Source of the DNA: a virus
DNA: 64,000 nt
Strand: one strand, 5' to 3'
IMG/VR virus record: IMGVR_UViG_3300013116_000108
Span: 140,101 to 204,100 of that record
In this document: piece by piece, positions 1 through 64,000 of the stretch
Position numbering within the stretch: the stretch's first letter is position 1
Layout: every line of letters begins with the position of its first letter
The notes under the pieces: model-generated
What the model was told of the DNA's origin: nothing
The model's database searches: none
Seen by the model: the letters and a program-made list of their open reading frames with translations, nothing else
Program-made: the position numbers and the translations under genes

Positions 1-366
1 ATAAATTCTGTGTCCGTTTGGAGGAGCACTTGTAAATGTAATATCTCTACCTGAAACAGTATAAGCCTGAGTAGGCTCTTGTGGAACGTTACCTACTATA
101 ACAATAACATTTTTTACATCTGCTGGTGCTGTAGTGAAAAAATTAGTAAACGTTGTTGTTGATCCGTCACCTGTTGCTGTATCAAGACCCATTCCTAATG
201 TGCCTTGAGGTGTTACAGATCTAAAAGCAGTACCGTCATAGTATTCCATTCTGTTTGTATCTTCGTTAAAACGAAATGTTCCTTTATCTGGGGAGTCAGG
301 TCTTTCTGCTGTAGTTCCAGATGCTGTAGAAATTCCTGTTGATTTAGCCTTTAAAAAATATCCCAT
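1..366 (-). CDS. Virion fibre-like structural protein, 3' part cut by window edge
   Basis: The frame is open from the ATG at 366 through base 1, so the C-terminal part is missing; 122 codons are visible. The N-terminal half has the pattern RPDSPDKGTFRFNEDTNRME followed by YYDGTAFRSV, typical of marine phage fibre and neck proteins. It is followed by a module starting TGDGSTTTF and ending ITFTSAPPNG. The same beta-rich module recurs in the giant baseplate protein at 36-49 kb. The gene starts two bases after the upstream stop codon and shares its transcript. A structural role is inferred; the exact virion position is unknown. Confidence 0.7.
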   Translation of the reverse strand, partial: MGYFLKAKSTGISTASGTTAERPDSPDKGTFRFNEDTNRMEYYDGTAFRSVTPQGTLGMGLDTATGDGSTTTFTNFFTTAPADVKNVIVIVGNVPQEPTQAYTVSGRDITFTSAPPNGHRIY

Positions 367-368
367 TT

Positions 369-677
369 TTAAATACCTACGTATGAAACAGTAGCATATA
401 CTGATGAAGCGTGAGAACACAATGCTTGTATTGTATCACCATTTGATAATACAATTTTTTCAGCACTCATAATATATGTGTCGCCGGCATTAATTGATAA
501 TGATTTAATAATTCTATTTGTAGCATCTGCTGTACCGCTATTTGCTACAAGATGGACATCAATAGTTCTTGCCGAAGCATTATCATTTGTAAAAAATATA
601 GATGTAGTTGCCGAATCACCACTGCTCGTATAAACTGTACCTATGCTTGTTCCTAAAGTTGCTTTTGCTAACGCCAT
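369..677 (-). CDS. Small virion structural protein (unrecognised)
   Basis: This 102-residue protein has no Cys pairs beyond a single Cys, no membrane segment, and alternating hydrophobic and Thr/Ser-rich stretches that suggest a single beta-sandwich domain. An AGGA ribosome-binding site lies before the ATG at 677. It lies between two fibre-like genes in one minus-strand run, which suggests a decoration or fibre-associated role. I do not recognise a named T4 counterpart. Confidence 0.65.
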   Translation of the reverse strand: MALAKATLGTSIGTVYTSSGDSATTSIFFTNDNASARTIDVHLVANSGTADATNRIIKSLSINAGDTYIMSAEKIVLSNGDTIQALCSHASSVYATVSYVGI

Positions 678-686
678 TTTCTTTTC

Positions 687-1415
687 CTAAAATATCAATC
701 CGTATACGATTGCTTTACTCTTACTTACCATTTCTTGTGCCGAACCTGATGGTGCTTGAACGTAAACTCCTGTTCCTCCACCGCCTGGTGCTTTAGCATA
801 AACTAATGATTTTCCCGAAACCGCACTCGGATCTGTTGTTTGTGTTAATCTCAAAAGGGCATCTGTAGTAACATTTCCAGTAACGTCTAAAGTAGTTGAT
901 ACTGTTGCCGCTCCAGTAACTGCCAGTGTTGTACCATCAAAGGTTAAATTTGCTTCGCCTTGTAAAGCATTTGCTCCTGTAACTGTTGTTATAGTATTGT
1001 CTGTAGATCCAGTTAATGCTACACCACCTGCTACTCCATCAACGTATGCTTTTGTAGTTAAGTGTGTTGCTGATGTAGGTGTTCCGCCTGATACTGTTGT
1101 TAATGTACTTCCTTCTTTAAAAGTAAAACTATCAACACTATCATCATATAATATTGTTACATTTGTTGCTGATCCTCTTTCGATTTCAATACCAGCCGTT
1201 GTCGCTGTAATACCAGCACCAGATTCATCTTTATTTAAAACAATAGTGTTATCTGAGATTGTAGAATTAGTTGTTTCTACTTCAGTTGTAGCACCTGTTA
1301 CAATAAGATTACCTGCTACAGTAAGCGAGTGAGTTGTTACGGTAACATTAGAATCTGTACCACTAGTAGTGATCTTATAATGTCCGTCAAATCTTTTCTC
1401 TGAAATTTTTGCCAT
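687..1415 (-). CDS. Fibre-like structural protein with TTKAYVD motif
   Basis: This 242-residue protein is low in charge and rich in Thr, Val, Gly and Ala. It carries repeated short beta strands such as LTVAGNLIVTGATTEVE and LDVTGNVTTDALLRL. The phrase THLTTKAYVDGVAG near residue 125 is a hallmark of phage fibre proteins; a cognate TKQYVDNQ occurs in the protein encoded at 50.0-51.5 kb. An AAGGAT Shine-Dalgarno precedes the ATG at 1415. A fibre or whisker component is likely, but the attachment point is unknown. Confidence 0.7.
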   Translation of the reverse strand: MAKISEKRFDGHYKITTSGTDSNVTVTTHSLTVAGNLIVTGATTEVETTNSTISDNTIVLNKDESGAGITATTAGIEIERGSATNVTILYDDSVDSFTFKEGSTLTTVSGGTPTSATHLTTKAYVDGVAGGVALTGSTDNTITTVTGANALQGEANLTFDGTTLAVTGAATVSTTLDVTGNVTTDALLRLTQTTDPSAVSGKSLVYAKAPGGGGTGVYVQAPSGSAQEMVSKSKAIVYGLIF

Positions 1416-1427
1416 TTTTAATTATCC

Positions 1428-2081
1428 TTATACATTATTTATTTCTTTTTCGAACTGTTCAAACGTGATTTCTCTGTGATTTGAGCATTCTTTCCATTGT
1501 TCTGGCACAAAATTATTCAAAGCACCTATTCTAGCAAAATTTTTATCTGAATATTCTAACATTATTCGTCTAATTTGATCGACCCAGTTCATATAATATG
1601 TTGCGGCCGCTGTAGAAGGCTTGTAAGCATTTGTGCCGGAATATATATTATTAATATCATTGTCTCTATCACCCACACCCATTAGATCAAATCCCATAAA
1701 ATAAATGTATCTGTGACCTTCAAAACAGGCATAAGTTAAAGCAACAGGGCCACTACTATATCCCCAATTATGCTCTATTTTTCTACTATGTATATTTTCG
1801 TAATCAGTATCTTGCCACTTTCTATCCACGTGTGTTTTAATAAGTTTGCCAGGCCGTCTTGTATAAAAAGGAATTTTAGCAGGAATATTTTCTAAAACAT
1901 CAGGATTAATTTCTGATAGCTCTATCTCTTCTCTCATTTTGTCATCAGTAGCAATTAAAACATCAGGGAGAAAATCTCTATATAAAGCGTTACAGCCATA
2001 TATAGTTCCTTTGCCTCTTAATGTATTTAAATCAAAATGAGATCTTGATAATCCGTTGCCAATTACAAATGCTTTATCCAT
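1428..2081 (-). CDS. GNG-motif protein, possible glycan or nucleotide-binding enzyme
   Basis: The 217-residue protein starts with a beta strand and glycine turn (VIGNGLSRS), followed by GCNALYRDFLPDVLIATDD. This layout resembles the DUF115/MptE-like and motility-accessory families that bind nucleotide sugars or pterins. A shorter relative with the same opening (CIGNGVS) is encoded at 56.1 kb in the glycosyltransferase island. GAAGG precedes the ATG. It sits inside a structural gene run, so virion glycosylation is possible; that is inference only. Confidence 0.6.
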   Translation of the reverse strand: MDKAFVIGNGLSRSHFDLNTLRGKGTIYGCNALYRDFLPDVLIATDDKMREEIELSEINPDVLENIPAKIPFYTRRPGKLIKTHVDRKWQDTDYENIHSRKIEHNWGYSSGPVALTYACFEGHRYIYFMGFDLMGVGDRDNDINNIYSGTNAYKPSTAAATYYMNWVDQIRRIMLEYSDKNFARIGALNNFVPEQWKECSNHREITFEQFEKEINNV

Positions 2082-2092
2082 TATATACCTTC

Positions 2093-2134
2093 AAAAAAAA
2101 ATGACTGCTAATAATAGTAATTAGCAGTCATTTT
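2093..2134 (-). terminator. Rho-independent terminator after the 2156-2533 gene
   Basis: A perfect 14-bp inverted repeat (arms 2098-2111 and 2121-2134, loop of nine) is followed on the minus strand by a run of T read from the A tract at 2093-2100. It lies 22 bases past the stop codon of the small virion gene. It should separate that late transcript from the fibre genes to its left. Confidence 0.85.
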
Positions 2135-2155
2135 GAATTATAATGATCTATCTGA

Positions 2156-2533
2156 TTAGATAGCAACTATTGTCATTTTATTAACAGCAGAGTCATCCGA
2201 AATTGACCATGTGTATCTTACACCGTCAAAATCAGTACAAGATCTGTTGTACATTTTTTTGATATTTTTATAAGTTGTAGTACCGTTAATTACAGCAGAA
2301 ATAGACATTTCGTTAGCGCCTAAGTTCTCAGATGCTTTATCAACTAGTGTACATACACCTTCGTTACCTGAATCATCTTTAGCATCATCAACTAAAAATT
2401 TGTTTGATGATCTTTGTGATTTAATCATTCCTTGTACTGAAGCCGAGTTTGAACCTACTTTACAGTTAACATTAATGTTACCTGAATCTGTATCAACTTC
2501 ACCAAAGTGTTTTTTATTTACTGGACGTCCCAT
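2156..2533 (-). CDS. Small conserved-looking virion protein starting MGRPVNKKHFG
   Basis: This 125-residue protein has a strong AGGAG site before its ATG, its own late promoter about 90 bases upstream and its own terminator, so it is a single-gene late unit. The MGRPVNKKHFG opening is one I associate with small marine myophage structural proteins of unknown position. Three Cys are present and no membrane segment. High expression would fit a decoration or tail-tube-associated protein, but no function is assigned. Confidence 0.65.
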   Translation of the reverse strand: MGRPVNKKHFGEVDTDSGNINVNCKVGSNSASVQGMIKSQRSSNKFLVDDAKDDSGNEGVCTLVDKASENLGANEMSISAVINGTTTYKNIKKMYNRSCTDFDGVRYTWSISDDSAVNKMTIVAI

Positions 2534-2622
2534 TTTTTTCTCCTAAGTTACGTTTTAAGTAATACGCGGTGGGTCAATTCCGCATAAGTCCACACCATTT
2601 GTGGCACGATTTTTGACAGTAG

Positions 2623-2630
2623 TATTTATC
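2623..2630 (-). promoter_or_regulatory. T4-type late promoter element
   Basis: The minus strand reads GATAAATA, one base from the T4 late consensus TATAAATA. It would start transcription near 2617 and give an 84-base leader for the gene starting at 2533. The leader contains a CCACA/TGTGG hairpin. No sigma70 -35 box is needed for gp55 promoters. Confidence 0.55.
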
Positions 2631-3247
2631 TAAATAATATACTTTTTAACAACCTCATAAACACATTTATGACCGTAAGCATTAAGTTTTCTATCAGGGG
2701 CACAATCTTTATAAAAAGAACCAACATTAGTTAAATCAGGATGTTGCTCCATTACCCAACCCCAAAATTGATTTATATCACCTCTGTTTATATATGGTAT
2801 AACTATTAATTTATCTGTAGATTTTCTATAACTTTCTTGTATAAAAATTAAACACTTTTTATTATGAGCCCAACTATTTAATATATCATATGTAAAATTA
2901 GATTGCCATTCGCAATACTCGTGTGTCATATGAGGTCCTAAATTTTCTGTAATGTTATGTAAAGGTCCTGTTACGTCCCAGTTTAATGATCTGTTTGACG
3001 AGGGCATTACACTAACAAAAAAATCATTATAACCATTATCTATATTACTTTTTAAAATTGTACTAGCATAATACAACGGACTAATGCCTATTGTGTGTTC
3101 TTTTGATGGCTTATGTAATGTTATAACATTTTCAAAATCTTTACCTAACAACTCCCACCAGTGTTCTCCAGATTTTACATTAAAGCCATTATATGGCCCA
3201 GGACTTGCTATAAGTTGATCGCCGTATGTTATTAAATTTTTGCCCAT
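2630..3247 (-). CDS. Divergent SGNH-hydrolase-like protein with altered catalytic block
   Basis: From the ATG at 3247 the protein is 205 residues; an upstream in-frame ATG at 3262 adds five. The start is chosen because it puts the GDQ motif at the usual distance from the N-terminus, as in the three SGNH proteins near 60-63 kb. Those open with GDSW or GDSF; here the Ser is Gln (LITYGDQL). The C-terminal NAYGHKCVYEV resembles block V of the others, but the Asp-His-Pro is not intact. It could therefore be a non-catalytic relative. A possible sigma70 promoter (TTGACA at 3281-3286, TATGTT at 3258-3263) lies just upstream. Assignment is tentative. Confidence 0.5.
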   Translation of the reverse strand: MGKNLITYGDQLIASPGPYNGFNVKSGEHWWELLGKDFENVITLHKPSKEHTIGISPLYYASTILKSNIDNGYNDFFVSVMPSSNRSLNWDVTGPLHNITENLGPHMTHEYCEWQSNFTYDILNSWAHNKKCLIFIQESYRKSTDKLIVIPYINRGDINQFWGWVMEQHPDLTNVGSFYKDCAPDRKLNAYGHKCVYEVVKKYII

Positions 3248-3301
3248 AATATTATTTAACATAATATATTCTCAAAAAAATGTCAACCAAAAAATAGTCA
3301 T

Positions 3302-3330
3302 AAAAAAAGGTAAACACGAAGTTTACCTTT
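3302..3330 (-). terminator. Rho-independent terminator of the 3.3-3.6 kb RNA
   Basis: A perfect 10-bp stem (3306-3315 with 3321-3330, five-base loop) is followed on the minus strand by seven T. It ends the structured RNA that starts near 3596 and lies before the next minus-strand gene. Confidence 0.85.
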
Positions 3331-3596
3331 TCTCTTTTACTTTACCGTGAGTAAAAACGTGTGTATTAAGGCACAACCCTAAACAAGCAAAATAGGGAGG
3401 ACTCGGTTATACCTCCAACCCCTTGACCGGATACCATTCCTAATCCAGGGAGCCTAGTTCCGCTCGGTAGAGCGATGTGATTCTTAGTTTCTCAACTTTG
3501 AACCTGGGTACCACCCCTAACTAGCCTAGTTCGACGCTCTGGTAAACGCCTCTTCCTAGCACTATAAACAAAAGTTAATTATTCTTTTGTTGCTAT
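3302..3596 (-). ncRNA. Structured non-coding RNA, about 295 nt, family not recognised
   Basis: The stretch has no credible ORF and is clearly more GC-rich than its surroundings. A sigma70 promoter precedes it and a strong terminator ends it. Visible helices on the minus strand include AGAGCG/CGCTCT (3469-3474 with 3535-3540), GAGC/GCTC (3450-3453 with 3462-3465), CTGGAT/ATCCGG (3427-3432 with 3443-3448) and GGAGG/CCTCC (3396-3400 with 3412-3416). In the third helix a C-A mismatch on the plus strand becomes a U-G wobble on the minus strand, which supports minus orientation. The decamer GAACTAGGCT occurs twice. I see no tmRNA or tRNA signature. It could belong to a marine environmental RNA class such as the IMES motifs, but I cannot verify that. 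Confidence 0.7.
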
Positions 3597-3602
3597 GTTA
3601 CT

Positions 3603-3631
3603 AATATAGCAAACATTTACTATATTGTCAA
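3603..3631 (-). promoter_or_regulatory. Sigma70-type promoter for the structured RNA
   Basis: On the minus strand TTGACA (3626-3631) is separated by exactly 17 bases from TATATT (3603-3608), which predicts a start near 3596. The -35 box is perfect and the -10 box matches five of six bases. It points at the RNA, not at a protein gene, and implies transcription by host polymerase before late sigma appears. Confidence 0.75.
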
Positions 3632-3668
3632 CCTTTTTTTTAATTTTTTTGGAAAAAGATATTTTGGC

Positions 3669-3697
3669 CAAAAAGAAAGGCGCCTAAGCGCCTTTCT
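3669..3697 (-). terminator. Terminator after the major capsid gene
   Basis: A GC-rich perfect 10-bp stem (3674-3683 with 3688-3697, four-base loop) is followed on the minus strand by five T. It lies 25 bases past the capsid stop codon and closes the head operon before the RNA promoter. Confidence 0.9.
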
Positions 3698-3721
3698 AAA
3701 TACTTCTAAAGTTCTTTACTA

Positions 3722-4894
3722 TTAAGCAAACGAGATGTTTGACATAGCAATTTCACCCAAGTAGTCACCAGCATTACCAAGTGATGATGCTGTGTTAGTT
3801 AACTCAACATAACCGTATCTAGTCATGAAGCCAACTACTGGCTCTAAAGTATCAGGATCAAGTACAACACCTGAAGACATTAGAGGAACGTATGGGCAAT
3901 AGAACGCCGCCGCGTCTGCTTCGCTTGAACCTTTGTATCCAACTAGTACTGCTGAGTCATCAGCCGCATAAGTGTCTACGTAGATTTTCATAGCGCCATT
4001 CAATGTACCTACAAACTTGTTGTTTGTTGGTGCTTCAAATGAACCTTCAGTTGTTCTTGCGAACGCTGAAGTAGAAGCAGATTGAAGTACTGTAAGAGCT
4101 TGTGGAGAAACCACAGCCCAGTTACCAGCACCACGTCTAGTTCTTTGAGCAATTTTATTTGCTGTTCTGTTGATTAATACAGCCAGAGCCGCATGTTCGT
4201 CACCAACGTAAGTAGCAGTACCACTTACAGCCGTTTGGTTGTAAGTTTCTTCAGTAGCCGCTAGTGATCTTAAAGAAGTAAGAACTTCTTGGTCGATCTC
4301 AGCAGTAATTTCTTGAGCCAAAGCGGCCATAATTTCTGCTTCAACGTCGATTCCGTGCATTGATTGAGCGTCTTGAGCCGATTCAAATGTCCAACGAGCT
4401 GATAATTTACGAGTTTTCGCTTCAACTGGTTGCTTTAAGATTTGAATGTTCAATTTCTTACCTGGTGCACCTTCTAAAGTAGCCGTAGAAGCACCTGCTC
4501 CTGGGTTACTATCGTTACCTGAGTAAGATTCTGCAATCTTGAACGGAGATAATGCTTCGTCACCAGCAGTGATGTTTGTAGCACCACCTGTAGTAGTATC
4601 AGCATATCTAACTCTTAGTGTATGAATTTGACCTACTGGGCCTTGCATAGGCTGAACACCAACGATTTCGTTAGCGATAACAGTAGGCATAACACGTCTG
4701 ATTACTGGTAGTATCACACGGTTTAATGTAGCAACGTTACCGGCAGATGTCGCGCCAGCAGTTGCCGCCTCTTTTAAGTATGAGCGGGTATTCTCTAAAA
4801 CAACGCTCATAGTTGATTTAGAATTTCCATCTAAACCTTCCATAAGTGCCGATTTAGTATCATCCCAACGGCTTTCAATTAATGTATCTGACAT
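3722..4894 (-). CDS. 23: Major capsid protein gp23
   Basis: The gene encodes 390 residues directly downstream of scaffold and prohead protease genes, the fixed position of T4 gene 23. The sequence has the T4-like capsid features: ILPVIRRVMPTVIANEIVGVQPM near residue 60 and a conserved end MTRYGYVELTNTASSLGNAGDY. The N-terminus contains LKE followed by A at residues 42-43 and LME followed by G at 19-20; both fit the gp21 cleavage rule of (I/L)xE before A or G, so removal of the first 42 residues is predicted. It is shorter than T4 gp23 (521). A good AAGGGAG site precedes the ATG. Confidence 0.93.
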   Translation of the reverse strand: MSDTLIESRWDDTKSALMEGLDGNSKSTMSVVLENTRSYLKEAATAGATSAGNVATLNRVILPVIRRVMPTVIANEIVGVQPMQGPVGQIHTLRVRYADTTTGGATNITAGDEALSPFKIAESYSGNDSNPGAGASTATLEGAPGKKLNIQILKQPVEAKTRKLSARWTFESAQDAQSMHGIDVEAEIMAALAQEITAEIDQEVLTSLRSLAATEETYNQTAVSGTATYVGDEHAALAVLINRTANKIAQRTRRGAGNWAVVSPQALTVLQSASTSAFARTTEGSFEAPTNNKFVGTLNGAMKIYVDTYAADDSAVLVGYKGSSEADAAAFYCPYVPLMSSGVVLDPDTLEPVVGFMTRYGYVELTNTASSLGNAGDYLGEIAMSNISFA

Positions 4895-4913
4895 TTTTAT
4901 GTCTCCCTTATAA

Positions 4914-5996
4914 TTACATTCCAGCCAATTTCTGAAGAAGAACTATGTTGCCTTCATCAGCGTCTTGGCTTTGTTTAGTTTTATTTCCAGTAACTTCTCT
5001 ACGAGTTTCCGCTAAAACTTCTTTCTTTGGTGCCTCGTCTTTTAGTACTGCTGGCAAATATTTGTCGTATGCTGATTGTATCTTATCAGTTGCGACACTT
5101 TCGAGTAAACTTTGCATTACTTCAGCCTGCTTGTTTGCTAACGGCTTCATTAATTCATTGAGTTTTTCTTTTCTTTCGATACCCTCGTTAATTTGCTCAA
5201 TTCTTGCCTTTTGAGCTTCAACTTCTTTAGCAGATGCTTCTGATTTCTCAGTTGCTTCTTTTAATTGCTTGTCTTTGTCAACAATTACTGCTTCTAAATC
5301 TTTCATTTCTTGATTTTCATTCAAGTAACTAGTAGAATATTCAGCGGCAAATGTTTCAAACAATTTGCGACCAAAGTTGTTTTCACGAGCCTGTTTGATA
5401 TCTTCTTTAAGTTGAGTTAGTTCGTCTCTTAAAGTACCTGTTACGGCTTCCTTAACAAGTTTGCTTGATTTCTCTACAAATTTCTTCTTGAGTGTATCAA
5501 GTTGATCTTTTGCTTCAGCAACTAATCTTACTTTAGTTTCCACAACGTCTTTCTTATCTTTGTGGAATTCAGTAATTTCAGATGCTAAGTTTTCAATTAC
5601 AAACTTTTCAAGTTTTTCCATTGTAGCAGACTGTGACTTACGATCTGATCTAAGTTCACTAATTTCTTCTGCTAATTTCTTAACTAGGAAATTATTAAAC
5701 TTTTCAGCAGATTCAGTCATTTTCGCATTAAGTTTAACACGATCTTCTGCTAATGCTTTCTTTTCAGCAACTACTTGCTCAATTTCAGCACTTAGGTTTT
5801 CCGTAACCATCTTATCGAGAGCCTCAACCATAGTTTGTTTATCATGCTCATAACGTCCGGCGAATTCCTCGCGGAGATCCTGAGTAACTTCTTCACGGAT
5901 TTCTTTTAACTTGGTATCCCAAGCCTCAGTAATCTGTGCTCTAGTTTCCTCATTCACTAAATCGCTATCAAGCAACGGTTTGATGACTTCTAACAT
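4914..5996 (-). CDS. 22: Prohead scaffold protein gp22
   Basis: This is a highly charged, almost wholly helical protein of about 360 residues, rich in Lys, Glu and Ala heptads, as expected of the T4 internal scaffold that is degraded during head maturation. Several (I/L)xE sites, such as LVKE before A, could be cut by gp21. I place the start at the ATG at 5996 because an AGGAG site lies nine bases before it; a TTG three codons upstream overlaps the protease stop. It lies between protease and capsid genes as in T4. Confidence 0.88.
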   Translation of the reverse strand: MLEVIKPLLDSDLVNEETRAQITEAWDTKLKEIREEVTQDLREEFAGRYEHDKQTMVEALDKMVTENLSAEIEQVVAEKKALAEDRVKLNAKMTESAEKFNNFLVKKLAEEISELRSDRKSQSATMEKLEKFVIENLASEITEFHKDKKDVVETKVRLVAEAKDQLDTLKKKFVEKSSKLVKEAVTGTLRDELTQLKEDIKQARENNFGRKLFETFAAEYSTSYLNENQEMKDLEAVIVDKDKQLKEATEKSEASAKEVEAQKARIEQINEGIERKEKLNELMKPLANKQAEVMQSLLESVATDKIQSAYDKYLPAVLKDEAPKKEVLAETRREVTGNKTKQSQDADEGNIVLLQKLAGM

Positions 5997-6001
5997 ATTG
6001 G

Positions 6002-6634
6002 TCAACTCCTAACTTTTAGTTCTTGGATGAGCTTTAATACTTCATCCTTTAAATACCTCTGTACCTTATTATCATGCTGTGCTTCTTTGGCAATTTCTAA
6101 AACTTTATGACCATGTGTCATGTTCAAAAGTCCTTCGTATATTGCCGTAGGGTAGGCATTAGGTGCAGAAGGTTGTGCTACGACATCTATCGTAACTATC
6201 TCGAATTCGCTCACCTGTCCGGTGGCTTCATTGACATTGCCGCTTCCGCGACTGCTTACTCCCAATTTTACACCATTGTCCACCATAGTTTTCACTAGTT
6301 GTCCCATTGGTGTAGGGAGAATCTTTAATTTACCAAATCCGTTTGGACCATCCATCCACATATTTTCTACCATGTGGCATACCCTGTCTAGGTTAACTTG
6401 TAACCCTTCTGGGTGGTCTACTTCTCCAAGGACGCTATTGCCTGTAGAGATTTGGTCATTTAATGTTTTTACTGCCGAAGCAATTTCGTTCACAGGATAT
6501 ACACGTTGGTTAGCATTTTTTACCCCACCTTGTATACAAATTCCTTTCATGTACAAGTCCTTGCCTTCGTTAGCAGATTCTATTACTAGATTTGCTTGAT
6601 CGAACGTTAAGTTTTCTTGTAGTAAAGGTTTCAT
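6002..6634 (-). CDS. 21: Prohead maturation protease gp21
   Basis: The 210-residue protein matches the T4 gp21 serine protease family. GEVDHPE carries the catalytic His near residue 78, and LGVSSRGSG near residue 127 carries the catalytic Ser. VTIDVVAQPSAPNAYP follows as the conserved substrate-pocket segment. It cleaves scaffold and capsid precursors inside the prohead. It lies between the acidic core gene and the scaffold gene, with a short overlap into the latter. AGGA precedes the ATG. Confidence 0.92.
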   Translation of the reverse strand: MKPLLQENLTFDQANLVIESANEGKDLYMKGICIQGGVKNANQRVYPVNEIASAVKTLNDQISTGNSVLGEVDHPEGLQVNLDRVCHMVENMWMDGPNGFGKLKILPTPMGQLVKTMVDNGVKLGVSSRGSGNVNEATGQVSEFEIVTIDVVAQPSAPNAYPTAIYEGLLNMTHGHKVLEIAKEAQHDNKVQRYLKDEVLKLIQELKVRS

Positions 6635-6645
6635 TTCCTATGTCC

Positions 6646-7530
6646 TTATTTTGTTACCGGCTTTGGTGCTGGCTTTAACGCTTGTTTTCCGCCTGGCTTG
6701 TTTTGGTTTCCAGCGTCAGAAGTTTTTGGAGATGCCGCTTTAGCACCTTTTTCTTCTGCTGAGCCTTTAGCGATATTACCGGCAGAACCGCCCATATCGT
6801 TTTTGCCTGCTACTGGACCTGATTTTCCTTCGCCGCCTTCTGAAGTTACTGGAGCAGGTGCTTTTTGTGTATATTCTACAACTTGCTCTGCTTCTTCTTC
6901 AACTTCGTCTTTTGCTTCTTCAACTGGTGCTTCTTCGCCTTCAAACGCTACTGCTTCTTCAGGTTCCATGTCCATTTCTGGTTCCATGTCATCTGCTGGT
7001 GCTTCGTCGTCTGCTGGAGCATCGCCAGTCATATTTTCAAATTCTGATCTTAAATCATCAATCGCAGTTTGAAGGTCTAAAATTTCATCTTCCATACGCT
7101 CAGCGTCTTCTGGATCCATTTTTTCTTCACCTGCGTCTAAGCCCATGTCGTCAGCCATGTCGCCAGCGTCTGCTTCAGGATCTTCATCCTCAGCATCGTC
7201 TTCGCCCATGCCTACTTCGTCGGCTTTAATGTCAGCAACCAAATCAGCAGTTTCGTCTTGAGACAAGTTTTCTTCAACTTCGTCTGTCGCTTCTTCTACT
7301 TTTTCTTCGGATGCTTCTTCTACTGTTTCGTCGGCTTCTTCCACTTTTTCGTCTGCTTCTTCAACTGCTTCTTCTGAAGCCTCATCGATATCAGCAAGAT
7401 CTTCTTCGTCGATTAAGTTTTCGTAAATTTTACGAGACTCATCAACAGCGATCTCATGAAAAAGGTCTTTAGCCTTATCTTCTTCCTCATTGACTACTAG
7501 TTCAATAAGTGATTTCCATTTGTCATTCAT
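6646..7530 (-). CDS. Acidic prohead core protein (gp67/gp68 position)
   Basis: This 294-residue protein is extremely acidic. Residues 40-90 are repeats built on EEAVEEADEKVEEA, and residues 110-210 are rich in Asp, Glu, Met and Pro. The last 90 residues switch to a Lys/Pro/Gly/Ala tail ending KPAPKPVTK. Position upstream of the protease and composition fit a prohead core component degraded to internal peptides. The repeats may vary in number between isolates. Start is supported by AAGGAG before the ATG and a late-promoter-like TGTAAATA upstream. Confidence 0.75.
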   Translation of the reverse strand: MNDKWKSLIELVVNEEEDKAKDLFHEIAVDESRKIYENLIDEEDLADIDEASEEAVEEADEKVEEADETVEEASEEKVEEATDEVEENLSQDETADLVADIKADEVGMGEDDAEDEDPEADAGDMADDMGLDAGEEKMDPEDAERMEDEILDLQTAIDDLRSEFENMTGDAPADDEAPADDMEPEMDMEPEEAVAFEGEEAPVEEAKDEVEEEAEQVVEYTQKAPAPVTSEGGEGKSGPVAGKNDMGGSAGNIAKGSAEEKGAKAASPKTSDAGNQNKPGGKQALKPAPKPVTK

Positions 7531-7578
7531 GTTCGAACTCCTTGTTAATACACGAGATATGGCGCATTTTCGTAATAG

Positions 7579-7586
7579 TATTTACA
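7579..7586 (-). promoter_or_regulatory. Late-promoter-like element before core-protease-capsid genes
   Basis: The minus strand reads TGTAAATACTA, one base off TATAAATA. It shares the following CTA with the element at 2623. Transcription would start near 7573 and lead into the acidic core, gp21, gp22 and gp23 genes. It is plausible but has one mismatch. Confidence 0.4.
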
Positions 7587-7612
7587 AATATGCTAATATA
7601 ATTCGTTAAAAC

Positions 7613-7647
7613 ATCAGATAATCGCAACTTTTGGCAATATTTCTGAT
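7613..7647 (-). other. Intergenic hairpin between core genes
   Basis: ATCAGA pairs with TCTGAT, with an inner helix ATTGC/GCGAT that is continuous only on the minus strand through a U-G pair. Only four T follow, so it is a weak terminator at best. It may instead be a processing or attenuation hairpin that sets the dose between portal and capsid genes. Confidence 0.4.
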
Positions 7648-7674
7648 ATTTTATTGTTTTTAATTAATTGTTGT

Positions 7675-7908
7675 TTATAAATCGTCGCCTGAGTCTTGTT
7701 GCCCGTACTGTGCCTTAATTTTCTCTATCATTTTTGATTTTTCAAATTTCTTGGCGTCATGCATTCTTCTCAAGCCATTGATTTGACCCAAAGTAAGTTT
7801 ACTCTTTCGAGTGTTACCTTGTACAATGATACTTTGATCCTGTTCAGGATCGTAAAAATCTTTTAAATTATTTTTACTGTCTTTATTATCTAATTCAAAT
7901 AGTTTCAT
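7675..7908 (-). CDS. Small prohead core-like protein
   Basis: The 77-residue protein is highly charged, with GQINGLRRMHDAKKFEKSKM followed by IEKIKAQYG. This resembles the small conserved protein found between portal and protease genes in T4-like marine phages, where T4 has gp67. It sits 16 bases after the portal stop. No clear ribosome-binding site is seen, so translation may depend on the upstream gene. Function as core or portal partner is inferred from position. Confidence 0.65.
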   Translation of the reverse strand: MKLFELDNKDSKNNLKDFYDPEQDQSIIVQGNTRKSKLTLGQINGLRRMHDAKKFEKSKMIEKIKAQYGQQDSGDDL

Positions 7909-7924
7909 GTTAATATTTATTCAA

Positions 7925-9598
7925 TTAAATTGAAATATCCTCTTCTGCTCCTGCTTCAGGTTCTGCTTCTGTGTCTCCACCTTCGCCACCCGCATCAGCA
8001 TCGCCTAGGTCATCACCACCTAAACTATCCAAATCGCCACTCAATCCGCCCGGAGTAATTCCGGCACTTCTAAGTGATTTACTTCCTATAGCAGATTCTG
8101 AGTCACCTTGTTCCTCACGCCATAGTCTGTCATTCTCTGCCATTTCTTCTTCAGTAAGACCTAAAAATCTTTCTAAAGCAAATCTTTTAGAGACATATTT
8201 TAAACCTTCCATCTGTGTAAAGTTGCTAATACGACTAGCATCAATATCACTTTGTCTATAACTAGCAAAGTTTTGAGGTTCATTAAACTCAATATCAAAT
8301 ATTGAATTATCAATGTTAACACCTCTCCAACGTAACCACAATTTAAATTCAGCGTCCATTGTACTTGCTACTAAACTTTGTAGTCGCATACAATACTGAT
8401 TAAATCTATGTTCTTGTATTAGTGCTACACCTACTTTGCCATCTGCTACTGTGTTAGTAGCGTCATCGCCTGATGTGGGCAAATATGTTGCTGGTATTCT
8501 TAAACCTCTGTACAGTTTATTAGTAAAGTATTTTAAGTCTGAAATTTCACCTAGGTTTTCACCACCTGGTAATGTTTCAACTTTAGAACCTCTACCTTCT
8601 GCTGTTTGAGGAAAGAAATAATCTTCATTTGTTGATAATGGATTGTAAGTAGCATCCATCATACTTTGTCCACCACCTGTTTGTGTTGGAATACGTCTTT
8701 GGTGTATTTCGTTTTTAACTCTTTCAACATAACCCATTGCCATGTGTGTTGGCATGTTACCTACGTCAATGTAAAATACTCTACGCTCAGGTGCTCTTTG
8801 AACCCTGTATATAATAATAGCGTCTTCTAATAATTCTTTTTGTTTGAATACTTTAAAAATATTTTCTAATACACTTGTGCCGAATGGCCAGTTATTATCT
8901 AACCCTTCAGTTAAACTTAAATGTACAACGTTTTCAGCATCTATAGAATTTTCAGTTACTTCAGTTTGTCTGCCTTGGTACTGTCCAGCCTGGTTATGTC
9001 CTGTTGTACTAGAACTAGGTGACATGTTTGCTGTTTCTGTGTGTGCTGGTGCTGTAATTGTTAAGTTTTCAAAATTAGGAGCAATATCTTTTAATACATA
9101 AACTTCAGGTGCTTTACCTTTTGCTTCGTTAACAACAACCTTCACTACGTTTTGTGGCTCAACCCAAAACCATTCAAATGTTTCTGGGTCTCTAATAAAT
9201 GTTTGATCTCCGTACTTGAGTACGTTACGAAACATTTTAAAAATTCTTTTATTAAAATCGTTTAAACTAGTCCAATTTTTAAGTTGTTCACTTAAAACTT
9301 TTACTTCTGTTTCTGTTGGATTTTCTTTAAATTTAAATGTAAATGGTGTTCCGTTTTCAGGAGACTTCATTGTACAAAATTCTGCTAGAATATCAATTGC
9401 TGTATTAACTTCTGAATCCATATCCATAGATTCATATTGATGATATCTTTCAATTCTATTCGGGTGTCCTACATATACTTCTGGTAATTGGCTTTGGTAA
9501 TTTTTAAAACCTAAATCGGCTTTAGAGTATCCACCAGCATTGCTAAGAGGACTTAGGGCGCCTGTGTCTACTGTTTTAAAATATTTTTTCCAACTCAT
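7925..9598 (-). CDS. 20: Portal vertex protein gp20
   Basis: This 557-residue protein matches T4 gp20 in size (524) and pattern. The early region MDSEVNTAIDILAEFC, the segment IIYRVQRAPERRVFYIDVGN near residue 265, and RIPATYLP near residue 360 are recognisable portal motifs. The C-terminal 60 residues are an acidic Gly/Asp/Glu tail (DLDSLGGDDLGDADAGGEGG). It forms the dodecameric ring through which DNA enters and leaves the head. A late-type promoter lies 40 bases upstream. Confidence 0.93.
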   Translation of the reverse strand: MSWKKYFKTVDTGALSPLSNAGGYSKADLGFKNYQSQLPEVYVGHPNRIERYHQYESMDMDSEVNTAIDILAEFCTMKSPENGTPFTFKFKENPTETEVKVLSEQLKNWTSLNDFNKRIFKMFRNVLKYGDQTFIRDPETFEWFWVEPQNVVKVVVNEAKGKAPEVYVLKDIAPNFENLTITAPAHTETANMSPSSSTTGHNQAGQYQGRQTEVTENSIDAENVVHLSLTEGLDNNWPFGTSVLENIFKVFKQKELLEDAIIIYRVQRAPERRVFYIDVGNMPTHMAMGYVERVKNEIHQRRIPTQTGGGQSMMDATYNPLSTNEDYFFPQTAEGRGSKVETLPGGENLGEISDLKYFTNKLYRGLRIPATYLPTSGDDATNTVADGKVGVALIQEHRFNQYCMRLQSLVASTMDAEFKLWLRWRGVNIDNSIFDIEFNEPQNFASYRQSDIDASRISNFTQMEGLKYVSKRFALERFLGLTEEEMAENDRLWREEQGDSESAIGSKSLRSAGITPGGLSGDLDSLGGDDLGDADAGGEGGDTEAEPEAGAEEDISI

Positions 9599-9611
9599 AG
9601 TGTTTGTTTCC

Positions 9612-9629
9612 TATCCCAATTAAACTGGG
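9612..9629 (-). other. Short hairpin in the portal leader
   Basis: CCCA and TGGG arms flank an AT-rich loop between the late promoter at 9638 and the portal ATG. It may protect the 5' end of the late message; the effect is speculative. Confidence 0.3.
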
Positions 9630-9637
9630 TGTAATGC

Positions 9638-9645
9638 TATTTATG
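9638..9645 (-). promoter_or_regulatory. T4-type late promoter for the portal gene
   Basis: The minus strand reads CATAAATA, one base from consensus. Transcription would start near 9632 and enter the portal gene after a 34-base leader. It lies just after the stop of the tape-measure gene. Confidence 0.5.
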
Positions 9646-9651
9646 TACTTT

Positions 9652-12342
9652 TTAACCTTGCTGAGCAATATCCTGAATATGTCTATTACTTTTTCTATTA
9701 GATCCAAGTATAGCATTTAATTTAGAAACTGTTACATTGCCAATTTCTTTGTTATTTTCTAATTCATTTGTAGCAGTAGCAAGTAATTCACTTAAAAGTT
9801 TATTTGTTTTTTCAATACCTGCTGTAACTGACATAGATCCGCTTGTTGTTGCTAGTTCATCATTAGGTGTAATAGTTCCTCCAGTTGACGGTGTAAATAG
9901 TTCTGGCCCTCTTTCACCAACAATATAAGGATTGTCCATTCCTACAGAGCGAATGTTTCCGCCATACTGTTTAAATTGCTGTGGTTTAAACTGCCCATCA
10001 TAGGCATCAAAACTTGTATTAGCATTTAACCACGATACTATTTCGCCTGCTTTAATGTAACCTGGTGAATTTTCGCCATTCTTTCTATAAAAATCTATAG
10101 CCTCTTGTACATTACTTTGCTCTGCTTGGAATTGTCTCTTCCAATATGGCTTGTCTTTAGAACCTGCTTCTAAGTATTGAGCATATATCTCATCAAACAT
10201 CATTCCAAAGCCAGGGCCAAATCCGCCTAAGTTGTCATCACTGTCATGAGATGCTACTGTGGCACCTTTTGGTCCTTTAATTGACCATTGTTTTGCTTTT
10301 AGTTGGCCAAGATATGATTCAGCAGATTTAAGTAAGTCGCCATCTACTGATACATGTTTAGCCTCATTTACTAGAGCGGCAACTTCAGATGAAACTTGAG
10401 CGGCATCTTGTGTACCTAATTTTACGCCGCTACTTTTGGCTACTGCATCTGCTAGTTTAGATGGGTCAGCAATAAATTCAGCATTTTCTTCTGGAGATGA
10501 TTTGGCTATGATTGCCATAGCAGATTGTTTTTGGTTACCAGAGAATCCTGTACCTTCACCATCATTTTGTGCCGCGAGATCTGCCGCTACAACTAGGTTT
10601 TTCCTTCCTTCTGTCTCGTCGCCGTTTCCTATTTCTTCAAAAGCAATTTGATTCTTTAGTTGATTTGAAGCACCACCTAAAACATAATCTAGAGGATCAG
10701 CCGCAAAGTATTTTAATTCTTTAGATATTAACCCAAAGGATTTTGAGATATCTTCTCCTGCTTGTGTTACAGAATCAATCATGGTGTTGATTTTTTCTTG
10801 TATTGTTGGTTCTCCGTTTGCGCCGTCACCAAAGCCTTTGGCAAAATCCGCAACAGCGTCATTAATTGCTGATTTAAGTGAACCTGAAACTTCTGTTAAT
10901 GTAGCACCCATCATCAAGATCGCACCGCCGGCACCATCGGCTTTTTTGCTGTCGCTGGAACCAACTGCTTTGCCTAAATTATTAAATTGTGTTTGTAATT
11001 TTTGAACATCACTGGCCGCCTGTGTCATTACAGTAGCAACGTCACTAACACCATATAAGCCTTCAAACTCTTCACCACTTGCCGCAATACTTGGCAATAT
11101 GTCTCTTATACCTTCTTTGAATTCATCTTGGCTTATCTTTCCTGTTGCTACAGCGTCACCTAAGTCTCTTAATTTTTGTGCCGCATCGCTGTTACCAGCA
11201 ACAAAGTTTTTGATAGTCTGGTTACCAGCCGCCATCTCTAGTGCTAAATCTTTACCAGCAACACCCGCCATTAATACTTGAGATATTGCTGAATCTTGTC
11301 CTGCTGTACTAAAGACTAATTGTAAAGCCTTTTGAGCTTCAAGTGTAGCACCTTGTAATCTTATGTTAGCATCTGCTCTCAAATCATTTTGGGCCATTTC
11401 TTCTGCTAACTGTTGTCTACTTTTACCTGTTAGTCCTACTAGTGTGTTTAAGTCTGAAATGTATTCTTTATACAACTGAGTTTGTTGTCTGTACCCCATG
11501 TTTTGAAAATTAGTATTTCTTGATTGTGTTTGGGTATACTTTGCTAGTTGTTCTGCTTGTTCTTCATAAGACAGACCTAAAGCATATAATTCACCTCCTA
11601 CTGTATGATGAACTGTGTCTGCTAGTTCTACAAATCGTTTAGCACCTAGAGAAACACTACCACCAAAGGCCGCTAATCCTGAAGCATTTTGTTGGACAAT
11701 TTGTGTATAAGAATTCATTGTCAAACCCAACTGTTGTATTTGAGATGCTGTTCTAACAATGTCGCCGTTGTAGTTTGCTCCACTTTGACTTAATGCTATA
11801 AATCCATCATACATGTTTTGGGCATAGGCGGCAATCGCCATTGCGGCCGCTCCAGAGGCCGCTCCAAGTCCTGACAGAGCCGCTCCAACACCTGGTATCT
11901 TAGTTCCCATAACTTGGAAACTATCTGCTACTGCTCCTAACCCGTCACCTAGTGCTCCAGCACCTTGCTGTATAGCCCTACCTAACGTGTCAAAACTAGC
12001 AGGTCCTCTTATAAGATCATTAAGTACATTACCGGTATTTTTTACAATTTTACCTAAAGCACCAGCAACTGCTTTGCCTCGATCGGTCATTGTTTTATCG
12101 AGATCCTTCATCGTATCGTCGAAGTTACCCGACCAATCTTTCATACTAATGCTTAGATCTTTGTTTACTTTGGCTAGTTTTTTAATTTCGTCTTGTGTTT
12201 TTTTAGTTTCTGGATCAGATTTAGGCTTTGACCTTTGGCCATTCATTGTTTCAACAGCCTTTAATAGGTCTTTAAGAGTTTCTTCAGTTGCTACATCACT
12301 GACTATGATTTCGTTATCTTCTGTGTTAATTCTTATTGCCAT
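9652..12342 (-). CDS. Tail tape-measure protein
   Basis: The 896-residue protein has a charged helical N-terminus (residues 1-110). A Gly/Ala-rich hydrophobic stretch (about 110-200) follows, with repeats such as ALSGLGAASGAAAMAIAAYA. A long helical middle comes next. Near residue 810 it has NPYIVGERGPELFTPSTGG, a motif shared by many phage tape-measure proteins. It should set tail length and pass into the host envelope. Start ATG at 12342 lies 14 bases from a motif repeated at two other divergent promoters. It occupies the role of T4 gp29 but sits beside the portal gene. Confidence 0.85.
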   Translation of the reverse strand: MAIRINTEDNEIIVSDVATEETLKDLLKAVETMNGQRSKPKSDPETKKTQDEIKKLAKVNKDLSISMKDWSGNFDDTMKDLDKTMTDRGKAVAGALGKIVKNTGNVLNDLIRGPASFDTLGRAIQQGAGALGDGLGAVADSFQVMGTKIPGVGAALSGLGAASGAAAMAIAAYAQNMYDGFIALSQSGANYNGDIVRTASQIQQLGLTMNSYTQIVQQNASGLAAFGGSVSLGAKRFVELADTVHHTVGGELYALGLSYEEQAEQLAKYTQTQSRNTNFQNMGYRQQTQLYKEYISDLNTLVGLTGKSRQQLAEEMAQNDLRADANIRLQGATLEAQKALQLVFSTAGQDSAISQVLMAGVAGKDLALEMAAGNQTIKNFVAGNSDAAQKLRDLGDAVATGKISQDEFKEGIRDILPSIAASGEEFEGLYGVSDVATVMTQAASDVQKLQTQFNNLGKAVGSSDSKKADGAGGAILMMGATLTEVSGSLKSAINDAVADFAKGFGDGANGEPTIQEKINTMIDSVTQAGEDISKSFGLISKELKYFAADPLDYVLGGASNQLKNQIAFEEIGNGDETEGRKNLVVAADLAAQNDGEGTGFSGNQKQSAMAIIAKSSPEENAEFIADPSKLADAVAKSSGVKLGTQDAAQVSSEVAALVNEAKHVSVDGDLLKSAESYLGQLKAKQWSIKGPKGATVASHDSDDNLGGFGPGFGMMFDEIYAQYLEAGSKDKPYWKRQFQAEQSNVQEAIDFYRKNGENSPGYIKAGEIVSWLNANTSFDAYDGQFKPQQFKQYGGNIRSVGMDNPYIVGERGPELFTPSTGGTITPNDELATTSGSMSVTAGIEKTNKLLSELLATATNELENNKEIGNVTVSKLNAILGSNRKSNRHIQDIAQQG

Positions 12343-12356
12343 ATTCTCATTTCACC

Positions 12357-12373
12357 ATTATATACTCATATAA
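12357..12373. promoter_or_regulatory. Divergent-promoter motif, copy 1
   Basis: ATTATATACTCATATAA lies between the divergent tape-measure and gp26 genes. The identical 17-mer occurs at 23401-23417 and a 15/17 match at 32314-32330, each in a divergent intergenic space. On the minus strand it contains TATAAT; on the plus strand it abuts a late promoter. Confidence 0.6.
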
Positions 12374-12376
12374 ATA
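12369..12376 (+). promoter_or_regulatory. T4-type late promoter for gp26 operon
   Basis: The plus strand reads TATAAATA, an exact consensus match, 45 bases before the gp26 ATG. Transcription would start near 12382 and end at the terminator at 13966. Confidence 0.75.
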
Positions 12377-12420
12377 GTTAGACTAACTACTATTATAATG
12401 TATTTAGCGGAGGAAAATCC

Positions 12421-13347
12421 ATGAGTGATAAAGAAACAAATCAAGACATGCCAAAAATGGCTACAGAGATTGAAACACCAGAAAAGGCAGTTAATCCTTT
12501 GCAGGCATATTTTCGCAGACCAGCAATTTATGTCCAACTGCCAAGTGGCGGTAAGTTCAACGAGCCGGGCGAACTTGAAATTCCCGTTAACGGAGAAATT
12601 CCAGTTTATCCGATGACAGCAAAAGATGAAATCTTAATGAGAACACCTGATGCTTTAATGAACGGTGCTACTACAGTTGAAGTTATCCAAAGTTGTTGTC
12701 CAAACATTAAAAATGCTTGGAAATTAAGTGCGTTAGATATTGACTTAATTCTTGTTAGTATTAGAATTGCGACATACGGCGAGTCTACTGAAATTAAAGG
12801 TGTTTGTCCAAAATGTAACGAAGAAAACAATTACGAGTTAGATTTAAGAACTATTACAGACAAAGTAACACAACGTGAGTATAAACCGTCAATTACAGTT
12901 AGCGATTTAAAAATACATTTTAAACCATTAACTTACGAAGCAGTTACTAAAGAAGCAATTAAAAACTTTGAACAGCAAAGAATGATTCAAGGCCTTGCTA
13001 CTGATGATACATTAGCAGAACAGGATCGAATTAATAGATTCCAAGATGCTTTTGTAAGATTAACTGTTTATTCGGTTGGGATACTAGCAGAAGCAGTAGG
13101 TCATATTGAAATGGCAGATGGTACTAAAATTTCTGATAGGCAACAAATTAGTGAATTTATAGCAAACTGTGATCGAACAATTTACAATACAATTAAGACA
13201 CACTTAGAAGAAAGTAAAACTAATTCAACTATAGAACCTATCCAATTTGAATGTGCCGGTACTACTGACACAGAAGGAAAACATACACCTTGCGGTGAGA
13301 AATGGCAACAACCATTTACTATTGATAATTCAACTTTTTTCGGATAA
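12421..13347 (+). CDS. 26: Baseplate hub protein gp26
   Basis: The 308-residue protein resembles the marine T4-like gp26 hub subunit. PAIYVQLPSGGKF near residue 36, YPMTAKDEILMRTPDALMNG near residue 61, and a CPKC pair near residue 127 are typical. A second Cys pair near the C-terminus (CAG...CGEKW) could complete a metal site. GGAGG precedes the ATG and a perfect late promoter drives it. It opens a small late operon ending at 13966. Confidence 0.85.
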   Translation: MSDKETNQDMPKMATEIETPEKAVNPLQAYFRRPAIYVQLPSGGKFNEPGELEIPVNGEIPVYPMTAKDEILMRTPDALMNGATTVEVIQSCCPNIKNAWKLSALDIDLILVSIRIATYGESTEIKGVCPKCNEENNYELDLRTITDKVTQREYKPSITVSDLKIHFKPLTYEAVTKEAIKNFEQQRMIQGLATDDTLAEQDRINRFQDAFVRLTVYSVGILAEAVGHIEMADGTKISDRQQISEFIANCDRTIYNTIKTHLEESKTNSTIEPIQFECAGTTDTEGKHTPCGEKWQQPFTIDNSTFFG

Positions 13348-13352
13348 GGCTT

Positions 13353-13571
13353 TTGGCGTTAGATAATGAAAGCATTATCAAACTTCTCCAAGATTTTGAT
13401 AATGAGTCAAAAGCCCTACAAAAAGATTTATTGGAGACAACCTGGTATATGAGAGGAGGTATATCTTATAGCGAAGCCATGATGTTGTCACCAAATGAGC
13501 GTAAACAAATACACGATATAATTAAGCAAAATATTAAAAATACTGAAACTACTAAGTTACCTTTAATATAA
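13353..13571 (+). CDS. Small tail assembly protein after gp26
   Basis: The 72-residue protein begins with TTG five bases after the gp26 stop; no ATG is available before the conserved part. It contains LLETTWYMRGGISYSEAMML followed by SPNERKQIHDII, the W-RGG-EA-LS-ER pattern of the short protein that follows gp26 in marine T4-like phages. A role like the T4 gp51 hub catalyst or a tail chaperone is possible. The product is mostly helical and acts in the cytoplasm. Confidence 0.7.
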   Translation: MALDNESIIKLLQDFDNESKALQKDLLETTWYMRGGISYSEAMMLSPNERKQIHDIIKQNIKNTETTKLPLI

Positions 13572-13641
13572 ATTCACAATTTAAACATAGTTAAACCAAA
13601 TAACATATTTTAATATAAAGACTACCTGTTTAAATATTCTT

Positions 13642-13830
13642 ATGTACACTCACTATAATGTCATTAATGAACGTACACGCGACGTATACTGTACTGTCTT
13701 TTCTCCAGAAGAAGCACAGCAAGTAATAGACATGCAAAAAATTAATCACCCGCATGAAAGTTTTATAGTTAAAAAAATAAAAACTAGTTCTATAAAACCA
13801 GGCTTTGGGAGAGATCCAGATTTACATTAG
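13642..13830 (+). CDS. Small protein of unknown function
   Basis: The 62-residue protein has a beta-hairpin-like start (YTHYNVINERTRDVYCTVF), then a helix (SPEEAQQVIDMQK), and a basic tail. No ribosome-binding site is obvious. It lies in the gp26 late operon before the terminator. A second small frame begins inside its end in another phase. I do not recognise a family. Confidence 0.5.
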   Translation: MYTHYNVINERTRDVYCTVFSPEEAQQVIDMQKINHPHESFIVKKIKTSSIKPGFGRDPDLH

Positions 13831-13921
13831 GTCAGACACATACGATTTAACAGAAGACGGGTATTGGGAAATACATTTTGTAGATGATCCATGCGACGAT
13901 GTTTCGCATTGGTTTTTATAA
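13805..13921 (+). CDS. Candidate 38-aa protein overlapping the previous gene (TTG start)
   Basis: The frame from TTG at 13805 encodes an acidic, protein-like sequence containing YDLTEDGYWEIHFVDDPC and ends WFL at 13921. It is in the +1 phase relative to the 62-aa gene, overlaps its last 26 bases, and ends 44 bases before the terminator. It may be a separate coupled gene or the product of a +1 frameshift from the previous one. No strong ribosome-binding site is seen, so confidence is modest. Confidence 0.4.
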   Translation: MGEIQIYIRSDTYDLTEDGYWEIHFVDDPCDDVSHWFL

Positions 13922-13965
13922 GTCAGAGTTTTCTGAAACATTAACAACATTAAAGAACAGTAATG

Positions 13966-13991
13966 TTATCAACTTCGTTGATAAGTTTTTT
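13966..13991 (+). terminator. Terminator of the gp26 operon
   Basis: TTATCAAC and GTTGATAA (13966-13973, 13977-13984) form a perfect 8-bp stem with a three-base loop, followed by G and six T on the plus strand. It closes the plus-strand late unit facing the minus-strand RNA region. Confidence 0.85.
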
Positions 13992-14024
13992 CGCTTTCGC
14001 TCAAAACATTTTTTAATTAGATAT

Positions 14025-14045
14025 TAACGAAATAGTATTTCGTTA
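14025..14045. repeat. Perfect inverted repeat at the convergent junction
   Basis: TAACGAAAT and ATTTCGTTA are exact inverted 9-bp arms around a three-base loop. No T run follows on either strand within ten bases. It may mark the 3' end of the minus-strand structured RNA or be a weak terminator or processing site. Confidence 0.5.
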
Positions 14046-14365
14046 TCATTCAGATATTTTATCCATACTTCGCCCGCTAGGGGCAAAGTAAGGTTGTCAT
14101 CATTCGAGTAACTCACCCATCATATCTAAGAAGATTTAGTATTACTACTAACGGAGGCGGCAACCCGCATACCCCCTACTTCAGCCTTCGCATTAGTCAC
14201 GGAACGTTATGTATATCGAGATATCCAACATACAAATCGCTGAGGTTGTGTCTGTTCTACAGAGCCTCATCTTTTAGCCTTGAAGTTAATTGGCCTTTAC
14301 TTGGTACAACCCAGATTCCGAACACGGGTGTCCGTGTCCTCAAGGGCATGTTTTCAGAGTACCTA
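14046..14365 (-). ncRNA. Second structured RNA candidate, about 320 nt
   Basis: The stretch has no ORF of note, is much richer in GC than its flanks, and folds into many local helices. These are ACACGG/CCGTGT (14322-14337), TGAGG/CCTCA enclosing TCTGT/ACAGA (14241-14269), GCGG/CCGC (14157-14168), ACTAATG/CGTTAGT (14147-14153 with 14191-14197) and a 9-bp arm pair at 14067-14089. The last two are continuous only on the minus strand, where plus-strand C-A mismatches become U-G pairs. That favours minus transcription, downstream of the endonuclease-like gene. No clear promoter is seen and the RNA class is not recognised. Confidence 0.6.
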
Positions 14366-14372
14366 TATAGTT

Positions 14373-14420
14373 GTTAAAAGTGCTGTTAAAAGTGCTATTA
14401 AAAATGCTGTTAATAGTATG
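14373..14420. repeat. 12-bp tandem repeat, four units
   Basis: Two exact copies of GTTAAAAGTGCT are followed by ATTAAAAATGCT and a degenerate GTTAATAGTATG. The array lies between the stop codon of the endonuclease-like gene and the structured RNA. It could be an iterated binding site, part of an origin, or simple slippage; nothing further is visible. Confidence 0.7.
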
Positions 14421-14425
14421 TTATA

Positions 14426-14938
14426 CTAGGCACATAATGTTTTAACTAAATCTGAATTTCTTGTAAAAAATTCTTCAAAGTCTGATATGCGCCAGTTAGA
14501 GCCTGTAGTGTTTGACCAATAGTCGATGTAGTTTTTTGCTTTTGATTTGTGTCTAGATTCGATTGCGATAAATTTGCCTACTTGATTGAATTTCATTATT
14601 AATATATTGAAGTCGCCTGTTTCTGCTACATCCATTAGTTGTGATATCCACTCTTCTAACATTGGGATAGGTTCTGGTTGTAATAGTCTGTGAAATGGGA
14701 ATTGTTTATAAAACTTACATTCCGCATTAAGTTTAGGAAAACTTTGTCCGGGAACAATATCACCCTTAAAGGCTCTTACTTGCCCTTCATGAAGTATTTC
14801 CATTCTTGCTTTATTAGACCCGCCCACGTAAGCACCGGATCCTGGAGCTCTTATAAACGATTCACCGTATAGTCCGGACAAGAATTTTGCGACATCTCGT
14901 TCCCAACCTGATCCTTTTGCTTTTTGTGGGCTTGGCAT
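14426..14938 (-). CDS. PD-(D/E)XK endonuclease or resolvase-like protein
   Basis: The 170-residue protein opens with GSGWERDVAKFLSGLYG, then RAPGSGAYVGG, KGDIV and NAECKFYKQ. The order Glu, Asp, Glu-x-Lys fits the PD-(D/E)XK nuclease fold found in phage resolvases and repair nucleases. It lies at the 3' end of a minus-strand run that includes gp46/gp47, which fits recombination or DNA processing. No clear ribosome-binding site precedes the ATG; an AT-rich 20-bp palindrome (14951-14970) does. Confidence 0.65.
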   Translation of the reverse strand: MPSPQKAKGSGWERDVAKFLSGLYGESFIRAPGSGAYVGGSNKARMEILHEGQVRAFKGDIVPGQSFPKLNAECKFYKQFPFHRLLQPEPIPMLEEWISQLMDVAETGDFNILIMKFNQVGKFIAIESRHKSKAKNYIDYWSNTTGSNWRISDFEEFFTRNSDLVKTLCA

Positions 14939-14950
14939 AAATTTAAATTA

Positions 14951-14970
14951 TTCTTTCTTATAAGAAAGAA
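14951..14970. repeat. 20-bp perfect palindrome
   Basis: TTCTTTCTTATAAGAAAGAA is a perfect palindrome between the H1-like gene and the endonuclease-like gene. As RNA it would form a 7-8 bp hairpin with a minimal loop, without a T run. It could be a weak terminator, an RNase site or a protein-binding site. Confidence 0.45.
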
Positions 14971-14976
14971 CCCTAA

Positions 14977-15156
14977 TTACATAGCGTTCTTTTTTTCTTG
15001 TATTTCTGCTCTACGTGACTTACCTAGTTTTGCTAATTCACCTAGTGCCTTACGAGCTCTAGTTGCCGCCGCCTTGTTTCCTTTTTCGTCAAACTTTGCC
15101 GCTTCTTCTACATAAGACTCATATGCTTGTGTTATTTGTTCATGTAATGTTGACAT
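14977..15156 (-). CDS. Histone H1-like (Hc1-type) DNA-binding protein
   Basis: The ATG at 15156 is preceded by AAAGGAGAT, so I choose it over an upstream ATG at 15186; the product is 59 residues. The core GNKAAATRARKALGELAKL followed by GKSRRAEIQEKKN matches the N-terminal helical pattern of bacterial Hc1 histone-like proteins, which has the form GNKAAAQRVR...KLEKVAK. It likely binds DNA non-specifically and could compact or shield phage or host DNA. It is the penultimate protein gene of the gp47-gp46 run. Confidence 0.6.
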   Translation of the reverse strand: MSTLHEQITQAYESYVEEAAKFDEKGNKAAATRARKALGELAKLGKSRRAEIQEKKNAM

Positions 15157-15176
15157 TACTATCTCCTTTATATAAA

Positions 15177-15192
15177 GGCTGTACATACAGCC
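15177..15192. repeat. Short hairpin before the H1-like gene
   Basis: GGCTGTA and TACAGCC are perfect 7-bp arms with a two-base spacer. On the minus strand only three T follow after CC. It could partly terminate the upstream operon or bind a regulator. Confidence 0.4.
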
Positions 15193-15216
15193 ATTGTTAT
15201 TTAATGTTATAGGTAC

Positions 15217-15780
15217 CTACGACAGCGATTTCTGAACTATTTCTTTAATCTCGTCCCACGAGTTGAAACAATCTAACTGAAATTGCCATCTACTATCAGG
15301 AGAATAATTAACGCCGTGGCGATGTCCACCAGCATTAATAAATGTTATTTTTGTATAATTGTGATCGTATAATAATTCGTCGTTTTCGTTATACCATTGA
15401 ATTCTCTGAGGAAATGATAATGGAATTATTAATCCAGCAGGCCTAAAATGGTCTTGATGTATATCAACTTGTGTAGCAGTTTCTTGAAAATTAGTTCTTA
15501 CTAGTTGGAATCCTGCCTGTCCACTACCGGGCATACTTTCATCTTTTTCAAAGTTAAATTTTAATCCAAATTTTTCAAAATACCTAACCCAATAATCTAC
15601 AATAGGTTCTTTTAAAATTGCTGGATTATAAACAACTTCTAACCCTAACGGTATACCGTGTTTACTATGATACATTTCAAATTCATTATCATACTTGTCG
15701 TACAAATACGAAAACTCATCTATGTTGTATCCTATAGGAGTTTCTATTACAAAATTATCTTTGGTTCGTTCAGTGTACAA
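15217..15780 (-). CDS. Fe(II)/2-oxoglutarate oxygenase-like protein
   Basis: The start is a TTG at 15780, since an in-frame stop lies just upstream and no ATG occurs before residue 37; the product is 187 residues. It has a beta-rich cupin-like half with DIHQDHF (His108, Asp110), GGHRHGV (His155) and Arg164. That is the HxD...H triad plus a 2-oxoglutarate-binding Arg of 2OG-Fe(II) hydroxylases. The gene overlaps the radical SAM gene by 34 bases and ends the four-gene operon. The substrate is unknown; hydroxylation of the operon's product is a guess. Confidence 0.55.
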   Translation of the reverse strand: MYTERTKDNFVIETPIGYNIDEFSYLYDKYDNEFEMYHSKHGIPLGLEVVYNPAILKEPIVDYWVRYFEKFGLKFNFEKDESMPGSGQAGFQLVRTNFQETATQVDIHQDHFRPAGLIIPLSFPQRIQWYNENDELLYDHNYTKITFINAGGHRHGVNYSPDSRWQFQLDCFNSWDEIKEIVQKSLS

Positions 15781-17603
15781 GTTAATGTCTGCCTTATTTT
15801 AAAGTTATCGCTGACTCTATCACTTCCTTCTAGAAGCATATGAGCAGTAGTTGATGTAGCGCCATTTAATGTTGGCGTAAATTCTATTGTTGTTTTTCTT
15901 CTTACATCATGTATAAAGTCATAGTTAAATGTTTTAGTAATTGGATATTCAACATCATAATCAAATAGTCTAGCATCGCAATACTTAATAAGTTCTGTTA
16001 AGATGTCTTTATCAATGCTGTATTGCTCGAGAAATGTTTTTGCTTCAGCATAAAACTCATCTCGTTTTTCTGTTAAGTTTTCTCTGTAGCCTAAACTTTG
16101 ACTTGCTAATCCAAATACATAATCGTCTATTCTTCCTTTTGCTTTATCAAAATGTTTTCTAATTAAACCGTTACTGTTAATAACATAATTGTACCAGTCG
16201 TTATAAAATTCTTTTTTAGATACAATATTTTCTCTATCTAAATAATCTGCGGCATCACGTAAAAAATTAAATTCGTGTCCTGTTCTTGTAGTCCATGTCC
16301 ATTCCCAGATATGTTTTAAGTCATCTTCCGATAGCCATTTTGTAGAAACTACAAGTTCAATATCTTCTTTTGTTTCTTCGTTTAGTACTCCAGGAAAAGG
16401 TTTACGAATAGTTTTAAATCCAAACTCTTCTCTACTTTTTCTGCTACCTAATTCAGCATTTGGTAATAATGCTAAAGGATATAGATATGTTGTTAATTCT
16501 TGATAATTTGTAATTTCTAAATATGTGTCTTTCCAACTATCTACTGTTTCTCCGGGATTACCTACAATAAGTTCACAGTCAAATGGCAAACCTAATTCAG
16601 CACAACGTTTAGCAAAATATTCATAATCGTTACTATCCATATTATCACGTTTTATAAGTTCTAATGCTAATGGTGTTAGTGTTTGTAAACTCATAATAAA
16701 ACTTTTAATAAGTCCGGCATCATACATTTTCTTTGCTATTTGTAAAATGTGTTCGTTGGCATTTTTTGCCCAGTTAACAAAGAATGTTTTAGGATAACCG
16801 TATTTCTTTTTTGTAGCGATAATCATATCAGCAATAGCATTATCTCTATCTTTTAAAATACCAAAGTTAGCATCAACACTATACAAGAATCCTATTTTAT
16901 TTTTACCCGCATATTCTATTTCTGCTTCTAATCTGTTAATGTCGTGATTAACTAGTTTACTATATGTAAGTCCTCCCCAATCACAAAATGAACAAGCATA
17001 AGGACATCCTCTGTTTGTTTCAAACAGCATAGCATGATGTGATTTTATCTTAGGCATTGAGCCTGACAAATAAGGACTTGGTAATTTACTTAAATCACGT
17101 TGTCTAGTTACTCTTTTATTATCTGCTACATTATTAGTCCAATGTGTTCCAAAGTTAACAGCAGTATTAGGTTGTGTGTCAATGTATTCTTTATTTGGAT
17201 TTAGTAATATGTTTTTAAATATTTCTTCTCCTTCTTGGAAAACAACAACGTCAACATACTTGTGACCGTTCCACCATTCATGTTTGCTGTCTTGCGGAAC
17301 TTGTGGACCACCGTAAATAATCATACACTCTGGCCAACGTTTTTTAATTTTTTCTGCTAGTTGGTTAGTAAAATTTTCATTCCAAATGTAAACACTAAAT
17401 CCAAATATAAAAGGATCTACTATTTCGTTTACTATTTCGTCAATGTCTTTCTTTTCATAATAAAGACCTGCTAATTGATAATTGTTTTTAACTTGTTCAT
17501 CTAATTCAGCATAAGTCCATAACCCGGCAACACTATACGGCAAGAATTTATGATTGCCAGGGTTAATAGTCATACTAAAGTTTGCTAGATAAACATTTTT
17601 CAT
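15747..17603 (-). CDS. Cobalamin-type radical SAM enzyme (TsrM-like)
   Basis: The 618-residue protein has an N-terminal Rossmann-like domain (FIFGFSVYIWNE, IIYGGPQVPQD) as in B12-binding radical SAM enzymes, without the DxHxxG motif. ETNRGCPYACSFCDWGG supplies the CxxxCxxC cluster ligands at 200, 204 and 207. DANFGILKDRD and ELIVGNPGET follow in the TIM-barrel part. CDWG plus DANFGI resembles the group that includes the tryptophan methyltransferase TsrM. It probably methylates or rearranges an unactivated carbon. It overlaps its upstream neighbour by 4 bases and its downstream one by 34. Confidence 0.75.
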   Translation of the reverse strand: MKNVYLANFSMTINPGNHKFLPYSVAGLWTYAELDEQVKNNYQLAGLYYEKKDIDEIVNEIVDPFIFGFSVYIWNENFTNQLAEKIKKRWPECMIIYGGPQVPQDSKHEWWNGHKYVDVVVFQEGEEIFKNILLNPNKEYIDTQPNTAVNFGTHWTNNVADNKRVTRQRDLSKLPSPYLSGSMPKIKSHHAMLFETNRGCPYACSFCDWGGLTYSKLVNHDINRLEAEIEYAGKNKIGFLYSVDANFGILKDRDNAIADMIIATKKKYGYPKTFFVNWAKNANEHILQIAKKMYDAGLIKSFIMSLQTLTPLALELIKRDNMDSNDYEYFAKRCAELGLPFDCELIVGNPGETVDSWKDTYLEITNYQELTTYLYPLALLPNAELGSRKSREEFGFKTIRKPFPGVLNEETKEDIELVVSTKWLSEDDLKHIWEWTWTTRTGHEFNFLRDAADYLDRENIVSKKEFYNDWYNYVINSNGLIRKHFDKAKGRIDDYVFGLASQSLGYRENLTEKRDEFYAEAKTFLEQYSIDKDILTELIKYCDARLFDYDVEYPITKTFNYDFIHDVRRKTTIEFTPTLNGATSTTAHMLLEGSDRVSDNFKIRQTLTCTLNEPKIIL

Positions 17604-18214
17604 TTTGCCTTAAATATCCTCAGGGAATGATAGTGTTGATGTGTTGTAACTAAACTAGGCCAAGGTCCAATACATTCCACCTCAGTTAAAAATTGTTGTT
17701 TGTTCCAACCGGATTCTTCCATGTAATTATAGTCTTCCATATTTGGTGTTGTTATAACTAATATACCATCTTCATTTAAGCATTTAGAAATATTTTCGGC
17801 AGGTGCTGAACTTAAATGTCCTTTTGTAAACAATCCACTTGCTAATATAATATCGTATTTCTTAGGCAATGGTTGTTTTACAATATCAATAATACTGACA
17901 TTTCTATAATGCTCTTCTGCTTTTTTTATAAACTGTTCAGTTAGATCATATCCGTCTACATTAGAATACCCAGCCTGCCATAGTATTTCTCCACCGGGGC
18001 CTGGTCCACAACCTAAATCAGCAATCTCAATTTCCCATTGCTTTGGGTAGTTTTTTATTACATAATCAGTTGTTTTAACTGGTCCCAACCAGCCTGCTTC
18101 TTCGCATATATCTTTGGTGTACGTTTCCCAATGTTCATAAAGTTTTCTTTGTTCTTGTTTGTTGTCAAATCCATTATTGTAACTGTCGCCTAAATTTTTA
18201 TTGAGATTGCTCAT
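17600..18214 (-). CDS. SAM-dependent methyltransferase
   Basis: The start at 18214 overlaps the stop of the adenylating enzyme as TAATG, giving 204 residues; an ATG 15 bases upstream is possible. IADLGCGPGPGGEIL is a class I methyltransferase motif I, with YDIILASGLFTKGHLSSAP and LNEDGILVITTPN as motifs IV and V-VI. It is similar in design to small-molecule methyltransferases. It is embedded in the four-gene operon, overlapping both neighbours, so it probably acts on the same pathway intermediate. Confidence 0.75.
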   Translation of the reverse strand: MSNLNKNLGDSYNNGFDNKQEQRKLYEHWETYTKDICEEAGWLGPVKTTDYVIKNYPKQWEIEIADLGCGPGPGGEILWQAGYSNVDGYDLTEQFIKKAEEHYRNVSIIDIVKQPLPKKYDIILASGLFTKGHLSSAPAENISKCLNEDGILVITTPNMEDYNYMEESGWNKQQFLTEVECIGPWPSLVTTHQHYHSLRIFKAK

Positions 18215-19626
18215 TATTTTTTTATCCAATCTGGGTTATCAATTAGTGTGTTATGTATATTTACTCTACTTACTTTAGGAATACACGTTGCTTGGCGTAA
18301 TATTGCGACTGTGCTTACTAAACTTGTGTATTTTACAGGCTGTTTAAATGGTTGCATTTTATCTTTACACCATTCTTGTAATTCTTGAGGAGAAACATCA
18401 CCATTGTATATACAAGCCGGTACAAAGTGTAATTTTTCGTCAGGTTGTGGATAAACATAAACCTCTTTAACACCTGGGTGTTGTGAAATAATATGCTCAA
18501 TTTCAAATGGATATACTTTACCGCCACCTCTTACAATTATAAGTTCATTTGATCTTCCTTTTAATATCCAGTTACCTTCTTCGTTTATTTCAGCAATATC
18601 TCCTGTGTCCCACCAATCACCGTCCGGTGTCATAGGACCTCTAAATTCAATAGTGCTATTTTCTGTTGACAGTCTGTATTCAGCACCGGCATTTACAAGA
18701 CACTCAATTGGCTTGCCTATTGTATCAAAATTGTTACTATAATTAACAAGTGTCATGCCTGTTGCGGCATCACCATATCCACATATCCAATTACTATGGC
18801 CAAAGAACTTTTCAAATTCTTCTTTTTGCCCATCAATAAGTGCGGCACCACTATACTCAAATACTTCGATACTGTGTCCACCGTTGTCACCTTTGTCAAT
18901 TACTTTTTGCCATGCTAGTGGAAAGCCTGCTAACCAAGTAGGTTTAACCCATTTAGCCGCCTCGGCATATTCTTCTTGCTCGTATATAAGATGGCAATGC
19001 CCACCTTTTGCTATTGTTGTAAATGTAACTTCTTGTCCCCAGCCAATGTAAGGACCCATAGAATTAATTGTTCTGTTTGTTTCTGGACTACGATACCATT
19101 TGTTTCCACGTTCACGATAATAATGTGTAACGTCTTGACTTGTGCCATAGTTGTTTTCATCTAGCTCGTAAGGTACAGGATAACTTTTAGTCCAGCCGTA
19201 TGGATGACTAGTTCCACTACTATAATAAAGCATTATTTCTTTGTCAAGAACTGTACTTTTTTCATAATGTAAATGTTCTAAATCAACAGTACCATCTAAG
19301 TTAACATAAACAATAGCATTAGATTTGTTAGCATCTAATCTAAATTTCCAGTCACCCTCTTCACCGTTCTTATATGCTTGTTTTAAATCTTCACCCCATG
19401 GTAAAGTTGTCGCACACATATCTAAAGCCGCGGCAAATAGATACAAATATGTATGAACAGAGTTAATACCTACTACGCTTATTCTGTGACCAGCATGGTA
19501 TCCTTGTTCTTTGTACCAAGCATTAATCTTGTGTATCTCTTTAATAAATTCGTTGTATGTTAATTTTGTATTTTTATCACTCAGAGCTATATTCTCCGAT
19601 GGTACTAATAAGTGATACGGCCTCAT
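18214..19626 (-). CDS. ANL-superfamily adenylating enzyme (acyl-CoA synthetase/NRPS A-domain-like)
   Basis: The 470-residue protein has the family's motifs: YYSSGTSHPYGWTK (A3, near 134-147), YGDAATG (A5, near 284) and DTGDIAEINEEGNW then KGRSNELIIVRGGGKVYPFE (A7-A8, near 340-375). The A10 region reads IPKVSRVNI where active enzymes have PKxxxGKI, so the catalytic Lys appears replaced by Asn. The enzyme could activate a carboxylate or only perform thioester chemistry. It heads the four-gene operon, ten bases downstream of gp46. Confidence 0.72.
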   Translation of the reverse strand: MRPYHLLVPSENIALSDKNTKLTYNEFIKEIHKINAWYKEQGYHAGHRISVVGINSVHTYLYLFAAALDMCATTLPWGEDLKQAYKNGEEGDWKFRLDANKSNAIVYVNLDGTVDLEHLHYEKSTVLDKEIMLYYSSGTSHPYGWTKSYPVPYELDENNYGTSQDVTHYYRERGNKWYRSPETNRTINSMGPYIGWGQEVTFTTIAKGGHCHLIYEQEEYAEAAKWVKPTWLAGFPLAWQKVIDKGDNGGHSIEVFEYSGAALIDGQKEEFEKFFGHSNWICGYGDAATGMTLVNYSNNFDTIGKPIECLVNAGAEYRLSTENSTIEFRGPMTPDGDWWDTGDIAEINEEGNWILKGRSNELIIVRGGGKVYPFEIEHIISQHPGVKEVYVYPQPDEKLHFVPACIYNGDVSPQELQEWCKDKMQPFKQPVKYTSLVSTVAILRQATCIPKVSRVNIHNTLIDNPDWIKK

Positions 19627-19636
19627 CTATGCTCCT

Positions 19637-21400
19637 TTAATTGATTTTAACGTCGTTGTTGTAACTGGTAAATCCGTTTTCTTTAGTTACTGTTAGAACA
19701 TTATTTACCCTACCCGCTAATTCATCTCTATGAGAAATAAGCCAAATAGATTTGTGGCGTTCTCTAGAAATCTTTTTAAGGACTGCTAGAGAACTTTCCA
19801 CACCTGAGGTGTCCATGCCTGAGTCAACTAACTCGTCGATGAATAACAAGTTTATAGGTTGGTATAAGTTTTCCCAAACATCACGGAATGACCAACTCAA
19901 TGCTAGAATTAATCTATTCCTTTCACCTCTGGACAAGTTATCAAAGTCAAGATCACGTCCTAATTCTGTAATCTCGATTGATAAATCATTTTGAAAAACT
20001 ACTTTATGAGGTAGTCCAATTTTGTCAAGATAATATGTTAAACGTTTATTTAAAAATGCTAAGTTTTGTTCAATAATACGTTTACGAACAAAACTATCTT
20101 TACTTGTTAATAATTTGTATAAAAACTCTTGATGTTCTTTTTTGAAATTTAAATCTTCTAATAGTTCAAATGATACTTCTTGGATTCCTGTTTCTTCCAT
20201 TTCAGTTATTTGTTCATTATAAGTGTTTTCTTCTGCTTGTTTATTTGTTAACTGATTTTCTAAAGTAGTTAACGTACTCTTATGATTGTGTGCTTCAGTT
20301 AAGTCAGAATAAAATGTTTCTGGCTTATCGCCAACGGGTTCTCTTAATGCTATATTATCTGTTACTTTTAATCCAGCATCAACTATTTCCTGTGCTATAT
20401 CCTCAACTTGCTTTTCGAGACTTGTTAATTTTTCTTCATATTCCTTTAAGTGTTTAATATCTTGGCCACAACTATCGCATGTATGATTTTTAACATGTTC
20501 TAAACTAGCAACAAGTTTGTCAGACTCCTTAACTAGTCTTTCTAGTTGTCGTTCGCTACTTGCTATGTCTGTTTCTACATCTTTTTGTTGCCTTTTGCGG
20601 TCTCTAAAGTCGTTTAACAGTTTGTGTTGTTCAAGTTCTTTGTCTATATCAACGTCACCTAAATCAATAATTGCTTTTTCTAATTTTTGTATTTGCTCAT
20701 CTTTATTATCCTCCCACATCTTACTTCGACGTTTGAGGTTTTCTATTTGTTCTTTAATATGTTCGTTTGCTTTTTCGACACCTTGTATTCTAAATTCTTC
20801 TTCTTTAGCCCGGTCTCGATTAACTTTCATTTCTTCTCTAAGTCGTTCTGCTTTTTCACTTAGTAAAGTAATACCCAACAGTTGCTCAATAATAGCACGT
20901 TGGTCATTATTTTTTAAACTTAAAAAAGGTTCTGTGTAAGTGTTAAGCGCCACAACATGTTTGAACATCTCGTGACCCATTTCAAGTAATCGATTTATTT
21001 CGTGTTGTGTTTCTCTGCTATCACCTTGAGCATTATCATCTGCTTCTTGTTCTTGATTATCTACATAAAATTTTAATAAGTTAGGCTTACGTCCACGTTC
21101 AATTTTATACTTTTTTCCCTTCTTTTCAAACTCTAAACAAACAAGCATATTCTTGCCATTTGTTTTATTAATTAAATTATCAGCCCTAATTTTAGTAAGT
21201 GCTTGTCCATACAAGGCATAACTTAAAGCATTAATAATTGTAGTTTTACCAGTACCGTTTCTAGCACCTGTGTCGTCTCCACCTAAGTCGAGGTTTTCGC
21301 CTAATACTAATGTTAAATCCTCTCTGTTAAAATCAATCGCTTGTGTGCTGTTACCCACACTCATAAAATTCTTGACTGTGATACTATTCAAATTAAACAT
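19637..21400 (-). CDS. 46: Recombination nuclease ATPase gp46 (Rad50-like)
   Basis: The 587-residue protein has a Walker A GARNGTGKTT near residue 45, a long coiled-coil with the zinc-hook CDSCGQD near residue 308, the signature LSRGERNRLILAL, and Walker B INLLFIDEL. With gp47 it forms the nuclease that resects ends for recombination-dependent replication and helps degrade host DNA. It overlaps the gp47 stop by one base, and the accessory biosynthesis operon follows directly. Confidence 0.95.
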   Translation of the reverse strand: MFNLNSITVKNFMSVGNSTQAIDFNREDLTLVLGENLDLGGDDTGARNGTGKTTIINALSYALYGQALTKIRADNLINKTNGKNMLVCLEFEKKGKKYKIERGRKPNLLKFYVDNQEQEADDNAQGDSRETQHEINRLLEMGHEMFKHVVALNTYTEPFLSLKNNDQRAIIEQLLGITLLSEKAERLREEMKVNRDRAKEEEFRIQGVEKANEHIKEQIENLKRRSKMWEDNKDEQIQKLEKAIIDLGDVDIDKELEQHKLLNDFRDRKRQQKDVETDIASSERQLERLVKESDKLVASLEHVKNHTCDSCGQDIKHLKEYEEKLTSLEKQVEDIAQEIVDAGLKVTDNIALREPVGDKPETFYSDLTEAHNHKSTLTTLENQLTNKQAEENTYNEQITEMEETGIQEVSFELLEDLNFKKEHQEFLYKLLTSKDSFVRKRIIEQNLAFLNKRLTYYLDKIGLPHKVVFQNDLSIEITELGRDLDFDNLSRGERNRLILALSWSFRDVWENLYQPINLLFIDELVDSGMDTSGVESSLAVLKKISRERHKSIWLISHRDELAGRVNNVLTVTKENGFTSYNNDVKIN

Positions 21401-22416
21401 TAAAGATTCCTGTAAATTTCCGTTAAGAGATTTTTATCATAAAAATCTGTTTCGACTGCTTCGAGTTGACTGTATACAATACTGTCTACAGATTCAAAAT
21501 TAATTTCAACTGTTTCATCTACTTGAGTGTCTTCTAATTTTTGTTGTATTAAACTTAGTTCTCGTATGGGATATTTTTCCATAAAGTTTTCTCGTATGAA
21601 ATTTGCTTCTTCGTAACTAATTTCAATATCAAGCATAACCCTAGCATACGTTTTAGGTAATAGATACTTGTCTGGATCGTCAAGCAGTTGTCCTAGTTTT
21701 AGTGTTTTGTACTTAGGAGCATCAGGCCATGCTATATACTCAGGCTGTCCTCCCCACTCTAGTATCATTACACCTCTATCATCATCCCAAGCATCTGAAT
21801 AATTATGTGGGAAAGCGTTACCAATATATGTAATGTTTCCTCTTGTTTGTCGTTTGTGAAAGTGACCACTAAAAGCATGTTCTACTCCGCCAAAATCGTC
21901 GTCGTGTAGTTCGCCTATGTCGGGCATTTGTACCATAGCATTCATATAGAAATGAGGCAACTCTAAATGCCCAAACATATATTTGGCTTTAATTTTACTA
22001 ATACCCTTGTGTTCATCGCCTACTAACCAAGGTACAATAGCAACGTTACCGTCAACAGTAACATCATTGTAAATTTTAATATTGGGATAATTTTTAATCC
22101 ATGCTATAGAATTAAAGTCACGTTTATCACGATAGTATTCATCATGATTACCCGGAATGAATACAATTTTTTCAAATGCTTTGCTTAAAGCATCAATGGC
22201 TTTAATACTATAGTTAAGTGTAGCAACATTAATTGCCGCTCTATGATGATGCCAGTCGCCAAGAAATAAGCAAGTGTCACATTCTTGTTCTTTACCTTGT
22301 TTGATCACCCATTCAACAAACTCTAAACAATCGTCATTAAACAATGTAGAATTAGACTTGTTACCAAAGTGAATGTCTGTAAAGGCTATCGCCTTTTTAA
22401 ATAAATTATCTGCCAT
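21400..22416 (-). CDS. 47: Recombination nuclease gp47 (Mre11-like)
   Basis: The 338-residue protein carries metallophosphoesterase motifs in order: DIHFG, GDWHHHR, GNHDEYY and GHFHKRQ. Size and partner fit T4 gp47. It is translated in step with gp46. The upstream gap holds a possible sigma70 promoter, which suits early expression. The ATG sits in GGTATAATGG, so a -10-like hexamer overlaps the start codon. Confidence 0.95.
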   Translation of the reverse strand: MADNLFKKAIAFTDIHFGNKSNSTLFNDDCLEFVEWVIKQGKEQECDTCLFLGDWHHHRAAINVATLNYSIKAIDALSKAFEKIVFIPGNHDEYYRDKRDFNSIAWIKNYPNIKIYNDVTVDGNVAIVPWLVGDEHKGISKIKAKYMFGHLELPHFYMNAMVQMPDIGELHDDDFGGVEHAFSGHFHKRQTRGNITYIGNAFPHNYSDAWDDDRGVMILEWGGQPEYIAWPDAPKYKTLKLGQLLDDPDKYLLPKTYARVMLDIEISYEEANFIRENFMEKYPIRELSLIQQKLEDTQVDETVEINFESVDSIVYSQLEAVETDFYDKNLLTEIYRNL

Positions 22417-22437
22417 TATACCAACCTGTTTACAACA

Positions 22438-22465
22438 TTATTACACAAAGTAAATGCTTTGTCAA
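22438..22465 (-). promoter_or_regulatory. Possible sigma70 promoter for gp47-gp46 and following operon
   Basis: On the minus strand TTGACA (22460-22465) is followed after 16 bases by TAATAA (22438-22443). A start near 22431 leaves a 14-base leader before the gp47 ATG. The -35 box is perfect and the -10 box matches only partly. It overlaps the end of the gp55 gene. Confidence 0.45.
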
Positions 22466-23385
22466 TCTTTTTCTTCTAAATCTTTCCCGTCATCTGTTTC
22501 CTCATAAGGCTTGCCGTGTTCTTGTTCCCATTCTTCAGCCGTCCATCTTCTCATTTCACTATTTGGATTTTTAAGTATCATCTTTCCTGATTTAATATCG
22601 TTCTCTGTTTGTCTTGTAAAACTTGGCATCAGCCCTGCTTCTTCTAAAATGTCATCTCGGATAATTTGATTTTTCTTTTCTAAATTTAATACTCTTGTAA
22701 AACTATTTGTAATTGCCGCTGTATAATAAGCAAACGGATTTTGTGATTTAGACTCGTCAAATTGTAAACCAATTTGTGCCAGTTGTAGCAATGCTGTACT
22801 TCGCATTTCGTCGTTGTAAGTATATCCTCTCCAATTTGATCTTGTAGCATATCTTTCACATAACTTTATAAACATTTTGGCTAAATTAGGATTAATGTTA
22901 CCGTGATCTTTATTAAAATATCCATTTTCTAGGCCGCCCTCCCAGTGACTCTTGCCAACCATTATTAATTCTCCACTAACTTCGTCAAATCTATAATGAA
23001 CAAATGGGGGGAAATTACACCTAACATGACGGTCTGCTAATGTTTTAGGATTCTTTTTTCTACCCGGCTCTTCTGGTATGTGATCAAATGTCATAACACG
23101 AAATACTACTTCATGTTTTTGGATTTTTTTCCAATCAATCGCAAATTCTGCCTGTTTTACTTTTTGTCCAGATTCAATTGCCTCTGTATAGGCAAGTTTT
23201 GCTAGTCGATCTGCCCGGTTTCGTTTTGCTTCGGCTGTGGTTCTTATATTAATTCTATCTACGCTTGGTAGAATAATATCATATTGTGAGTCAGTTTCGT
23301 CGTCTATATATGAACTGTAACTGTTCTTACTGTTGTGTATCTCCTTCAAAAGATCTCTATTATTTAAATATTTTTTTCTGGCCAT
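22462..23385 (-). CDS. 55: Late transcription sigma factor gp55 with long N-terminal extension
   Basis: Residues 165-260 match T4 gp55 sigma region 2: SNWRGYTYNDEMRSTALLQL, then GLQFDESKSQNPFAYYTAA, then NSFTRVLNLEKKNQIIRDDI. gp55 directs RNA polymerase to TATAAATA promoters like those seen here. At 307 residues it exceeds T4 gp55 (185); the first 160 residues form an added basic region with FPPFVHYRFDEVSGELIMVG. The last 40 residues are acidic. AAGGAG precedes the ATG. The extension may contact polymerase, the clamp or DNA; this is inference. Confidence 0.88.
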   Translation of the reverse strand: MARKKYLNNRDLLKEIHNSKNSYSSYIDDETDSQYDIILPSVDRINIRTTAEAKRNRADRLAKLAYTEAIESGQKVKQAEFAIDWKKIQKHEVVFRVMTFDHIPEEPGRKKNPKTLADRHVRCNFPPFVHYRFDEVSGELIMVGKSHWEGGLENGYFNKDHGNINPNLAKMFIKLCERYATRSNWRGYTYNDEMRSTALLQLAQIGLQFDESKSQNPFAYYTAAITNSFTRVLNLEKKNQIIRDDILEEAGLMPSFTRQTENDIKSGKMILKNPNSEMRRWTAEEWEQEHGKPYEETDDGKDLEEKD

Positions 23386-23400
23386 TTATTGACTCCTTAA

Positions 23401-23417
23401 ATTATATACTCATATAA
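23401..23417. promoter_or_regulatory. Divergent-promoter motif, copy 2
   Basis: ATTATATACTCATATAA is identical to copy 1 and lies between gp55 (minus) and the tube initiator gene (plus). The minus strand reads TATAAT 15 bases before the gp55 start. An exact late promoter follows on the plus strand. Confidence 0.6.
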
Positions 23418-23424
23418 TAACACA

Positions 23425-23432
23425 TATAAATA
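23425..23432 (+). promoter_or_regulatory. T4-type late promoter for the tube-hub operon
   Basis: The plus strand reads TATAAATA exactly, 35 bases before the ATG at 23467. It should drive the tube initiator, gp53, hub, gp5 and PAAR genes. Confidence 0.75.
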
Positions 23433-23466
23433 CAAAGAGCAAGAACTAAAAAGGATTTAATTAACT

Positions 23467-24186
23467 ATGGCAAATAGTAGCAACGATAAACGAAAAAAAG
23501 ACTTATTTTCGCAAGTAGGCAAGAAATACTCTTGGGAACCATCCGAAGGTGGTCGGGATTTTTCTTATCATCGGTATTCTGTTGAGAAGAAAAGAGTAAA
23601 ACTATCGTTGCCTCCTAAAACTAAAAACCTTTTTTATGATGGTGCTAATGAGTACGATCGTTGGTTATTAGAACCACTTAAAAAAGTAAACGGTGTTATA
23701 TTTCCGTTTGTACCACAAATTATTATTAACAATGCCGCTAATTATAGTGCTCAAAGCCCTGCTCATACTAATTATCCATATCAGGTTTACCAGAACTCTA
23801 GTATTGGAACCGTTAACTTATTTGGACAGTTTTCAGCACAAACACAAGATGAAGCAAAGTATGTTAGAGCAGTTATCTTGTTTATGAGACTAGTAACAAA
23901 AAGTTTTAGAAATAATGATCCTAATGCTGGTAATCCTCCAATTATACTAAGGTTAACCGGACACGGTAGCAATTTACTACCTAATGCTCCAGTAGTTGTT
24001 CAATCATTTGATTTAACATTGCCTAATAGTGTAGATTATATTACAATTCTTGATCATAAAAAAGATAGAATACCTACAATGACTGATATCTCTATAACAA
24101 TGACACCTATTTACAGTAGATCTGATCTTACACAATTCTCAATGGACGACATAGCAAACGGTAAGAATTTGAAAGGATTTATGTAA
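23467..24186 (+). CDS. Baseplate tail-tube initiator/cap protein (gp48/gp54-like)
   Basis: The 239-residue protein contains GVIFPFVPQIIINNAANYSA, YVRAVILFMRLVTKSFRNND, PPIILRLTGHG and MTDISITMTPIYSRSD. This is the pattern of T4-like tube cap and initiator proteins, which share the tube fold. It should form the ring between hub and tail tube. An AAGGA site and a late promoter precede it, and its stop overlaps the gp53 start as TAATG. Which of gp48 and gp54 it matches is not resolved. Confidence 0.7.
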   Translation: MANSSNDKRKKDLFSQVGKKYSWEPSEGGRDFSYHRYSVEKKRVKLSLPPKTKNLFYDGANEYDRWLLEPLKKVNGVIFPFVPQIIINNAANYSAQSPAHTNYPYQVYQNSSIGTVNLFGQFSAQTQDEAKYVRAVILFMRLVTKSFRNNDPNAGNPPIILRLTGHGSNLLPNAPVVVQSFDLTLPNSVDYITILDHKKDRIPTMTDISITMTPIYSRSDLTQFSMDDIANGKNLKGFM

Positions 24187-24485
24187 TGGCTAAGTATCTT
24201 GCAACTAGTCCTTATTTTAATACAACAAAAGGTATAAACCAATTAAATGTATTAGCAAAAAGAAATGTCCCTTCAAGCAATAACGATCGTGTGTATACAA
24301 TAGCAAAAGAGTATGAACATCGACCAGACTTATTAGCATATGACTTGTACGGTGACGTAAATTTATGGTGGGTGTTTACTAACAGAAACCCTGACGTAAT
24401 TAAAGATCCTATATTTGACTTCTTGTCAGGAACTACTATCTACTTGCCACAACAAAATTTGTTAAAAGAATCACTAGGAATTTAA
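24186..24485 (+). CDS. 53: Baseplate wedge protein gp53
   Basis: The 99-residue protein has the gp53 core: YEHRPDLLAYDLYGDVNLWW then VFTNRNPDVIKDP and a LysM-like strand FDFLSGTTIYLP. T4 gp53 is about twice as long, so this is the reduced form. It overlaps the upstream gene by one base. gp53 joins wedges into the baseplate. Confidence 0.85.
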   Translation: MAKYLATSPYFNTTKGINQLNVLAKRNVPSSNNDRVYTIAKEYEHRPDLLAYDLYGDVNLWWVFTNRNPDVIKDPIFDFLSGTTIYLPQQNLLKESLGI

Positions 24486-24486
24486 A

Positions 24487-27054
24487 ATGTCTGATATCAG
24501 GCCTAACAAATTACATGAACTAGCATCATATAGTGTACAATATGACTTGTATATGATGCATCCTGAAGACTTTAATCACATACAAGATACACTTATGTAT
24601 AATGTAGATGGTGAAGGTAATTTACAATCATTAGCATTTCAGTTTGTTGAAAACAGTACTGATAGGTTATTAATAAGTTCAAGTGGGAATGTAACTGAAG
24701 AATCTAAGTGGCAATTACAAGCGGACGGCGGCGTTAATATTCTTTCATCAAAAACAAATAGACATTTCGTAGGAAAAAATTATCATATAGATAATATCAG
24801 TATTAACAGTTATATTTCACCTAGTAAAAAAACAGGCGGAGCAAAATATACAAATGCTACATTAACTATATCTGAACCATATGGTGCTACACTAATTGAA
24901 AATTTAATAAAAGCAACAGTAGATTTAGGACAAAAAAAATATCATGAGATGCCTTACATGTTAAAATTAACATTTAAGGGGTGGGATCAAGACGGAAACG
25001 TATCAAGTACACAATTTCAAAACTTAACAACTAAATGGCTCATGGTAAAAATTGGTAATATTGATTTTAAAGTAGATCAAGACGGTACAAATTATACTAT
25101 CGAAATGTTTAATTACTCGGATACTGCGTTTGGAATGGTGTACGGGTCTTTACCTGCTGATATACAAGTTAATGCTAAAACTTTAGGAGAATTTTTCCAA
25201 TTCCAAGATATAGGTGATATGAGCGATGGCGGTAGTGGGTATGTTGGAGGTAGTGATGGTAATATCGGTGTCACTGAAACTAAAACAATGACCTCAAGTG
25301 CTAACGGACCTGTAGGTCAAGGTAATTCTACTGAAACTGTTACAGGTACATATGCTACATCTAAAACATACAAAAGTTTCGCGTCAATTCTAAATACACC
25401 TGATAAAGATTTTAAAGGATTACAAGATACATACGCTTTTGCTTTAGACGTTGGATGTGGTCCTGAAGCCTTAACAGCATTTAAATATGCGATGATATTA
25501 AAAGCAGATTCTTTAGATGCTAACAATATGCCAGTATACTCAGATCTTATAACAGCGGCCGGCATTGAAACTGCTGGAATTTCTGCTAATCCTAATGCTC
25601 CAGGATCAACAGCATTACAACTTAGTAAAGGTATGGGTATTGAAACTATCCTTAAAACAGTAATATCAACTAGTACGTTTATGACCAATCAAGTTACTGT
25701 TAAGCCTAACCCTAACGGCATGTGGAACGGCCCACCAGGCAGTCCGGGGGCACCACCGGCAGTAATATATACATTAGATGAAGATACTCCGCTGTGGCTG
25801 TATAAGTTAACTCCTGTGATTAGAATTGGCAGTTGGGACGAAGTAAGAAATCAATATCAAAAGCATATTACATATGTTGTATCATTATTCAAATCAAATG
25901 GTAGAGCTGAAACGTCAACTCCTCTACATGGTATTACCGATGTTGTTAAATCTTATGATTATGTTTACACAGGACAAAATAAAGATGTACTAGAATTTGA
26001 CTTAGCATTTAATACAGCAGGACTTGATCAAAGAATTATAGGTGGATATAGAGAAGGCTTAGAAGCATCAGTGGATACAAATAACCTGCCGCCGAGTGTA
26101 AGGGCACAACAAGAGAGTAATAATCCGATCGCTCAGTACCATGTTGATCCTTTTACTACATCATATCATCATACTAGACACAAACAAGGAATTTGGGGGT
26201 CTGGTAGTGAGTCAGATTATCGAACTGTTATGGCTAGAAACTTTATGTCAAGAATATATCAAGGTGGTGCTGACCAATTAACCGCACAATTAACAATAGT
26301 AGGTGATCCAGATTTTATTACACAGCAAGAAGGTTTTGGTATATCAAAACATAGTTCATTATATGTAAATAATTCTGTTAATACACATAAAGATCCAATT
26401 ATAAAACTAAACTTTTTTACACCACCAGACATTAACACACAAACAGGTTTGTTAGAAACACATTCAGGATTAGGTGATGCTGTTTATGGTAAACATGAAA
26501 ATTTAATCGCAGGAAATACTATAAGTGTGTTTAGTGGATATTACAGAGTTCTAACAATTGAAACATCTATAGAAGATAATATATTTAGGCAAGTGCTAGA
26601 TATAATAAGAGTTGAAGTACAAGAAGAACCTACAGAAGAAGAAAAAGAATCTACATTAGACGCAGATATAGATGACGCTCAGAAAAAATTAGACAGAGAC
26701 AATAAAGAGGCTAAAAAGTATGATTCCTCTATCTACACTAGAATGACTAGTACATCAGAAATATCAGGTGGAAGTAGTAAACGTGTTTATTCTAAATACA
26801 TAGCAGGATATAGGTACAATGTTGGAGAGGATGCTGGTGTAGAAGCAGGATTAACTACAATGTCTAAGACTCAAATACAAGATGGAATTTATACCAAAAC
26901 TACTAAAAGAGTTGTTTACCCGGGCGGAGTAGGCAGGGAAACAACAGTTGATAATTCACTGCCTGAAGGTCAAAGGATTACTGTAAAACCTGTAGTTATG
27001 AAAGGTCCTCAAAGTTGGGCATACGATAAACCAAAGAATGATAGCCGTAAATAA
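24487..27054 (+). CDS. Large baseplate hub protein (gp27 position)
   Basis: The 855-residue protein lies directly before the spike gene, where a hub ring protein is expected. ATLTISEPYGATLIENLIKA and YMLKLTFKGWDQDG near residues 120-165 suggest the tube-like domains of gp27/gpD hubs. The middle has a Gly/Ser/Thr-rich insert (about 240-280). The end is a charged segment followed by a beta-rich tail. Its size is about twice that of T4 gp27, so extra domains are present. The assignment rests mainly on position. Confidence 0.6.
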   Translation: MSDIRPNKLHELASYSVQYDLYMMHPEDFNHIQDTLMYNVDGEGNLQSLAFQFVENSTDRLLISSSGNVTEESKWQLQADGGVNILSSKTNRHFVGKNYHIDNISINSYISPSKKTGGAKYTNATLTISEPYGATLIENLIKATVDLGQKKYHEMPYMLKLTFKGWDQDGNVSSTQFQNLTTKWLMVKIGNIDFKVDQDGTNYTIEMFNYSDTAFGMVYGSLPADIQVNAKTLGEFFQFQDIGDMSDGGSGYVGGSDGNIGVTETKTMTSSANGPVGQGNSTETVTGTYATSKTYKSFASILNTPDKDFKGLQDTYAFALDVGCGPEALTAFKYAMILKADSLDANNMPVYSDLITAAGIETAGISANPNAPGSTALQLSKGMGIETILKTVISTSTFMTNQVTVKPNPNGMWNGPPGSPGAPPAVIYTLDEDTPLWLYKLTPVIRIGSWDEVRNQYQKHITYVVSLFKSNGRAETSTPLHGITDVVKSYDYVYTGQNKDVLEFDLAFNTAGLDQRIIGGYREGLEASVDTNNLPPSVRAQQESNNPIAQYHVDPFTTSYHHTRHKQGIWGSGSESDYRTVMARNFMSRIYQGGADQLTAQLTIVGDPDFITQQEGFGISKHSSLYVNNSVNTHKDPIIKLNFFTPPDINTQTGLLETHSGLGDAVYGKHENLIAGNTISVFSGYYRVLTIETSIEDNIFRQVLDIIRVEVQEEPTEEEKESTLDADIDDAQKKLDRDNKEAKKYDSSIYTRMTSTSEISGGSSKRVYSKYIAGYRYNVGEDAGVEAGLTTMSKTQIQDGIYTKTTKRVVYPGGVGRETTVDNSLPEGQRITVKPVVMKGPQSWAYDKPKNDSRK

Positions 27055-27056
27055 AA

Positions 27057-28439
27057 ATGAAAAAAGTAATTAACCAAACAGATCCATTAAGAACAGGACA
27101 AGGATTTACACAAGCAACTCTGCCTGGTGGTCCATATATTGCTGAAGTTAAATCAGTAGGCGACCCTATGAAAAATAACAGAGTATCTGTGGCACTATTA
27201 GACACTAGTGACCACACTAGTAATGACGACCCTACACACTGGATTGATGTTGGAATTGCCTTACCTCATTATGGTATTACACCACATTCAACAAAAGGTA
27301 GTTCTCGTAGTGTTGAAGAATACGACGGTGGAAGTAGTTACGGTATAACAATTCCTGAACCTGATATTGGTACTAGGTGTTTAGTTGTTTTTGCTAATAG
27401 TGATAGAAGCAAAGGATTTATAATCGCATTTTTACCTAATACTTTTCAAAACACAACTACTGTAGGCAGAGGTGTTGCCAAACTCAAAGGAAAAATAGCA
27501 TTTAACGATGCGGACAAATCAGAATTTTACAGTTTAAGTACTATGTTTCCTGTGTTAGAGAAAAATTTAAAAACCTTAAAGTCAGTTTCAATTAGCGGAA
27601 TACAAAAATTGAAATGGAGTTTTGATAAACTTATGACTGATATTCTTATAACGCAAGGTTTATTATTAGACAGAGTAAGAGGAATCACATCATCTAGCAC
27701 AGAAAGGCAATCTCCTAATAGTGTTATTGGTATATCTTCAAAAGGTAGACAACTACCCGACCCAGCAGATAACATAGACATATTAAACAAATATATAACT
27801 GACCCAACTACTTTAACTCTTAGCGAAGTAGATACGTTATCAAGAAAGCCTGGACATAATTTAGTACTCGACGATGGCGGCATAGATGGTGAAAATAATT
27901 TAATTAGATTGCGTTCTAGTAAAGGTGCTCAAATACTATTACATGATACAAAAGATTTAATTTACATAGCAAATTCAAAAGGAACTTCATGGGTTGAAAT
28001 AACTTCAGCAGGTAAAATAGATATATTTGCTAGTGACTCAGTTAGCCTACATACAAAAGGTGACTATAATATTACAGCAGATAGAAATTTAAATTTAAAA
28101 GCCGCAAACATTAACTTAGAATCAACTGGTGCTACTGATATTGTAACAACAGGCATTACATCAATTGACTCTGGAGGAGTAATAGGATTAACATCAGGCG
28201 GAAACATATTACAAAAAGGTACACAAATACATCTCAATTCAGAAGATAATCAACCACCAGCACATACTGGACAATCTCCAGCAAGAGTACCAAATAAAGA
28301 ACCATGGGGACAACACGAAGATTATGATCCAGAATCGTTTACACTTGAAAAAACAGCAGTAGGTACAGAATCACAAGTAAGTGTTAAACTAAACACCGAT
28401 GGAACTATAACAACTGGTACTAGTACTACAGGAGAATAA
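27057..28439 (+). CDS. 5: Baseplate spike protein gp5 without lysozyme domain
   Basis: The 460-residue protein has an N-terminal OB-fold (residues 20-140, with YIAEVKSVGDPMKNNRVSV and IPEPDIGTRCLVVF). A helical linker follows, then a VgrG/gp5-like beta-helix (about 270-420: LRSSKGAQILLHDTKDLIYI, LHTKGDYNITADRNLNLKAA). No catalytic T4-lysozyme segment sits between OB-fold and helix, unlike T4 gp5. The next gene supplies a PAAR tip and a muramidase-like domain. It probably forms the trimeric membrane-piercing spike. Confidence 0.85.
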   Translation: MKKVINQTDPLRTGQGFTQATLPGGPYIAEVKSVGDPMKNNRVSVALLDTSDHTSNDDPTHWIDVGIALPHYGITPHSTKGSSRSVEEYDGGSSYGITIPEPDIGTRCLVVFANSDRSKGFIIAFLPNTFQNTTTVGRGVAKLKGKIAFNDADKSEFYSLSTMFPVLEKNLKTLKSVSISGIQKLKWSFDKLMTDILITQGLLLDRVRGITSSSTERQSPNSVIGISSKGRQLPDPADNIDILNKYITDPTTLTLSEVDTLSRKPGHNLVLDDGGIDGENNLIRLRSSKGAQILLHDTKDLIYIANSKGTSWVEITSAGKIDIFASDSVSLHTKGDYNITADRNLNLKAANINLESTGATDIVTTGITSIDSGGVIGLTSGGNILQKGTQIHLNSEDNQPPAHTGQSPARVPNKEPWGQHEDYDPESFTLEKTAVGTESQVSVKLNTDGTITTGTSTTGE

Positions 28440-28441
28440 TT

Positions 28442-29563
28442 ATGGCGAAGGTAACTAGGGTAGGAGTTGACTCGCATCTTGGACACGCTTCACCTACTCC
28501 AAATCCATATCATGTAACACCGTATGCTACGGGTTCTAGTGACGTTATAACAAATGATCAAAATACTGTAAGAGTAGGAGACGTAACGGCTTGTGGCGAT
28601 CCTGCTGTTGGAAGTAGTTCATCAGTTTTTATAAACGGTCGCGGAGTACATAGGCAAGGAGACATTACAGGAGGACACGGCAGTTGGATACCTAATGCTT
28701 CTGCTAGTGGAAGTGATACTGTATTTGCCGGTGACTATGCTACTGAAGATTTAGGAGACGATACTATTGTATATCGTTTACCGCCTTTAGAAACACCCGA
28801 GCCTGTTGAGGGCGAACCAGATTCTATATACATGAAAAGTCATACACCTGGCGGCGGTGCTTTACCTCCTAGAGTAGATGGTGGTCCTGTTGTTGCGGCA
28901 GGTAATTCCGATCAAGCAACAGAAAATTTTGAACCAGGACCTCCAGGAGATTGTACAAGAAAAGACATTGGATCAGTTTCGTCTAAGTATGAATCAAATG
29001 GTAATGCTAGTGCTATAGGGCACGACTCAACAGGTGGATGGAGTTGGGGAGCATATCAAATTGCTACTAAAGTAGGAACATTTAAAAACTATATGAACTT
29101 TTTAAACAAACGATACAATGCCATTTATAATGAGTTAGAGAGTGTAGGCGGAAACTCAGCATTTACACAGGGTACAGATTCAGCAAAAGCAAAGTGGAAA
29201 GAACTTAAATCAAATCCAGACTTCTTACAAAGTCAACATGACTTTATCCAAGTAACACACTACGATAAACTTGTAGCAAAAATTAAATCACAAACAGGCT
29301 TAGATATCTGTGATGGCACACATTGTAATGGTTTACAAGATGCTATATGGAGTATATCTGTACAACACGGCCCAGGTTCTAGTATACCTAAAAAAGGAAT
29401 TACAGCCGCCGGCGAAGGTGCTACTGATGTACAATTAATTAATGCTATCTATGATGAACGTGATAACGTAAACAAATATTTTGCTTCTTCAACCGCGGCT
29501 GTTAAGTCGTCTGTTGCTAATAGATTTGCTCAAGAAAGAGCAGACTGCTTGTCTATTTGCTAG
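28442..29563 (+). CDS. PAAR spike-tip protein fused to a muramidase-like domain
   Basis: Residues 1-95 form a PAAR-type repeat (DVITNDQNTVRVGDVTACGD, VFINGRGVHRQGDITGGHG) as in T4 gp5.4 and type VI secretion tips. A Pro/Gly linker follows. Residues 175-373 resemble a lysozyme/muramidase-type domain, with SSKYESNG (Glu184 a candidate acid) and GGWSWGAYQIATK, then NGLQDAIWSISVQHGPG. The enzyme would open peptidoglycan during injection, replacing the lysozyme missing from gp5. GGAG precedes the ATG. The 3' end overlaps a 46-aa gene on the opposite strand. Confidence 0.75.
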   Translation: MAKVTRVGVDSHLGHASPTPNPYHVTPYATGSSDVITNDQNTVRVGDVTACGDPAVGSSSSVFINGRGVHRQGDITGGHGSWIPNASASGSDTVFAGDYATEDLGDDTIVYRLPPLETPEPVEGEPDSIYMKSHTPGGGALPPRVDGGPVVAAGNSDQATENFEPGPPGDCTRKDIGSVSSKYESNGNASAIGHDSTGGWSWGAYQIATKVGTFKNYMNFLNKRYNAIYNELESVGGNSAFTQGTDSAKAKWKELKSNPDFLQSQHDFIQVTHYDKLVAKIKSQTGLDICDGTHCNGLQDAIWSISVQHGPGSSIPKKGITAAGEGATDVQLINAIYDERDNVNKYFASSTAAVKSSVANRFAQERADCLSIC

Positions 29564-29693
29564 TTTTATCAGAATTTTTCTTTGCTAATGGCCTAGCAAC
29601 ACTATCTTTTGAACGTTTTCTAAGTTGTGCTAAAGCACTTGCTTTACGTTTTAGTTCTGCTAAGGGTTTCTTTAAATCCCATTTAAAGTTCAT
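29553..29693 (-). CDS. 46-aa basic peptide downstream of a glutamine riboswitch
   Basis: The ATG at 29693 has a perfect AAGGAGG site five bases upstream. The peptide MNFKWDLKKPLAELKRKASA continues with a second helix rich in Lys and Arg, and ends SDKTSK; net charge is strongly positive. Its position under a Downstream-peptide type glutamine aptamer is how that RNA class got its name. In cyanobacteria such peptides include glutamine synthetase inactivating factors (GifA/GifB). Whether this one binds host glutamine synthetase is a hypothesis. Its end overlaps the PAAR gene. Confidence 0.7.
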   Translation of the reverse strand: MNFKWDLKKPLAELKRKASALAQLRKRSKDSVARPLAKKNSDKTSK

Positions 29694-29713
29694 ATCACCC
29701 TCCTTATGTTAAG

Positions 29714-29770
29714 TTAGGTGCGTTCCTTCGGCGTATGCCTACTTCCGGCCTAATGGCTGAACGGTAAGGA
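29714..29770 (-). promoter_or_regulatory. Glutamine riboswitch (Downstream-peptide/glnA class)
   Basis: The minus strand contains the family's conserved blocks CCGGAAGTAGG and CCGAAGGAACGC. It folds into a three-way junction: P1 CGTTC/GAACG (29759-29763 with 29721-29725), P2 GCC/GGC (29748-29757) and P3 GGC/GCC (29730-29739). A CCTTA just 5' of P1 can pair with TAAGG of the Shine-Dalgarno at 29699-29706, suggesting translational control of the 46-aa peptide. Known members bind L-glutamine. The match is by eye but detailed. Confidence 0.85.
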
Positions 29771-29784
29771 TATTTAGTTATTTG

Positions 29785-29804
29785 TTGTGGCAAAAATGCC
29801 ACAA
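29785..29804. other. Hairpin after the nicotinamidase gene
   Basis: TTGTGGC and GCCACAA are perfect 7-bp arms around a six-base loop, immediately after the nicotinamidase stop on the minus strand. No T run follows, so it is not a classic terminator. It may be a processing site separating the message from the riboswitch. Confidence 0.45.
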
Positions 29805-30353
29805 TTATTCTCCTTTTACGGTAATCCCTAATTGAGTCATTTTGCTTGTTGCTTGTTCTACTGAACCAATAGAAGCACATGCTTCTTTAATTACTGTAAC
29901 ATTGTAACCTAGTTTAACAGCATCTGTGGCGCTCCATGCCACACAATAATCATATGCTACACCAACAAAGTCTAAATCTGTAATACCGAGTTGTTGTAGA
30001 TATCCGTGTAAGCCTGTTGTTGTAGTATGATCGTTTTCGTAGAAAGCACTATAACTATCTATGTGTTGTCTAAACCCTTTACGAACAATTAATTGTGCTT
30101 TGTGTGTATCTAATTCGTCTACACATTCAGCACCTTTTGTATTTGCTACACAATGAACTGGCCATGTTGTTTCAAAACTACTGTGGTTTTTTGGATGCCA
30201 ATCTTGTGTAATAATAATGTGCGAATATTGATCTTGTAATTCATTTATCTTTGGTATAACGTTCTCAGCGCCTTCAACAGGTAAACTTCCCCAACTCATA
30301 AAGTCGTTTTGAACATCAACTATTATTAATGCTTTATTTTCCATACATGTCAT
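29805..30353 (-). CDS. Nicotinamidase (PncA-type cysteine hydrolase)
   Basis: The ATG at 30353 is preceded by AGGTGG and gives 182 residues; a longer upstream frame lacks support. ALIIVDVQNDF holds the catalytic Asp, ITQDWHPKNH the metal-binding Asp and His, WPVHCV a further His, VRKGF the catalytic Lys, and VAYDYCV the nucleophilic Cys. The family converts nicotinamide to nicotinate in NAD salvage. Its 5' end overlaps the SDR gene. A phage could use it to rebuild NAD during replication or after NAD-depleting defences; that role is inference. Confidence 0.88.
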   Translation of the reverse strand: MTCMENKALIIVDVQNDFMSWGSLPVEGAENVIPKINELQDQYSHIIITQDWHPKNHSSFETTWPVHCVANTKGAECVDELDTHKAQLIVRKGFRQHIDSYSAFYENDHTTTTGLHGYLQQLGITDLDFVGVAYDYCVAWSATDAVKLGYNVTVIKEACASIGSVEQATSKMTQLGITVKGE

Positions 30354-31077
30354 AATACCACCTAGCATGAATATTTTGTAGAGAAAAATATTCATCGTCC
30401 ATCCATTCAGGGTTACTTTTTAATATGTTTACTTCAATACAACTTGATGTTTCTGCTAATACCCATTCCGCACTTTGTTTTATAATTTCGTCTGGGTGTA
30501 ATACATATGTTTTATCAATATATGGTCGTTCACCTTCTAGTTGTTCACCATCTGTTGTGCTAACATTAACAAACAAACTACTTACTATATTGTTGTGTTC
30601 ATTATCACCATAAAACTTTCTATACAATCCTCGCAATATATCTTTTGCTTTTGTAAAACTGTTCCAATAAGGAATATCATATAAATCAGCAGTTGAACCT
30701 ATTGCTACAATTCGTAGATGCTCTGAATTATTTCCTAGTTTATATAATGCAGGAGTTATGTTAACAAATGTAGTTACATTGCTATGAAATATGCTGTCAT
30801 CTAAGCCGTCACCGTCATTATCTATAACAGGATGATTCTCATCTTCAAATCTAAACTCTCCAGGTAAGTGTATATACACAACTAATCTATCTGATATTTC
30901 ACTAAAGAAATCTTCAGGCACAGGCGACATTAAGTCACATGTCATGTGTGTATATTCTAATCCATCAACAGGAGTTTCACTACGACTAATGCCGTAAATT
31001 TTTCCGTAATTTTTTAGGTGGTGGGCATATGCTAACCCAATATCTGATCTTATGCCAGCAATAACAAATGATATCAT
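30334..31077 (-). CDS. SDR-like Rossmann oxidoreductase
   Basis: The 247-residue protein begins ISFVIAGIRSDIGLAYAHHL, an SDR-type dinucleotide-binding start with a variant of TGxxxGIG, then GKIYGISRSE. LRIVAIGSTADLY gives the catalytic Ser strand. The expected YxxxK is not intact: the region reads PYWNSFTKAKD, with no Tyr four residues before either Lys. It may therefore be a divergent or non-redox NAD(P)-binding protein. It lies between nicotinamidase and radical SAM genes, overlapping the former. Confidence 0.65.
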   Translation of the reverse strand: MISFVIAGIRSDIGLAYAHHLKNYGKIYGISRSETPVDGLEYTHMTCDLMSPVPEDFFSEISDRLVVYIHLPGEFRFEDENHPVIDNDGDGLDDSIFHSNVTTFVNITPALYKLGNNSEHLRIVAIGSTADLYDIPYWNSFTKAKDILRGLYRKFYGDNEHNNIVSSLFVNVSTTDGEQLEGERPYIDKTYVLHPDEIIKQSAEWVLAETSSCIEVNILKSNPEWMDDEYFSLQNIHARWYYDMYGK

Positions 31078-31097
31078 GTTTTTCTTTCTCTTAAAAT

Positions 31098-32309
31098 TTA
31101 TAGTTCTTCTCTATTTGTAGCGGCATCCCAGGCTTTACTATGTAACCCACCCCCACACATTTGTTGGCATTCGTAAGTACATAATTTGTGACTTGGATCT
31201 TTCCACGTTAAAGGTAAGATACTTTGAAAGTATTCATGATAAAATATTTCTTCTGCTGTATGTTGTTCTAAGTTGTTCCAACCTACACCATATTCTTTCT
31301 CTAACTTGTTATAATGTGTCATATCTTCTTGCTTTGTAGCCGCAATGTGGTTACAAGGCCATAAGTTCATTTCGCTATCAATATACATCATTTTATTTTC
31401 TTTAAAGTCGCAGGTAACTTGCGACATGTCTGATGATTCAATGATATCTTTATAAATTTTAGCGCCAGCATCTGTAATGTTTAATTCTTTTGCTGTTTCG
31501 GTTATCTCAATGTCTTGTTGATAAGATGTTCCATCAACATATTGAATCTTGCTTATTTCATCACCTTTAACTTCTTTACGATTTTTTGCTACTTTCTTAA
31601 TATCTGTTTCAACTGTAATTGCTTTTGGTGTATTTTGACTTTTTTCTAAGTGTTTAGCATTTTTATTTTCAACTTCGGCATAGTTATATTCCCAATTCCT
31701 AGTAGAAACATGCTTGTCAAATTGCCAAAAACCCATGTCCTTTGCTAGTTGTTGTGCTTCATCGACTTGATGTTTGTTATGCTCGAACACAATCATTTTC
31801 CATCTTGCTTTTCCGCCAGCATTAATATATGCTTGAGCATTAGCCATTACACGTTCGTGTTTAATTCCTATACGATATAACTTGTTAGTATCTGCTAATC
31901 CGTCAATACTAAATGTCATAATCTTTTCTATGCCTTGTGCCCTTTCGGCATAACCCATTGCTTTACCTACTCTAGCCCAACTTTCTGGTGATCTCATACT
32001 ACCGTTAGTTTCCACATCTATAATATAAGGACGTTTTGCTGTCTCAATAATAATTTCTTCCCAGTCAGGTGTCATAACAGGGTCGCCGTGACAACCACAA
32101 AATACCATATTAACTGGATTATCAATAGTAACAATATGTTTCATTCCGTCTAAAAACTTGTTCCATTGTGGGGCAAGTATGTGCCTTTGCCTCAAAGTAG
32201 GACGAACAATGCTAGTTCCCATGAAATGTCGAGGACATAATGGACAAGCAACGTTACAAAATGTTGATGTTTCTACTTGAAATGAATCTATTTCTTTAAA
32301 ATTAAACAT
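31098..32309 (-). CDS. Radical SAM/SPASM-like enzyme
   Basis: The 403-residue protein has TFCNVACPLCPRHFMG with the CxxxCxxC cluster at Cys18, 22 and 25. GCHGDPVMTPDWEEI and DVETNGSMRSPESW follow in the barrel. The C-terminus has a SPASM-like Cys set (DSEMNLWPCNH, then CTYECQQMCGGG). Such enzymes modify peptides or small molecules using extra iron-sulfur clusters. An insert near residues 215-285 is Lys/Glu-rich. It starts next to copy 3 of the divergent-promoter motif. The substrate is unknown. Confidence 0.8.
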   Translation of the reverse strand: MFNFKEIDSFQVETSTFCNVACPLCPRHFMGTSIVRPTLRQRHILAPQWNKFLDGMKHIVTIDNPVNMVFCGCHGDPVMTPDWEEIIIETAKRPYIIDVETNGSMRSPESWARVGKAMGYAERAQGIEKIMTFSIDGLADTNKLYRIGIKHERVMANAQAYINAGGKARWKMIVFEHNKHQVDEAQQLAKDMGFWQFDKHVSTRNWEYNYAEVENKNAKHLEKSQNTPKAITVETDIKKVAKNRKEVKGDEISKIQYVDGTSYQQDIEITETAKELNITDAGAKIYKDIIESSDMSQVTCDFKENKMMYIDSEMNLWPCNHIAATKQEDMTHYNKLEKEYGVGWNNLEQHTAEEIFYHEYFQSILPLTWKDPSHKLCTYECQQMCGGGLHSKAWDAATNREEL

Positions 32310-32313
32310 AATT

Positions 32314-32330
32314 ATTATATACTCACTTAA
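32314..32330. promoter_or_regulatory. Divergent-promoter motif, copy 3
   Basis: ATTATATACTCACTTAA matches copies 1 and 2 at 15 of 17 bases and lies between the radical SAM gene (minus) and gp25 (plus), with TATAAT on the minus strand. A late-type element follows at 32338. Confidence 0.5.
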
Positions 32331-32337
32331 TGATTAC

Positions 32338-32345
32338 GATAAATA
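32338..32345 (+). promoter_or_regulatory. Late-promoter-like element before gp25
   Basis: GATAAATA lies only six bases before the preferred gp25 ATG at 32351. If used, the message would be nearly leaderless, so either translation is unusual or the real promoter is elsewhere. Confidence 0.4.
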
Positions 32346-32350
32346 TTTAT

Positions 32351-32782
32351 ATGAGTACTTACAGAGGATTTTCAACTCTTGGTAGCGAGTTTGCTACTCC
32401 TACAGTAACCGACTTTTTGGCGGCAAAAACTGATCTACAAAACAGTTTAAATGTTCGCTTGGGAGAACGAATAATGCGTCCAGAATTTGGTTGTGTTATT
32501 TGGGATATGTTATATGAACCGTTTACTGATGAGTTAGTTGATGACTTAATTGAAAATATTACTGATATAGGAAAAAGCGACCCGAGACTTGAACTGCTAG
32601 ACATTAGACCCACACAATATGAACACGGTATACAAGTGTCAATGATACTAAGATATATTCCTACTGATCAAACAGAAGCCATGATATATTCATTTAATCA
32701 AGAGGCGGCAGAAGTAGTACAAGACACAGTAAATATAGACAACACAGACAATTTAAACACAGGAACAGCAAATGGCTACTAG
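32351..32782 (+). CDS. 25: Baseplate wedge protein gp25
   Basis: From ATG 32351 the protein is 143 residues and begins MSTYRGFSTLGSEFATPTVT; an ATG at 32330 would add seven residues. LQNSLNVRLGERIMRPEFGC then WDMLYEPF is the gp25/GPW/T6SS TssE signature that triggers sheath assembly. No ribosome-binding site is visible before either ATG. The stop overlaps the gp6 start by 11 bases. Confidence 0.9.
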   Translation: MSTYRGFSTLGSEFATPTVTDFLAAKTDLQNSLNVRLGERIMRPEFGCVIWDMLYEPFTDELVDDLIENITDIGKSDPRLELLDIRPTQYEHGIQVSMILRYIPTDQTEAMIYSFNQEAAEVVQDTVNIDNTDNLNTGTANGY

Positions 32783-35700
32783 CACAAGACAAACAAATTT
32801 ATTCGTAAGCGAAGATTGGAAAAAAGTTTATCAAACTTTTAAAAGTGCTGATTTTGAAAGTTATGACTTTGAAACATTAAGATCAACAATGATATCATAC
32901 CTAAGGAAACAGTTTCCTGAGGATTTTAACGACTTTGTTGAAAGTTCAGAGTATATTGCTCTTATTGATTTAATTGCTTTCTTTGGGCAATCATTAGCAT
33001 ATAGGCAAGATTTAAATGCTAGAGAAAACTTTTTAGAGACAGCAGAACGAAGAGATTCTATTTTACGTCTTGCTAGTTTGCTATCATACAAGCCTAAACG
33101 AAATACTACTTCTATAGGATTATTAAAAATTGTTAGCATTAGTACAACTGAAGATGTTTTCGATTCAAACAACAATAACCTAAGTGGGAAAACTATATTT
33201 TGGGATGATTCTGTAAATAGTGATTACGAAGAACAATACAATACAATTATTAATGCGGCTTTAAGTTCTGCTCAAAGAATTGGTAAGCCTGCAAACGAAG
33301 TAACTACTGGATCAATCAAAACTCAAGAATATGAACTAAACTTGTTAGCAAATACACAACCGTTATTACCGTTTACAGCAGTTACTAATGGTGCTGATAC
33401 TAAATTTGAATTAGTTAACGGAACAATATCAGGAGAAAGTTACATTTACGAAAAATCTCCAATTCCAGGATCTACATATAACTTTTTATATAGATCAGAT
33501 GGGAAAGGAAATGCTTCTGCTAATACTGGTTTCTTTACAATGTTCAAGCAAGGCACACTAGGACAAATTGATTTTAATCTTACTAGCGGCTTGCCTAATA
33601 TCACATACAGCATTGATAAGGCTAACATTAATAATACTGACGTTTGGTTATATGAACTAGAAGATGACGGCACAGTAGGCGATGAATGGACGCAAGTACC
33701 TGCTATTAGCGGATCAAATGTTATCTATAATAGTTTAAGTTTATCAAATAGAAAGTTGTTTGCTGTTGAGTCGATGGTTGATGATAAAATTAAACTAGTA
33801 TTTGCTGATGGTGTGTTTGCTGACATTCCTAAAGGAACTTTTAGATGCTATTTTAGGCAAAGTGCTGGAACTACTTACTCTATAAAAAGTACAGACATCA
33901 ACAATGTTGAATTAAATTTTAACTATATTAGTAGAACTAATCAAGAAGAAAATTTATCTATAGGATTAACACTACAACAAAATATTAATACAGCAAACAG
34001 AAACGAAACATTAACTAATGTTAAAAAACTAGCACCGCAGGCGTACTATACACAAAACAGAATGGTTAACGGTGAAGACTATAATATCTATCCGTTAACA
34101 CAATTTACAAGTATCATTAAATCAAAAGCAGTTAATAGGGCGGCAAGTGGTATTAGCAGATTCTTAGATGTTAAAGATACTACAGGTAAATTTAGTAGTA
34201 CAAATATATTCAGTGATGATGGTGTATTTTACAAAGAATACACAACTAAAAAAGACACATTTAGTTTTCTAAACGATAATGAAATTATTGATGTAATTAA
34301 AAATACGTTAGAACCAAATTTAGCCAGCAAACCAATGTATCATTTTTACTTAGATAAATTTGTATCTCAAGCATTCGCAAACAAAGTTACTTGGGTTAAG
34401 GTATCGAGTACATCTAACACTACAACAGGATACTTTAAAGATGCTACCGGAGAAGCAATACAAATTGGAACAGGTGTGTCAAATGTAAACAAGTATCTTA
34501 CACTAAACAGCATGATTAAATTTATACCTGAAACTGGAAAACACTTTATGTCTAACGGTTCTCACATGGACGGTACTGATACAGATCACATAGGTGCTAC
34601 AATGCAGACGTGGTCATCTATAAAATTAATAGATACTAACGGATTGGGAGGACTAGGTAACGGATTAAAATCAGCAGGCGTTGGTGCTGTTACACTTAAT
34701 GAATTAGTACCAACAGGTGCTACTGTTGAAAGAGTATTTCCTAAATGGGTAAGTGATATTCCTACATCATTAGAAAACACAATTAAAACAAATATTAAAG
34801 AATATAAAGACTTTGGTTTAAGGTTTGATCATATTACTAGCACATGGTCTATTATTACTAGTGACAATTTAGCAGTTGATAAAGGCTACAGTGATGACAA
34901 TGCTGGAAATACTAGTGGAACAAAAATTGATGCTAGTTGGCTAGTACAATTTACAACCGACGGTGTACAATACACGATTAAAACTAGACAATTAGATTAC
35001 TACTTTGCTAGTAAAGACGAAACTAGATTTTACTTTGATAAGGCTATAAAAATTTACGATAGTGTCACAGGAACTACAATCAAAGATAGATGTACAGTAT
35101 TAAAAGTTAACAATAGACCAACAAGTAACAAACCATTAGAAGAAGATTATGCTTTGGATATTATCGATATGGTTACTGAAGTTGACGGATACAAAGATAA
35201 CACAAAAGTTAAAGTAACACTTGGTGATGCTGATAATGATAGTGTAACAGATAACCCAGAAATGTTTGAAAAAATTGTTGGCGTAGACGATCCTACAGGC
35301 TTAGCAAAAAATAGAAAATTTGTGTTCTTTAAGCAATTTTATGATTACGATAACATCGAAAGGTATCAACCTATAGGACAAAAAGTAATTTGTTACGATT
35401 ATAAGACAATGAGGGAAATACACAGCAATAAAGGTCTGTTTCCAGAAGGTAAAGTATTTTATGCTACAACTGAAAATAAATTTACTACATCATTTAAAGA
35501 CGCTACAGGAACATTAAAATTAACACCGGCGGCTAACCCAGGCGAACAGTTTGGAGGAAATCTTGGATCAGAAGTACAAGCATATAAAGTTTATATAGGG
35601 CGTGATAATTTAAAATTTCAATACAAACACAATGCTCCTAATAACAGACGTATTGATCCTAGTCCGAGCAATTTAATTGACATGTACATCTTAACTCAAT

Positions 35701-36299
35701 CGTATTCAGACTTGTATAGAGAATGGATTTTAGATGTTACAGATAAAATTATAAAGCCAACAGAACCTACAGCAGAAAACTTGAGAGCGTCATTTAGCAC
35801 TATTGAAAATTCTAAAAGTATTTCAGATACAATAATATATCACTCAGCAAAATTTAAACCATTGTTTGGCGATAAAGCAGACACTAGTTTACAAGCAATC
35901 TTTAAAGTTGTAAAACTACCAGGCGCTGGCATTAGTGACTCTGAAGTTAAAGCATCTATTATTGATGCTATTAATGACTACTTTAATGTTTCAAATTGGG
36001 ACTTTGGTGATACTTTTTACTTCTCAGAATTAAGTGCTTTCTTACATAATACGTTAGCAAATAAAATAAGTTCTGTTGTTATTGTACCAAAAAGCACAAC
36101 ACAAGTATTTGGTAGTTTATTTCAAATCCGCAGTAATTACGATGAAATTTTAATCAGTGGAGCAACAGTTGACGATGTAGAAATAATTGATAGTATAACA
36201 GCAACTAAGATACAAGCAGGTGGTTCTATATCGAGTTTAGATACTACTACAAACACAACAGCAAGTGCTGTTACAACTAGCGGGAGCACCTCGTACTAA
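32772..36299 (+). CDS. 6: Baseplate wedge protein gp6, enlarged
   Basis: The 1175-residue protein begins with the gp6/GPJ fold: FPEDFNDFVESSEYIALIDL, IAFFGQSLAYRQDLNARENF, and ERRDSILRLASLLSYKPKR. The C-terminus has YFNVSNWDFGDTFYFSELSA as in wedge proteins. T4 gp6 is 660 residues, so about 500 residues are inserted, mainly in the middle. gp6 dimers form the ring that links wedges. AGGA precedes the ATG; the stop overlaps the next gene as TAATG. Confidence 0.88.
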   Translation: MATSTRQTNLFVSEDWKKVYQTFKSADFESYDFETLRSTMISYLRKQFPEDFNDFVESSEYIALIDLIAFFGQSLAYRQDLNARENFLETAERRDSILRLASLLSYKPKRNTTSIGLLKIVSISTTEDVFDSNNNNLSGKTIFWDDSVNSDYEEQYNTIINAALSSAQRIGKPANEVTTGSIKTQEYELNLLANTQPLLPFTAVTNGADTKFELVNGTISGESYIYEKSPIPGSTYNFLYRSDGKGNASANTGFFTMFKQGTLGQIDFNLTSGLPNITYSIDKANINNTDVWLYELEDDGTVGDEWTQVPAISGSNVIYNSLSLSNRKLFAVESMVDDKIKLVFADGVFADIPKGTFRCYFRQSAGTTYSIKSTDINNVELNFNYISRTNQEENLSIGLTLQQNINTANRNETLTNVKKLAPQAYYTQNRMVNGEDYNIYPLTQFTSIIKSKAVNRAASGISRFLDVKDTTGKFSSTNIFSDDGVFYKEYTTKKDTFSFLNDNEIIDVIKNTLEPNLASKPMYHFYLDKFVSQAFANKVTWVKVSSTSNTTTGYFKDATGEAIQIGTGVSNVNKYLTLNSMIKFIPETGKHFMSNGSHMDGTDTDHIGATMQTWSSIKLIDTNGLGGLGNGLKSAGVGAVTLNELVPTGATVERVFPKWVSDIPTSLENTIKTNIKEYKDFGLRFDHITSTWSIITSDNLAVDKGYSDDNAGNTSGTKIDASWLVQFTTDGVQYTIKTRQLDYYFASKDETRFYFDKAIKIYDSVTGTTIKDRCTVLKVNNRPTSNKPLEEDYALDIIDMVTEVDGYKDNTKVKVTLGDADNDSVTDNPEMFEKIVGVDDPTGLAKNRKFVFFKQFYDYDNIERYQPIGQKVICYDYKTMREIHSNKGLFPEGKVFYATTENKFTTSFKDATGTLKLTPAANPGEQFGGNLGSEVQAYKVYIGRDNLKFQYKHNAPNNRRIDPSPSNLIDMYILTQSYSDLYREWILDVTDKIIKPTEPTAENLRASFSTIENSKSISDTIIYHSAKFKPLFGDKADTSLQAIFKVVKLPGAGISDSEVKASIIDAINDYFNVSNWDFGDTFYFSELSAFLHNTLANKISSVVIVPKSTTQVFGSLFQIRSNYDEILISGATVDDVEIIDSITATKIQAGGSISSLDTTTNTTASAVTTSGSTSY

Positions 36300-39200
36300 T
36301 GGCTAAAAGAAAGACAAGTTCGTTTTTACCTAAGGCGTACCAAACAGAAAAAAATAAAAAGTTTTTAAGTGGAACATTAGACCAGTTAATGAACAGTTCC
36401 AACCTTACAAGGATGGACGGATATATTGGTCGTAGGTATTCGCCAAGTTATAAAACTACAGATAATTATTTGGCATCTTCTGGATTAAGAAGTAATTATC
36501 AATTAGAACCTGCTATTGTACTTAAAAAAGATTCAAACATCGCAAGTGATAACGATGTTGGTTCAATTGTAACATACGACGACCTGCTCCACAAACTAAA
36601 AAATAATAGTGTTAATACAACTGATCACAATAAACTTTTTAATCAAGAATTTTATAACTGGTCAGGGTTTATTAATTTTGACACTCTTGTAAACTACGGA
36701 AGTTATTACTGGCTTAAAGATGGGCCTAATGCTGTTACTGTAACAGGTAAAGATATTAAAACATCAGGAGCATGGTCAACAAAATACGATTCTGTAAACA
36801 ACGAATATACAGTCTCAGAAATAAAAGGCAAGAACCCTACAATTTACTTACGTCGGGGCGGCAATTATACGTTTACAGCAGATCAAACAGCAGAATTTTA
36901 TATACAAACAGAGCCAGGGTCAATCACTGGAATTGAGAAGGCATCTCCTACAAAAAGCACTAGAGAAATTTATGGTGTTGAAAACAACGGCAGTAAGAAT
37001 ATAACATTTACAGTTCCGCCAATTGATGCTCAGTCATGGTTTGATACAGATTTATCTCTTTTACAAGATGTTAATTTAGTAAGTAATTTACCATGGAACA
37101 AAGTACAGGGACGAGATGTCGACAACCTTATTTCATTAGATAGTGGTATTGACAATCAACGTGTATTAGATGGCAAGACTATTATATTCATACAAGATTC
37201 TGATTCTGCAACAGATAACACTAACTGGACAACTACTGGTATAGATTATACTCAAGCACCTTATAAAGACACAGGATTTTCTGTAAACAACGGACAAGTT
37301 GCTACAGTAGATAGACAAGGTGTCTATCAAATTAGTATTGTTAGTAATAAAATTGTATTATCAAAAGTTGCTAATATAACTTTTACTGATAAAGTTTATG
37401 TTACAGAAGGATCAACATACGCCGGAAGGCACTTCTACAAAGCAGTAGAAACTAATCACATTACAGTTATTCCTATACTAACAGCAAAACTAGATACACT
37501 TTACTATCAGCATGCCACAGATAAAACAGCATATGGAACAATTAAAATAGTTAGTGACGTTGCTCAATCAATCGAGCCGGCTGACTTTTTAGGGAAAAAA
37601 ACTTATACCGCACCTAACGGTGTTGTGTTTACTAACGGACTAAAAATAACATTTGATACAACTATAACAGAAACAAAATATAAAAATAAGTCGTTTTATA
37701 TAGAAGGTGTAGGCGACAGCATACACCTAGTAGATACTACATTAACTATTTCTGAAACAGGCTCTGAAACTAAAGATTATATTGTAATGGCGAGAGGTGC
37801 CAAAGATATGAATGCCTGGAGTAGAGCAAACAAATGGTTTCATAAGGATGTTATTACAGCGGCCGCAACGTATAACAATGAAATAATAAGTGTTGACGAT
37901 AGTTTAAGAGCAGTAAGACCTATCATTGAATACAATGCTGGGTTACATTTATACAACCACGGTACTACTGGTATTAGTGGTGTTTCGCTAATTGATACAA
38001 CAACTACAGACGCACTATCTAATATAAATGGCACAAGTGGTTCCTATGTTGATAGCACAGAATTAAAAGCCTTTGACAGAATTATTTTTACAAAAGATAA
38101 TGACTTACAAACTAGGAAAACTATTTGGACTGTTGGTTGGAGAGATATTAACGGTGATTCAACTGTTGATTTCTTAACACTTGGAAATGATGACGCATCA
38201 GAAGTTACTACAGGCAGTAGTGTTGTTCTTAACAAAGGTCTAACAGGTAAAGGAAAAACATACCACTGGGACGGTACTAATTGGATCGCTTCACAAACTA
38301 AAACAAAAATAAATCAATACCCTATTTTTGAATTATATGATAGCAACGGTGTTAGTATTAATGATACATCAACATATCCGTCGAGTGACTTTTTAGGAAA
38401 TAGTTTATTTAAGTATAGTACAGGAACTGGAACAAACGATACAGAATTAGGGTTTCCGTTAAAATACAGAACATTTAATAATATAGGTGATATTTTATTT
38501 GATAACACCTACGTCAACGAAACATTTAATTATAAGAAAACAACAGGTGTAACAGAAATAAGCACAGCAACCACGTTAGCAAAAATAACACATCCTTATA
38601 GCGGAGCAGTGACTTATTCAAATGGTTGGACTAAAGGTATCCAAAAAAGTAGACAGTATCAGCAAGTAGAATATACAGTCGAAGATGTAACTGTTAAGTC
38701 ATACAACTTAGGAGCAAATCCAGATGTATCGACAACAGCATTGCCAACAACATTTGTTTATATTAATAACAAACGTACAAAGAATTTTACAATAGCATTA
38801 GAAGAAGGATTTTATAACTGTAAAATAGAAGATACTCTTTCATTAGGCGATTCTATTACTATTCAGTTTTACAGTCAAACAACTTCTAAAATAGGATACT
38901 ATGTGGTTCCTAAGAATTTAGAAAGCAACGGACAAAATGAAAAGTTTGCTAATATTACTTTAGGACAATTACAAAATCACATTACCGCATTAATTGATAC
39001 TAATAAATTTTTTACAGGTTCGTTACAAGGAAGTAATAATTTAAGAGACTTATCCGGAGCAAAAGAGACAGAAGGACTAATAACACAGCACAGTTCACCA
39101 ATGATCCTTCCTATGATTTTTAGTGAGCACAGCAACGTAAACTATGTTAATTCGTTAAAGTTTGCTAATGCTGAATATGAAAAATTTAAATCTAAATTCT

Positions 39201-42200
39201 TAAATTCTTTAGAAACTTTAGACGGATTAGACTTAACAAATGTAAGTGAAACTGTTGATACTATCATGGAACATGTTAATGCTAATAAAAGTTCAACGTT
39301 TCCTTTTTATACGTCAGACATGGTTCCTTACGGAGCGGATGTAGAAATAACAACATACACTATTACTGACGATAGAGACAAAACATACGAGATTGACAGT
39401 ATATTTGACAATACACTTCCAAGTAATAGAGCTATATTGGTTTACTTAAATGATGTACAACTATACAATGACATCGACTATACATTTGAATCAACTAGTT
39501 CAAACATTAGGCTTATTAAAACAATAGCAATTGGCGACGTGTTAAAAATTGCCGACTACAATAACACACTAGGAAACTACGTTGCTCCTACACCGACTAA
39601 ACTGGGACTGTATCCAAAGTTTAAACCTGAAATAGTCAGCGACAACACTTACGCTGACACACAAACTATTATTATTGGGCACGACGGTAGTAGAACTATA
39701 GCATATGGCGATACTAGAGATAATGTTATATTAGAACTTGAAAAAAGAATTTACAATAATATTAAAACACATTATCAAGAAAACGTATTTGATATTAAAA
39801 AGTATACTCCAGGGCGTTGGAGAGAAACTGATACAACAGTAGCAGAAGTTAATGATATTTTAGAAGATGAGTTTTTACGTTGGACTACTAAACATAGAAT
39901 TAGTTATACTGATAACACATTCTTTGATGCTAACGATTCTAAAACTTGGAACTATAAAAACTTTACAGATAAACTAGACAAAAGTTTATTCAAGCAAAGC
40001 CACTGGAAGGGATTGTTTGTATATTATTACGATACTTATAAACCTCACACTAATGCTTGGGAAATGTTTGGTTGGACTGAAAAACCAACTTGGTGGGAAA
40101 CCAGGTATGGTGTAGCACCTTATACATCAGGCAACGAAGTATTATGGAATGATGTAAGAGACGGTCACCGATATACTAGTGCTACAGAATTTACAGCAAG
40201 TACTTTGTATAAAAGAGAAAACATATATTCAATGATGCCTGTAACAGAAAATGGAGAAATATGTTCTCCTATTGATTGCTTAACTACTAACGCAGGCGAT
40301 TTGTCACCAAGCCATTCATGGAAATACGGAGACGGTGCTCCGCCGGAAATTGCTTGGAAAAACTCTAGTAGTTACCCATTTAGTGTACAACATTTATTAT
40401 CACTAATTAGGCCAGCAGAATACTTTAGTCAACTGTTTAATAAAAGTCAAATAGTTAGAGGAGCATTAACTGATCAGTTAGTGCTAACATCAACTAACCA
40501 GCGTCAAACACCTTCGGATTTAAAAGTTGATACTTCTACTACAAGATACGAGGGCTGTGGAAACTATATTGCCGATTATTTACGTTGGTTAAATGTAGAT
40601 GTACAAACAAATTTAACAGACATACTTAAAAACTTAGATATTAAATTGGTACACAAATTAGAAGGCTATACAGATAAAAAACTTATTAAAGTATTAGCAG
40701 AACAAGTGTCGCCAACTAGTACAAGTAACTCTGTTTATGTACCAGATGAAGACTACGCTATCCATTTACATAAAACAGGCCCAATTAAAACTATACCATA
40801 CAGTGGTGTAATTATTCAAGGCAATGCTAGTGGATATACTGTATTTGGTTATAATTTAAATAATCCAAGATTTACTATTCACAAGCCTATAGAAAACGGC
40901 AACTTTAAAATACATGATGTTAACGACGATCGTGTTGTAGAATACGAAGATTATTCTACAGAAGAGGAATCTATTCCTTACGGAACTTCGTTTGATACAA
41001 AACAAGAAGTAGCAAATTTCTTGTTCTCTTACCAAAAATATTTGACAAACAGTGGTTACGATTTTGATAATAGAATGGAAGACTTTGGTACACAAAAAAT
41101 TGTAGCAAACTGGACGATGAGTGTTAAGGAATTTGTTCATTGGTCTGGGCAAGGCTGGACACCAGGGTCAGTTATTACAATAAGCCCTAGTTCACTAAGA
41201 GTTAGATGCTTAACGTCAATGGGTGTTGCTGATACTTTGTCTAACAGTCAAGCCGAGACAAATGTATTAAACGCTAACTATGAACCACTAAGACCGGGTT
41301 CGTATAAAATGAACAGGCAAGACAACGAATTTGAATTAACACCAAATGAAATTGCCGGAGGCATTTATTTTGTTAATGCTAAACTTGTTGAGTATGAACA
41401 TGTTTTAGTGTTTAACAATGTGACAAGATTTAATGACGTAATATACCAGCCTGGATTAGGCAACAGACAATATAGACTAAGAATAGTAGGAAATAAAACA
41501 GGTGGCTGGGATGGTAGTTTATCAGCAGAAGGATTTATTTACAATGATGGCAACGTTCCTGGTTGGGTAGAAAATACAAACTATTCGCGAGGTGACATTG
41601 TTAAATTTAGAGACAGGTTATATACAAGTTCAGTATCACATACAAGCTCAAATAAATTTGTATATGAAAACTGGACACAAACTGATTCATTTAAAATAGG
41701 ATTACTTCCTAACTTTGATACATTAGGTAAAAACTTTGAAAGTTTTTACGACATTAATGCTGTTAACTTAGAAAGCGAAACAGACAAGTATGGCAAGGGT
41801 TCTATTGGCTATCAAAATAGAGAATACTTCAATCAAATTGGCATGGATGATGTTAGCCAAGTTAAGTTTTATCAAGGAATGTTACAAGAAAAAGGTACAA
41901 CAAATGCTGTTAACAAATTAATTAGAAGCAAGTTTGATAAAATTAGTAGTGACATTAATTTTTATGAAGAGTGGGCTATTAGAAATGCTGAATACGGAGC
42001 AACTGACTTAAACTCTAGAGTTGAAATACAACTAAACGAAGAAGGATTTATAGATAATCCACAACCTATTACAACACTTAACACAACACAAGAAAAGTCT
42101 AGTGTTGACAGCAAGACTGAATATCTAACAAGTGAGTTATTTAAAGCACCAGCAGATATAAGTTATGACTGGGTTCCAGTAAGGAAAAATTATGTTGATG

Positions 42201-45200
42201 GACATAAGGACAATGTGTTTTATGACGACTTGTATCCAAATGCTGGATACCCTAAATTAACAGATGCTGATGCTACATTATTTTACAACAAAGACACAGA
42301 TACATTAAAAGATTTAACACCTGACATGAATGTAGGTTATACCCTTTGGGTCGCAGAAGATGAAACTGGCGATTGGGATATGAAATATTTAGATACTACT
42401 TCTATAGAAGTTACTAACTGTGACGGTGGAACAACAGGTGCTACTTATACTTGGACAACCGCAGATGATCATTCATTACAAATAGGTGATATTGTTGTTG
42501 TTAAAGGGTTCCACACAGATGATACTAAATTACTACGAAATGGTGTATATACTATTCAAACAGTACCAACTACATCAACATTTACAACAATGGGCGGTGG
42601 TGAATCAGGTAAAGATTCAGAAGCAGGTTCTAGTGTATTATTAAAATTTAAAAGTATTAGATTTAAAGACGGTGAGCAAATTACAGCACCTAAACTAGGA
42701 TGGCAAACAAACGACAAGTTTTATGTAGACAAAGATGAAGCAGGTTATTGGTTTGTAGCAAAGAAAAATACAAAGTTTACTCAGCAACAATCACTTACAC
42801 CATTACTTGGAGTTGCTAATGAAGAGTTTGGCGATGCTATTTGTTCTGACATGGATAATCAATGGCTAGTTGTTGGACAAAAATCACAAAATAGAATACA
42901 AATATATACTCCAAATCCTGCAGAATTATCACAAAATGCCGTAATCAATAATAGTGTTAATGGAGTTTTAGAATTAGGTGCCAGCGTTAGTACAGGCGCT
43001 CCGGTTTGGACAAAGCCACCTTCAACAACAGACTATAAGCAAGTACAAGGAATGTTTAGAGAAGATTTCCTAGGAAAATATGAAGAATGGGACAACGGCA
43101 AGCGTTGGATAGTAGTTGGAGCACCAGGCACTGATAGCAATAAAGGTGCTGTATTATTTTATTATTACGATTCAAAAAGTGGCACATTTTTGCCAGGAAC
43201 TATCGACCAGCCAACAGGATTAACAACAAGTGCTAAGTTTGGTAGTGTTGTAAAAATGAGTGCTAATGAATTATGGTGTGCTGTTTCGGCACCAGGTGAT
43301 AAAAAAGTATTTTTATACAATAGAATGGCCGTGTCAGGAGAAAGCACTTACAACACCACAGGCGACGGTAGTACAACAGAGTTTGTATTAGACATTTGGT
43401 GGAGCAAAATAACATCAGCCTCAGAATTATATATTCGCTTAGATTCAACTGAGCAAATGGCTACTAGAGATTTTACATACAACGCAAACACTAGAACAAT
43501 TACATTTACTAGTGCTCCTGCGAATGGCACAGCAATCAGTATATCATACTTAGGCGGTTGGAGACTCGCAAAAACATTTACAGGAACAACTGCTGACTAC
43601 GGTGCGAGTATTAGTTTAGATAGTAACGGTCGACATTTAGTTATTGGTGCTCCTAATACAACAACTGTAGGATCTGTTACTACAACAAACATGGGCGCCG
43701 CTGAAATTAAAACAAGGCACTGGCAATGTTTCACTGGCGATGGAACAACAAAGGCATTTACAGTTGACGTGTCAGATCTAACTGGTGTTATTGTTTACCA
43801 AAACGGAACACCAATTGATAGTATCGGTTCAGATAGTGCTGTGTTATGGACAGTATCCGGCAATACGCTTACGTTTACATCAGCACCGCAATCAAATGAT
43901 GAAATAGCAATATGGACAAATGAATGGCTATCATTACAAACAATTATACCAAGTGGCAATGGCAGACAAGAAAATGGACAATTTGGATCATCAGCAATAG
44001 AAATAGATGAAGCAGGTCAAACAATTTATGTTGGTGTTCCCGAAGCAGACGGTGTTATAGAAAATTCAGGATTAATACAAGTATTTGAAAGAAATCAAAA
44101 GATAAACCAAGGCAAACTAATTTTATCTTCAGAGAAAGAAGGATTTTCATCATACAACGCAGGTGAAAGTTTTTATATAAACGGGTATAAAGTTACAGCA
44201 TCAGGAACTACTATTGAGTCAATATCAACAGATATTAATAATGCTAATATACCGGGCATTACATCAACAGTTACAGGTGATAGCCCTAATCAAATTTTAA
44301 GTGTTAGCCATAGTTCTGGAGTATTAAATACTATCGATATCACCCCAGGAGTAACAGGCACTATATACAAAGACATTGGGTTGAAACCTTTTACTACACC
44401 AACAGACATTACACTGAATCAAGAAATTACTAGTGGACATAAGTTTGGCGAAGTTATTAGAGTTAGCAGAAATAATGACTTATTAGTTGTTGGTTGCCCA
44501 AGCGGGTCAACTCGTGTTTACACAACAATAGACAACAAAAAAACATTGTTTGATGGCAGTGGCACTAGATTTACTGTTCAAACATATTATACAGGTTCGG
44601 CTCACGTATTCCAAAAATTAGGAAAGAATTGGGTTGAAGCAGATAGTTTGTACACAAACAATACATCTATTAATGATAAATTTGGTTCTAGTATAGCAAT
44701 TAGTAATGATACAGTTTATGTTGGAGCACCATGGGAAGATGATGGCAATACACAGAACACAGGTAAAATTATAAGATACGGCAAGTCAGGTGAGTTGTTT
44801 AGCATCGACGAAAGAGAAACAGCATTAGTTGATATTGACAGGATTAATAAAGCATTCTTATATAATAAAAGTACAAACAATATTTTAGCATACTTAGATT
44901 ATATTGATCCTATTAAAGGTAAAATATTAGGTGAAGCAGAACAAAACATTGATTATAAAACATCATGGGATCCTGCTGTATATAATTATAGCACCGGAGT
45001 ACATCAAGTCAACAATGGAGATGATCCGTGGATTGCTGAATCATTTATTGGAAAGATTTGGTGGGATTTAAGTGAACTTAAATTTATTAATTACGAACAA
45101 GGTGATGCAGATTACAAATCATTATTTTGGGGAGGATTATTTCCTGGAAGTAAAATAGGAATTTATCAATGGGTCGCATCAGATGTGCCTCCTGTTAACT

Positions 45201-48200
45201 ATACCCCAGGTGTTGCGAAATATGGCAATGATGCTTATGTACAAGTTGACAAAATTAATAATGCTACTAATAACTTAGAAACAACGTACTACTTCTGGGC
45301 ATCAGGTATAACTGAGATTAACATTGATAAAACGTTAAGTACTGAAGGTATTGTAAAACTTATCCAAGACCCTACAACAAACGGTGGACCATTTATACAG
45401 TTTATTGGAAATAACCAATTAGCACTAGTTAATGTATCTAGATATTTAGAAGCAACAAATACAGTACTAGCAGTAGAGTATGATAAAAAACCAAATGATA
45501 AGATACTACATACAGAATGGGAATTAATACCTGAGGGTAGTCCGACTCTCGAAATCCCGGAAGATTTATTTAATAAAATTAAAGACAGTTTAGCAGGAGC
45601 AGATAAGACAGGTAACATCGTTCCTGACATTAATCTTAGTGCAGGCGACAAGTACGGTATTAAAATAAGACCAAGACAAGGTGTGTTTATGAATAGATAC
45701 CTTGCTTTAAAAGAATACCTAACGTATGTAAATGCTGTTATTAAAAAGTATAATATAGTAGATAACTTAGACTTTAGTCTATTAAATGAAGAAGAGGCAT
45801 TGCCCCTATCGACGTCAGGCACATATGATGAAAAAGTTAAAACGTTAACTGAATTATCTTATATTAGAGTAGCAACTAAAGACATAGGTTATAATGCCTT
45901 AGTTGAAACAGATTCAGAAGTAAACGGCAGGTGGGGTATACACACTTTACAAAGTGACGGCACATGGTTGAGAACTAGAACACAAAGTTATGATACTAAA
46001 AAGTTTTGGAGTTACATAGACTGGTATGAACCAGGTTATACAGTAGATACTAACATTGATTATCGTTATACCGACTTTAATAAAGTATACGAAAACGAGA
46101 GTGTAATAGCAGATAAAAGTATTATTAAAATTACAACTGGTGATAGTTGGGATTTATATGTTAAGGAAGATGGAAAACATAATCTTATAGGTCAAAAAAA
46201 CGGTACTTTGAAGTTTGGTGATAATTTATACGATTATGTCAAAACTAATTACGGATTTGATACAGATGGGTATGACTTTAACTTAATGGATACTGAGCCT
46301 CAAATAGAAACTAGAAATATTATTGACTCTATTAAAAATCAAATACTAATTAACGATTTACAAAATGAACATAACAAATTAATGTTTGTGTTGTTAAAGT
46401 TTGTACTTCAAGAACAAAACTATGTTGATTGGATTTTTAAAACAAGTTTTGTTCAAGTTAAACATAACTTAAGAGCATTAGATCAATTTCCTACATATCA
46501 AAGAGATAACCAAGAATTTGTTAAAAATTATATTAACGAAGTAAAACCTTATCACACAAAGATTAGAGAATATGTGTTAGGTTATAACAAACAAGAAACA
46601 TATGACAGTGACGTTTCGGACTTTGACCTACCTTCGACTTATGACCAAATTACTAAAACATTTAGATCACCTAATAAAGAAAAAAGCCACGATAGTAACA
46701 CAATAGAAAATAGCAATGCTTATAAAATGTGGAGAGAAAACTATACATACTCAGTTGATAGTGTACGATTATCACGTTGGGGGATAGGATATCAAACAGC
46801 ACCTGTATTAACATTCTCAGCACCACAAATAGCAGGAGGCGTTACTGCTACGGCAACATGTACAATAAAAGACAATCATATAGATGTAGTAACAATGACT
46901 AACAAAGGTAGTGGTTATACTGAACCTCCAACAGTAACAGTATCCGGCGGTAGCCCTACAACTGATGCTATTATACATCCTGTACTAGGAAATGCTAAAA
47001 CTAGAAAAATAAAAGAGACATTAAAATTTGACAGAATCAAATTTAGTTCAGATGTTAAAACATGGGCAAAAAATACTGCTTACACAACTAGTGATATTAT
47101 TCAATATAATAACGAAGCATACACAGTTAATGAAAACTTTACATCTGGAGCGTCGTTTGATAGCGACAAGTTAACAGTTAAAGCAGATAACACATTTAAT
47201 AATGCTATGGACAGAACAATGGCATACTATAATCCAGAAACAGGAAGTGATGCTGTAGATTTAGGAACAATATTTAAAGGCATTACATACCCAGGAACAA
47301 AAGTACAAGGCCCGCTATTTTCGGCTGAACCTGGATTTGACAAATCTAAATTTGACAATAAAGCATTTGATAATTATGATGTCGACAGCGATGGTAGATT
47401 TGTTTTAAGTTCTAGAAATTTAGATTTAGATTTAGAAAGCAAATTTAATGATACACAACTAGGATTAAGACCTGAAGATATTATTATTGACGGTAGTAGC
47501 AAGTTTGTTGACGCCTATAGTTCACATGCTCCAGAAGAGTTTGTACCGGGTAGAGTATTTGATAGTTTAAGTATTAATGTACGAACGTCTCCAAGTACAG
47601 ATACAGACAGCGACGGGGCATTAGGATTTCCGATCTATGCTATTAACTATAAAGGTGATGGAGCAAACAAGGTATTTAAATTTGGCGATGACAAAACAGG
47701 AACAGACCAAGAAGTTATTGTTTGGTCAAAATTAGGAGGCAGAAAAGCCAGTACCGATTATACAATTGATTGGACATTAAAGACAGTAACGTTCAACACA
47801 GCACCTGCGGTAGGCGAAATAATTGAATTAACAAGTTTTGGAAACACAGGAAACTCTGTATTACTTGATTATGAATTTACAGCATATTCTAGTACTTCTA
47901 GTGTTATTTTACCAATAAAATATTCACTAATAACAAGTAAGCAATACTTTATTACAATTAATGGTGTTTCTAATACAACAGGTGCCCTAACAGAAAGTGG
48001 CGATAGTACGTTATGGACGCCAGCATCAGCATTAGGTGCCGGCGACAATGTTAGGTTTATGTTCTTCGATGTGGCTTCAAGTGCTACAAGAACATACAGT
48101 AAAGTAACAGTAGACGAGTTTACATGGACATCAGGTGCTAAGACATTTACATTAACAGACGGTTCAGATACTGACTTAGCAAGAACAGATAAAATTATTG

Positions 48201-49327
48201 TTGAGCTTAATGGAACTAGATTACGCCCACCGGTATTTACATACTTAACAAATGATAGTAGTTCAGCAACATACGACTTAACTACGTCAGCAGATATTAA
48301 TCATGCTACATTAACAAAGAGTGGCACAAAGGTTTATATTAATGGTGTACAAACTACAGCATATACTATTGTTACAGGATCAGATAGCACAATAAAAGCA
48401 GTTCAGTTAGATGAGGCTCCGGCACCTAATTCAAAAATTGATGTTGAAGTTACTGCTGGTGCTGATTATAATTTAAGTAATGCTACAACATTAAATATTA
48501 CAGGCGGTACATTTAGTGGCGGCGATAAGATTGTTGTAACAACATTTAACAATCATAATAATTTAAAAATGACAACTGAAACGTTTAAAGGCGGATCATC
48601 TAATGCTATTACAACTGAAATTGGTTTTGATGTTAGAGGATTTGAATCTGTGGCATTTGATGCCGTTACAGCAAGTGTTGTTAACATAGCAGAGTTTAAT
48701 ATATTTAAGACACCAACTAATATGTCTTACTTATGGGTTACTAAGAACGGTGTTAAAATGATTCCAAACCAAGATTATAAACTCGTAGGAAACAAAATAG
48801 CATTTTCTGATACATTACAAGCATCAGATATTACAATAGTAACACAATTTACAGAAGAAACTATTAAGCCAGCAATTGGCTTTAAAATCTTTAAAGACTT
48901 ATTTGATAAAAATCATTATTACAGATTGTCTGACAGACATTCAGCAATAACAACAGCAGACATTTTATCAGCAGACACAGAAATATCATTGAACAAAGTA
49001 TCTCAATTAACCGTACCTGACATTAGTTCTAATATTCCAGGCGTTATTTGGATTGGCAGTGAACGAATTGAATACTTAGAAATAGATAATATAAACAATA
49101 AAATTAAAAGGCTTAGACGTGGCACTAGTGGAACACATGTACCTAGTAGTCACCCAAATAATAGCCTTGTTATAGATATTAGCAATAGGCAAGAAATACC
49201 ATCAGCTCATGAAAAAACATGGTATAATACAACAGGAAGTAATGCTAGTGACGGATTAGGGTTACAAAATTCAACTACAGTACAAGCAAGTTTCTTACTT
49301 GAGGAACCAACTTACACAAAGAGCTAA
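36299..49327 (+). CDS. Giant baseplate-associated structural protein, 4342 aa
   Basis: One uninterrupted frame of 4342 codons follows gp6, where T4 has gp7. The N-terminus reads KTSSFLPKAYQTEKNKKFLS. Residues about 2177-2830 hold seven FG-GAP-like blades (for example FGDAICSDMDNQWLVVG, FGSVVKMSANELWCAVSAP, FGSSIAISNDTVYVGAPWED), the layout of an integrin-like seven-blade propeller. Two beta modules of the TGDGTTKAFTVD...LTFTSAP type interrupt the propeller, and related modules recur near the C-terminus. A conserved-looking block with NYINEVKPYHTKIREYVLGY lies near 3410. It is presumably a peripheral wedge or host-contact protein; no enzyme motif was seen. Confidence 0.8.
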   Translation: MAKRKTSSFLPKAYQTEKNKKFLSGTLDQLMNSSNLTRMDGYIGRRYSPSYKTTDNYLASSGLRSNYQLEPAIVLKKDSNIASDNDVGSIVTYDDLLHKLKNNSVNTTDHNKLFNQEFYNWSGFINFDTLVNYGSYYWLKDGPNAVTVTGKDIKTSGAWSTKYDSVNNEYTVSEIKGKNPTIYLRRGGNYTFTADQTAEFYIQTEPGSITGIEKASPTKSTREIYGVENNGSKNITFTVPPIDAQSWFDTDLSLLQDVNLVSNLPWNKVQGRDVDNLISLDSGIDNQRVLDGKTIIFIQDSDSATDNTNWTTTGIDYTQAPYKDTGFSVNNGQVATVDRQGVYQISIVSNKIVLSKVANITFTDKVYVTEGSTYAGRHFYKAVETNHITVIPILTAKLDTLYYQHATDKTAYGTIKIVSDVAQSIEPADFLGKKTYTAPNGVVFTNGLKITFDTTITETKYKNKSFYIEGVGDSIHLVDTTLTISETGSETKDYIVMARGAKDMNAWSRANKWFHKDVITAAATYNNEIISVDDSLRAVRPIIEYNAGLHLYNHGTTGISGVSLIDTTTTDALSNINGTSGSYVDSTELKAFDRIIFTKDNDLQTRKTIWTVGWRDINGDSTVDFLTLGNDDASEVTTGSSVVLNKGLTGKGKTYHWDGTNWIASQTKTKINQYPIFELYDSNGVSINDTSTYPSSDFLGNSLFKYSTGTGTNDTELGFPLKYRTFNNIGDILFDNTYVNETFNYKKTTGVTEISTATTLAKITHPYSGAVTYSNGWTKGIQKSRQYQQVEYTVEDVTVKSYNLGANPDVSTTALPTTFVYINNKRTKNFTIALEEGFYNCKIEDTLSLGDSITIQFYSQTTSKIGYYVVPKNLESNGQNEKFANITLGQLQNHITALIDTNKFFTGSLQGSNNLRDLSGAKETEGLITQHSSPMILPMIFSEHSNVNYVNSLKFANAEYEKFKSKFLNSLETLDGLDLTNVSETVDTIMEHVNANKSSTFPFYTSDMVPYGADVEITTYTITDDRDKTYEIDSIFDNTLPSNRAILVYLNDVQLYNDIDYTFESTSSNIRLIKTIAIGDVLKIADYNNTLGNYVAPTPTKLGLYPKFKPEIVSDNTYADTQTIIIGHDGSRTIAYGDTRDNVILELEKRIYNNIKTHYQENVFDIKKYTPGRWRETDTTVAEVNDILEDEFLRWTTKHRISYTDNTFFDANDSKTWNYKNFTDKLDKSLFKQSHWKGLFVYYYDTYKPHTNAWEMFGWTEKPTWWETRYGVAPYTSGNEVLWNDVRDGHRYTSATEFTASTLYKRENIYSMMPVTENGEICSPIDCLTTNAGDLSPSHSWKYGDGAPPEIAWKNSSSYPFSVQHLLSLIRPAEYFSQLFNKSQIVRGALTDQLVLTSTNQRQTPSDLKVDTSTTRYEGCGNYIADYLRWLNVDVQTNLTDILKNLDIKLVHKLEGYTDKKLIKVLAEQVSPTSTSNSVYVPDEDYAIHLHKTGPIKTIPYSGVIIQGNASGYTVFGYNLNNPRFTIHKPIENGNFKIHDVNDDRVVEYEDYSTEEESIPYGTSFDTKQEVANFLFSYQKYLTNSGYDFDNRMEDFGTQKIVANWTMSVKEFVHWSGQGWTPGSVITISPSSLRVRCLTSMGVADTLSNSQAETNVLNANYEPLRPGSYKMNRQDNEFELTPNEIAGGIYFVNAKLVEYEHVLVFNNVTRFNDVIYQPGLGNRQYRLRIVGNKTGGWDGSLSAEGFIYNDGNVPGWVENTNYSRGDIVKFRDRLYTSSVSHTSSNKFVYENWTQTDSFKIGLLPNFDTLGKNFESFYDINAVNLESETDKYGKGSIGYQNREYFNQIGMDDVSQVKFYQGMLQEKGTTNAVNKLIRSKFDKISSDINFYEEWAIRNAEYGATDLNSRVEIQLNEEGFIDNPQPITTLNTTQEKSSVDSKTEYLTSELFKAPADISYDWVPVRKNYVDGHKDNVFYDDLYPNAGYPKLTDADATLFYNKDTDTLKDLTPDMNVGYTLWVAEDETGDWDMKYLDTTSIEVTNCDGGTTGATYTWTTADDHSLQIGDIVVVKGFHTDDTKLLRNGVYTIQTVPTTSTFTTMGGGESGKDSEAGSSVLLKFKSIRFKDGEQITAPKLGWQTNDKFYVDKDEAGYWFVAKKNTKFTQQQSLTPLLGVANEEFGDAICSDMDNQWLVVGQKSQNRIQIYTPNPAELSQNAVINNSVNGVLELGASVSTGAPVWTKPPSTTDYKQVQGMFREDFLGKYEEWDNGKRWIVVGAPGTDSNKGAVLFYYYDSKSGTFLPGTIDQPTGLTTSAKFGSVVKMSANELWCAVSAPGDKKVFLYNRMAVSGESTYNTTGDGSTTEFVLDIWWSKITSASELYIRLDSTEQMATRDFTYNANTRTITFTSAPANGTAISISYLGGWRLAKTFTGTTADYGASISLDSNGRHLVIGAPNTTTVGSVTTTNMGAAEIKTRHWQCFTGDGTTKAFTVDVSDLTGVIVYQNGTPIDSIGSDSAVLWTVSGNTLTFTSAPQSNDEIAIWTNEWLSLQTIIPSGNGRQENGQFGSSAIEIDEAGQTIYVGVPEADGVIENSGLIQVFERNQKINQGKLILSSEKEGFSSYNAGESFYINGYKVTASGTTIESISTDINNANIPGITSTVTGDSPNQILSVSHSSGVLNTIDITPGVTGTIYKDIGLKPFTTPTDITLNQEITSGHKFGEVIRVSRNNDLLVVGCPSGSTRVYTTIDNKKTLFDGSGTRFTVQTYYTGSAHVFQKLGKNWVEADSLYTNNTSINDKFGSSIAISNDTVYVGAPWEDDGNTQNTGKIIRYGKSGELFSIDERETALVDIDRINKAFLYNKSTNNILAYLDYIDPIKGKILGEAEQNIDYKTSWDPAVYNYSTGVHQVNNGDDPWIAESFIGKIWWDLSELKFINYEQGDADYKSLFWGGLFPGSKIGIYQWVASDVPPVNYTPGVAKYGNDAYVQVDKINNATNNLETTYYFWASGITEINIDKTLSTEGIVKLIQDPTTNGGPFIQFIGNNQLALVNVSRYLEATNTVLAVEYDKKPNDKILHTEWELIPEGSPTLEIPEDLFNKIKDSLAGADKTGNIVPDINLSAGDKYGIKIRPRQGVFMNRYLALKEYLTYVNAVIKKYNIVDNLDFSLLNEEEALPLSTSGTYDEKVKTLTELSYIRVATKDIGYNALVETDSEVNGRWGIHTLQSDGTWLRTRTQSYDTKKFWSYIDWYEPGYTVDTNIDYRYTDFNKVYENESVIADKSIIKITTGDSWDLYVKEDGKHNLIGQKNGTLKFGDNLYDYVKTNYGFDTDGYDFNLMDTEPQIETRNIIDSIKNQILINDLQNEHNKLMFVLLKFVLQEQNYVDWIFKTSFVQVKHNLRALDQFPTYQRDNQEFVKNYINEVKPYHTKIREYVLGYNKQETYDSDVSDFDLPSTYDQITKTFRSPNKEKSHDSNTIENSNAYKMWRENYTYSVDSVRLSRWGIGYQTAPVLTFSAPQIAGGVTATATCTIKDNHIDVVTMTNKGSGYTEPPTVTVSGGSPTTDAIIHPVLGNAKTRKIKETLKFDRIKFSSDVKTWAKNTAYTTSDIIQYNNEAYTVNENFTSGASFDSDKLTVKADNTFNNAMDRTMAYYNPETGSDAVDLGTIFKGITYPGTKVQGPLFSAEPGFDKSKFDNKAFDNYDVDSDGRFVLSSRNLDLDLESKFNDTQLGLRPEDIIIDGSSKFVDAYSSHAPEEFVPGRVFDSLSINVRTSPSTDTDSDGALGFPIYAINYKGDGANKVFKFGDDKTGTDQEVIVWSKLGGRKASTDYTIDWTLKTVTFNTAPAVGEIIELTSFGNTGNSVLLDYEFTAYSSTSSVILPIKYSLITSKQYFITINGVSNTTGALTESGDSTLWTPASALGAGDNVRFMFFDVASSATRTYSKVTVDEFTWTSGAKTFTLTDGSDTDLARTDKIIVELNGTRLRPPVFTYLTNDSSSATYDLTTSADINHATLTKSGTKVYINGVQTTAYTIVTGSDSTIKAVQLDEAPAPNSKIDVEVTAGADYNLSNATTLNITGGTFSGGDKIVVTTFNNHNNLKMTTETFKGGSSNAITTEIGFDVRGFESVAFDAVTASVVNIAEFNIFKTPTNMSYLWVTKNGVKMIPNQDYKLVGNKIAFSDTLQASDITIVTQFTEETIKPAIGFKIFKDLFDKNHYYRLSDRHSAITTADILSADTEISLNKVSQLTVPDISSNIPGVIWIGSERIEYLEIDNINNKIKRLRRGTSGTHVPSSHPNNSLVIDISNRQEIPSAHEKTWYNTTGSNASDGLGLQNSTTVQASFLLEEPTYTKS

Positions 49328-49331
49328 ATAT

Positions 49332-50003
49332 ATGAATAAAGCAGAAAAAGATAAAGATATGAAAAACAATACTAAAGAAAACACAAACAATAAGCCAGAC
49401 GATACAGGAAATGTAAGCGTAGAAGGTCATATTAGAATATTTGACCCTAAAACTGGTGAAGAATTTGTCAATAAACGTAATGCTATTCACTATGAAAATA
49501 TGAGTGAAGCATTAGCGTTATCTATTGCTAATAAAACAACCGGTTTTATTCATGAATTATGTTTAGGAAACGGTGGTACTAGTGTTGATCCTACTGGAGT
49601 AATTACATATAAACCTGCTAATAGCAGTGGTACTAATAGTAGTTTATATAATCAGACTTATTATAAAGTAGTTGACGATTTATCAGCATTAAATACTGAT
49701 TCAGCTCGTAATAAAATAACAACATCTCACGTTGAAGGTACTGTTTATACAGATATCGTAGTAAGTTGTTTGTTAGATTACGGTGAACCAAGTGGGCAAT
49801 CTGCTTTTGATAATACAAATAATTTTGACGGAACTTATGTATTTGATGAATTAGGATTAAAGAGCTGGGCAGGCACAGTTAATACAGGTAAATTATTAAC
49901 TCATGTAGTGTTTCACCCTGTACAAAAGTCCTTAAATCGTTTAATTGAGATTGAATATACTGTAAGAATTCAAACTTTAACTAATCTGTCAAGTGTGAAT
50001 TAA
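49332..50003 (+). CDS. Baseplate/tail structural protein (gp8 candidate)
   Basis: The ATG at 49332 lies five bases after the giant gene's stop; a longer frame reaching back into that gene is not needed. The 223 residues include a charged N-terminus, then VEGHIRIFDPKTGEEFVNKR, NAIHYENMSEALALSIANKT, FIHELCLGNGGTSVDPTG and HVVFHPVQKSLNRLIEIEYT. I associate this with a conserved marine T4-like baseplate protein. Position after gp6 and the giant suggests gp8 or a fibre-attachment role; that is not certain. Confidence 0.65.
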   Translation: MNKAEKDKDMKNNTKENTNNKPDDTGNVSVEGHIRIFDPKTGEEFVNKRNAIHYENMSEALALSIANKTTGFIHELCLGNGGTSVDPTGVITYKPANSSGTNSSLYNQTYYKVVDDLSALNTDSARNKITTSHVEGTVYTDIVVSCLLDYGEPSGQSAFDNTNNFDGTYVFDELGLKSWAGTVNTGKLLTHVVFHPVQKSLNRLIEIEYTVRIQTLTNLSSVN

Positions 50004-50005
50004 AC

Positions 50006-50021
50006 GATAAATATATAAATA
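50006..50021 (+). promoter_or_regulatory. Paired late promoter elements before the fibre gene
   Basis: GATAAATA (50006-50013) runs directly into TATAAATA (50014-50021, exact consensus). They lie 20-35 bases before the ATG at 50041, giving the fibre gene its own late start. Confidence 0.65.
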
Positions 50022-50040
50022 ATGTTAGTGGAGAACATGA

Positions 50041-51513
50041 ATGGCATATACAGTTAACAAAACAAACGGAGGCGTTTTAGCAACCGTAAGCGACGGAACA
50101 ATAGATAGTTCTACCGATATTAAATTTATAGGTAAAAACTACTCTGGTTACGGCGAATTGCTAAACGAAAACTTTGTAAAATTATTAGAGAATTTCTCAA
50201 ACACATCGGCACCATCGGCGCCACTTGCTGGCCAACTATGGTGGGACAGTTCCAACAGTTTACTTAAAGTATACACTGGATCTGCTTTTAAAACAGTTTC
50301 AAGTTCTACATCAGCCTCTTCTGATCCAGCAGGGGGCGTTGTAGGTGACTTATTTTGGCATACAACTAATAACCAATTAAAAGTTTATAATGGTAGTGGC
50401 TGGACAACAATTGGTCCACTTACTACATCAGGTGCTGGACAATCAGGACCTGAAGTTGTATCAATTACAGATACATCAGCGGCGGCACACATTGTTGTTA
50501 AGATATGGGTAAATGATACAACAGTTGCTATAGTATCTAAAGATGCTACGTTTACACCAAACAGTTCTATATCAGGATTTGCTACAATTAAGCAAGGTTA
50601 CACAGTTAACTCCACACTTGCTTCAGCAAAATGGAACGGAACAGCGGAAAACGCAGACTCATTAGGAGGTGTTGCGGCGGCAAATTACTTAACTAGTAAT
50701 TCAAACGAAACAACATCAGGTACACTTAAAGTACAAAATGACACAGGGTTTTATGTAGGTGCTGACGACGATTACAGAATAAGTGTTGCAGGTAGCAACG
50801 TTACATTATCAAATAATACATCAGATGGTGATATTATTGTATCAGTTAACGACGGTGGTACTCCAACTACAGCATTAACAGTTGACGGTGCTACATCAAG
50901 AGTGATACTAGCAGGAGATCCAGCAGTGGCACTTGGTGCCGCAACAAAACAATATGTTGATAACCAACTTTCAGCAAGTGGTACAACATTATTAAGAGAC
51001 GGTAGTGCTACTATACAAGGTGATTTATTACCTGATAATAACAACACAAGAGATTTAGGTAGCAGTACTAAGAAATTTAATCAAATATTTGCTACAACGT
51101 TTGAAGGACAAAGTACTTCGGCACAATATGCTGACTTGGCAGAGCGATTTGCTATTGACAGTCCAGTAGCACCTGGTACTATAGTAGCATTGGGCGGATC
51201 TAAAGAGATTACAAAAGTAAACGAAGAATTAAGTGATACAGTATTTGGCGTTGTTTCAACAGCACCAGCATACTTAATGAATTCTAAAGCAGGTGACAAC
51301 GCCAGCCACCCTGCTGTAGCAGTAAGCGGAAGGGTGCCTGTAAAAGTAATAGGTACAGTTAAAAAAGGTGATAGACTTGTGAGTGCCGGTGATGGTATGG
51401 CAAGGGCCGCGTCAAAAGGCGAAGCAACATATTTCAATTGTATAGGTAGAGCACTTCAAGACAAAAATACTCATGAAGTTGGTGAAATCGAAGCATTTGT
51501 GATAATTAATTAA
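50041..51513 (+). CDS. Tail fibre protein with C-terminal chaperone/peptidase-like domain
   Basis: The 490-residue protein has two WWDSSNSLLKVYTGS/FWHTTNNQLKVYNGS-type repeats in its first 130 residues. A beta-rich shaft follows, with AATKQYVDNQL near residue 300. The C-terminal part reads YADLAERFAIDSPVAPGTIV, FGVVSTAPAYLMNS and HPAVAVSGRVPVKVIGTVKK. That end resembles autoproteolytic or chaperone tips (Peptidase_G2-like) of phage fibres. GGAG and a double late promoter precede it. It likely contacts the host surface. Confidence 0.75.
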   Translation: MAYTVNKTNGGVLATVSDGTIDSSTDIKFIGKNYSGYGELLNENFVKLLENFSNTSAPSAPLAGQLWWDSSNSLLKVYTGSAFKTVSSSTSASSDPAGGVVGDLFWHTTNNQLKVYNGSGWTTIGPLTTSGAGQSGPEVVSITDTSAAAHIVVKIWVNDTTVAIVSKDATFTPNSSISGFATIKQGYTVNSTLASAKWNGTAENADSLGGVAAANYLTSNSNETTSGTLKVQNDTGFYVGADDDYRISVAGSNVTLSNNTSDGDIIVSVNDGGTPTTALTVDGATSRVILAGDPAVALGAATKQYVDNQLSASGTTLLRDGSATIQGDLLPDNNNTRDLGSSTKKFNQIFATTFEGQSTSAQYADLAERFAIDSPVAPGTIVALGGSKEITKVNEELSDTVFGVVSTAPAYLMNSKAGDNASHPAVAVSGRVPVKVIGTVKKGDRLVSAGDGMARAASKGEATYFNCIGRALQDKNTHEVGEIEAFVIIN

Positions 51514-51543
51514 TATAACATAAAGGACTAAAAGGAAAATACT

Positions 51544-52479
51544 ATGGCATACTCGACAGGTAACACAATTACAGCCACTGACTATAATTCTTTTGTTACT
51601 ACTGTAAATGGCGTCATTGGTGTCGGTTCAGGCACTAAGGGTTACAACCAATCTACGCTATCATCAGTATCAGCAACAGACCAAATTACAGCGGCACACT
51701 GGACAGCACTATTAACGGCTGTTAACAACGCGGCAACACACCAAGGTACATCAGTAACTATACCAGGTGGTTCAGACACAGGATATCCAGCAACAGGTGG
51801 TGATATCCACGCTTTTGACGGATCTCAAACAATTGGCGGTGCTTCTTACTCATATGATTTAAGTACAGCAGTTACTGACATTGACACAAACTACCAAAAC
51901 GTAGACACAGGACAACAAACTACTGTAGCGTCTCAACACACTTCAACAAGAAGTGCTGACTGGGGTGGAGAAGCAGGTACGGCGGCTATTAACACAGACG
52001 TAACTTGTACTTTCGCAGATAATAATGCGGCTAGAGGATTTTTTAACACTGGTGGCGAATTACATATTACAATGGACCAACCAACAGCAACAACTGATCA
52101 GTCAACTAACTGGAATACAATTTTTGATACTTCAATAGGCACAATTAAGATGGGTTACACAGGAACTACACGAACTGGTAACGCTGGAACACCTAGCACT
52201 ACAATAGGTTTTCACGATCTAACTACATCATACCAAACAATTTTTGAAGGAACTAACATTGGTTCAGGCGCTTATGCGGCTAACGATGTATTAGTACAAG
52301 CAAAATACGACGGTGCTGGAGTTATTACTTTTCAAATTACATTAGACGATCAACATACGGCTGTATCTCCAAGTACAGTTGATACTGTTGAGTCAGGAAC
52401 TAACGCGGTTTTTGCCATAAGAAAATCAAGTGTTTATACTCCTGCTAATCCAGGTTGGGCTACAACAGATTCATTCTAA
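51544..52479 (+). CDS. Fibre-associated structural protein
   Basis: The 311-residue protein begins MAYSTGNTITATDYNSFVTT, a start I associate with marine phage structural proteins near fibre genes. It is low in charge, Thr/Gly/Ala-rich and probably all beta. AAAAGGA precedes the ATG. It is the last gene before the combined terminator-promoter at 52.5 kb, so it ends the late structural block. Confidence 0.7.
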   Translation: MAYSTGNTITATDYNSFVTTVNGVIGVGSGTKGYNQSTLSSVSATDQITAAHWTALLTAVNNAATHQGTSVTIPGGSDTGYPATGGDIHAFDGSQTIGGASYSYDLSTAVTDIDTNYQNVDTGQQTTVASQHTSTRSADWGGEAGTAAINTDVTCTFADNNAARGFFNTGGELHITMDQPTATTDQSTNWNTIFDTSIGTIKMGYTGTTRTGNAGTPSTTIGFHDLTTSYQTIFEGTNIGSGAYAANDVLVQAKYDGAGVITFQITLDDQHTAVSPSTVDTVESGTNAVFAIRKSSVYTPANPGWATTDSF

Positions 52480-52486
52480 AAAATAC

Positions 52487-52515
52487 TTGACACTATAGTC
52501 CTAACGTGTTATAAT
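52487..52515 (+). promoter_or_regulatory. Consensus sigma70 promoter for the glycan island
   Basis: TTGACA (52487-52492), a 17-base spacer and TATAAT (52510-52515) form a perfect consensus promoter. The predicted start, near 52522, falls inside the left arm of the adjoining terminator. It points at the long run of accessory genes to its right. Confidence 0.9.
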
Positions 52516-52549
52516 AGCGAGTATGTAAAAACTACTCGCTATTTTTTTT
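52515..52549 (+). terminator. Terminator of the late structural block, overlapping the promoter
   Basis: AGCGAGTA (52516-52523) pairs with TACTCGCT (52533-52540), extended by a T-A pair and followed by A and eight T. RNA coming from the fibre gene would fold it. RNA starting at the overlapping sigma70 promoter lacks most of the left arm and should read through. Confidence 0.88.
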
Positions 52550-52564
52550 ATCTAGGAAATCTCA

Positions 52565-52915
52565 ATGAACAAAGAAACTACAGAACTATTCAAAAAAGCA
52601 AATTACCGACAAGTACAAAATAATCAATTACAACTATTAAAAGAACTCAAAGATGAGAGACTTACTATTGGTTATAACGGTGGTATGTTTAATATCAATC
52701 CTACATTACTAAACTTACTAGATTTACTAGAACGTAAAGGTTATGAAAATGCTGTCATTGATGACAGAAACAATAATCCAATCGAAGTAGAAGTTAAAAC
52801 TTTTATGACATCGATATTAGATACTTACGTTCAAGAACAAAATAGAGCTCTAGCAGAGCAACGAAAAATAGTAACAGCAAGAAGTGTAGAAGAGATATTA
52901 ACATATGACGACTAA
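52565..52915 (+). CDS. Small protein of unknown function, first gene of the island
   Basis: The 116-residue protein is charged and mostly helical, with a central LTIGYNGGMFNINPTLLNLL strand-turn. The C-terminal helix QEQNRALAEQRKIVTARSVE is amphipathic. AGGAAAT precedes the ATG, only 16 bases after the terminator T run. Its 3' end overlaps the next gene by 11 bases. No family is recognised. Confidence 0.6.
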   Translation: MNKETTELFKKANYRQVQNNQLQLLKELKDERLTIGYNGGMFNINPTLLNLLDLLERKGYENAVIDDRNNNPIEVEVKTFMTSILDTYVQEQNRALAEQRKIVTARSVEEILTYDD

Positions 52916-53750
52916 AGGCGTAATAATATTTGCTAAAAACAACGAGCAATTTAATTATATAAAACAAGCAGAAGTGGCCGCTACTATGGCCAAGCATTTC
53001 CTTGGAGTTCCTGCTTCTCTAATTACATTAGAAGAAGACTATACAAACTATAGAACAAAAGAATTTGTAGATAGCGACATATGGGACAAAGTAATATACT
53101 TAGATGACATTAATATTGATGCTAATAAACGAGCAGTATATGTTAATAATAAAGCAGAAAAAATTACTTGGTATAATTTAGACAGATTACTTGCTTACGA
53201 TTTATCACCATACGATGAAACTATACTAATAGACAGTGATTACTTAATACAAAATTCAGTATTAAACAATGTATGGGGTAGTGTCGAACCTATGTTAATG
53301 AATACTGATAGTAGATTACCTAGTAAACACCAAGAACATATTTACGAAAAAGTTATTACAGACGGCTTTCCTAATATACACTGGTTTACTGTATGTTATT
53401 TTAGAAAATGTAAAGAAACAAAAGACTGGTTTACTATAGCAAAAGAAATAAAAGAAAACAACGATTTCTACAGTACAACATTTGCTAGTCCTTATACATT
53501 TTACAGAAATGATATAACAGCCGCGATTGCTTCGCATATTATGAACGGCTATACTGACGGATGGATCAAATCATTACCTACAAGACAGATTAACAGTTAT
53601 TCCCCAGAAAATATCATAGATATAAGCAAAGGAAGTATAACACTTAATACAAGCGAAGGTCCTGTTAGATTAAAAGATACAAATGTACACTTGCTAAACA
53701 AAATTGAAATAGAAAATAATTACGATAGGTTTATAGAACTTTATGGCTAG
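52905..53750 (+). CDS. Glycosyltransferase-like protein (GT-A, DxD)
   Basis: The 281-residue protein opens with KGVIIFAKNNEQFNYIKQAE and has DETILIDSDYLIQN near residue 105, where DSD is a DxD-type metal motif. The order fits a GT-A glycosyltransferase using a nucleotide sugar. GFPNIHWFTVCYFRK follows as the acceptor side. It overlaps both neighbours. Glycan modification of virion or host surface is inferred from the cluster. Confidence 0.6.
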   Translation: MTTKGVIIFAKNNEQFNYIKQAEVAATMAKHFLGVPASLITLEEDYTNYRTKEFVDSDIWDKVIYLDDINIDANKRAVYVNNKAEKITWYNLDRLLAYDLSPYDETILIDSDYLIQNSVLNNVWGSVEPMLMNTDSRLPSKHQEHIYEKVITDGFPNIHWFTVCYFRKCKETKDWFTIAKEIKENNDFYSTTFASPYTFYRNDITAAIASHIMNGYTDGWIKSLPTRQINSYSPENIIDISKGSITLNTSEGPVRLKDTNVHLLNKIEIENNYDRFIELYG

Positions 53751-54618
53751 AGAATATAAAAGACAGAGAGGCTTCTTTACTATAGCACAATACAGCGAGA
53801 AGTTTGGCGATTATCCTAGAATGGCTTATGCTTTAGCATTAAGTTTAAAAGCAAGTCAAATAGAAGCACCATTCTTAGCAGTTGGCATGACAGAAGAAGA
53901 TCAAAAACGTTTACCAGAAAACTATAAAGAAGTGTTTGACGAGATTGTTACAATTCCTTGGACAGACGAAGCATTACCTCATAACTGGAAACTACACAAT
54001 TGGTGGAAAGCATACCATATGACACCTTACAAAGAAACTATTTGTTTAGATGCTGATATGTTGTTTACACATGATCACAGTGACTGGTGGACTATATTAG
54101 GAAGACGTTTTCCTGTACAAATGTGTAATAACCCTGTTACATTTAAAGGACATAAAGCAAACGTAAGTTATTACAGCCAAGCATTTACTAGAAATAATTT
54201 ATACAGAGGATACGCGGCTTTAACTTATTTTAGGCAAAGCAAAGAAGCAAGAAAATTTTTTAATATGTGCGAAGATATATTTAAAAACTGGGACGACTAC
54301 AGTTGGGAATATATTAGACATAGCAAAAAACGTTGGGCGGCGACAGATGAAGTATACGGACTTGCTATTAGGTTATTAGAATGGGAAGATAAAGTTAAAC
54401 CTATTCCTAGTTTTACTTTTGTACATTTAAAATCAAAATGTCAAGGCTTATTAGATTATAAAGTACAAGATGTTAACTGGACTGACTACTTAACAGATAC
54501 ATGGGACGAAAATGGTAGATGTTTTATTAATAACTATTTACAAACAAAGCCACTACATTATCATGTAAAAGGTTGGCTAACAGATGATCATATTAAACGA
54601 CTTGAGGGACTGCTATGA
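53743..54618 (+). CDS. Glycosyltransferase-like protein (GT-A, DxD)
   Basis: The 291-residue protein has KETICLDADMLFTHDHSDWW near residue 100, with DAD as the metal motif. A long C-terminal part is rich in Trp and Tyr. Design matches the preceding gene, so the two may be distant paralogues acting in series. Overlaps of 8 and 4 bases with its neighbours suggest coupled translation. Donor and acceptor are unknown. Confidence 0.62.
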   Translation: MAREYKRQRGFFTIAQYSEKFGDYPRMAYALALSLKASQIEAPFLAVGMTEEDQKRLPENYKEVFDEIVTIPWTDEALPHNWKLHNWWKAYHMTPYKETICLDADMLFTHDHSDWWTILGRRFPVQMCNNPVTFKGHKANVSYYSQAFTRNNLYRGYAALTYFRQSKEARKFFNMCEDIFKNWDDYSWEYIRHSKKRWAATDEVYGLAIRLLEWEDKVKPIPSFTFVHLKSKCQGLLDYKVQDVNWTDYLTDTWDENGRCFINNYLQTKPLHYHVKGWLTDDHIKRLEGLL

Positions 54619-55184
54619 AGCAAGAAGACGTACAAGCACTCGTAGATCAATTGTTTAATGTAAATGTTAAGCAAACTACTAAAGCAAGTCAACATAGAAT
54701 TTATTACAACGACTTCGGCCAAATTATAGCATTATCTCCAAACGAGAATGATGAGTACAAAGACAATCATTATATTCGTATTAGCAGAGATAAGTTTATA
54801 GAATTATCTAATACTAGTATAAAAAGTTGGATGGTAGATACAGGGCAGTCTCCTCCTCAGATAATAAATATTAGTGCTGATGCTATGGCATCAACTAACC
54901 GTGTTCATGTAATAAATGAATACAACCCAAAGCGTCTCTTTAAGTTCGAATACAATCCAGATACTAGAAAACTAACACTAGAATCTAATGGTAATTTGCC
55001 TGACAGAAAAATGCTTTGGGTAACCCCAAAAGGTCAATATTCAGTAATGCTAACCCGCATACCTATACAAGCATCCGGAAAGTACGAGTACGATATTGAC
55101 AGTTACTTAGGTAGCAAAGACATTTCATTAATATCCAGATACAATTTAGATATGTTAGTAAGTTATAGGACAACTCATGATTAA
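54615..55184 (+). CDS. Protein of unknown function in glycosyltransferase cluster
   Basis: The 189-residue protein starts in an ATGA overlap. It has beta-rich segments (RIYYNDFGQIIALSPNEN, KRLFKFEYNPDTRKLTLESN) and no catalytic motif that I recognise. Position between glycosyltransferase-like genes suggests an accessory or acceptor role. Confidence 0.5.
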   Translation: MKQEDVQALVDQLFNVNVKQTTKASQHRIYYNDFGQIIALSPNENDEYKDNHYIRISRDKFIELSNTSIKSWMVDTGQSPPQIINISADAMASTNRVHVINEYNPKRLFKFEYNPDTRKLTLESNGNLPDRKMLWVTPKGQYSVMLTRIPIQASGKYEYDIDSYLGSKDISLISRYNLDMLVSYRTTHD

Positions 55185-56097
55185 ACAATATAAAGTAAGT
55201 GATTTTGATGTCGTGTACATCTCATACGACGAACCCAATGCTGAAAAGAACTGGGCTGATTTAAAAAGTAAATGCCCATGGGCTAAACGTGTACATGGTG
55301 TTAAAGGCTTTGATGCCGCACATAATAAAGCAGGACAAATTAGTGAAACAGATAGAGTGTTTACTATTGACGGCGATAATAGGGTAAGAAAAGAATTTTT
55401 TGATGAAGTATTAGAAATAGATGACGAAGTACAAAAGGACTATGTATTCAGTTGGTGTGGACATAATGTTATCAACGGTCTAGCATATGGAAACGGGGGT
55501 GTTAAACTTTGGCCTAAACACATCATTACTAATATGAAAAGTCATGAAAAAGCAGAGGAAGTAGAAGATGCTGTAGACTTTTGCTGGATGGTAACATATT
55601 TCCAAATGGCAGATACAATGAGTGATGTATGTGTTAATGGTAGTCCTGAACAAGCATTTAGGGGTGGCTATAGAGAAGGTATTAAGTTAAGTTTAGATCA
55701 AGGCAAACTTCCTGATAAATGGGAATACTTAGAAAAAAATCATTGGAAAAACTTACACAGATTATCTATTTGGTGTAGTGTTGGACTTGATGTTGAATAT
55801 GGGGACTGGGCATTGCTTGGCGCTAGAATGGGAACATACGAAACTAATGTGGAGCGAAAAGATCATACACTAATCGCCGACTATGATTATATGCAGACTT
55901 TTGTAAAACAAGTATTACATGAATTTGAAGATCCATCTAAACGTAAAAAAGCAATACATGATTACGGTGTTAAAATAAGACAGCACTTACAATTTAGAAT
56001 TGCTGACTTAGATGCTGATGCTAGTAAGTGGTTTAAGATGGTTTATGAAAATCCAACTAGATACGGAGTTATGTTAACTGAAAGAGATGTCAAGTGA
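55177..56097 (+). CDS. Glycosyltransferase-like protein
   Basis: The 306-residue protein begins DFDVVYISYDEPNAEKNWAD and has DRVFTIDGDNRVRKEFFDEV near residue 65, where DGD is a likely DxD motif. Later, VFSWCGHNVINGLAYGNGGV suits an acceptor-binding region. This type is common in marine T4-like phages. It overlaps both neighbours. Confidence 0.6.
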   Translation: MIKQYKVSDFDVVYISYDEPNAEKNWADLKSKCPWAKRVHGVKGFDAAHNKAGQISETDRVFTIDGDNRVRKEFFDEVLEIDDEVQKDYVFSWCGHNVINGLAYGNGGVKLWPKHIITNMKSHEKAEEVEDAVDFCWMVTYFQMADTMSDVCVNGSPEQAFRGGYREGIKLSLDQGKLPDKWEYLEKNHWKNLHRLSIWCSVGLDVEYGDWALLGARMGTYETNVERKDHTLIADYDYMQTFVKQVLHEFEDPSKRKKAIHDYGVKIRQHLQFRIADLDADASKWFKMVYENPTRYGVMLTERDVK

Positions 56098-56582
56098 AAA
56101 TCCTATGTATAGGAAATGGTGTTAGTTTAAAAAATAACCTACACGTTATTGCCTGGCCGTACCATTACAAGATAGGAACTAAACGGCAGTACAAAAGATT
56201 TGATGATTTAGATTTTATTGCTGTAGCAGATAAACAGCCAGCAGAATTATTAAGTGAAGAATACAAAGGAAAAATTATTACAAAATGGAATGATAAAGAA
56301 AACTTTATTGTTCCAGAAGAAGCAGACGATGACGACATAACAGGCACACTACAAATGAAATATGCTGTTGAACTAGGCGGCACAATAATTCATACAGTAG
56401 GATTTGACTGTTTAAAAAATCGTATAGAAAAAGATGAAACATGGGAATGGACAAAGCCAGGTCCATGGAATATGAATGACGAGCAACAAGCACAATGGGA
56501 TAGGGCATTAATGGATACATGGAAACAAAAAATGAGAGCCATTGAACATAAGCATTTGAATATACAATGGAGACATTTTTAA
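56094..56582 (+). CDS. Small GNG-motif protein (GTG start)
   Basis: The frame begins with GTG at 56094, overlapping the upstream stop as GTGA; the product is 162 residues. It opens with MKILCIGNGVSLKNN and later has TGTLQMKYAVELGGTIIHTV then GFDCL, like the C-terminal half of the 217-aa protein at 1.4-2.1 kb. A role in sugar or nucleotide transfer is possible but unproven. Confidence 0.55.
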   Translation: MKILCIGNGVSLKNNLHVIAWPYHYKIGTKRQYKRFDDLDFIAVADKQPAELLSEEYKGKIITKWNDKENFIVPEEADDDDITGTLQMKYAVELGGTIIHTVGFDCLKNRIEKDETWEWTKPGPWNMNDEQQAQWDRALMDTWKQKMRAIEHKHLNIQWRHF

Positions 56583-57331
56583 TGAACTTAAAAGTAACTA
56601 GAGTAGAACACTACACAGACAAGTTATTTAAAATTAGAACAGAGCGTCCTAGAACATTTAGATTTAGAGCAGGCGAGTTTGTAATGATTGGAATAGACAA
56701 TTGGTCAGAAAAACTACAAAAGAATAAACCAATAATGAGAGCATATAGTCTTACTAGTGGACCGTATGATGAGTTTTTAGAGTTCTATAGTATTAAAGTA
56801 CCAGACGGTCCATTAACAAGTAAACTACAACATATTAAAGTTGGTGATGAATTAATTGTAGGCGAAAAGCCTACAGGAACATTAACAATCTCTAATGTAG
56901 CACTAGGAGGAAACTTATGGCTTATGGGGACCGGAACAGGCATTGCTCCGTTTATGAGTATCTTGAGAGATCCTGAAACGTACGAGCATTATGACAACAT
57001 ATATGTTACTTGGACAACCGGAACACACGAAGATCAAGAATCATTTAGCCATATTATAGAAACATTTAATTGTAACTTTATACCAACGTATACAAGAGAA
57101 GAGCCTGTAAATTATGAAGGTGTGACACACAAATACAAAGGAAGAATAACAAACTTAATTAAAGATGGTGTAGTGTTTAACAAAGCAACACCTGAAAATG
57201 ATAAAGTTATGCTGTGTGGTAGCATGGCATTTAATTTAGAGATGAAAGAATATTTAGAAGCACGTGGCTGGAAAGAAGGTAGTGTTAAAGAAGAAGGAAC
57301 ATTTGTCTTAGAAAAGGCTTTTGTAGGATAA
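56582..57331 (+). CDS. Ferredoxin/flavodoxin-NADP+ reductase
   Basis: The start at 56582 forms TAATG with the upstream stop; the product is 249 residues. MRAYSLTSGPYDEFLEFYSI (near 52) binds FAD. IKVPDGPLTSKLQHIKVGDE and KPTGTL are characteristic of bacterial Fpr. MGTGTGIAPFMSILRD (near 115) binds NADP. The C-terminus FVLEKAFVG has the Fpr-type end. It transfers electrons between NADPH and ferredoxin or flavodoxin, which radical SAM enzymes require. The sequence looks proteobacterial, which bears on host range. Confidence 0.88.
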   Translation: MNLKVTRVEHYTDKLFKIRTERPRTFRFRAGEFVMIGIDNWSEKLQKNKPIMRAYSLTSGPYDEFLEFYSIKVPDGPLTSKLQHIKVGDELIVGEKPTGTLTISNVALGGNLWLMGTGTGIAPFMSILRDPETYEHYDNIYVTWTTGTHEDQESFSHIIETFNCNFIPTYTREEPVNYEGVTHKYKGRITNLIKDGVVFNKATPENDKVMLCGSMAFNLEMKEYLEARGWKEGSVKEEGTFVLEKAFVG

Positions 57332-57576
57332 TGAAAATAAGATACTACAGAGAAATAGATGGCTGGAGATGGATAGGATTTATACTAGCCATGGTGGGGG
57401 CATTTATTTTAAGTGGTGGTGATCCTGCTGTACAATGGATAGGATGGACTATTGCTGTGTTCTCTTGTAGTATATGGATATACATGGGCATAAAAGATAA
57501 AGACACGCCCAGAGCATTAATGGAAGTAATGTATTTGTTACTTGCTTTAAGAGGAATTTGGAATTGGGTATTATGA
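57331..57576 (+). CDS. Small three-span membrane protein
   Basis: The 81-residue protein has hydrophobic segments at about 13-30, 34-52 and 62-79, separated by short charged turns (GIKDKDTPRA). A TAATG overlap links it to the ferredoxin reductase. It may be an inner-membrane transporter-like or holin-like protein; no family is assigned. Confidence 0.65.
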   Translation: MKIRYYREIDGWRWIGFILAMVGAFILSGGDPAVQWIGWTIAVFSCSIWIYMGIKDKDTPRALMEVMYLLLALRGIWNWVL

Positions 57577-58016
57577 GAAAAATTAGTCATAGAGGAAATT
57601 TAATAGGACCTAATCCTGAAAGAGAAAATAGTCCGCATTATATTTTTGAAGCATTAGCAGAAGGATTTGATGTTGAGATAGACGTATGGGTTCATAATGG
57701 GCATGTTCAACTTGGACACGACCGCCCGACGTATTCAGTAAATAGAAATATGCTTAAGATTAATGGCTTATGGTGCCATGCTAAAAACATTGAAGCACTA
57801 GAGTTTATGATGAACGAAGGCGACATACATTGTTTTTGGCACCAGGGCGATGATATTACATTAACAAGCAACGGTTATTTTTGGACACACTCTGACTGTA
57901 ATACTTACACACCAAAGTCAGTAGCATGTCATATGGAACAACCAACTGAAGAAGAATTAAAAATATATAAAAATTGCTACGGTGTTTGTAGTGATTACAT
58001 TGGAGTTATAGAATGA
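57573..58016 (+). CDS. Glycerophosphodiester phosphodiesterase-like protein (short)
   Basis: From the ATG at 57573 (ATGA overlap) the protein is 147 residues. ISHRGN near residue 5, RENSPHYIFEALAEGFDVEI near 20 and VQLGHDRPTYSVN near 50 match GDPD catalytic segments (HRG, E-N, ExD, GHD). The family usually has about 240 residues, so the second half of the barrel is missing or strongly altered. It could act on lipid head groups or teichoic-like polymers. Confidence 0.68.
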   Translation: MRKISHRGNLIGPNPERENSPHYIFEALAEGFDVEIDVWVHNGHVQLGHDRPTYSVNRNMLKINGLWCHAKNIEALEFMMNEGDIHCFWHQGDDITLTSNGYFWTHSDCNTYTPKSVACHMEQPTEEELKIYKNCYGVCSDYIGVIE

Positions 58017-58450
58017 AAGGGTTTTGGAATAAGTTTACAACAAGATTTGCTGTACCCTTATTAATTATTACCCAAATAATTACACTATATGATGGTTGGG
58101 AATCACGTATAGAAGAAAGAGCGTATCAAGAAGAATTAGTAAGATGTGTGAAGCAACACTTTCACTATACACAAGAAGATTTAATGGTAACATTACCTGA
58201 CGGTAGTAAAGTATCAGAAGCAGAATTCTGGGATGATGAGTTTGATGAAACAGGTGTTGTGTATTGGGAAAAGGAATCTAACTGTAAGATGTTTAGTTTA
58301 CAGTCCCCGATATCAGATTACACACCTCAAAGGATCGCAGACAGATGGTTGGGTGAAGTGTTTTGGACATACAAGAACAACAAAGATAGATTCCTAGCAT
58401 GGATTGATTACTTGTTCATGAGAAAAGCAACAGAGGATATAAGAGGATGA
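58013..58450 (+). CDS. Membrane-anchored protein of unknown function
   Basis: The 145-residue protein has an N-terminal hydrophobic segment (FAVPLLIITQIITLYDGW, residues 12-29) after a basic start, consistent with a signal anchor. A soluble acidic domain rich in Trp and Tyr follows. ATGA overlaps link it to both neighbours. No family is recognised. Confidence 0.55.
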   Translation: MKGFWNKFTTRFAVPLLIITQIITLYDGWESRIEERAYQEELVRCVKQHFHYTQEDLMVTLPDGSKVSEAEFWDDEFDETGVVYWEKESNCKMFSLQSPISDYTPQRIADRWLGEVFWTYKNNKDRFLAWIDYLFMRKATEDIRG

Positions 58451-59199
58451 AGATAGCAATTTGTGTTAGTGGACAATTAAGAGGAAGATACGAAGAGTGT
58501 ATACCTACTTGGGAGAAAATGTTTGACCCACGTGTTGACCAAATAGATTATTTTGTACATACTTGGACTAATTCTACAGCACCAAATAAAGTAGCATATG
58601 CTAATAAAGATGACGAAGAAAAAATTCATAACAATCACGAAATTAATACAGTTAAGAATTTATTAAAACCTAAAAAAATATTAGTTGAAGATCCTATTGA
58701 CTTTGCTAACAGAGGTAGAGACCAACATGAGTGGGCAGTATTTGATCCTAACTATCATAGCCAGTTTTATGGTGTAATGATGGCTTGTCATTTAAAGCAA
58801 CAATACGAACGCGAGTTTGCTATGGAATATGATTTGTGTGTTAGAATGAGATTTGACAACTATGTCCAGGAAGGTGATGCTAGATTAACATCGTGTTCTA
58901 TGGGGCATGTTAATATTATACACCAAATGTTTGACACGCATCATCATCTATATAGATGTAGTGATGTATATTGGTCAGCATCAAGTTTTGATTATGATCG
59001 TATTTGTGATTTTTATAGTTGTATTCCTAAGTATAAACGTTCTTGGTTTGATGGAGGGGCGGACAAAGAATACGGTCCAGAGCATGTTTTATCATTTCAT
59101 ATAAAAGCAAATCATATAAAACCAATACAAACATATATGCCAATAAAATTAAAACGAGAAGAAAAACATTATAGCGGAGGCGCCCATGAGATCACCTAG
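58447..59199 (+). CDS. SGQLRG-family glycosyltransferase-like protein
   Basis: The 250-residue protein opens MKIAICVSGQLRGRYEECIP and has YDLCVRMRFDNYV near residue 138, a probable metal-binding RFD segment. It resembles the next gene product (IAICWSGQLR, IVIKCRFDLL), so the two are paralogues. The pattern occurs in uncharacterised capsule and phage glycosyltransferase-like proteins. It overlaps its neighbours by 4 and 14 bases. Confidence 0.58.
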   Translation: MKIAICVSGQLRGRYEECIPTWEKMFDPRVDQIDYFVHTWTNSTAPNKVAYANKDDEEKIHNNHEINTVKNLLKPKKILVEDPIDFANRGRDQHEWAVFDPNYHSQFYGVMMACHLKQQYEREFAMEYDLCVRMRFDNYVQEGDARLTSCSMGHVNIIHQMFDTHHHLYRCSDVYWSASSFDYDRICDFYSCIPKYKRSWFDGGADKEYGPEHVLSFHIKANHIKPIQTYMPIKLKREEKHYSGGAHEIT

Positions 59200-59908
59200 A
59201 ATAGCAATATGTTGGAGTGGACAATTACGAACAGGCCTTCGAGCAGTTCCTTACTTGTTAAAGTTTTTTGAAAATATAAAAGCGGATCATTTTTATCACA
59301 GTTGGAATAATGATCAGCCACAAGAAGATTGGGATAAACTTAACGAGTTATTAAATCCAGTAGATTGTTTTGTTGAGAAACCCTGGAAACATCCTGGGTT
59401 CGCAGGTAATATGCTATACAGTATACAGCAATCTAATTGGCTTAAAAGACAATATGAAATTAAACATAATTTTAGATACGACATTGTAATAAAATGTAGA
59501 TTTGACTTATTAATTCCTATACATAAACGCTGGACATATGATACTGTTGTCGACAGAAGTATATATTATAGTATAGGAAACAACGGTTTGGTTTTAACAG
59601 ATTTTGCCACACACGGATTAAGTGATTTAATTTACTGGGGCAATAGTCATGCTATGGATATTATTAGTGACACTTACAGATACTATCATAATGTAATGTG
59701 GCAAAAACAACAATATTGTTTAACAGGTGGTAATACAGACCCTGAAGATACAATGTATTCGCCCGGAACAATAATGTATCAATTAGGCCAAAAATATAAT
59801 TTGAGAATGATACAGATAAATCCGCAACTAGGAGAAACACTTTGGCGCTCTAGTGTATCACATTTAGATCCATATTTAGATTGGGACGAAATAAGGGCGG
59901 CCTATTAA
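59186..59908 (+). CDS. SGQLRG-family glycosyltransferase-like protein, paralogue
   Basis: The 240-residue protein shares IAICWSGQLRTGLRAVPYLL and YDIVIKCRFDLLIPIHKRWT with its upstream neighbour. GGAGG precedes the ATG even though it overlaps the previous gene, so it has its own strong initiation. The duplicate probably adds a different sugar or acts on another acceptor. Confidence 0.58.
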   Translation: MRSPRIAICWSGQLRTGLRAVPYLLKFFENIKADHFYHSWNNDQPQEDWDKLNELLNPVDCFVEKPWKHPGFAGNMLYSIQQSNWLKRQYEIKHNFRYDIVIKCRFDLLIPIHKRWTYDTVVDRSIYYSIGNNGLVLTDFATHGLSDLIYWGNSHAMDIISDTYRYYHNVMWQKQQYCLTGGNTDPEDTMYSPGTIMYQLGQKYNLRMIQINPQLGETLWRSSVSHLDPYLDWDEIRAAY

Positions 59909-60345
59909 TGATTATTAGTACTATAGATTTGTTTTGTTACTATGATATAAAAGGTGCTGACGAAGAGGTATTATTTGGCTTGAGCAATATGGATCACCCT
60001 ACAACGGAGTCTAAATTTAATACAGCACTACATAGTTTCACAGTATACAAAGATTGTTTTAGAGTGTTCTGGGAACAATGGCAAGATAGTGGCGTAGTAC
60101 AAAAGAAGTTTTTGGATAAAGTTATTGTACCAGACTTAGAAGAAATGCCTAGCAATACTAGGAAATTTAATTATGAAAATCTAAATGAAGTAAGTTGCTA
60201 TATACAACAACTAACTGGAATAAAATTTAACCCAAGTTATAAATCTTCTTCTTATAAACAAGGTGATGTGTTGAAAGATATAAGGCCAGCACTACTTGAA
60301 AAATTTAAAACATACAACGAAGAATTAGGATATGAATATGAGTAA
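59908..60345 (+). CDS. Protein of unknown function
   Basis: The start at 59908 forms TAATG with the previous stop; the product is 145 residues, charged and mostly helical, with RVFWEQWQDSGVVQKKFLDK near residue 50. No motif is recognised. It is translated between glycosyltransferase-like and SGNH genes. Confidence 0.5.
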   Translation: MIISTIDLFCYYDIKGADEEVLFGLSNMDHPTTESKFNTALHSFTVYKDCFRVFWEQWQDSGVVQKKFLDKVIVPDLEEMPSNTRKFNYENLNEVSCYIQQLTGIKFNPSYKSSSYKQGDVLKDIRPALLEKFKTYNEELGYEYE

Positions 60346-61201
60346 AACTATTTTAGTAGCAGGCGATAGTTGGACCTTTGGTAGCGAAATTAAAGACCCT
60401 ACATTATCTAAGGATATTAAAGACTGGGACGTAAAAAATAACAGTTACCGTATTCCTAGAATATGGCCTACGTTACTTGCTACAGAGTTAGGCACAAGTT
60501 TAACTAACTTATCTTATCCGGCGGCAAGTAACGACCGCATATTAAGATTAACTGAAAGTTGGTTGTATGAAAACTATATTAGTATAAACAAAGACACTAG
60601 GGACCTTACAGTTATAATCGGCTGGACTAGTCCAGAACGTAAAGATTTTGTATACGATGATCCTAGTAAAAAACATAGTAACCCTAACTGGACAACTATA
60701 TGGCCACAGCAAGGTGGCTTTAATTATATACAACCAGGCATGAATAGTTTCTTTAAAACTTATGTAACTTACTTGTGGCACGAAAGAGAAGCACTTAGCA
60801 GATATGTACATCAAGTAACAGCAATACAAAACTTATGTAAAGTACATAATATTAAACTGTTAATGTTCCAAGCATTCTATGATAAAGGTTTAGGTATACA
60901 TGGAGCAGATGAAAACATAGATACTTTTAGAGATTACAAAAACCCAGGTTATATAAATGATGAATTTGAGAAAGCAGAAATAGGAGAAAATTATCCAGGC
61001 TGGCATCATCATTACAGCAATGAATTAAACAAAACCATGTGGGAATGTTTAGACCAAAAAATATTCTTACAACAAAGTTTCTTTGGCTATATGAAAAAGC
61101 ACGACATAGATAAAACTATAACAGGACAACATCCTAATGAACTAGGGCATAAACTTTGGGCAGACTATATTAAAGATTATATAACAGGAGAGTTACAATG
61201 A
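60338..61201 (+). CDS. SGNH/GDSL-family hydrolase-like protein
   Basis: The second of two close ATGs (60338) fits AGGA spacing better. The 287-residue protein has VAGDSWTFGSEI (block I Ser), NLSYPAASNDRILR (block III Asn) and TGQHPNELGHKLWADYI (block V His). This set is typical of O-acetyl esterases and acyltransferases acting on sugars. It is the first of three SGNH-like genes within 2.7 kb. Glycan de-acylation is inferred. Confidence 0.7.
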   Translation: MSKTILVAGDSWTFGSEIKDPTLSKDIKDWDVKNNSYRIPRIWPTLLATELGTSLTNLSYPAASNDRILRLTESWLYENYISINKDTRDLTVIIGWTSPERKDFVYDDPSKKHSNPNWTTIWPQQGGFNYIQPGMNSFFKTYVTYLWHEREALSRYVHQVTAIQNLCKVHNIKLLMFQAFYDKGLGIHGADENIDTFRDYKNPGYINDEFEKAEIGENYPGWHHHYSNELNKTMWECLDQKIFLQQSFFGYMKKHDIDKTITGQHPNELGHKLWADYIKDYITGELQ

Positions 61202-61524
61202 TAGAATTATTTTTAAATGCTATACCAAATGTTCTTTCTGCTATGTTTGTAGGTTCTACAGCAGGAGGTTTAGTACAAGTATGCGAAGAAGACTTTCCAA
61301 AGTTAAGTAAGTTTAAAGATAAAATGATTACTGTTATGAAAGAAAATAATGTCGACGAAAATATACAAACAGCATTTTGGAAATCATATGACGATACTTA
61401 CAACGGTGTTAAACTTCCAGCAGTATGTGAAGAAGCATTAGCGGCAGTAGGATCTTCAAAACAAGAATTAGAAAACGCATTAAACGGTGCGGGTAATCCA
61501 AATACAGAAGGAGTGTTAGAATGA
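61198..61524 (+). CDS. Small protein of unknown function
   Basis: The 108-residue protein has a hydrophobic N-terminus (IELFLNAIPNVLSAMFVGST, then AGGLV) that could be a membrane segment or buried helix, followed by an acidic helical domain. ATGA overlaps join it to SGNH genes on both sides. No family is recognised. Confidence 0.5.
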   Translation: MIELFLNAIPNVLSAMFVGSTAGGLVQVCEEDFPKLSKFKDKMITVMKENNVDENIQTAFWKSYDDTYNGVKLPAVCEEALAAVGSSKQELENALNGAGNPNTEGVLE

Positions 61525-62282
61525 AAAAAGTAGTTAGTGGAGGAGATAGTTTTCCATGTGGCATGGGTTTAGGCCCAGATAGATTTGAAACATCTTATCC
61601 GGCCAGAATAGCAACAGAGCTCGGTGCCAAATTAACAAGTGTAGCACGGCCCGGGTGTTGTAACTTTGCTATTAGTTTAATGGTACAATGGATGGTTGAT
61701 AACTATGACGAGGATACATTTTATATCATAAGTACTACTAACGAAGATAGATTACATTGGTTGCGTCCTGGTATTGTATATAACAATAAACACGTTGTAA
61801 ATTTAGAAGAACTTAATTACGAAGACTACTTAGAATTTCTATTAACCGACTTACCGTTTTCCCCTAACAACACAATTAATTCAGAAACTTGTAGTAATAT
61901 ACTTTTACACGCTGAAGGCAATATGATGGTAGGTACATCCTTAAGTTGCTGGAATGGAGAAAGTTTTAGGTCTAGAGAACCAGAAAGTAGAATAAAAGCA
62001 CTTGAACAGTATATTAAACTACTACACGATAGTAAAATAAAACGTCATGAGGATATTAGTTTATTATCGTTACAACTAAGAAGATTAAACGAGAAAACTA
62101 AAAACTGGATATTATTAACTCCGTGGCACGAATTAGAAAACGAGTTTAAAGACAACACAATTGAAACTCAATTTGGTACATTAAGTAAAGACTATCCTGA
62201 CGATAGAGGTAGCGGTCATTTTAATGCTACTGGACATAGAATAGTGTTTAACAACTTTATGAAATGGTACAATGCGAGATAA
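61521..62282 (+). CDS. SGNH/GDSL-family hydrolase-like protein
   Basis: The 253-residue protein has VVSGGDSFPCGMGLGPDRFE (block I Ser) and ends with DRGSGHFNATGHRIVFNNFM (block V His). VARPGCCNFAISLMVQWMVD takes the place of block II/III. It starts in an ATGA overlap. It differs enough from its neighbours to suggest a different substrate. Confidence 0.65.
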   Translation: MKKVVSGGDSFPCGMGLGPDRFETSYPARIATELGAKLTSVARPGCCNFAISLMVQWMVDNYDEDTFYIISTTNEDRLHWLRPGIVYNNKHVVNLEELNYEDYLEFLLTDLPFSPNNTINSETCSNILLHAEGNMMVGTSLSCWNGESFRSREPESRIKALEQYIKLLHDSKIKRHEDISLLSLQLRRLNEKTKNWILLTPWHELENEFKDNTIETQFGTLSKDYPDDRGSGHFNATGHRIVFNNFMKWYNAR

Positions 62283-63012
62283 AAAACTTTTATACACAAA
62301 CGGCGATAGTTGGACATATGGTGAATGTTTAAAAGAGGAAGAACATCCATCCAACGAACAAAGTTATAAATTTTATAACACATGGCCATGGCACGTTAAA
62401 GAACATTATAACATACCTCAGTTAATTAATGACGGCCGTGGCGGCGGAAGTAATGCTAGAATATATAGAAGAACAATAGAATTTATACAAAATTATAATG
62501 GCGATTTATCAGATGTTGCTATAGTAGTTGCTTGGAGTAGTAGTGAAAGATCTGAGATTCCTATACCAGCAGAAATAGATGACGAAAACGGTGTAGAAAG
62601 ATTTACATGGACTGATAGACAATATTGGACATGGACTATAAATTCTAGAACAGAAGATGCACCTTCTAATGTTTACAAACCAGAAAGTTTTTCAAAAACA
62701 ATGACATTACTAAAACATCCTTGTGTAGATATGCCAATAACCAAAAACTTAATGTGGGGTTTACAAGAAATATGTAAAGCAAACAATATCGAACTACATC
62801 AGTTTATGGCGTTACATTGTGCTGAGTTTGAACCAACTGATCCGGACTTTGATCCAGCACTAACAAGAAAAATTAAATACCATACACCGTCGTTTATTTC
62901 GCAAATAAACAGAACAAAACCAGATTTAATTTGTGACTGTAGGCATCCAAATGAAGCAGGTCACAAATACATAGCAAACTTTGTAACAAAAAAGATAGGA
63001 GAAAAAGTATGA
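62272..63012 (+). CDS. SGNH/GDSL-family hydrolase-like protein
   Basis: The 246-residue protein has LLYTNGDSWTYGECLKEEEH (block I Ser), DGRGGGSNARIYRRTIEF (block II/III) and CDCRHPNEAGHKYIANFV (block V His). It is closer to the 60.3 kb protein than to its immediate neighbour. It overlaps the upstream gene by 11 bases and the next small gene as ATGA. Confidence 0.68.
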   Translation: MRDKKLLYTNGDSWTYGECLKEEEHPSNEQSYKFYNTWPWHVKEHYNIPQLINDGRGGGSNARIYRRTIEFIQNYNGDLSDVAIVVAWSSSERSEIPIPAEIDDENGVERFTWTDRQYWTWTINSRTEDAPSNVYKPESFSKTMTLLKHPCVDMPITKNLMWGLQEICKANNIELHQFMALHCAEFEPTDPDFDPALTRKIKYHTPSFISQINRTKPDLICDCRHPNEAGHKYIANFVTKKIGEKV

Positions 63013-63125
63013 TTAGGCGTATAAAGAGATTCTTTACTGATATAATTAATAGAATCAAAATGGAACGAGCATACAGAAAAAAACTTAAAGACATCAAAAA
63101 ACGAGATCCGTTTATTTACAAGTAA
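63009..63125 (+). CDS. 38-aa basic peptide
   Basis: The frame from ATG 63009 (ATGA overlap) encodes 38 residues, strongly basic and helical, ending with KKRDPFIYK. I recall similar short peptides in marine T4-like phages. It is followed by a second 38-residue gene in a TAATG arrangement. Size and overlaps suggest it is real; function is unknown. Confidence 0.6.
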   Translation: MIRRIKRFFTDIINRIKMERAYRKKLKDIKKRDPFIYK

Positions 63126-63241
63126 TGGGAACTTTTACTTTAGCATCGGGACTAGGATTGTTATTTACAGGCATAGTTGTAATGGCTGTCATAGGTCTCA
63201 CAGGAGTTTGGATACTTAATAAAATTAAGGACGAAGACTAA
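63125..63241 (+). CDS. 38-aa single-span membrane peptide
   Basis: The frame from ATG 63125 encodes 38 residues with one hydrophobic span (LASGLGLLFTGIVVMAVIGL) and a charged end KIKDED. Start and stop overlap both neighbours as TAATG. It is probably an inner-membrane peptide; a role in lysis or envelope stress is possible but not shown. Confidence 0.6.
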   Translation: MGTFTLASGLGLLFTGIVVMAVIGLTGVWILNKIKDED

Positions 63242-63972
63242 TGAATATAGTAGTAGCAATGGCCGGAGAAGGTTCTAGATTTGTTGAGTCAGGGCATGTT
63301 TACCCTAAGCCTTTAATTAGAACAGGAAATACAACTATGATACAAAATGTGTATTATAGTTTAGAGTGGCCTAATGCTGATTGGCATTTTGTTGTAAAAA
63401 TGCAACATCTTAAAGATTATCCTTTTATGAAATCGCTGTTAGAAAGTATGGGCAGTATAACAACAATAGAAGAAACTACACGTGGTGCGGCTGAAACGTT
63501 ACAAAAGTGTAAAGAAGTAATGACTAGTAGTAAGCCTTTTATTAGTGTTAATTGCGATCAAGTTTTTGAATGGGATACTACAAGTTTACAAAATAAAATG
63601 AAGGGCAATCCAGATACAAGTTACATAACAGTTTACCCTCATACTGATACTCAACGACATAGTTTTGCTCATACAAAAAACGACTCGGATAAAGTTTGGA
63701 TGTGTACTGAAAAAACAACAGCAGGACATCCTACTAATAATGCTACAACAGGTTTTTATCATTTTCATAATGGTGAAATTTTTAATGATAGTGTTAGCAG
63801 ATTATTATCTAAGCCACCCGAGTTTGGAGAATATTATGTTGCGGCTGTTTACAATGAATTAATAAGAGACAATCATGATGTAAGAATAGAGAAAGTTCAT
63901 TCTAAAACATTTTGGCCAGTGGGTACACAACATGATTGGCAACACTATACACACAGGCACTACAGGAGATAA
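63241..63972 (+). CDS. Sugar-phosphate nucleotidyltransferase-like protein
   Basis: The 243-residue protein begins MNIVVAMAGEGSRFVESGHV then YPKPLI, the GxGxRF-PKPL signature of NTP-sugar transferases. SVNCDQVFEW near residue 105 gives a metal-binding Asp. TTGFYHFHNGEIF and FWPVGTQHDWQHY follow as sugar-side segments. It would make nucleotide sugars for the glycosyltransferases upstream. It overlaps the membrane peptide as TAATG. Confidence 0.75.
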   Translation: MNIVVAMAGEGSRFVESGHVYPKPLIRTGNTTMIQNVYYSLEWPNADWHFVVKMQHLKDYPFMKSLLESMGSITTIEETTRGAAETLQKCKEVMTSSKPFISVNCDQVFEWDTTSLQNKMKGNPDTSYITVYPHTDTQRHSFAHTKNDSDKVWMCTEKTTAGHPTNNATTGFYHFHNGEIFNDSVSRLLSKPPEFGEYYVAAVYNELIRDNHDVRIEKVHSKTFWPVGTQHDWQHYTHRHYRR

Positions 63973-63973
63973 C

Positions 63974-64000
63974 ATGAAGATATTTGATTTTAAGAACATG
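63974..64000 (+). CDS. Start of a gene cut by the window edge
   Basis: An AGGAG at 63964-63968 precedes an ATG at 63974, and nine codons are open to the edge (MKIFDFKNM). It begins two bases after the nucleotidyltransferase stop, so it continues the same operon. No function can be read. Confidence 0.55.

Follow-up and report, generated by a model that had tools for sequence, protein, structure and literature searches.

We analysed a window of 64,000 nucleotides, taken from a virus record of 204.1 kb (positions 140101-204100). Four minus-strand open reading frames lie at positions 15217-19626 of this window and span 4.4 kb in total; in the direction of transcription they encode an ANL enzyme, a methyltransferase (MT), a radical SAM protein (rSAM) and a small fourth protein (OX). 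The features of the locus are listed in Table 1. The recombination gene gp46 ends at 19637 and the ATG of ANL stands at 19626, which leaves 10 bases between them, and this ATG is preceded by the ribosome-binding sequence AAAGGAG. The stop codon of ANL and the ATG of MT overlap by 1 base (at 18214), the MT stop and the rSAM ATG by 4 bases (ATGA, 17600-17603), and the rSAM stop and the TTG start of OX by 34 bases (15747-15780). An earlier sequence-only reading of this DNA had described the same four frames, and its coordinates, strand and spacing are exact. Among large terminases, those of Pseudomonas phage PA5oct and its relatives are closest to that of the phage (~52% identity); we thus regard the phage as large and T4-like, with no close relative in culture.

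Table 1. Features in and around the four-gene cassette (positions in the window).
Feature	Position	Strand	Basis
ANL (AMP-binding) enzyme, 470 aa	18214..19626	-	Pfam PF00501 + PF13193
Class I SAM methyltransferase (MT), 204 aa, METTL27/OvoM-like	17600..18214	-	Pfam MTase models
Cobalamin-dependent radical SAM methylase (rSAM), 618 aa	15747..17603	-	PF04055, TokK/CysS/KedN5 likeness
OX, 187 aa, putative Fe(II)/2OG-type oxygenase	15217..15780	-	residue pattern H108-x-D110 ... H155 ... R164
Terminator-like hairpin, directly after OX	15177..15192	-	consensus match only
gp46 (SbcC-like recombination subunit), left neighbour, cargo-site edge	19637..21400	-	
gp47 (SbcD-like subunit)	21400..22416	-	
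Hc1/histone H1-like protein, right edge of cargo site	14977..15186	-	
PDDEXK / RusA-like nuclease	14426..14938	-	

Profile searches, which the sequence-only reading had proposed for all four proteins, assign three of them to families and leave OX without a match. ANL matches both PF00501 and PF13193 (AMP-binding and AMP-binding_C) above the Pfam gathering scores, and its best PDB profile match is the ligase Cfl, over nearly the whole length. For MT, the Pfam models PF13847, PF13489 and PF08241 score above cut-off; the protein carries the SAM-binding motif DLGCGPG and resembles METTL27 and OvoM. PF04055 is above cut-off for rSAM, whose best PDB match is TokK (E 1.3e-65), followed by CysS (E 5e-50), with alignments over the core. 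Given these matches and the cofactor motifs of rSAM described below, the labels that had been read from the letters, i.e., ANL enzyme, class I methyltransferase and cobalamin-type radical SAM enzyme, all hold.

The rSAM gene is full-length and its cofactor motifs are intact. The cysteines of the CxxxCxxC motif (C200, C204 and C207) are invariant with TokK and CysS, and DANFG and AKN are also kept in this alignment. The B12-binding domain is recognised by PF02310 with 31.5 bits, just below the cut-off of 32.1, and by W74, which occupies the position of TokK W76 and CysS W75, i.e., of the Trp on the lower face of the cobalamin. Such a Trp lies beneath the cobalamin in both the TokK and the CysS structure (PMC12846815). 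The best NCBIfam model is that of the KedN5 family (NF033712, E 2.5e-80, residues 54-476); since the score of 270.4 bits stands against a cut-off of 700 bits, rSAM is not a KedN5-family member by the curated rule.

To place rSAM among its relatives, we used two trees. The first holds 158 relatives and separates, with support 98, 77/78 sequences from virus contigs from 77/78 cellular ones, the latter together with TokK and CysS; since its rows are the top matches from two separate scans, the tree describes the sampled sequences and not a full phylogeny. The two exceptions are L177 and L024, the latter on a contig of 7 kb that was binned as Bacillales. The second tree, with 56 rows that we chose ourselves and from which L024 and L177 were left out, gives the virus/cell split with support 95. 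Judged by these sequences, rSAM is a member of a virus-side branch of cobalamin-dependent methylases that is found in dozens of phage contigs, and in other phage contigs an rSAM is present without an ANL match. Among the best 80 cellular loci listed from ~85,000 genomes, nothing exceeds 36% identity to rSAM, and the literature searched gave no known substrate for any enzyme of the virus-side branch.

The neighbours of same-branch phage rSAMs would fit surface decoration, in which the cassette would act on an acyl or sugar moiety of lipopolysaccharide, capsule or virion and tailor it. These rSAMs stand among nucleotide-sugar epimerase/dehydratase-like, SGNH-hydrolase-like and other radical SAM genes, and glycosyltransferase-like genes lie downstream in the window (both read by eye). 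However, all of these genes lack a link to the cassette, and glycan methylation does not typically involve an ANL enzyme. We consider surface decoration unlikely.

For OX, searches of Pfam, PHROGs, NCBIfam and PDB return no match. Residues H108-Q-D110, H155 and R164, which we chose by eye, are invariant in three lineages of the cassette. Fe(II)/2OG oxygenases are expected to carry an H-x-D/E...H metal triad together with a 2OG-binding Arg. AlphaFold models of OX and ANL, computed from 3- and 4-row alignments, have pLDDT values of 33 and 35, respectively, and a Foldseek search with the OX model returned noise only (best E 0.29). That is, of the earlier label '2OG-oxygenase-like' the invariant residue pattern stands, while neither a family match nor a usable fold backs it.

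We scanned IMG/VR with rSAM, ANL, MT and OX, which yielded seven contigs besides the window, i.e., eight records. They form four lineages: the window with L001 (99.97% identity over 15 kb), L002, L003 with L004, L005 and L009 (identical along the shared stretch), and L107. The order ANL-MT-rSAM-OX is kept in 8/8 ANL-bearing records as far as the contigs run; L107 ends inside rSAM, L005 near the rSAM end and L009 inside MT. For the cassette genes, dN/dS between lineages ranges from 0.06 to 0.29 (mostly <0.18) with zero frame breaks; respective values for window vs L002 are 0.09 for gp46 and 0.04 for gp47. Recurrence in four lineages under purifying selection shows that the arrangement is not due to chance. 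An outcome named beforehand as refuting, namely that the four genes do not co-occur in related phages, was tested and is contradicted by the eight records. The quartet could still be unrelated cargo genes side by side by chance, or genes in decay, given that the gp46-Hc1 interval gathers varied cargo in related phages. Against this stand the co-occurrence in 8/8 records, the joint presence at a second locus and the low dN/dS, such that chance neighbourhood or decay is largely excluded and, in our estimate, very improbable.

The second locus also informs on mobility. The cassette is flanked by gp46 and the Hc1-like gene in the window, L001 and L002. In L003 and L107 it instead comes after a tRNA-Ala, with nrdA/nrdB/glutaredoxin lying upstream; ahead of the ANL ATG of L003, we noted by eye a TTGACA-17-TATACT sequence. 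The sole DNA shared between the L003 and window loci is one 4.4 kb block, 78% identical and bounded by the cassette edges. Since the similarity stops at these edges, the cassette moves as a unit; direct repeats of at least 9 bases are absent from its flanks, and thus no mark of site-specific insertion is seen. The gp46 site itself takes up different contents. Among 80 other IMG/VR loci with a gp46 at 57-62% identity, none (0/80) has the cassette there. The gp46-Hc1 site is empty or nearly so in L197 (~23 bases between matches) as well as L237 and L242 (~56 bases), and holds other cargo in L196, L199, L200, L201, L204, L205 and L215, mostly radical-SAM-like genes (by eye) with or without an SDR. 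The quartet is thus an auxiliary metabolic cassette that is conserved under selection in phages at variable positions. A functional tie to recombination, as implied by the sequence-only reading, is not supported: the gp46 flank is a cargo site in related phages, and the cassette elsewhere lies near tRNA genes and nrdA/nrdB.

The position of the cassette also bears on DNA or RNA hypermodification, i.e., on an acyl or methylated group that the cassette would build or attach on a phage nucleobase to evade restriction, in the manner of CmoX/CmoY with carboxymethylcytosine. Phages are known to equip nucleobases with carboxylate handles, which are then joined by AMP-forming ligation (PMC12783734). 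Recombination genes adjoin the cassette in two lineages, and QueD, QueE-like and QueC-like genes are present in the phage genome. On the other hand, other lineages carry the cassette at an unrelated locus, and CmoY is an asparagine-synthetase homologue while the phage ligase is an ANL enzyme; the four cassette genes include neither CmoA/CmoX homologues nor an asparagine-synthetase-type amide ligase. The Que-type genes had raised 7-deazaguanine DNA modification as a candidate, which we rejected: the genome of the window's phage (G000) has no match to the TGT-family transglycosylase model PF01702, which matches 14/14 control genomes. We know of no TokK/CysS-type enzyme that acts on nucleic acids. 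Overall, hypermodification appears improbable to us.

The ANL enzyme deviates from its family in the catalytic motifs. In every copy of all four lineages, motif A5 (YGxTE) reads YGDAA, i.e., both Thr and Glu are replaced by Ala. In ANL enzymes, these two residues contact AMP and Mg, and their replacement throughout may mean that the Mg-ATP chemistry is altered or lost. The A3 loop is altered as well and reads SSGTSHPYGWTK in three cases (window, L002 and L003); L107 keeps the canonical sequence TSGSTGLPK. Retained are D343 of A7, R358 of A8 and K451 of A10; K451 is invariant in the context PKVSR/SKISR, its equivalence to the A10 Lys being read from the motif by eye. Judged by its motifs, the protein differs from a standard acyl-CoA synthetase, since A5 reads YGDAA in all copies. 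A search of 385 genomes of one bacterial class at E 1e-30, run without a positive control, found no match to this ANL. Matches to Listeria, Staphylococcus and Acinetobacter 'phage' records were set aside; they are weak, cover only part of the protein and resemble common acyl-CoA ligases of the host.

The lost A5 residues would fit a scheme in which rSAM and MT modify a host or phage protein and ANL has turned into a binding or regulatory protein; RiPP-maturing methylases are among the rSAM relatives (weak NCBIfam matches). Yet the A10 Lys, A7 and A8 of ANL are still conserved, and the cassette offers no space for a precursor peptide gene: its genes overlap one another in the window, and nothing beyond them is contained in the block that L003 shares. 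We consider protein or peptide modification quite unlikely.

We favour the reading, with about an even chance of being right, that the quartet is a mobile cassette of large uncultured T4-like phages which activates a carboxylic acid and methylates a heteroatom and an unactivated carbon. We infer one joint pathway, its reaction order, its substrate, the use of its product and the benefit to the phage. Here, ANL would activate the carboxylic acid as an adenylate, followed by a thioester or amide, and the METTL27-like MT would methylate a heteroatom. With methylcobalamin from the host, rSAM would then methylate an unactivated carbon, perhaps that of the newly formed methoxy group in the manner of CysS, and the small OX would probably hydroxylate the substrate or oxidise it in some other way. 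As its product, the pathway would yield an activated acyl group with methyl or alkoxy tailoring, for use in infection. The sequence-only reading had suggested that the phage makes or modifies a small molecule or activated acid, tailored by the methyltransferases and the oxygenase. Such enzymes are indeed co-located in natural-product pathways (CysF/CysS), while neither a free small molecule as product nor the identity of OX as an oxygenase is supported.

Phages that bear the cassette have further radical SAM genes. IscU is encoded in two of these phages, G007 (with 13 radical SAM matches) and G008, and the window's phage and L003 have a gene resembling ferredoxin-NADP reductase; it is plausible that the IscU and reductase-like genes supply iron-sulphur clusters and electrons. 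A competent carrier protein was not found. The phage ACP-like protein (G000:127264-127479) was rejected as carrier, since Asp replaces the attachment Ser in both distinct copies. In G007, the ACP-like gene adjoins IscU. An EntA/EntB/EntE-type dihydroxybenzoate pathway had been considered from PncA, an SDR and a half-length ANL beside the L003 cassette; it was dropped because the hydrolase is a nicotinamidase and the pair lies 10 kb from the cassette in the window.

The literature searched holds no published description of a phage system with this quartet, as the sequence-only reading had supposed. In the public phage collection, records with OX or with a close relative of ANL or rSAM are absent, and no cellular quartet that would reveal the product was found. 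As a rule, cargo genes of phages act on a host pathway enzyme by enzyme, either boosting or redirecting it. Here, an acid-activating enzyme, two different methylases and a probable oxygenase are linked, remain intact and have moved together, which suggests that phages carry whole tailoring steps of their own. A tentative possibility is that the cassette is a compact pathway of the phages' own, independent of known bacterial clusters, in which a virus-branch rSAM and an ANL enzyme with a rebuilt site would build a B12-radical-SAM-alkylated activated acid in infection, be it a phage-specific metabolite or a new nucleic-acid or surface modification. The small size of the cassette (four genes, 4.4 kb) makes its product directly accessible to a test by heterologous expression.

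Comparing the cassette with known systems, ANL belongs by sequence to the same family as Cfl (coronafacate ligase), MenE and acyl-CoA synthetases, but differs from them in its A5 YGDAA, the altered A3, its 470 aa and in having no known carrier or partner. Radical-SAM-rich, IscU-bearing large T4-like marine phages were reported earlier, e.g., TARA_ERS488813_N000010 with 12 radical SAM genes (PMC5332604). Many radical SAM genes or IscU are common to these phages and G007; the four-gene set is not described for them in the passages of that report consulted (PMC5332604). Among radical SAM C-methyltransferases, the KedN5 family provides the best NCBIfam model, but at 270 vs 700 bits.

TokK, from carbapenem biosynthesis, methylates C6 of the carbapenam. 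It has positions W74/W76, W209, N277 and Y375 in common with the phage rSAM, whereas its R280 is Phe in the phage protein and no beta-lactam genes were recognised near the cassette. Identity between the phage rSAM and the CysS fragment compared is ~29%. CysS Trp271, a gate/substrate position, is replaced by Phe and CysS His371 by Tyr, the latter as in TokK, such that the rSAM substrate need not be aromatic. The active site is closer to TokK than to CysS at 277 and 375 and unlike both at 275. In cystobactamid biosynthesis, CysS methylates the methoxy carbon of pantetheine-thioester aminobenzoates after the O-methyltransferase CysF has acted (PMC12846815, PMC7966384). In contrast to CysS/CysF, the quartet consists of phage genes and has no NRPS; with CysS and CysF, a radical SAM methylase and an O-methyltransferase act on a thioester-held carboxylic acid (PMC12846815, PMC7966384), and the phage set has like steps.

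In large related phages, too, the stretch from gp46 to the Hc1-like gene, where the window carries the cassette, serves as a site for cargo genes. Among the gp46-bearing IMG/VR loci of such phages, it is repeatedly occupied by radical SAM-looking genes, sometimes together with an SDR gene (L196, L199, L200, L201, L204, L205, L215). The nicotinamidase/SDR-like pair, which lies elsewhere in the window (see table), adjoins the cassette in L003, a contig with the cassette after tRNA-Ala.

Features of the window phage (genome G000; L017, L018, L019, L022 and L023 are stretches of it) and of two further contigs
Feature	Location	E-value
Cargo site, gp46 to Hc1-like gene	window 15187-19636	
Nicotinamidase and SDR-like genes, overlapping	window 29805-31077	
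4342-aa single ORF, amid structural genes	window 36299-49327	
QueD, QueE-like and QueC-like genes	L017:5674-7703 and L018:16272-16964	
Half-length ANL core protein	G000:17042-17752 (L017)	
Half-length ANL core protein	L003:15254-15952	
Acyl-carrier-protein-like gene	G000:127264-127479 = L023:7264-7479	
Acyl-carrier-protein-like gene, further copy	L278:1480-1719	
Permuted-type tmRNA gene	L019:13993-14369	
TctA tricarboxylate transporter membrane protein	L022:6807-8246	1.1e-97

Besides the cassette's adenylating enzyme, both G000 and L003 encode a half-length ANL core protein (58% identity between the two); the L003 protein shows canonical TSGSTGDPK and WGMTE motifs and lacks the C-terminal domain. 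In the acyl-carrier-protein-like genes of G000 and L278, the phosphopantetheine Ser is replaced by Asp (LGADDFD and LGSDDFT, respectively). No TGT-family protein was found in the phage, which carries the QueD, QueE-like and QueC-like genes. Its tmRNA encodes the tag ANDNVFHEDFALAA.

L002, another contig with the cassette, belongs to a 122 kb phage record (G007) that has 13 radical SAM matches as well as IscU, whose gene adjoins an acyl-carrier-protein-like gene. Across the virus contigs with related enzymes (L102-L181), most TokK/CysS-type cobalamin-dependent radical SAM methylases have no ANL partner, and these phage enzymes form a branch apart from the sampled cellular ones.
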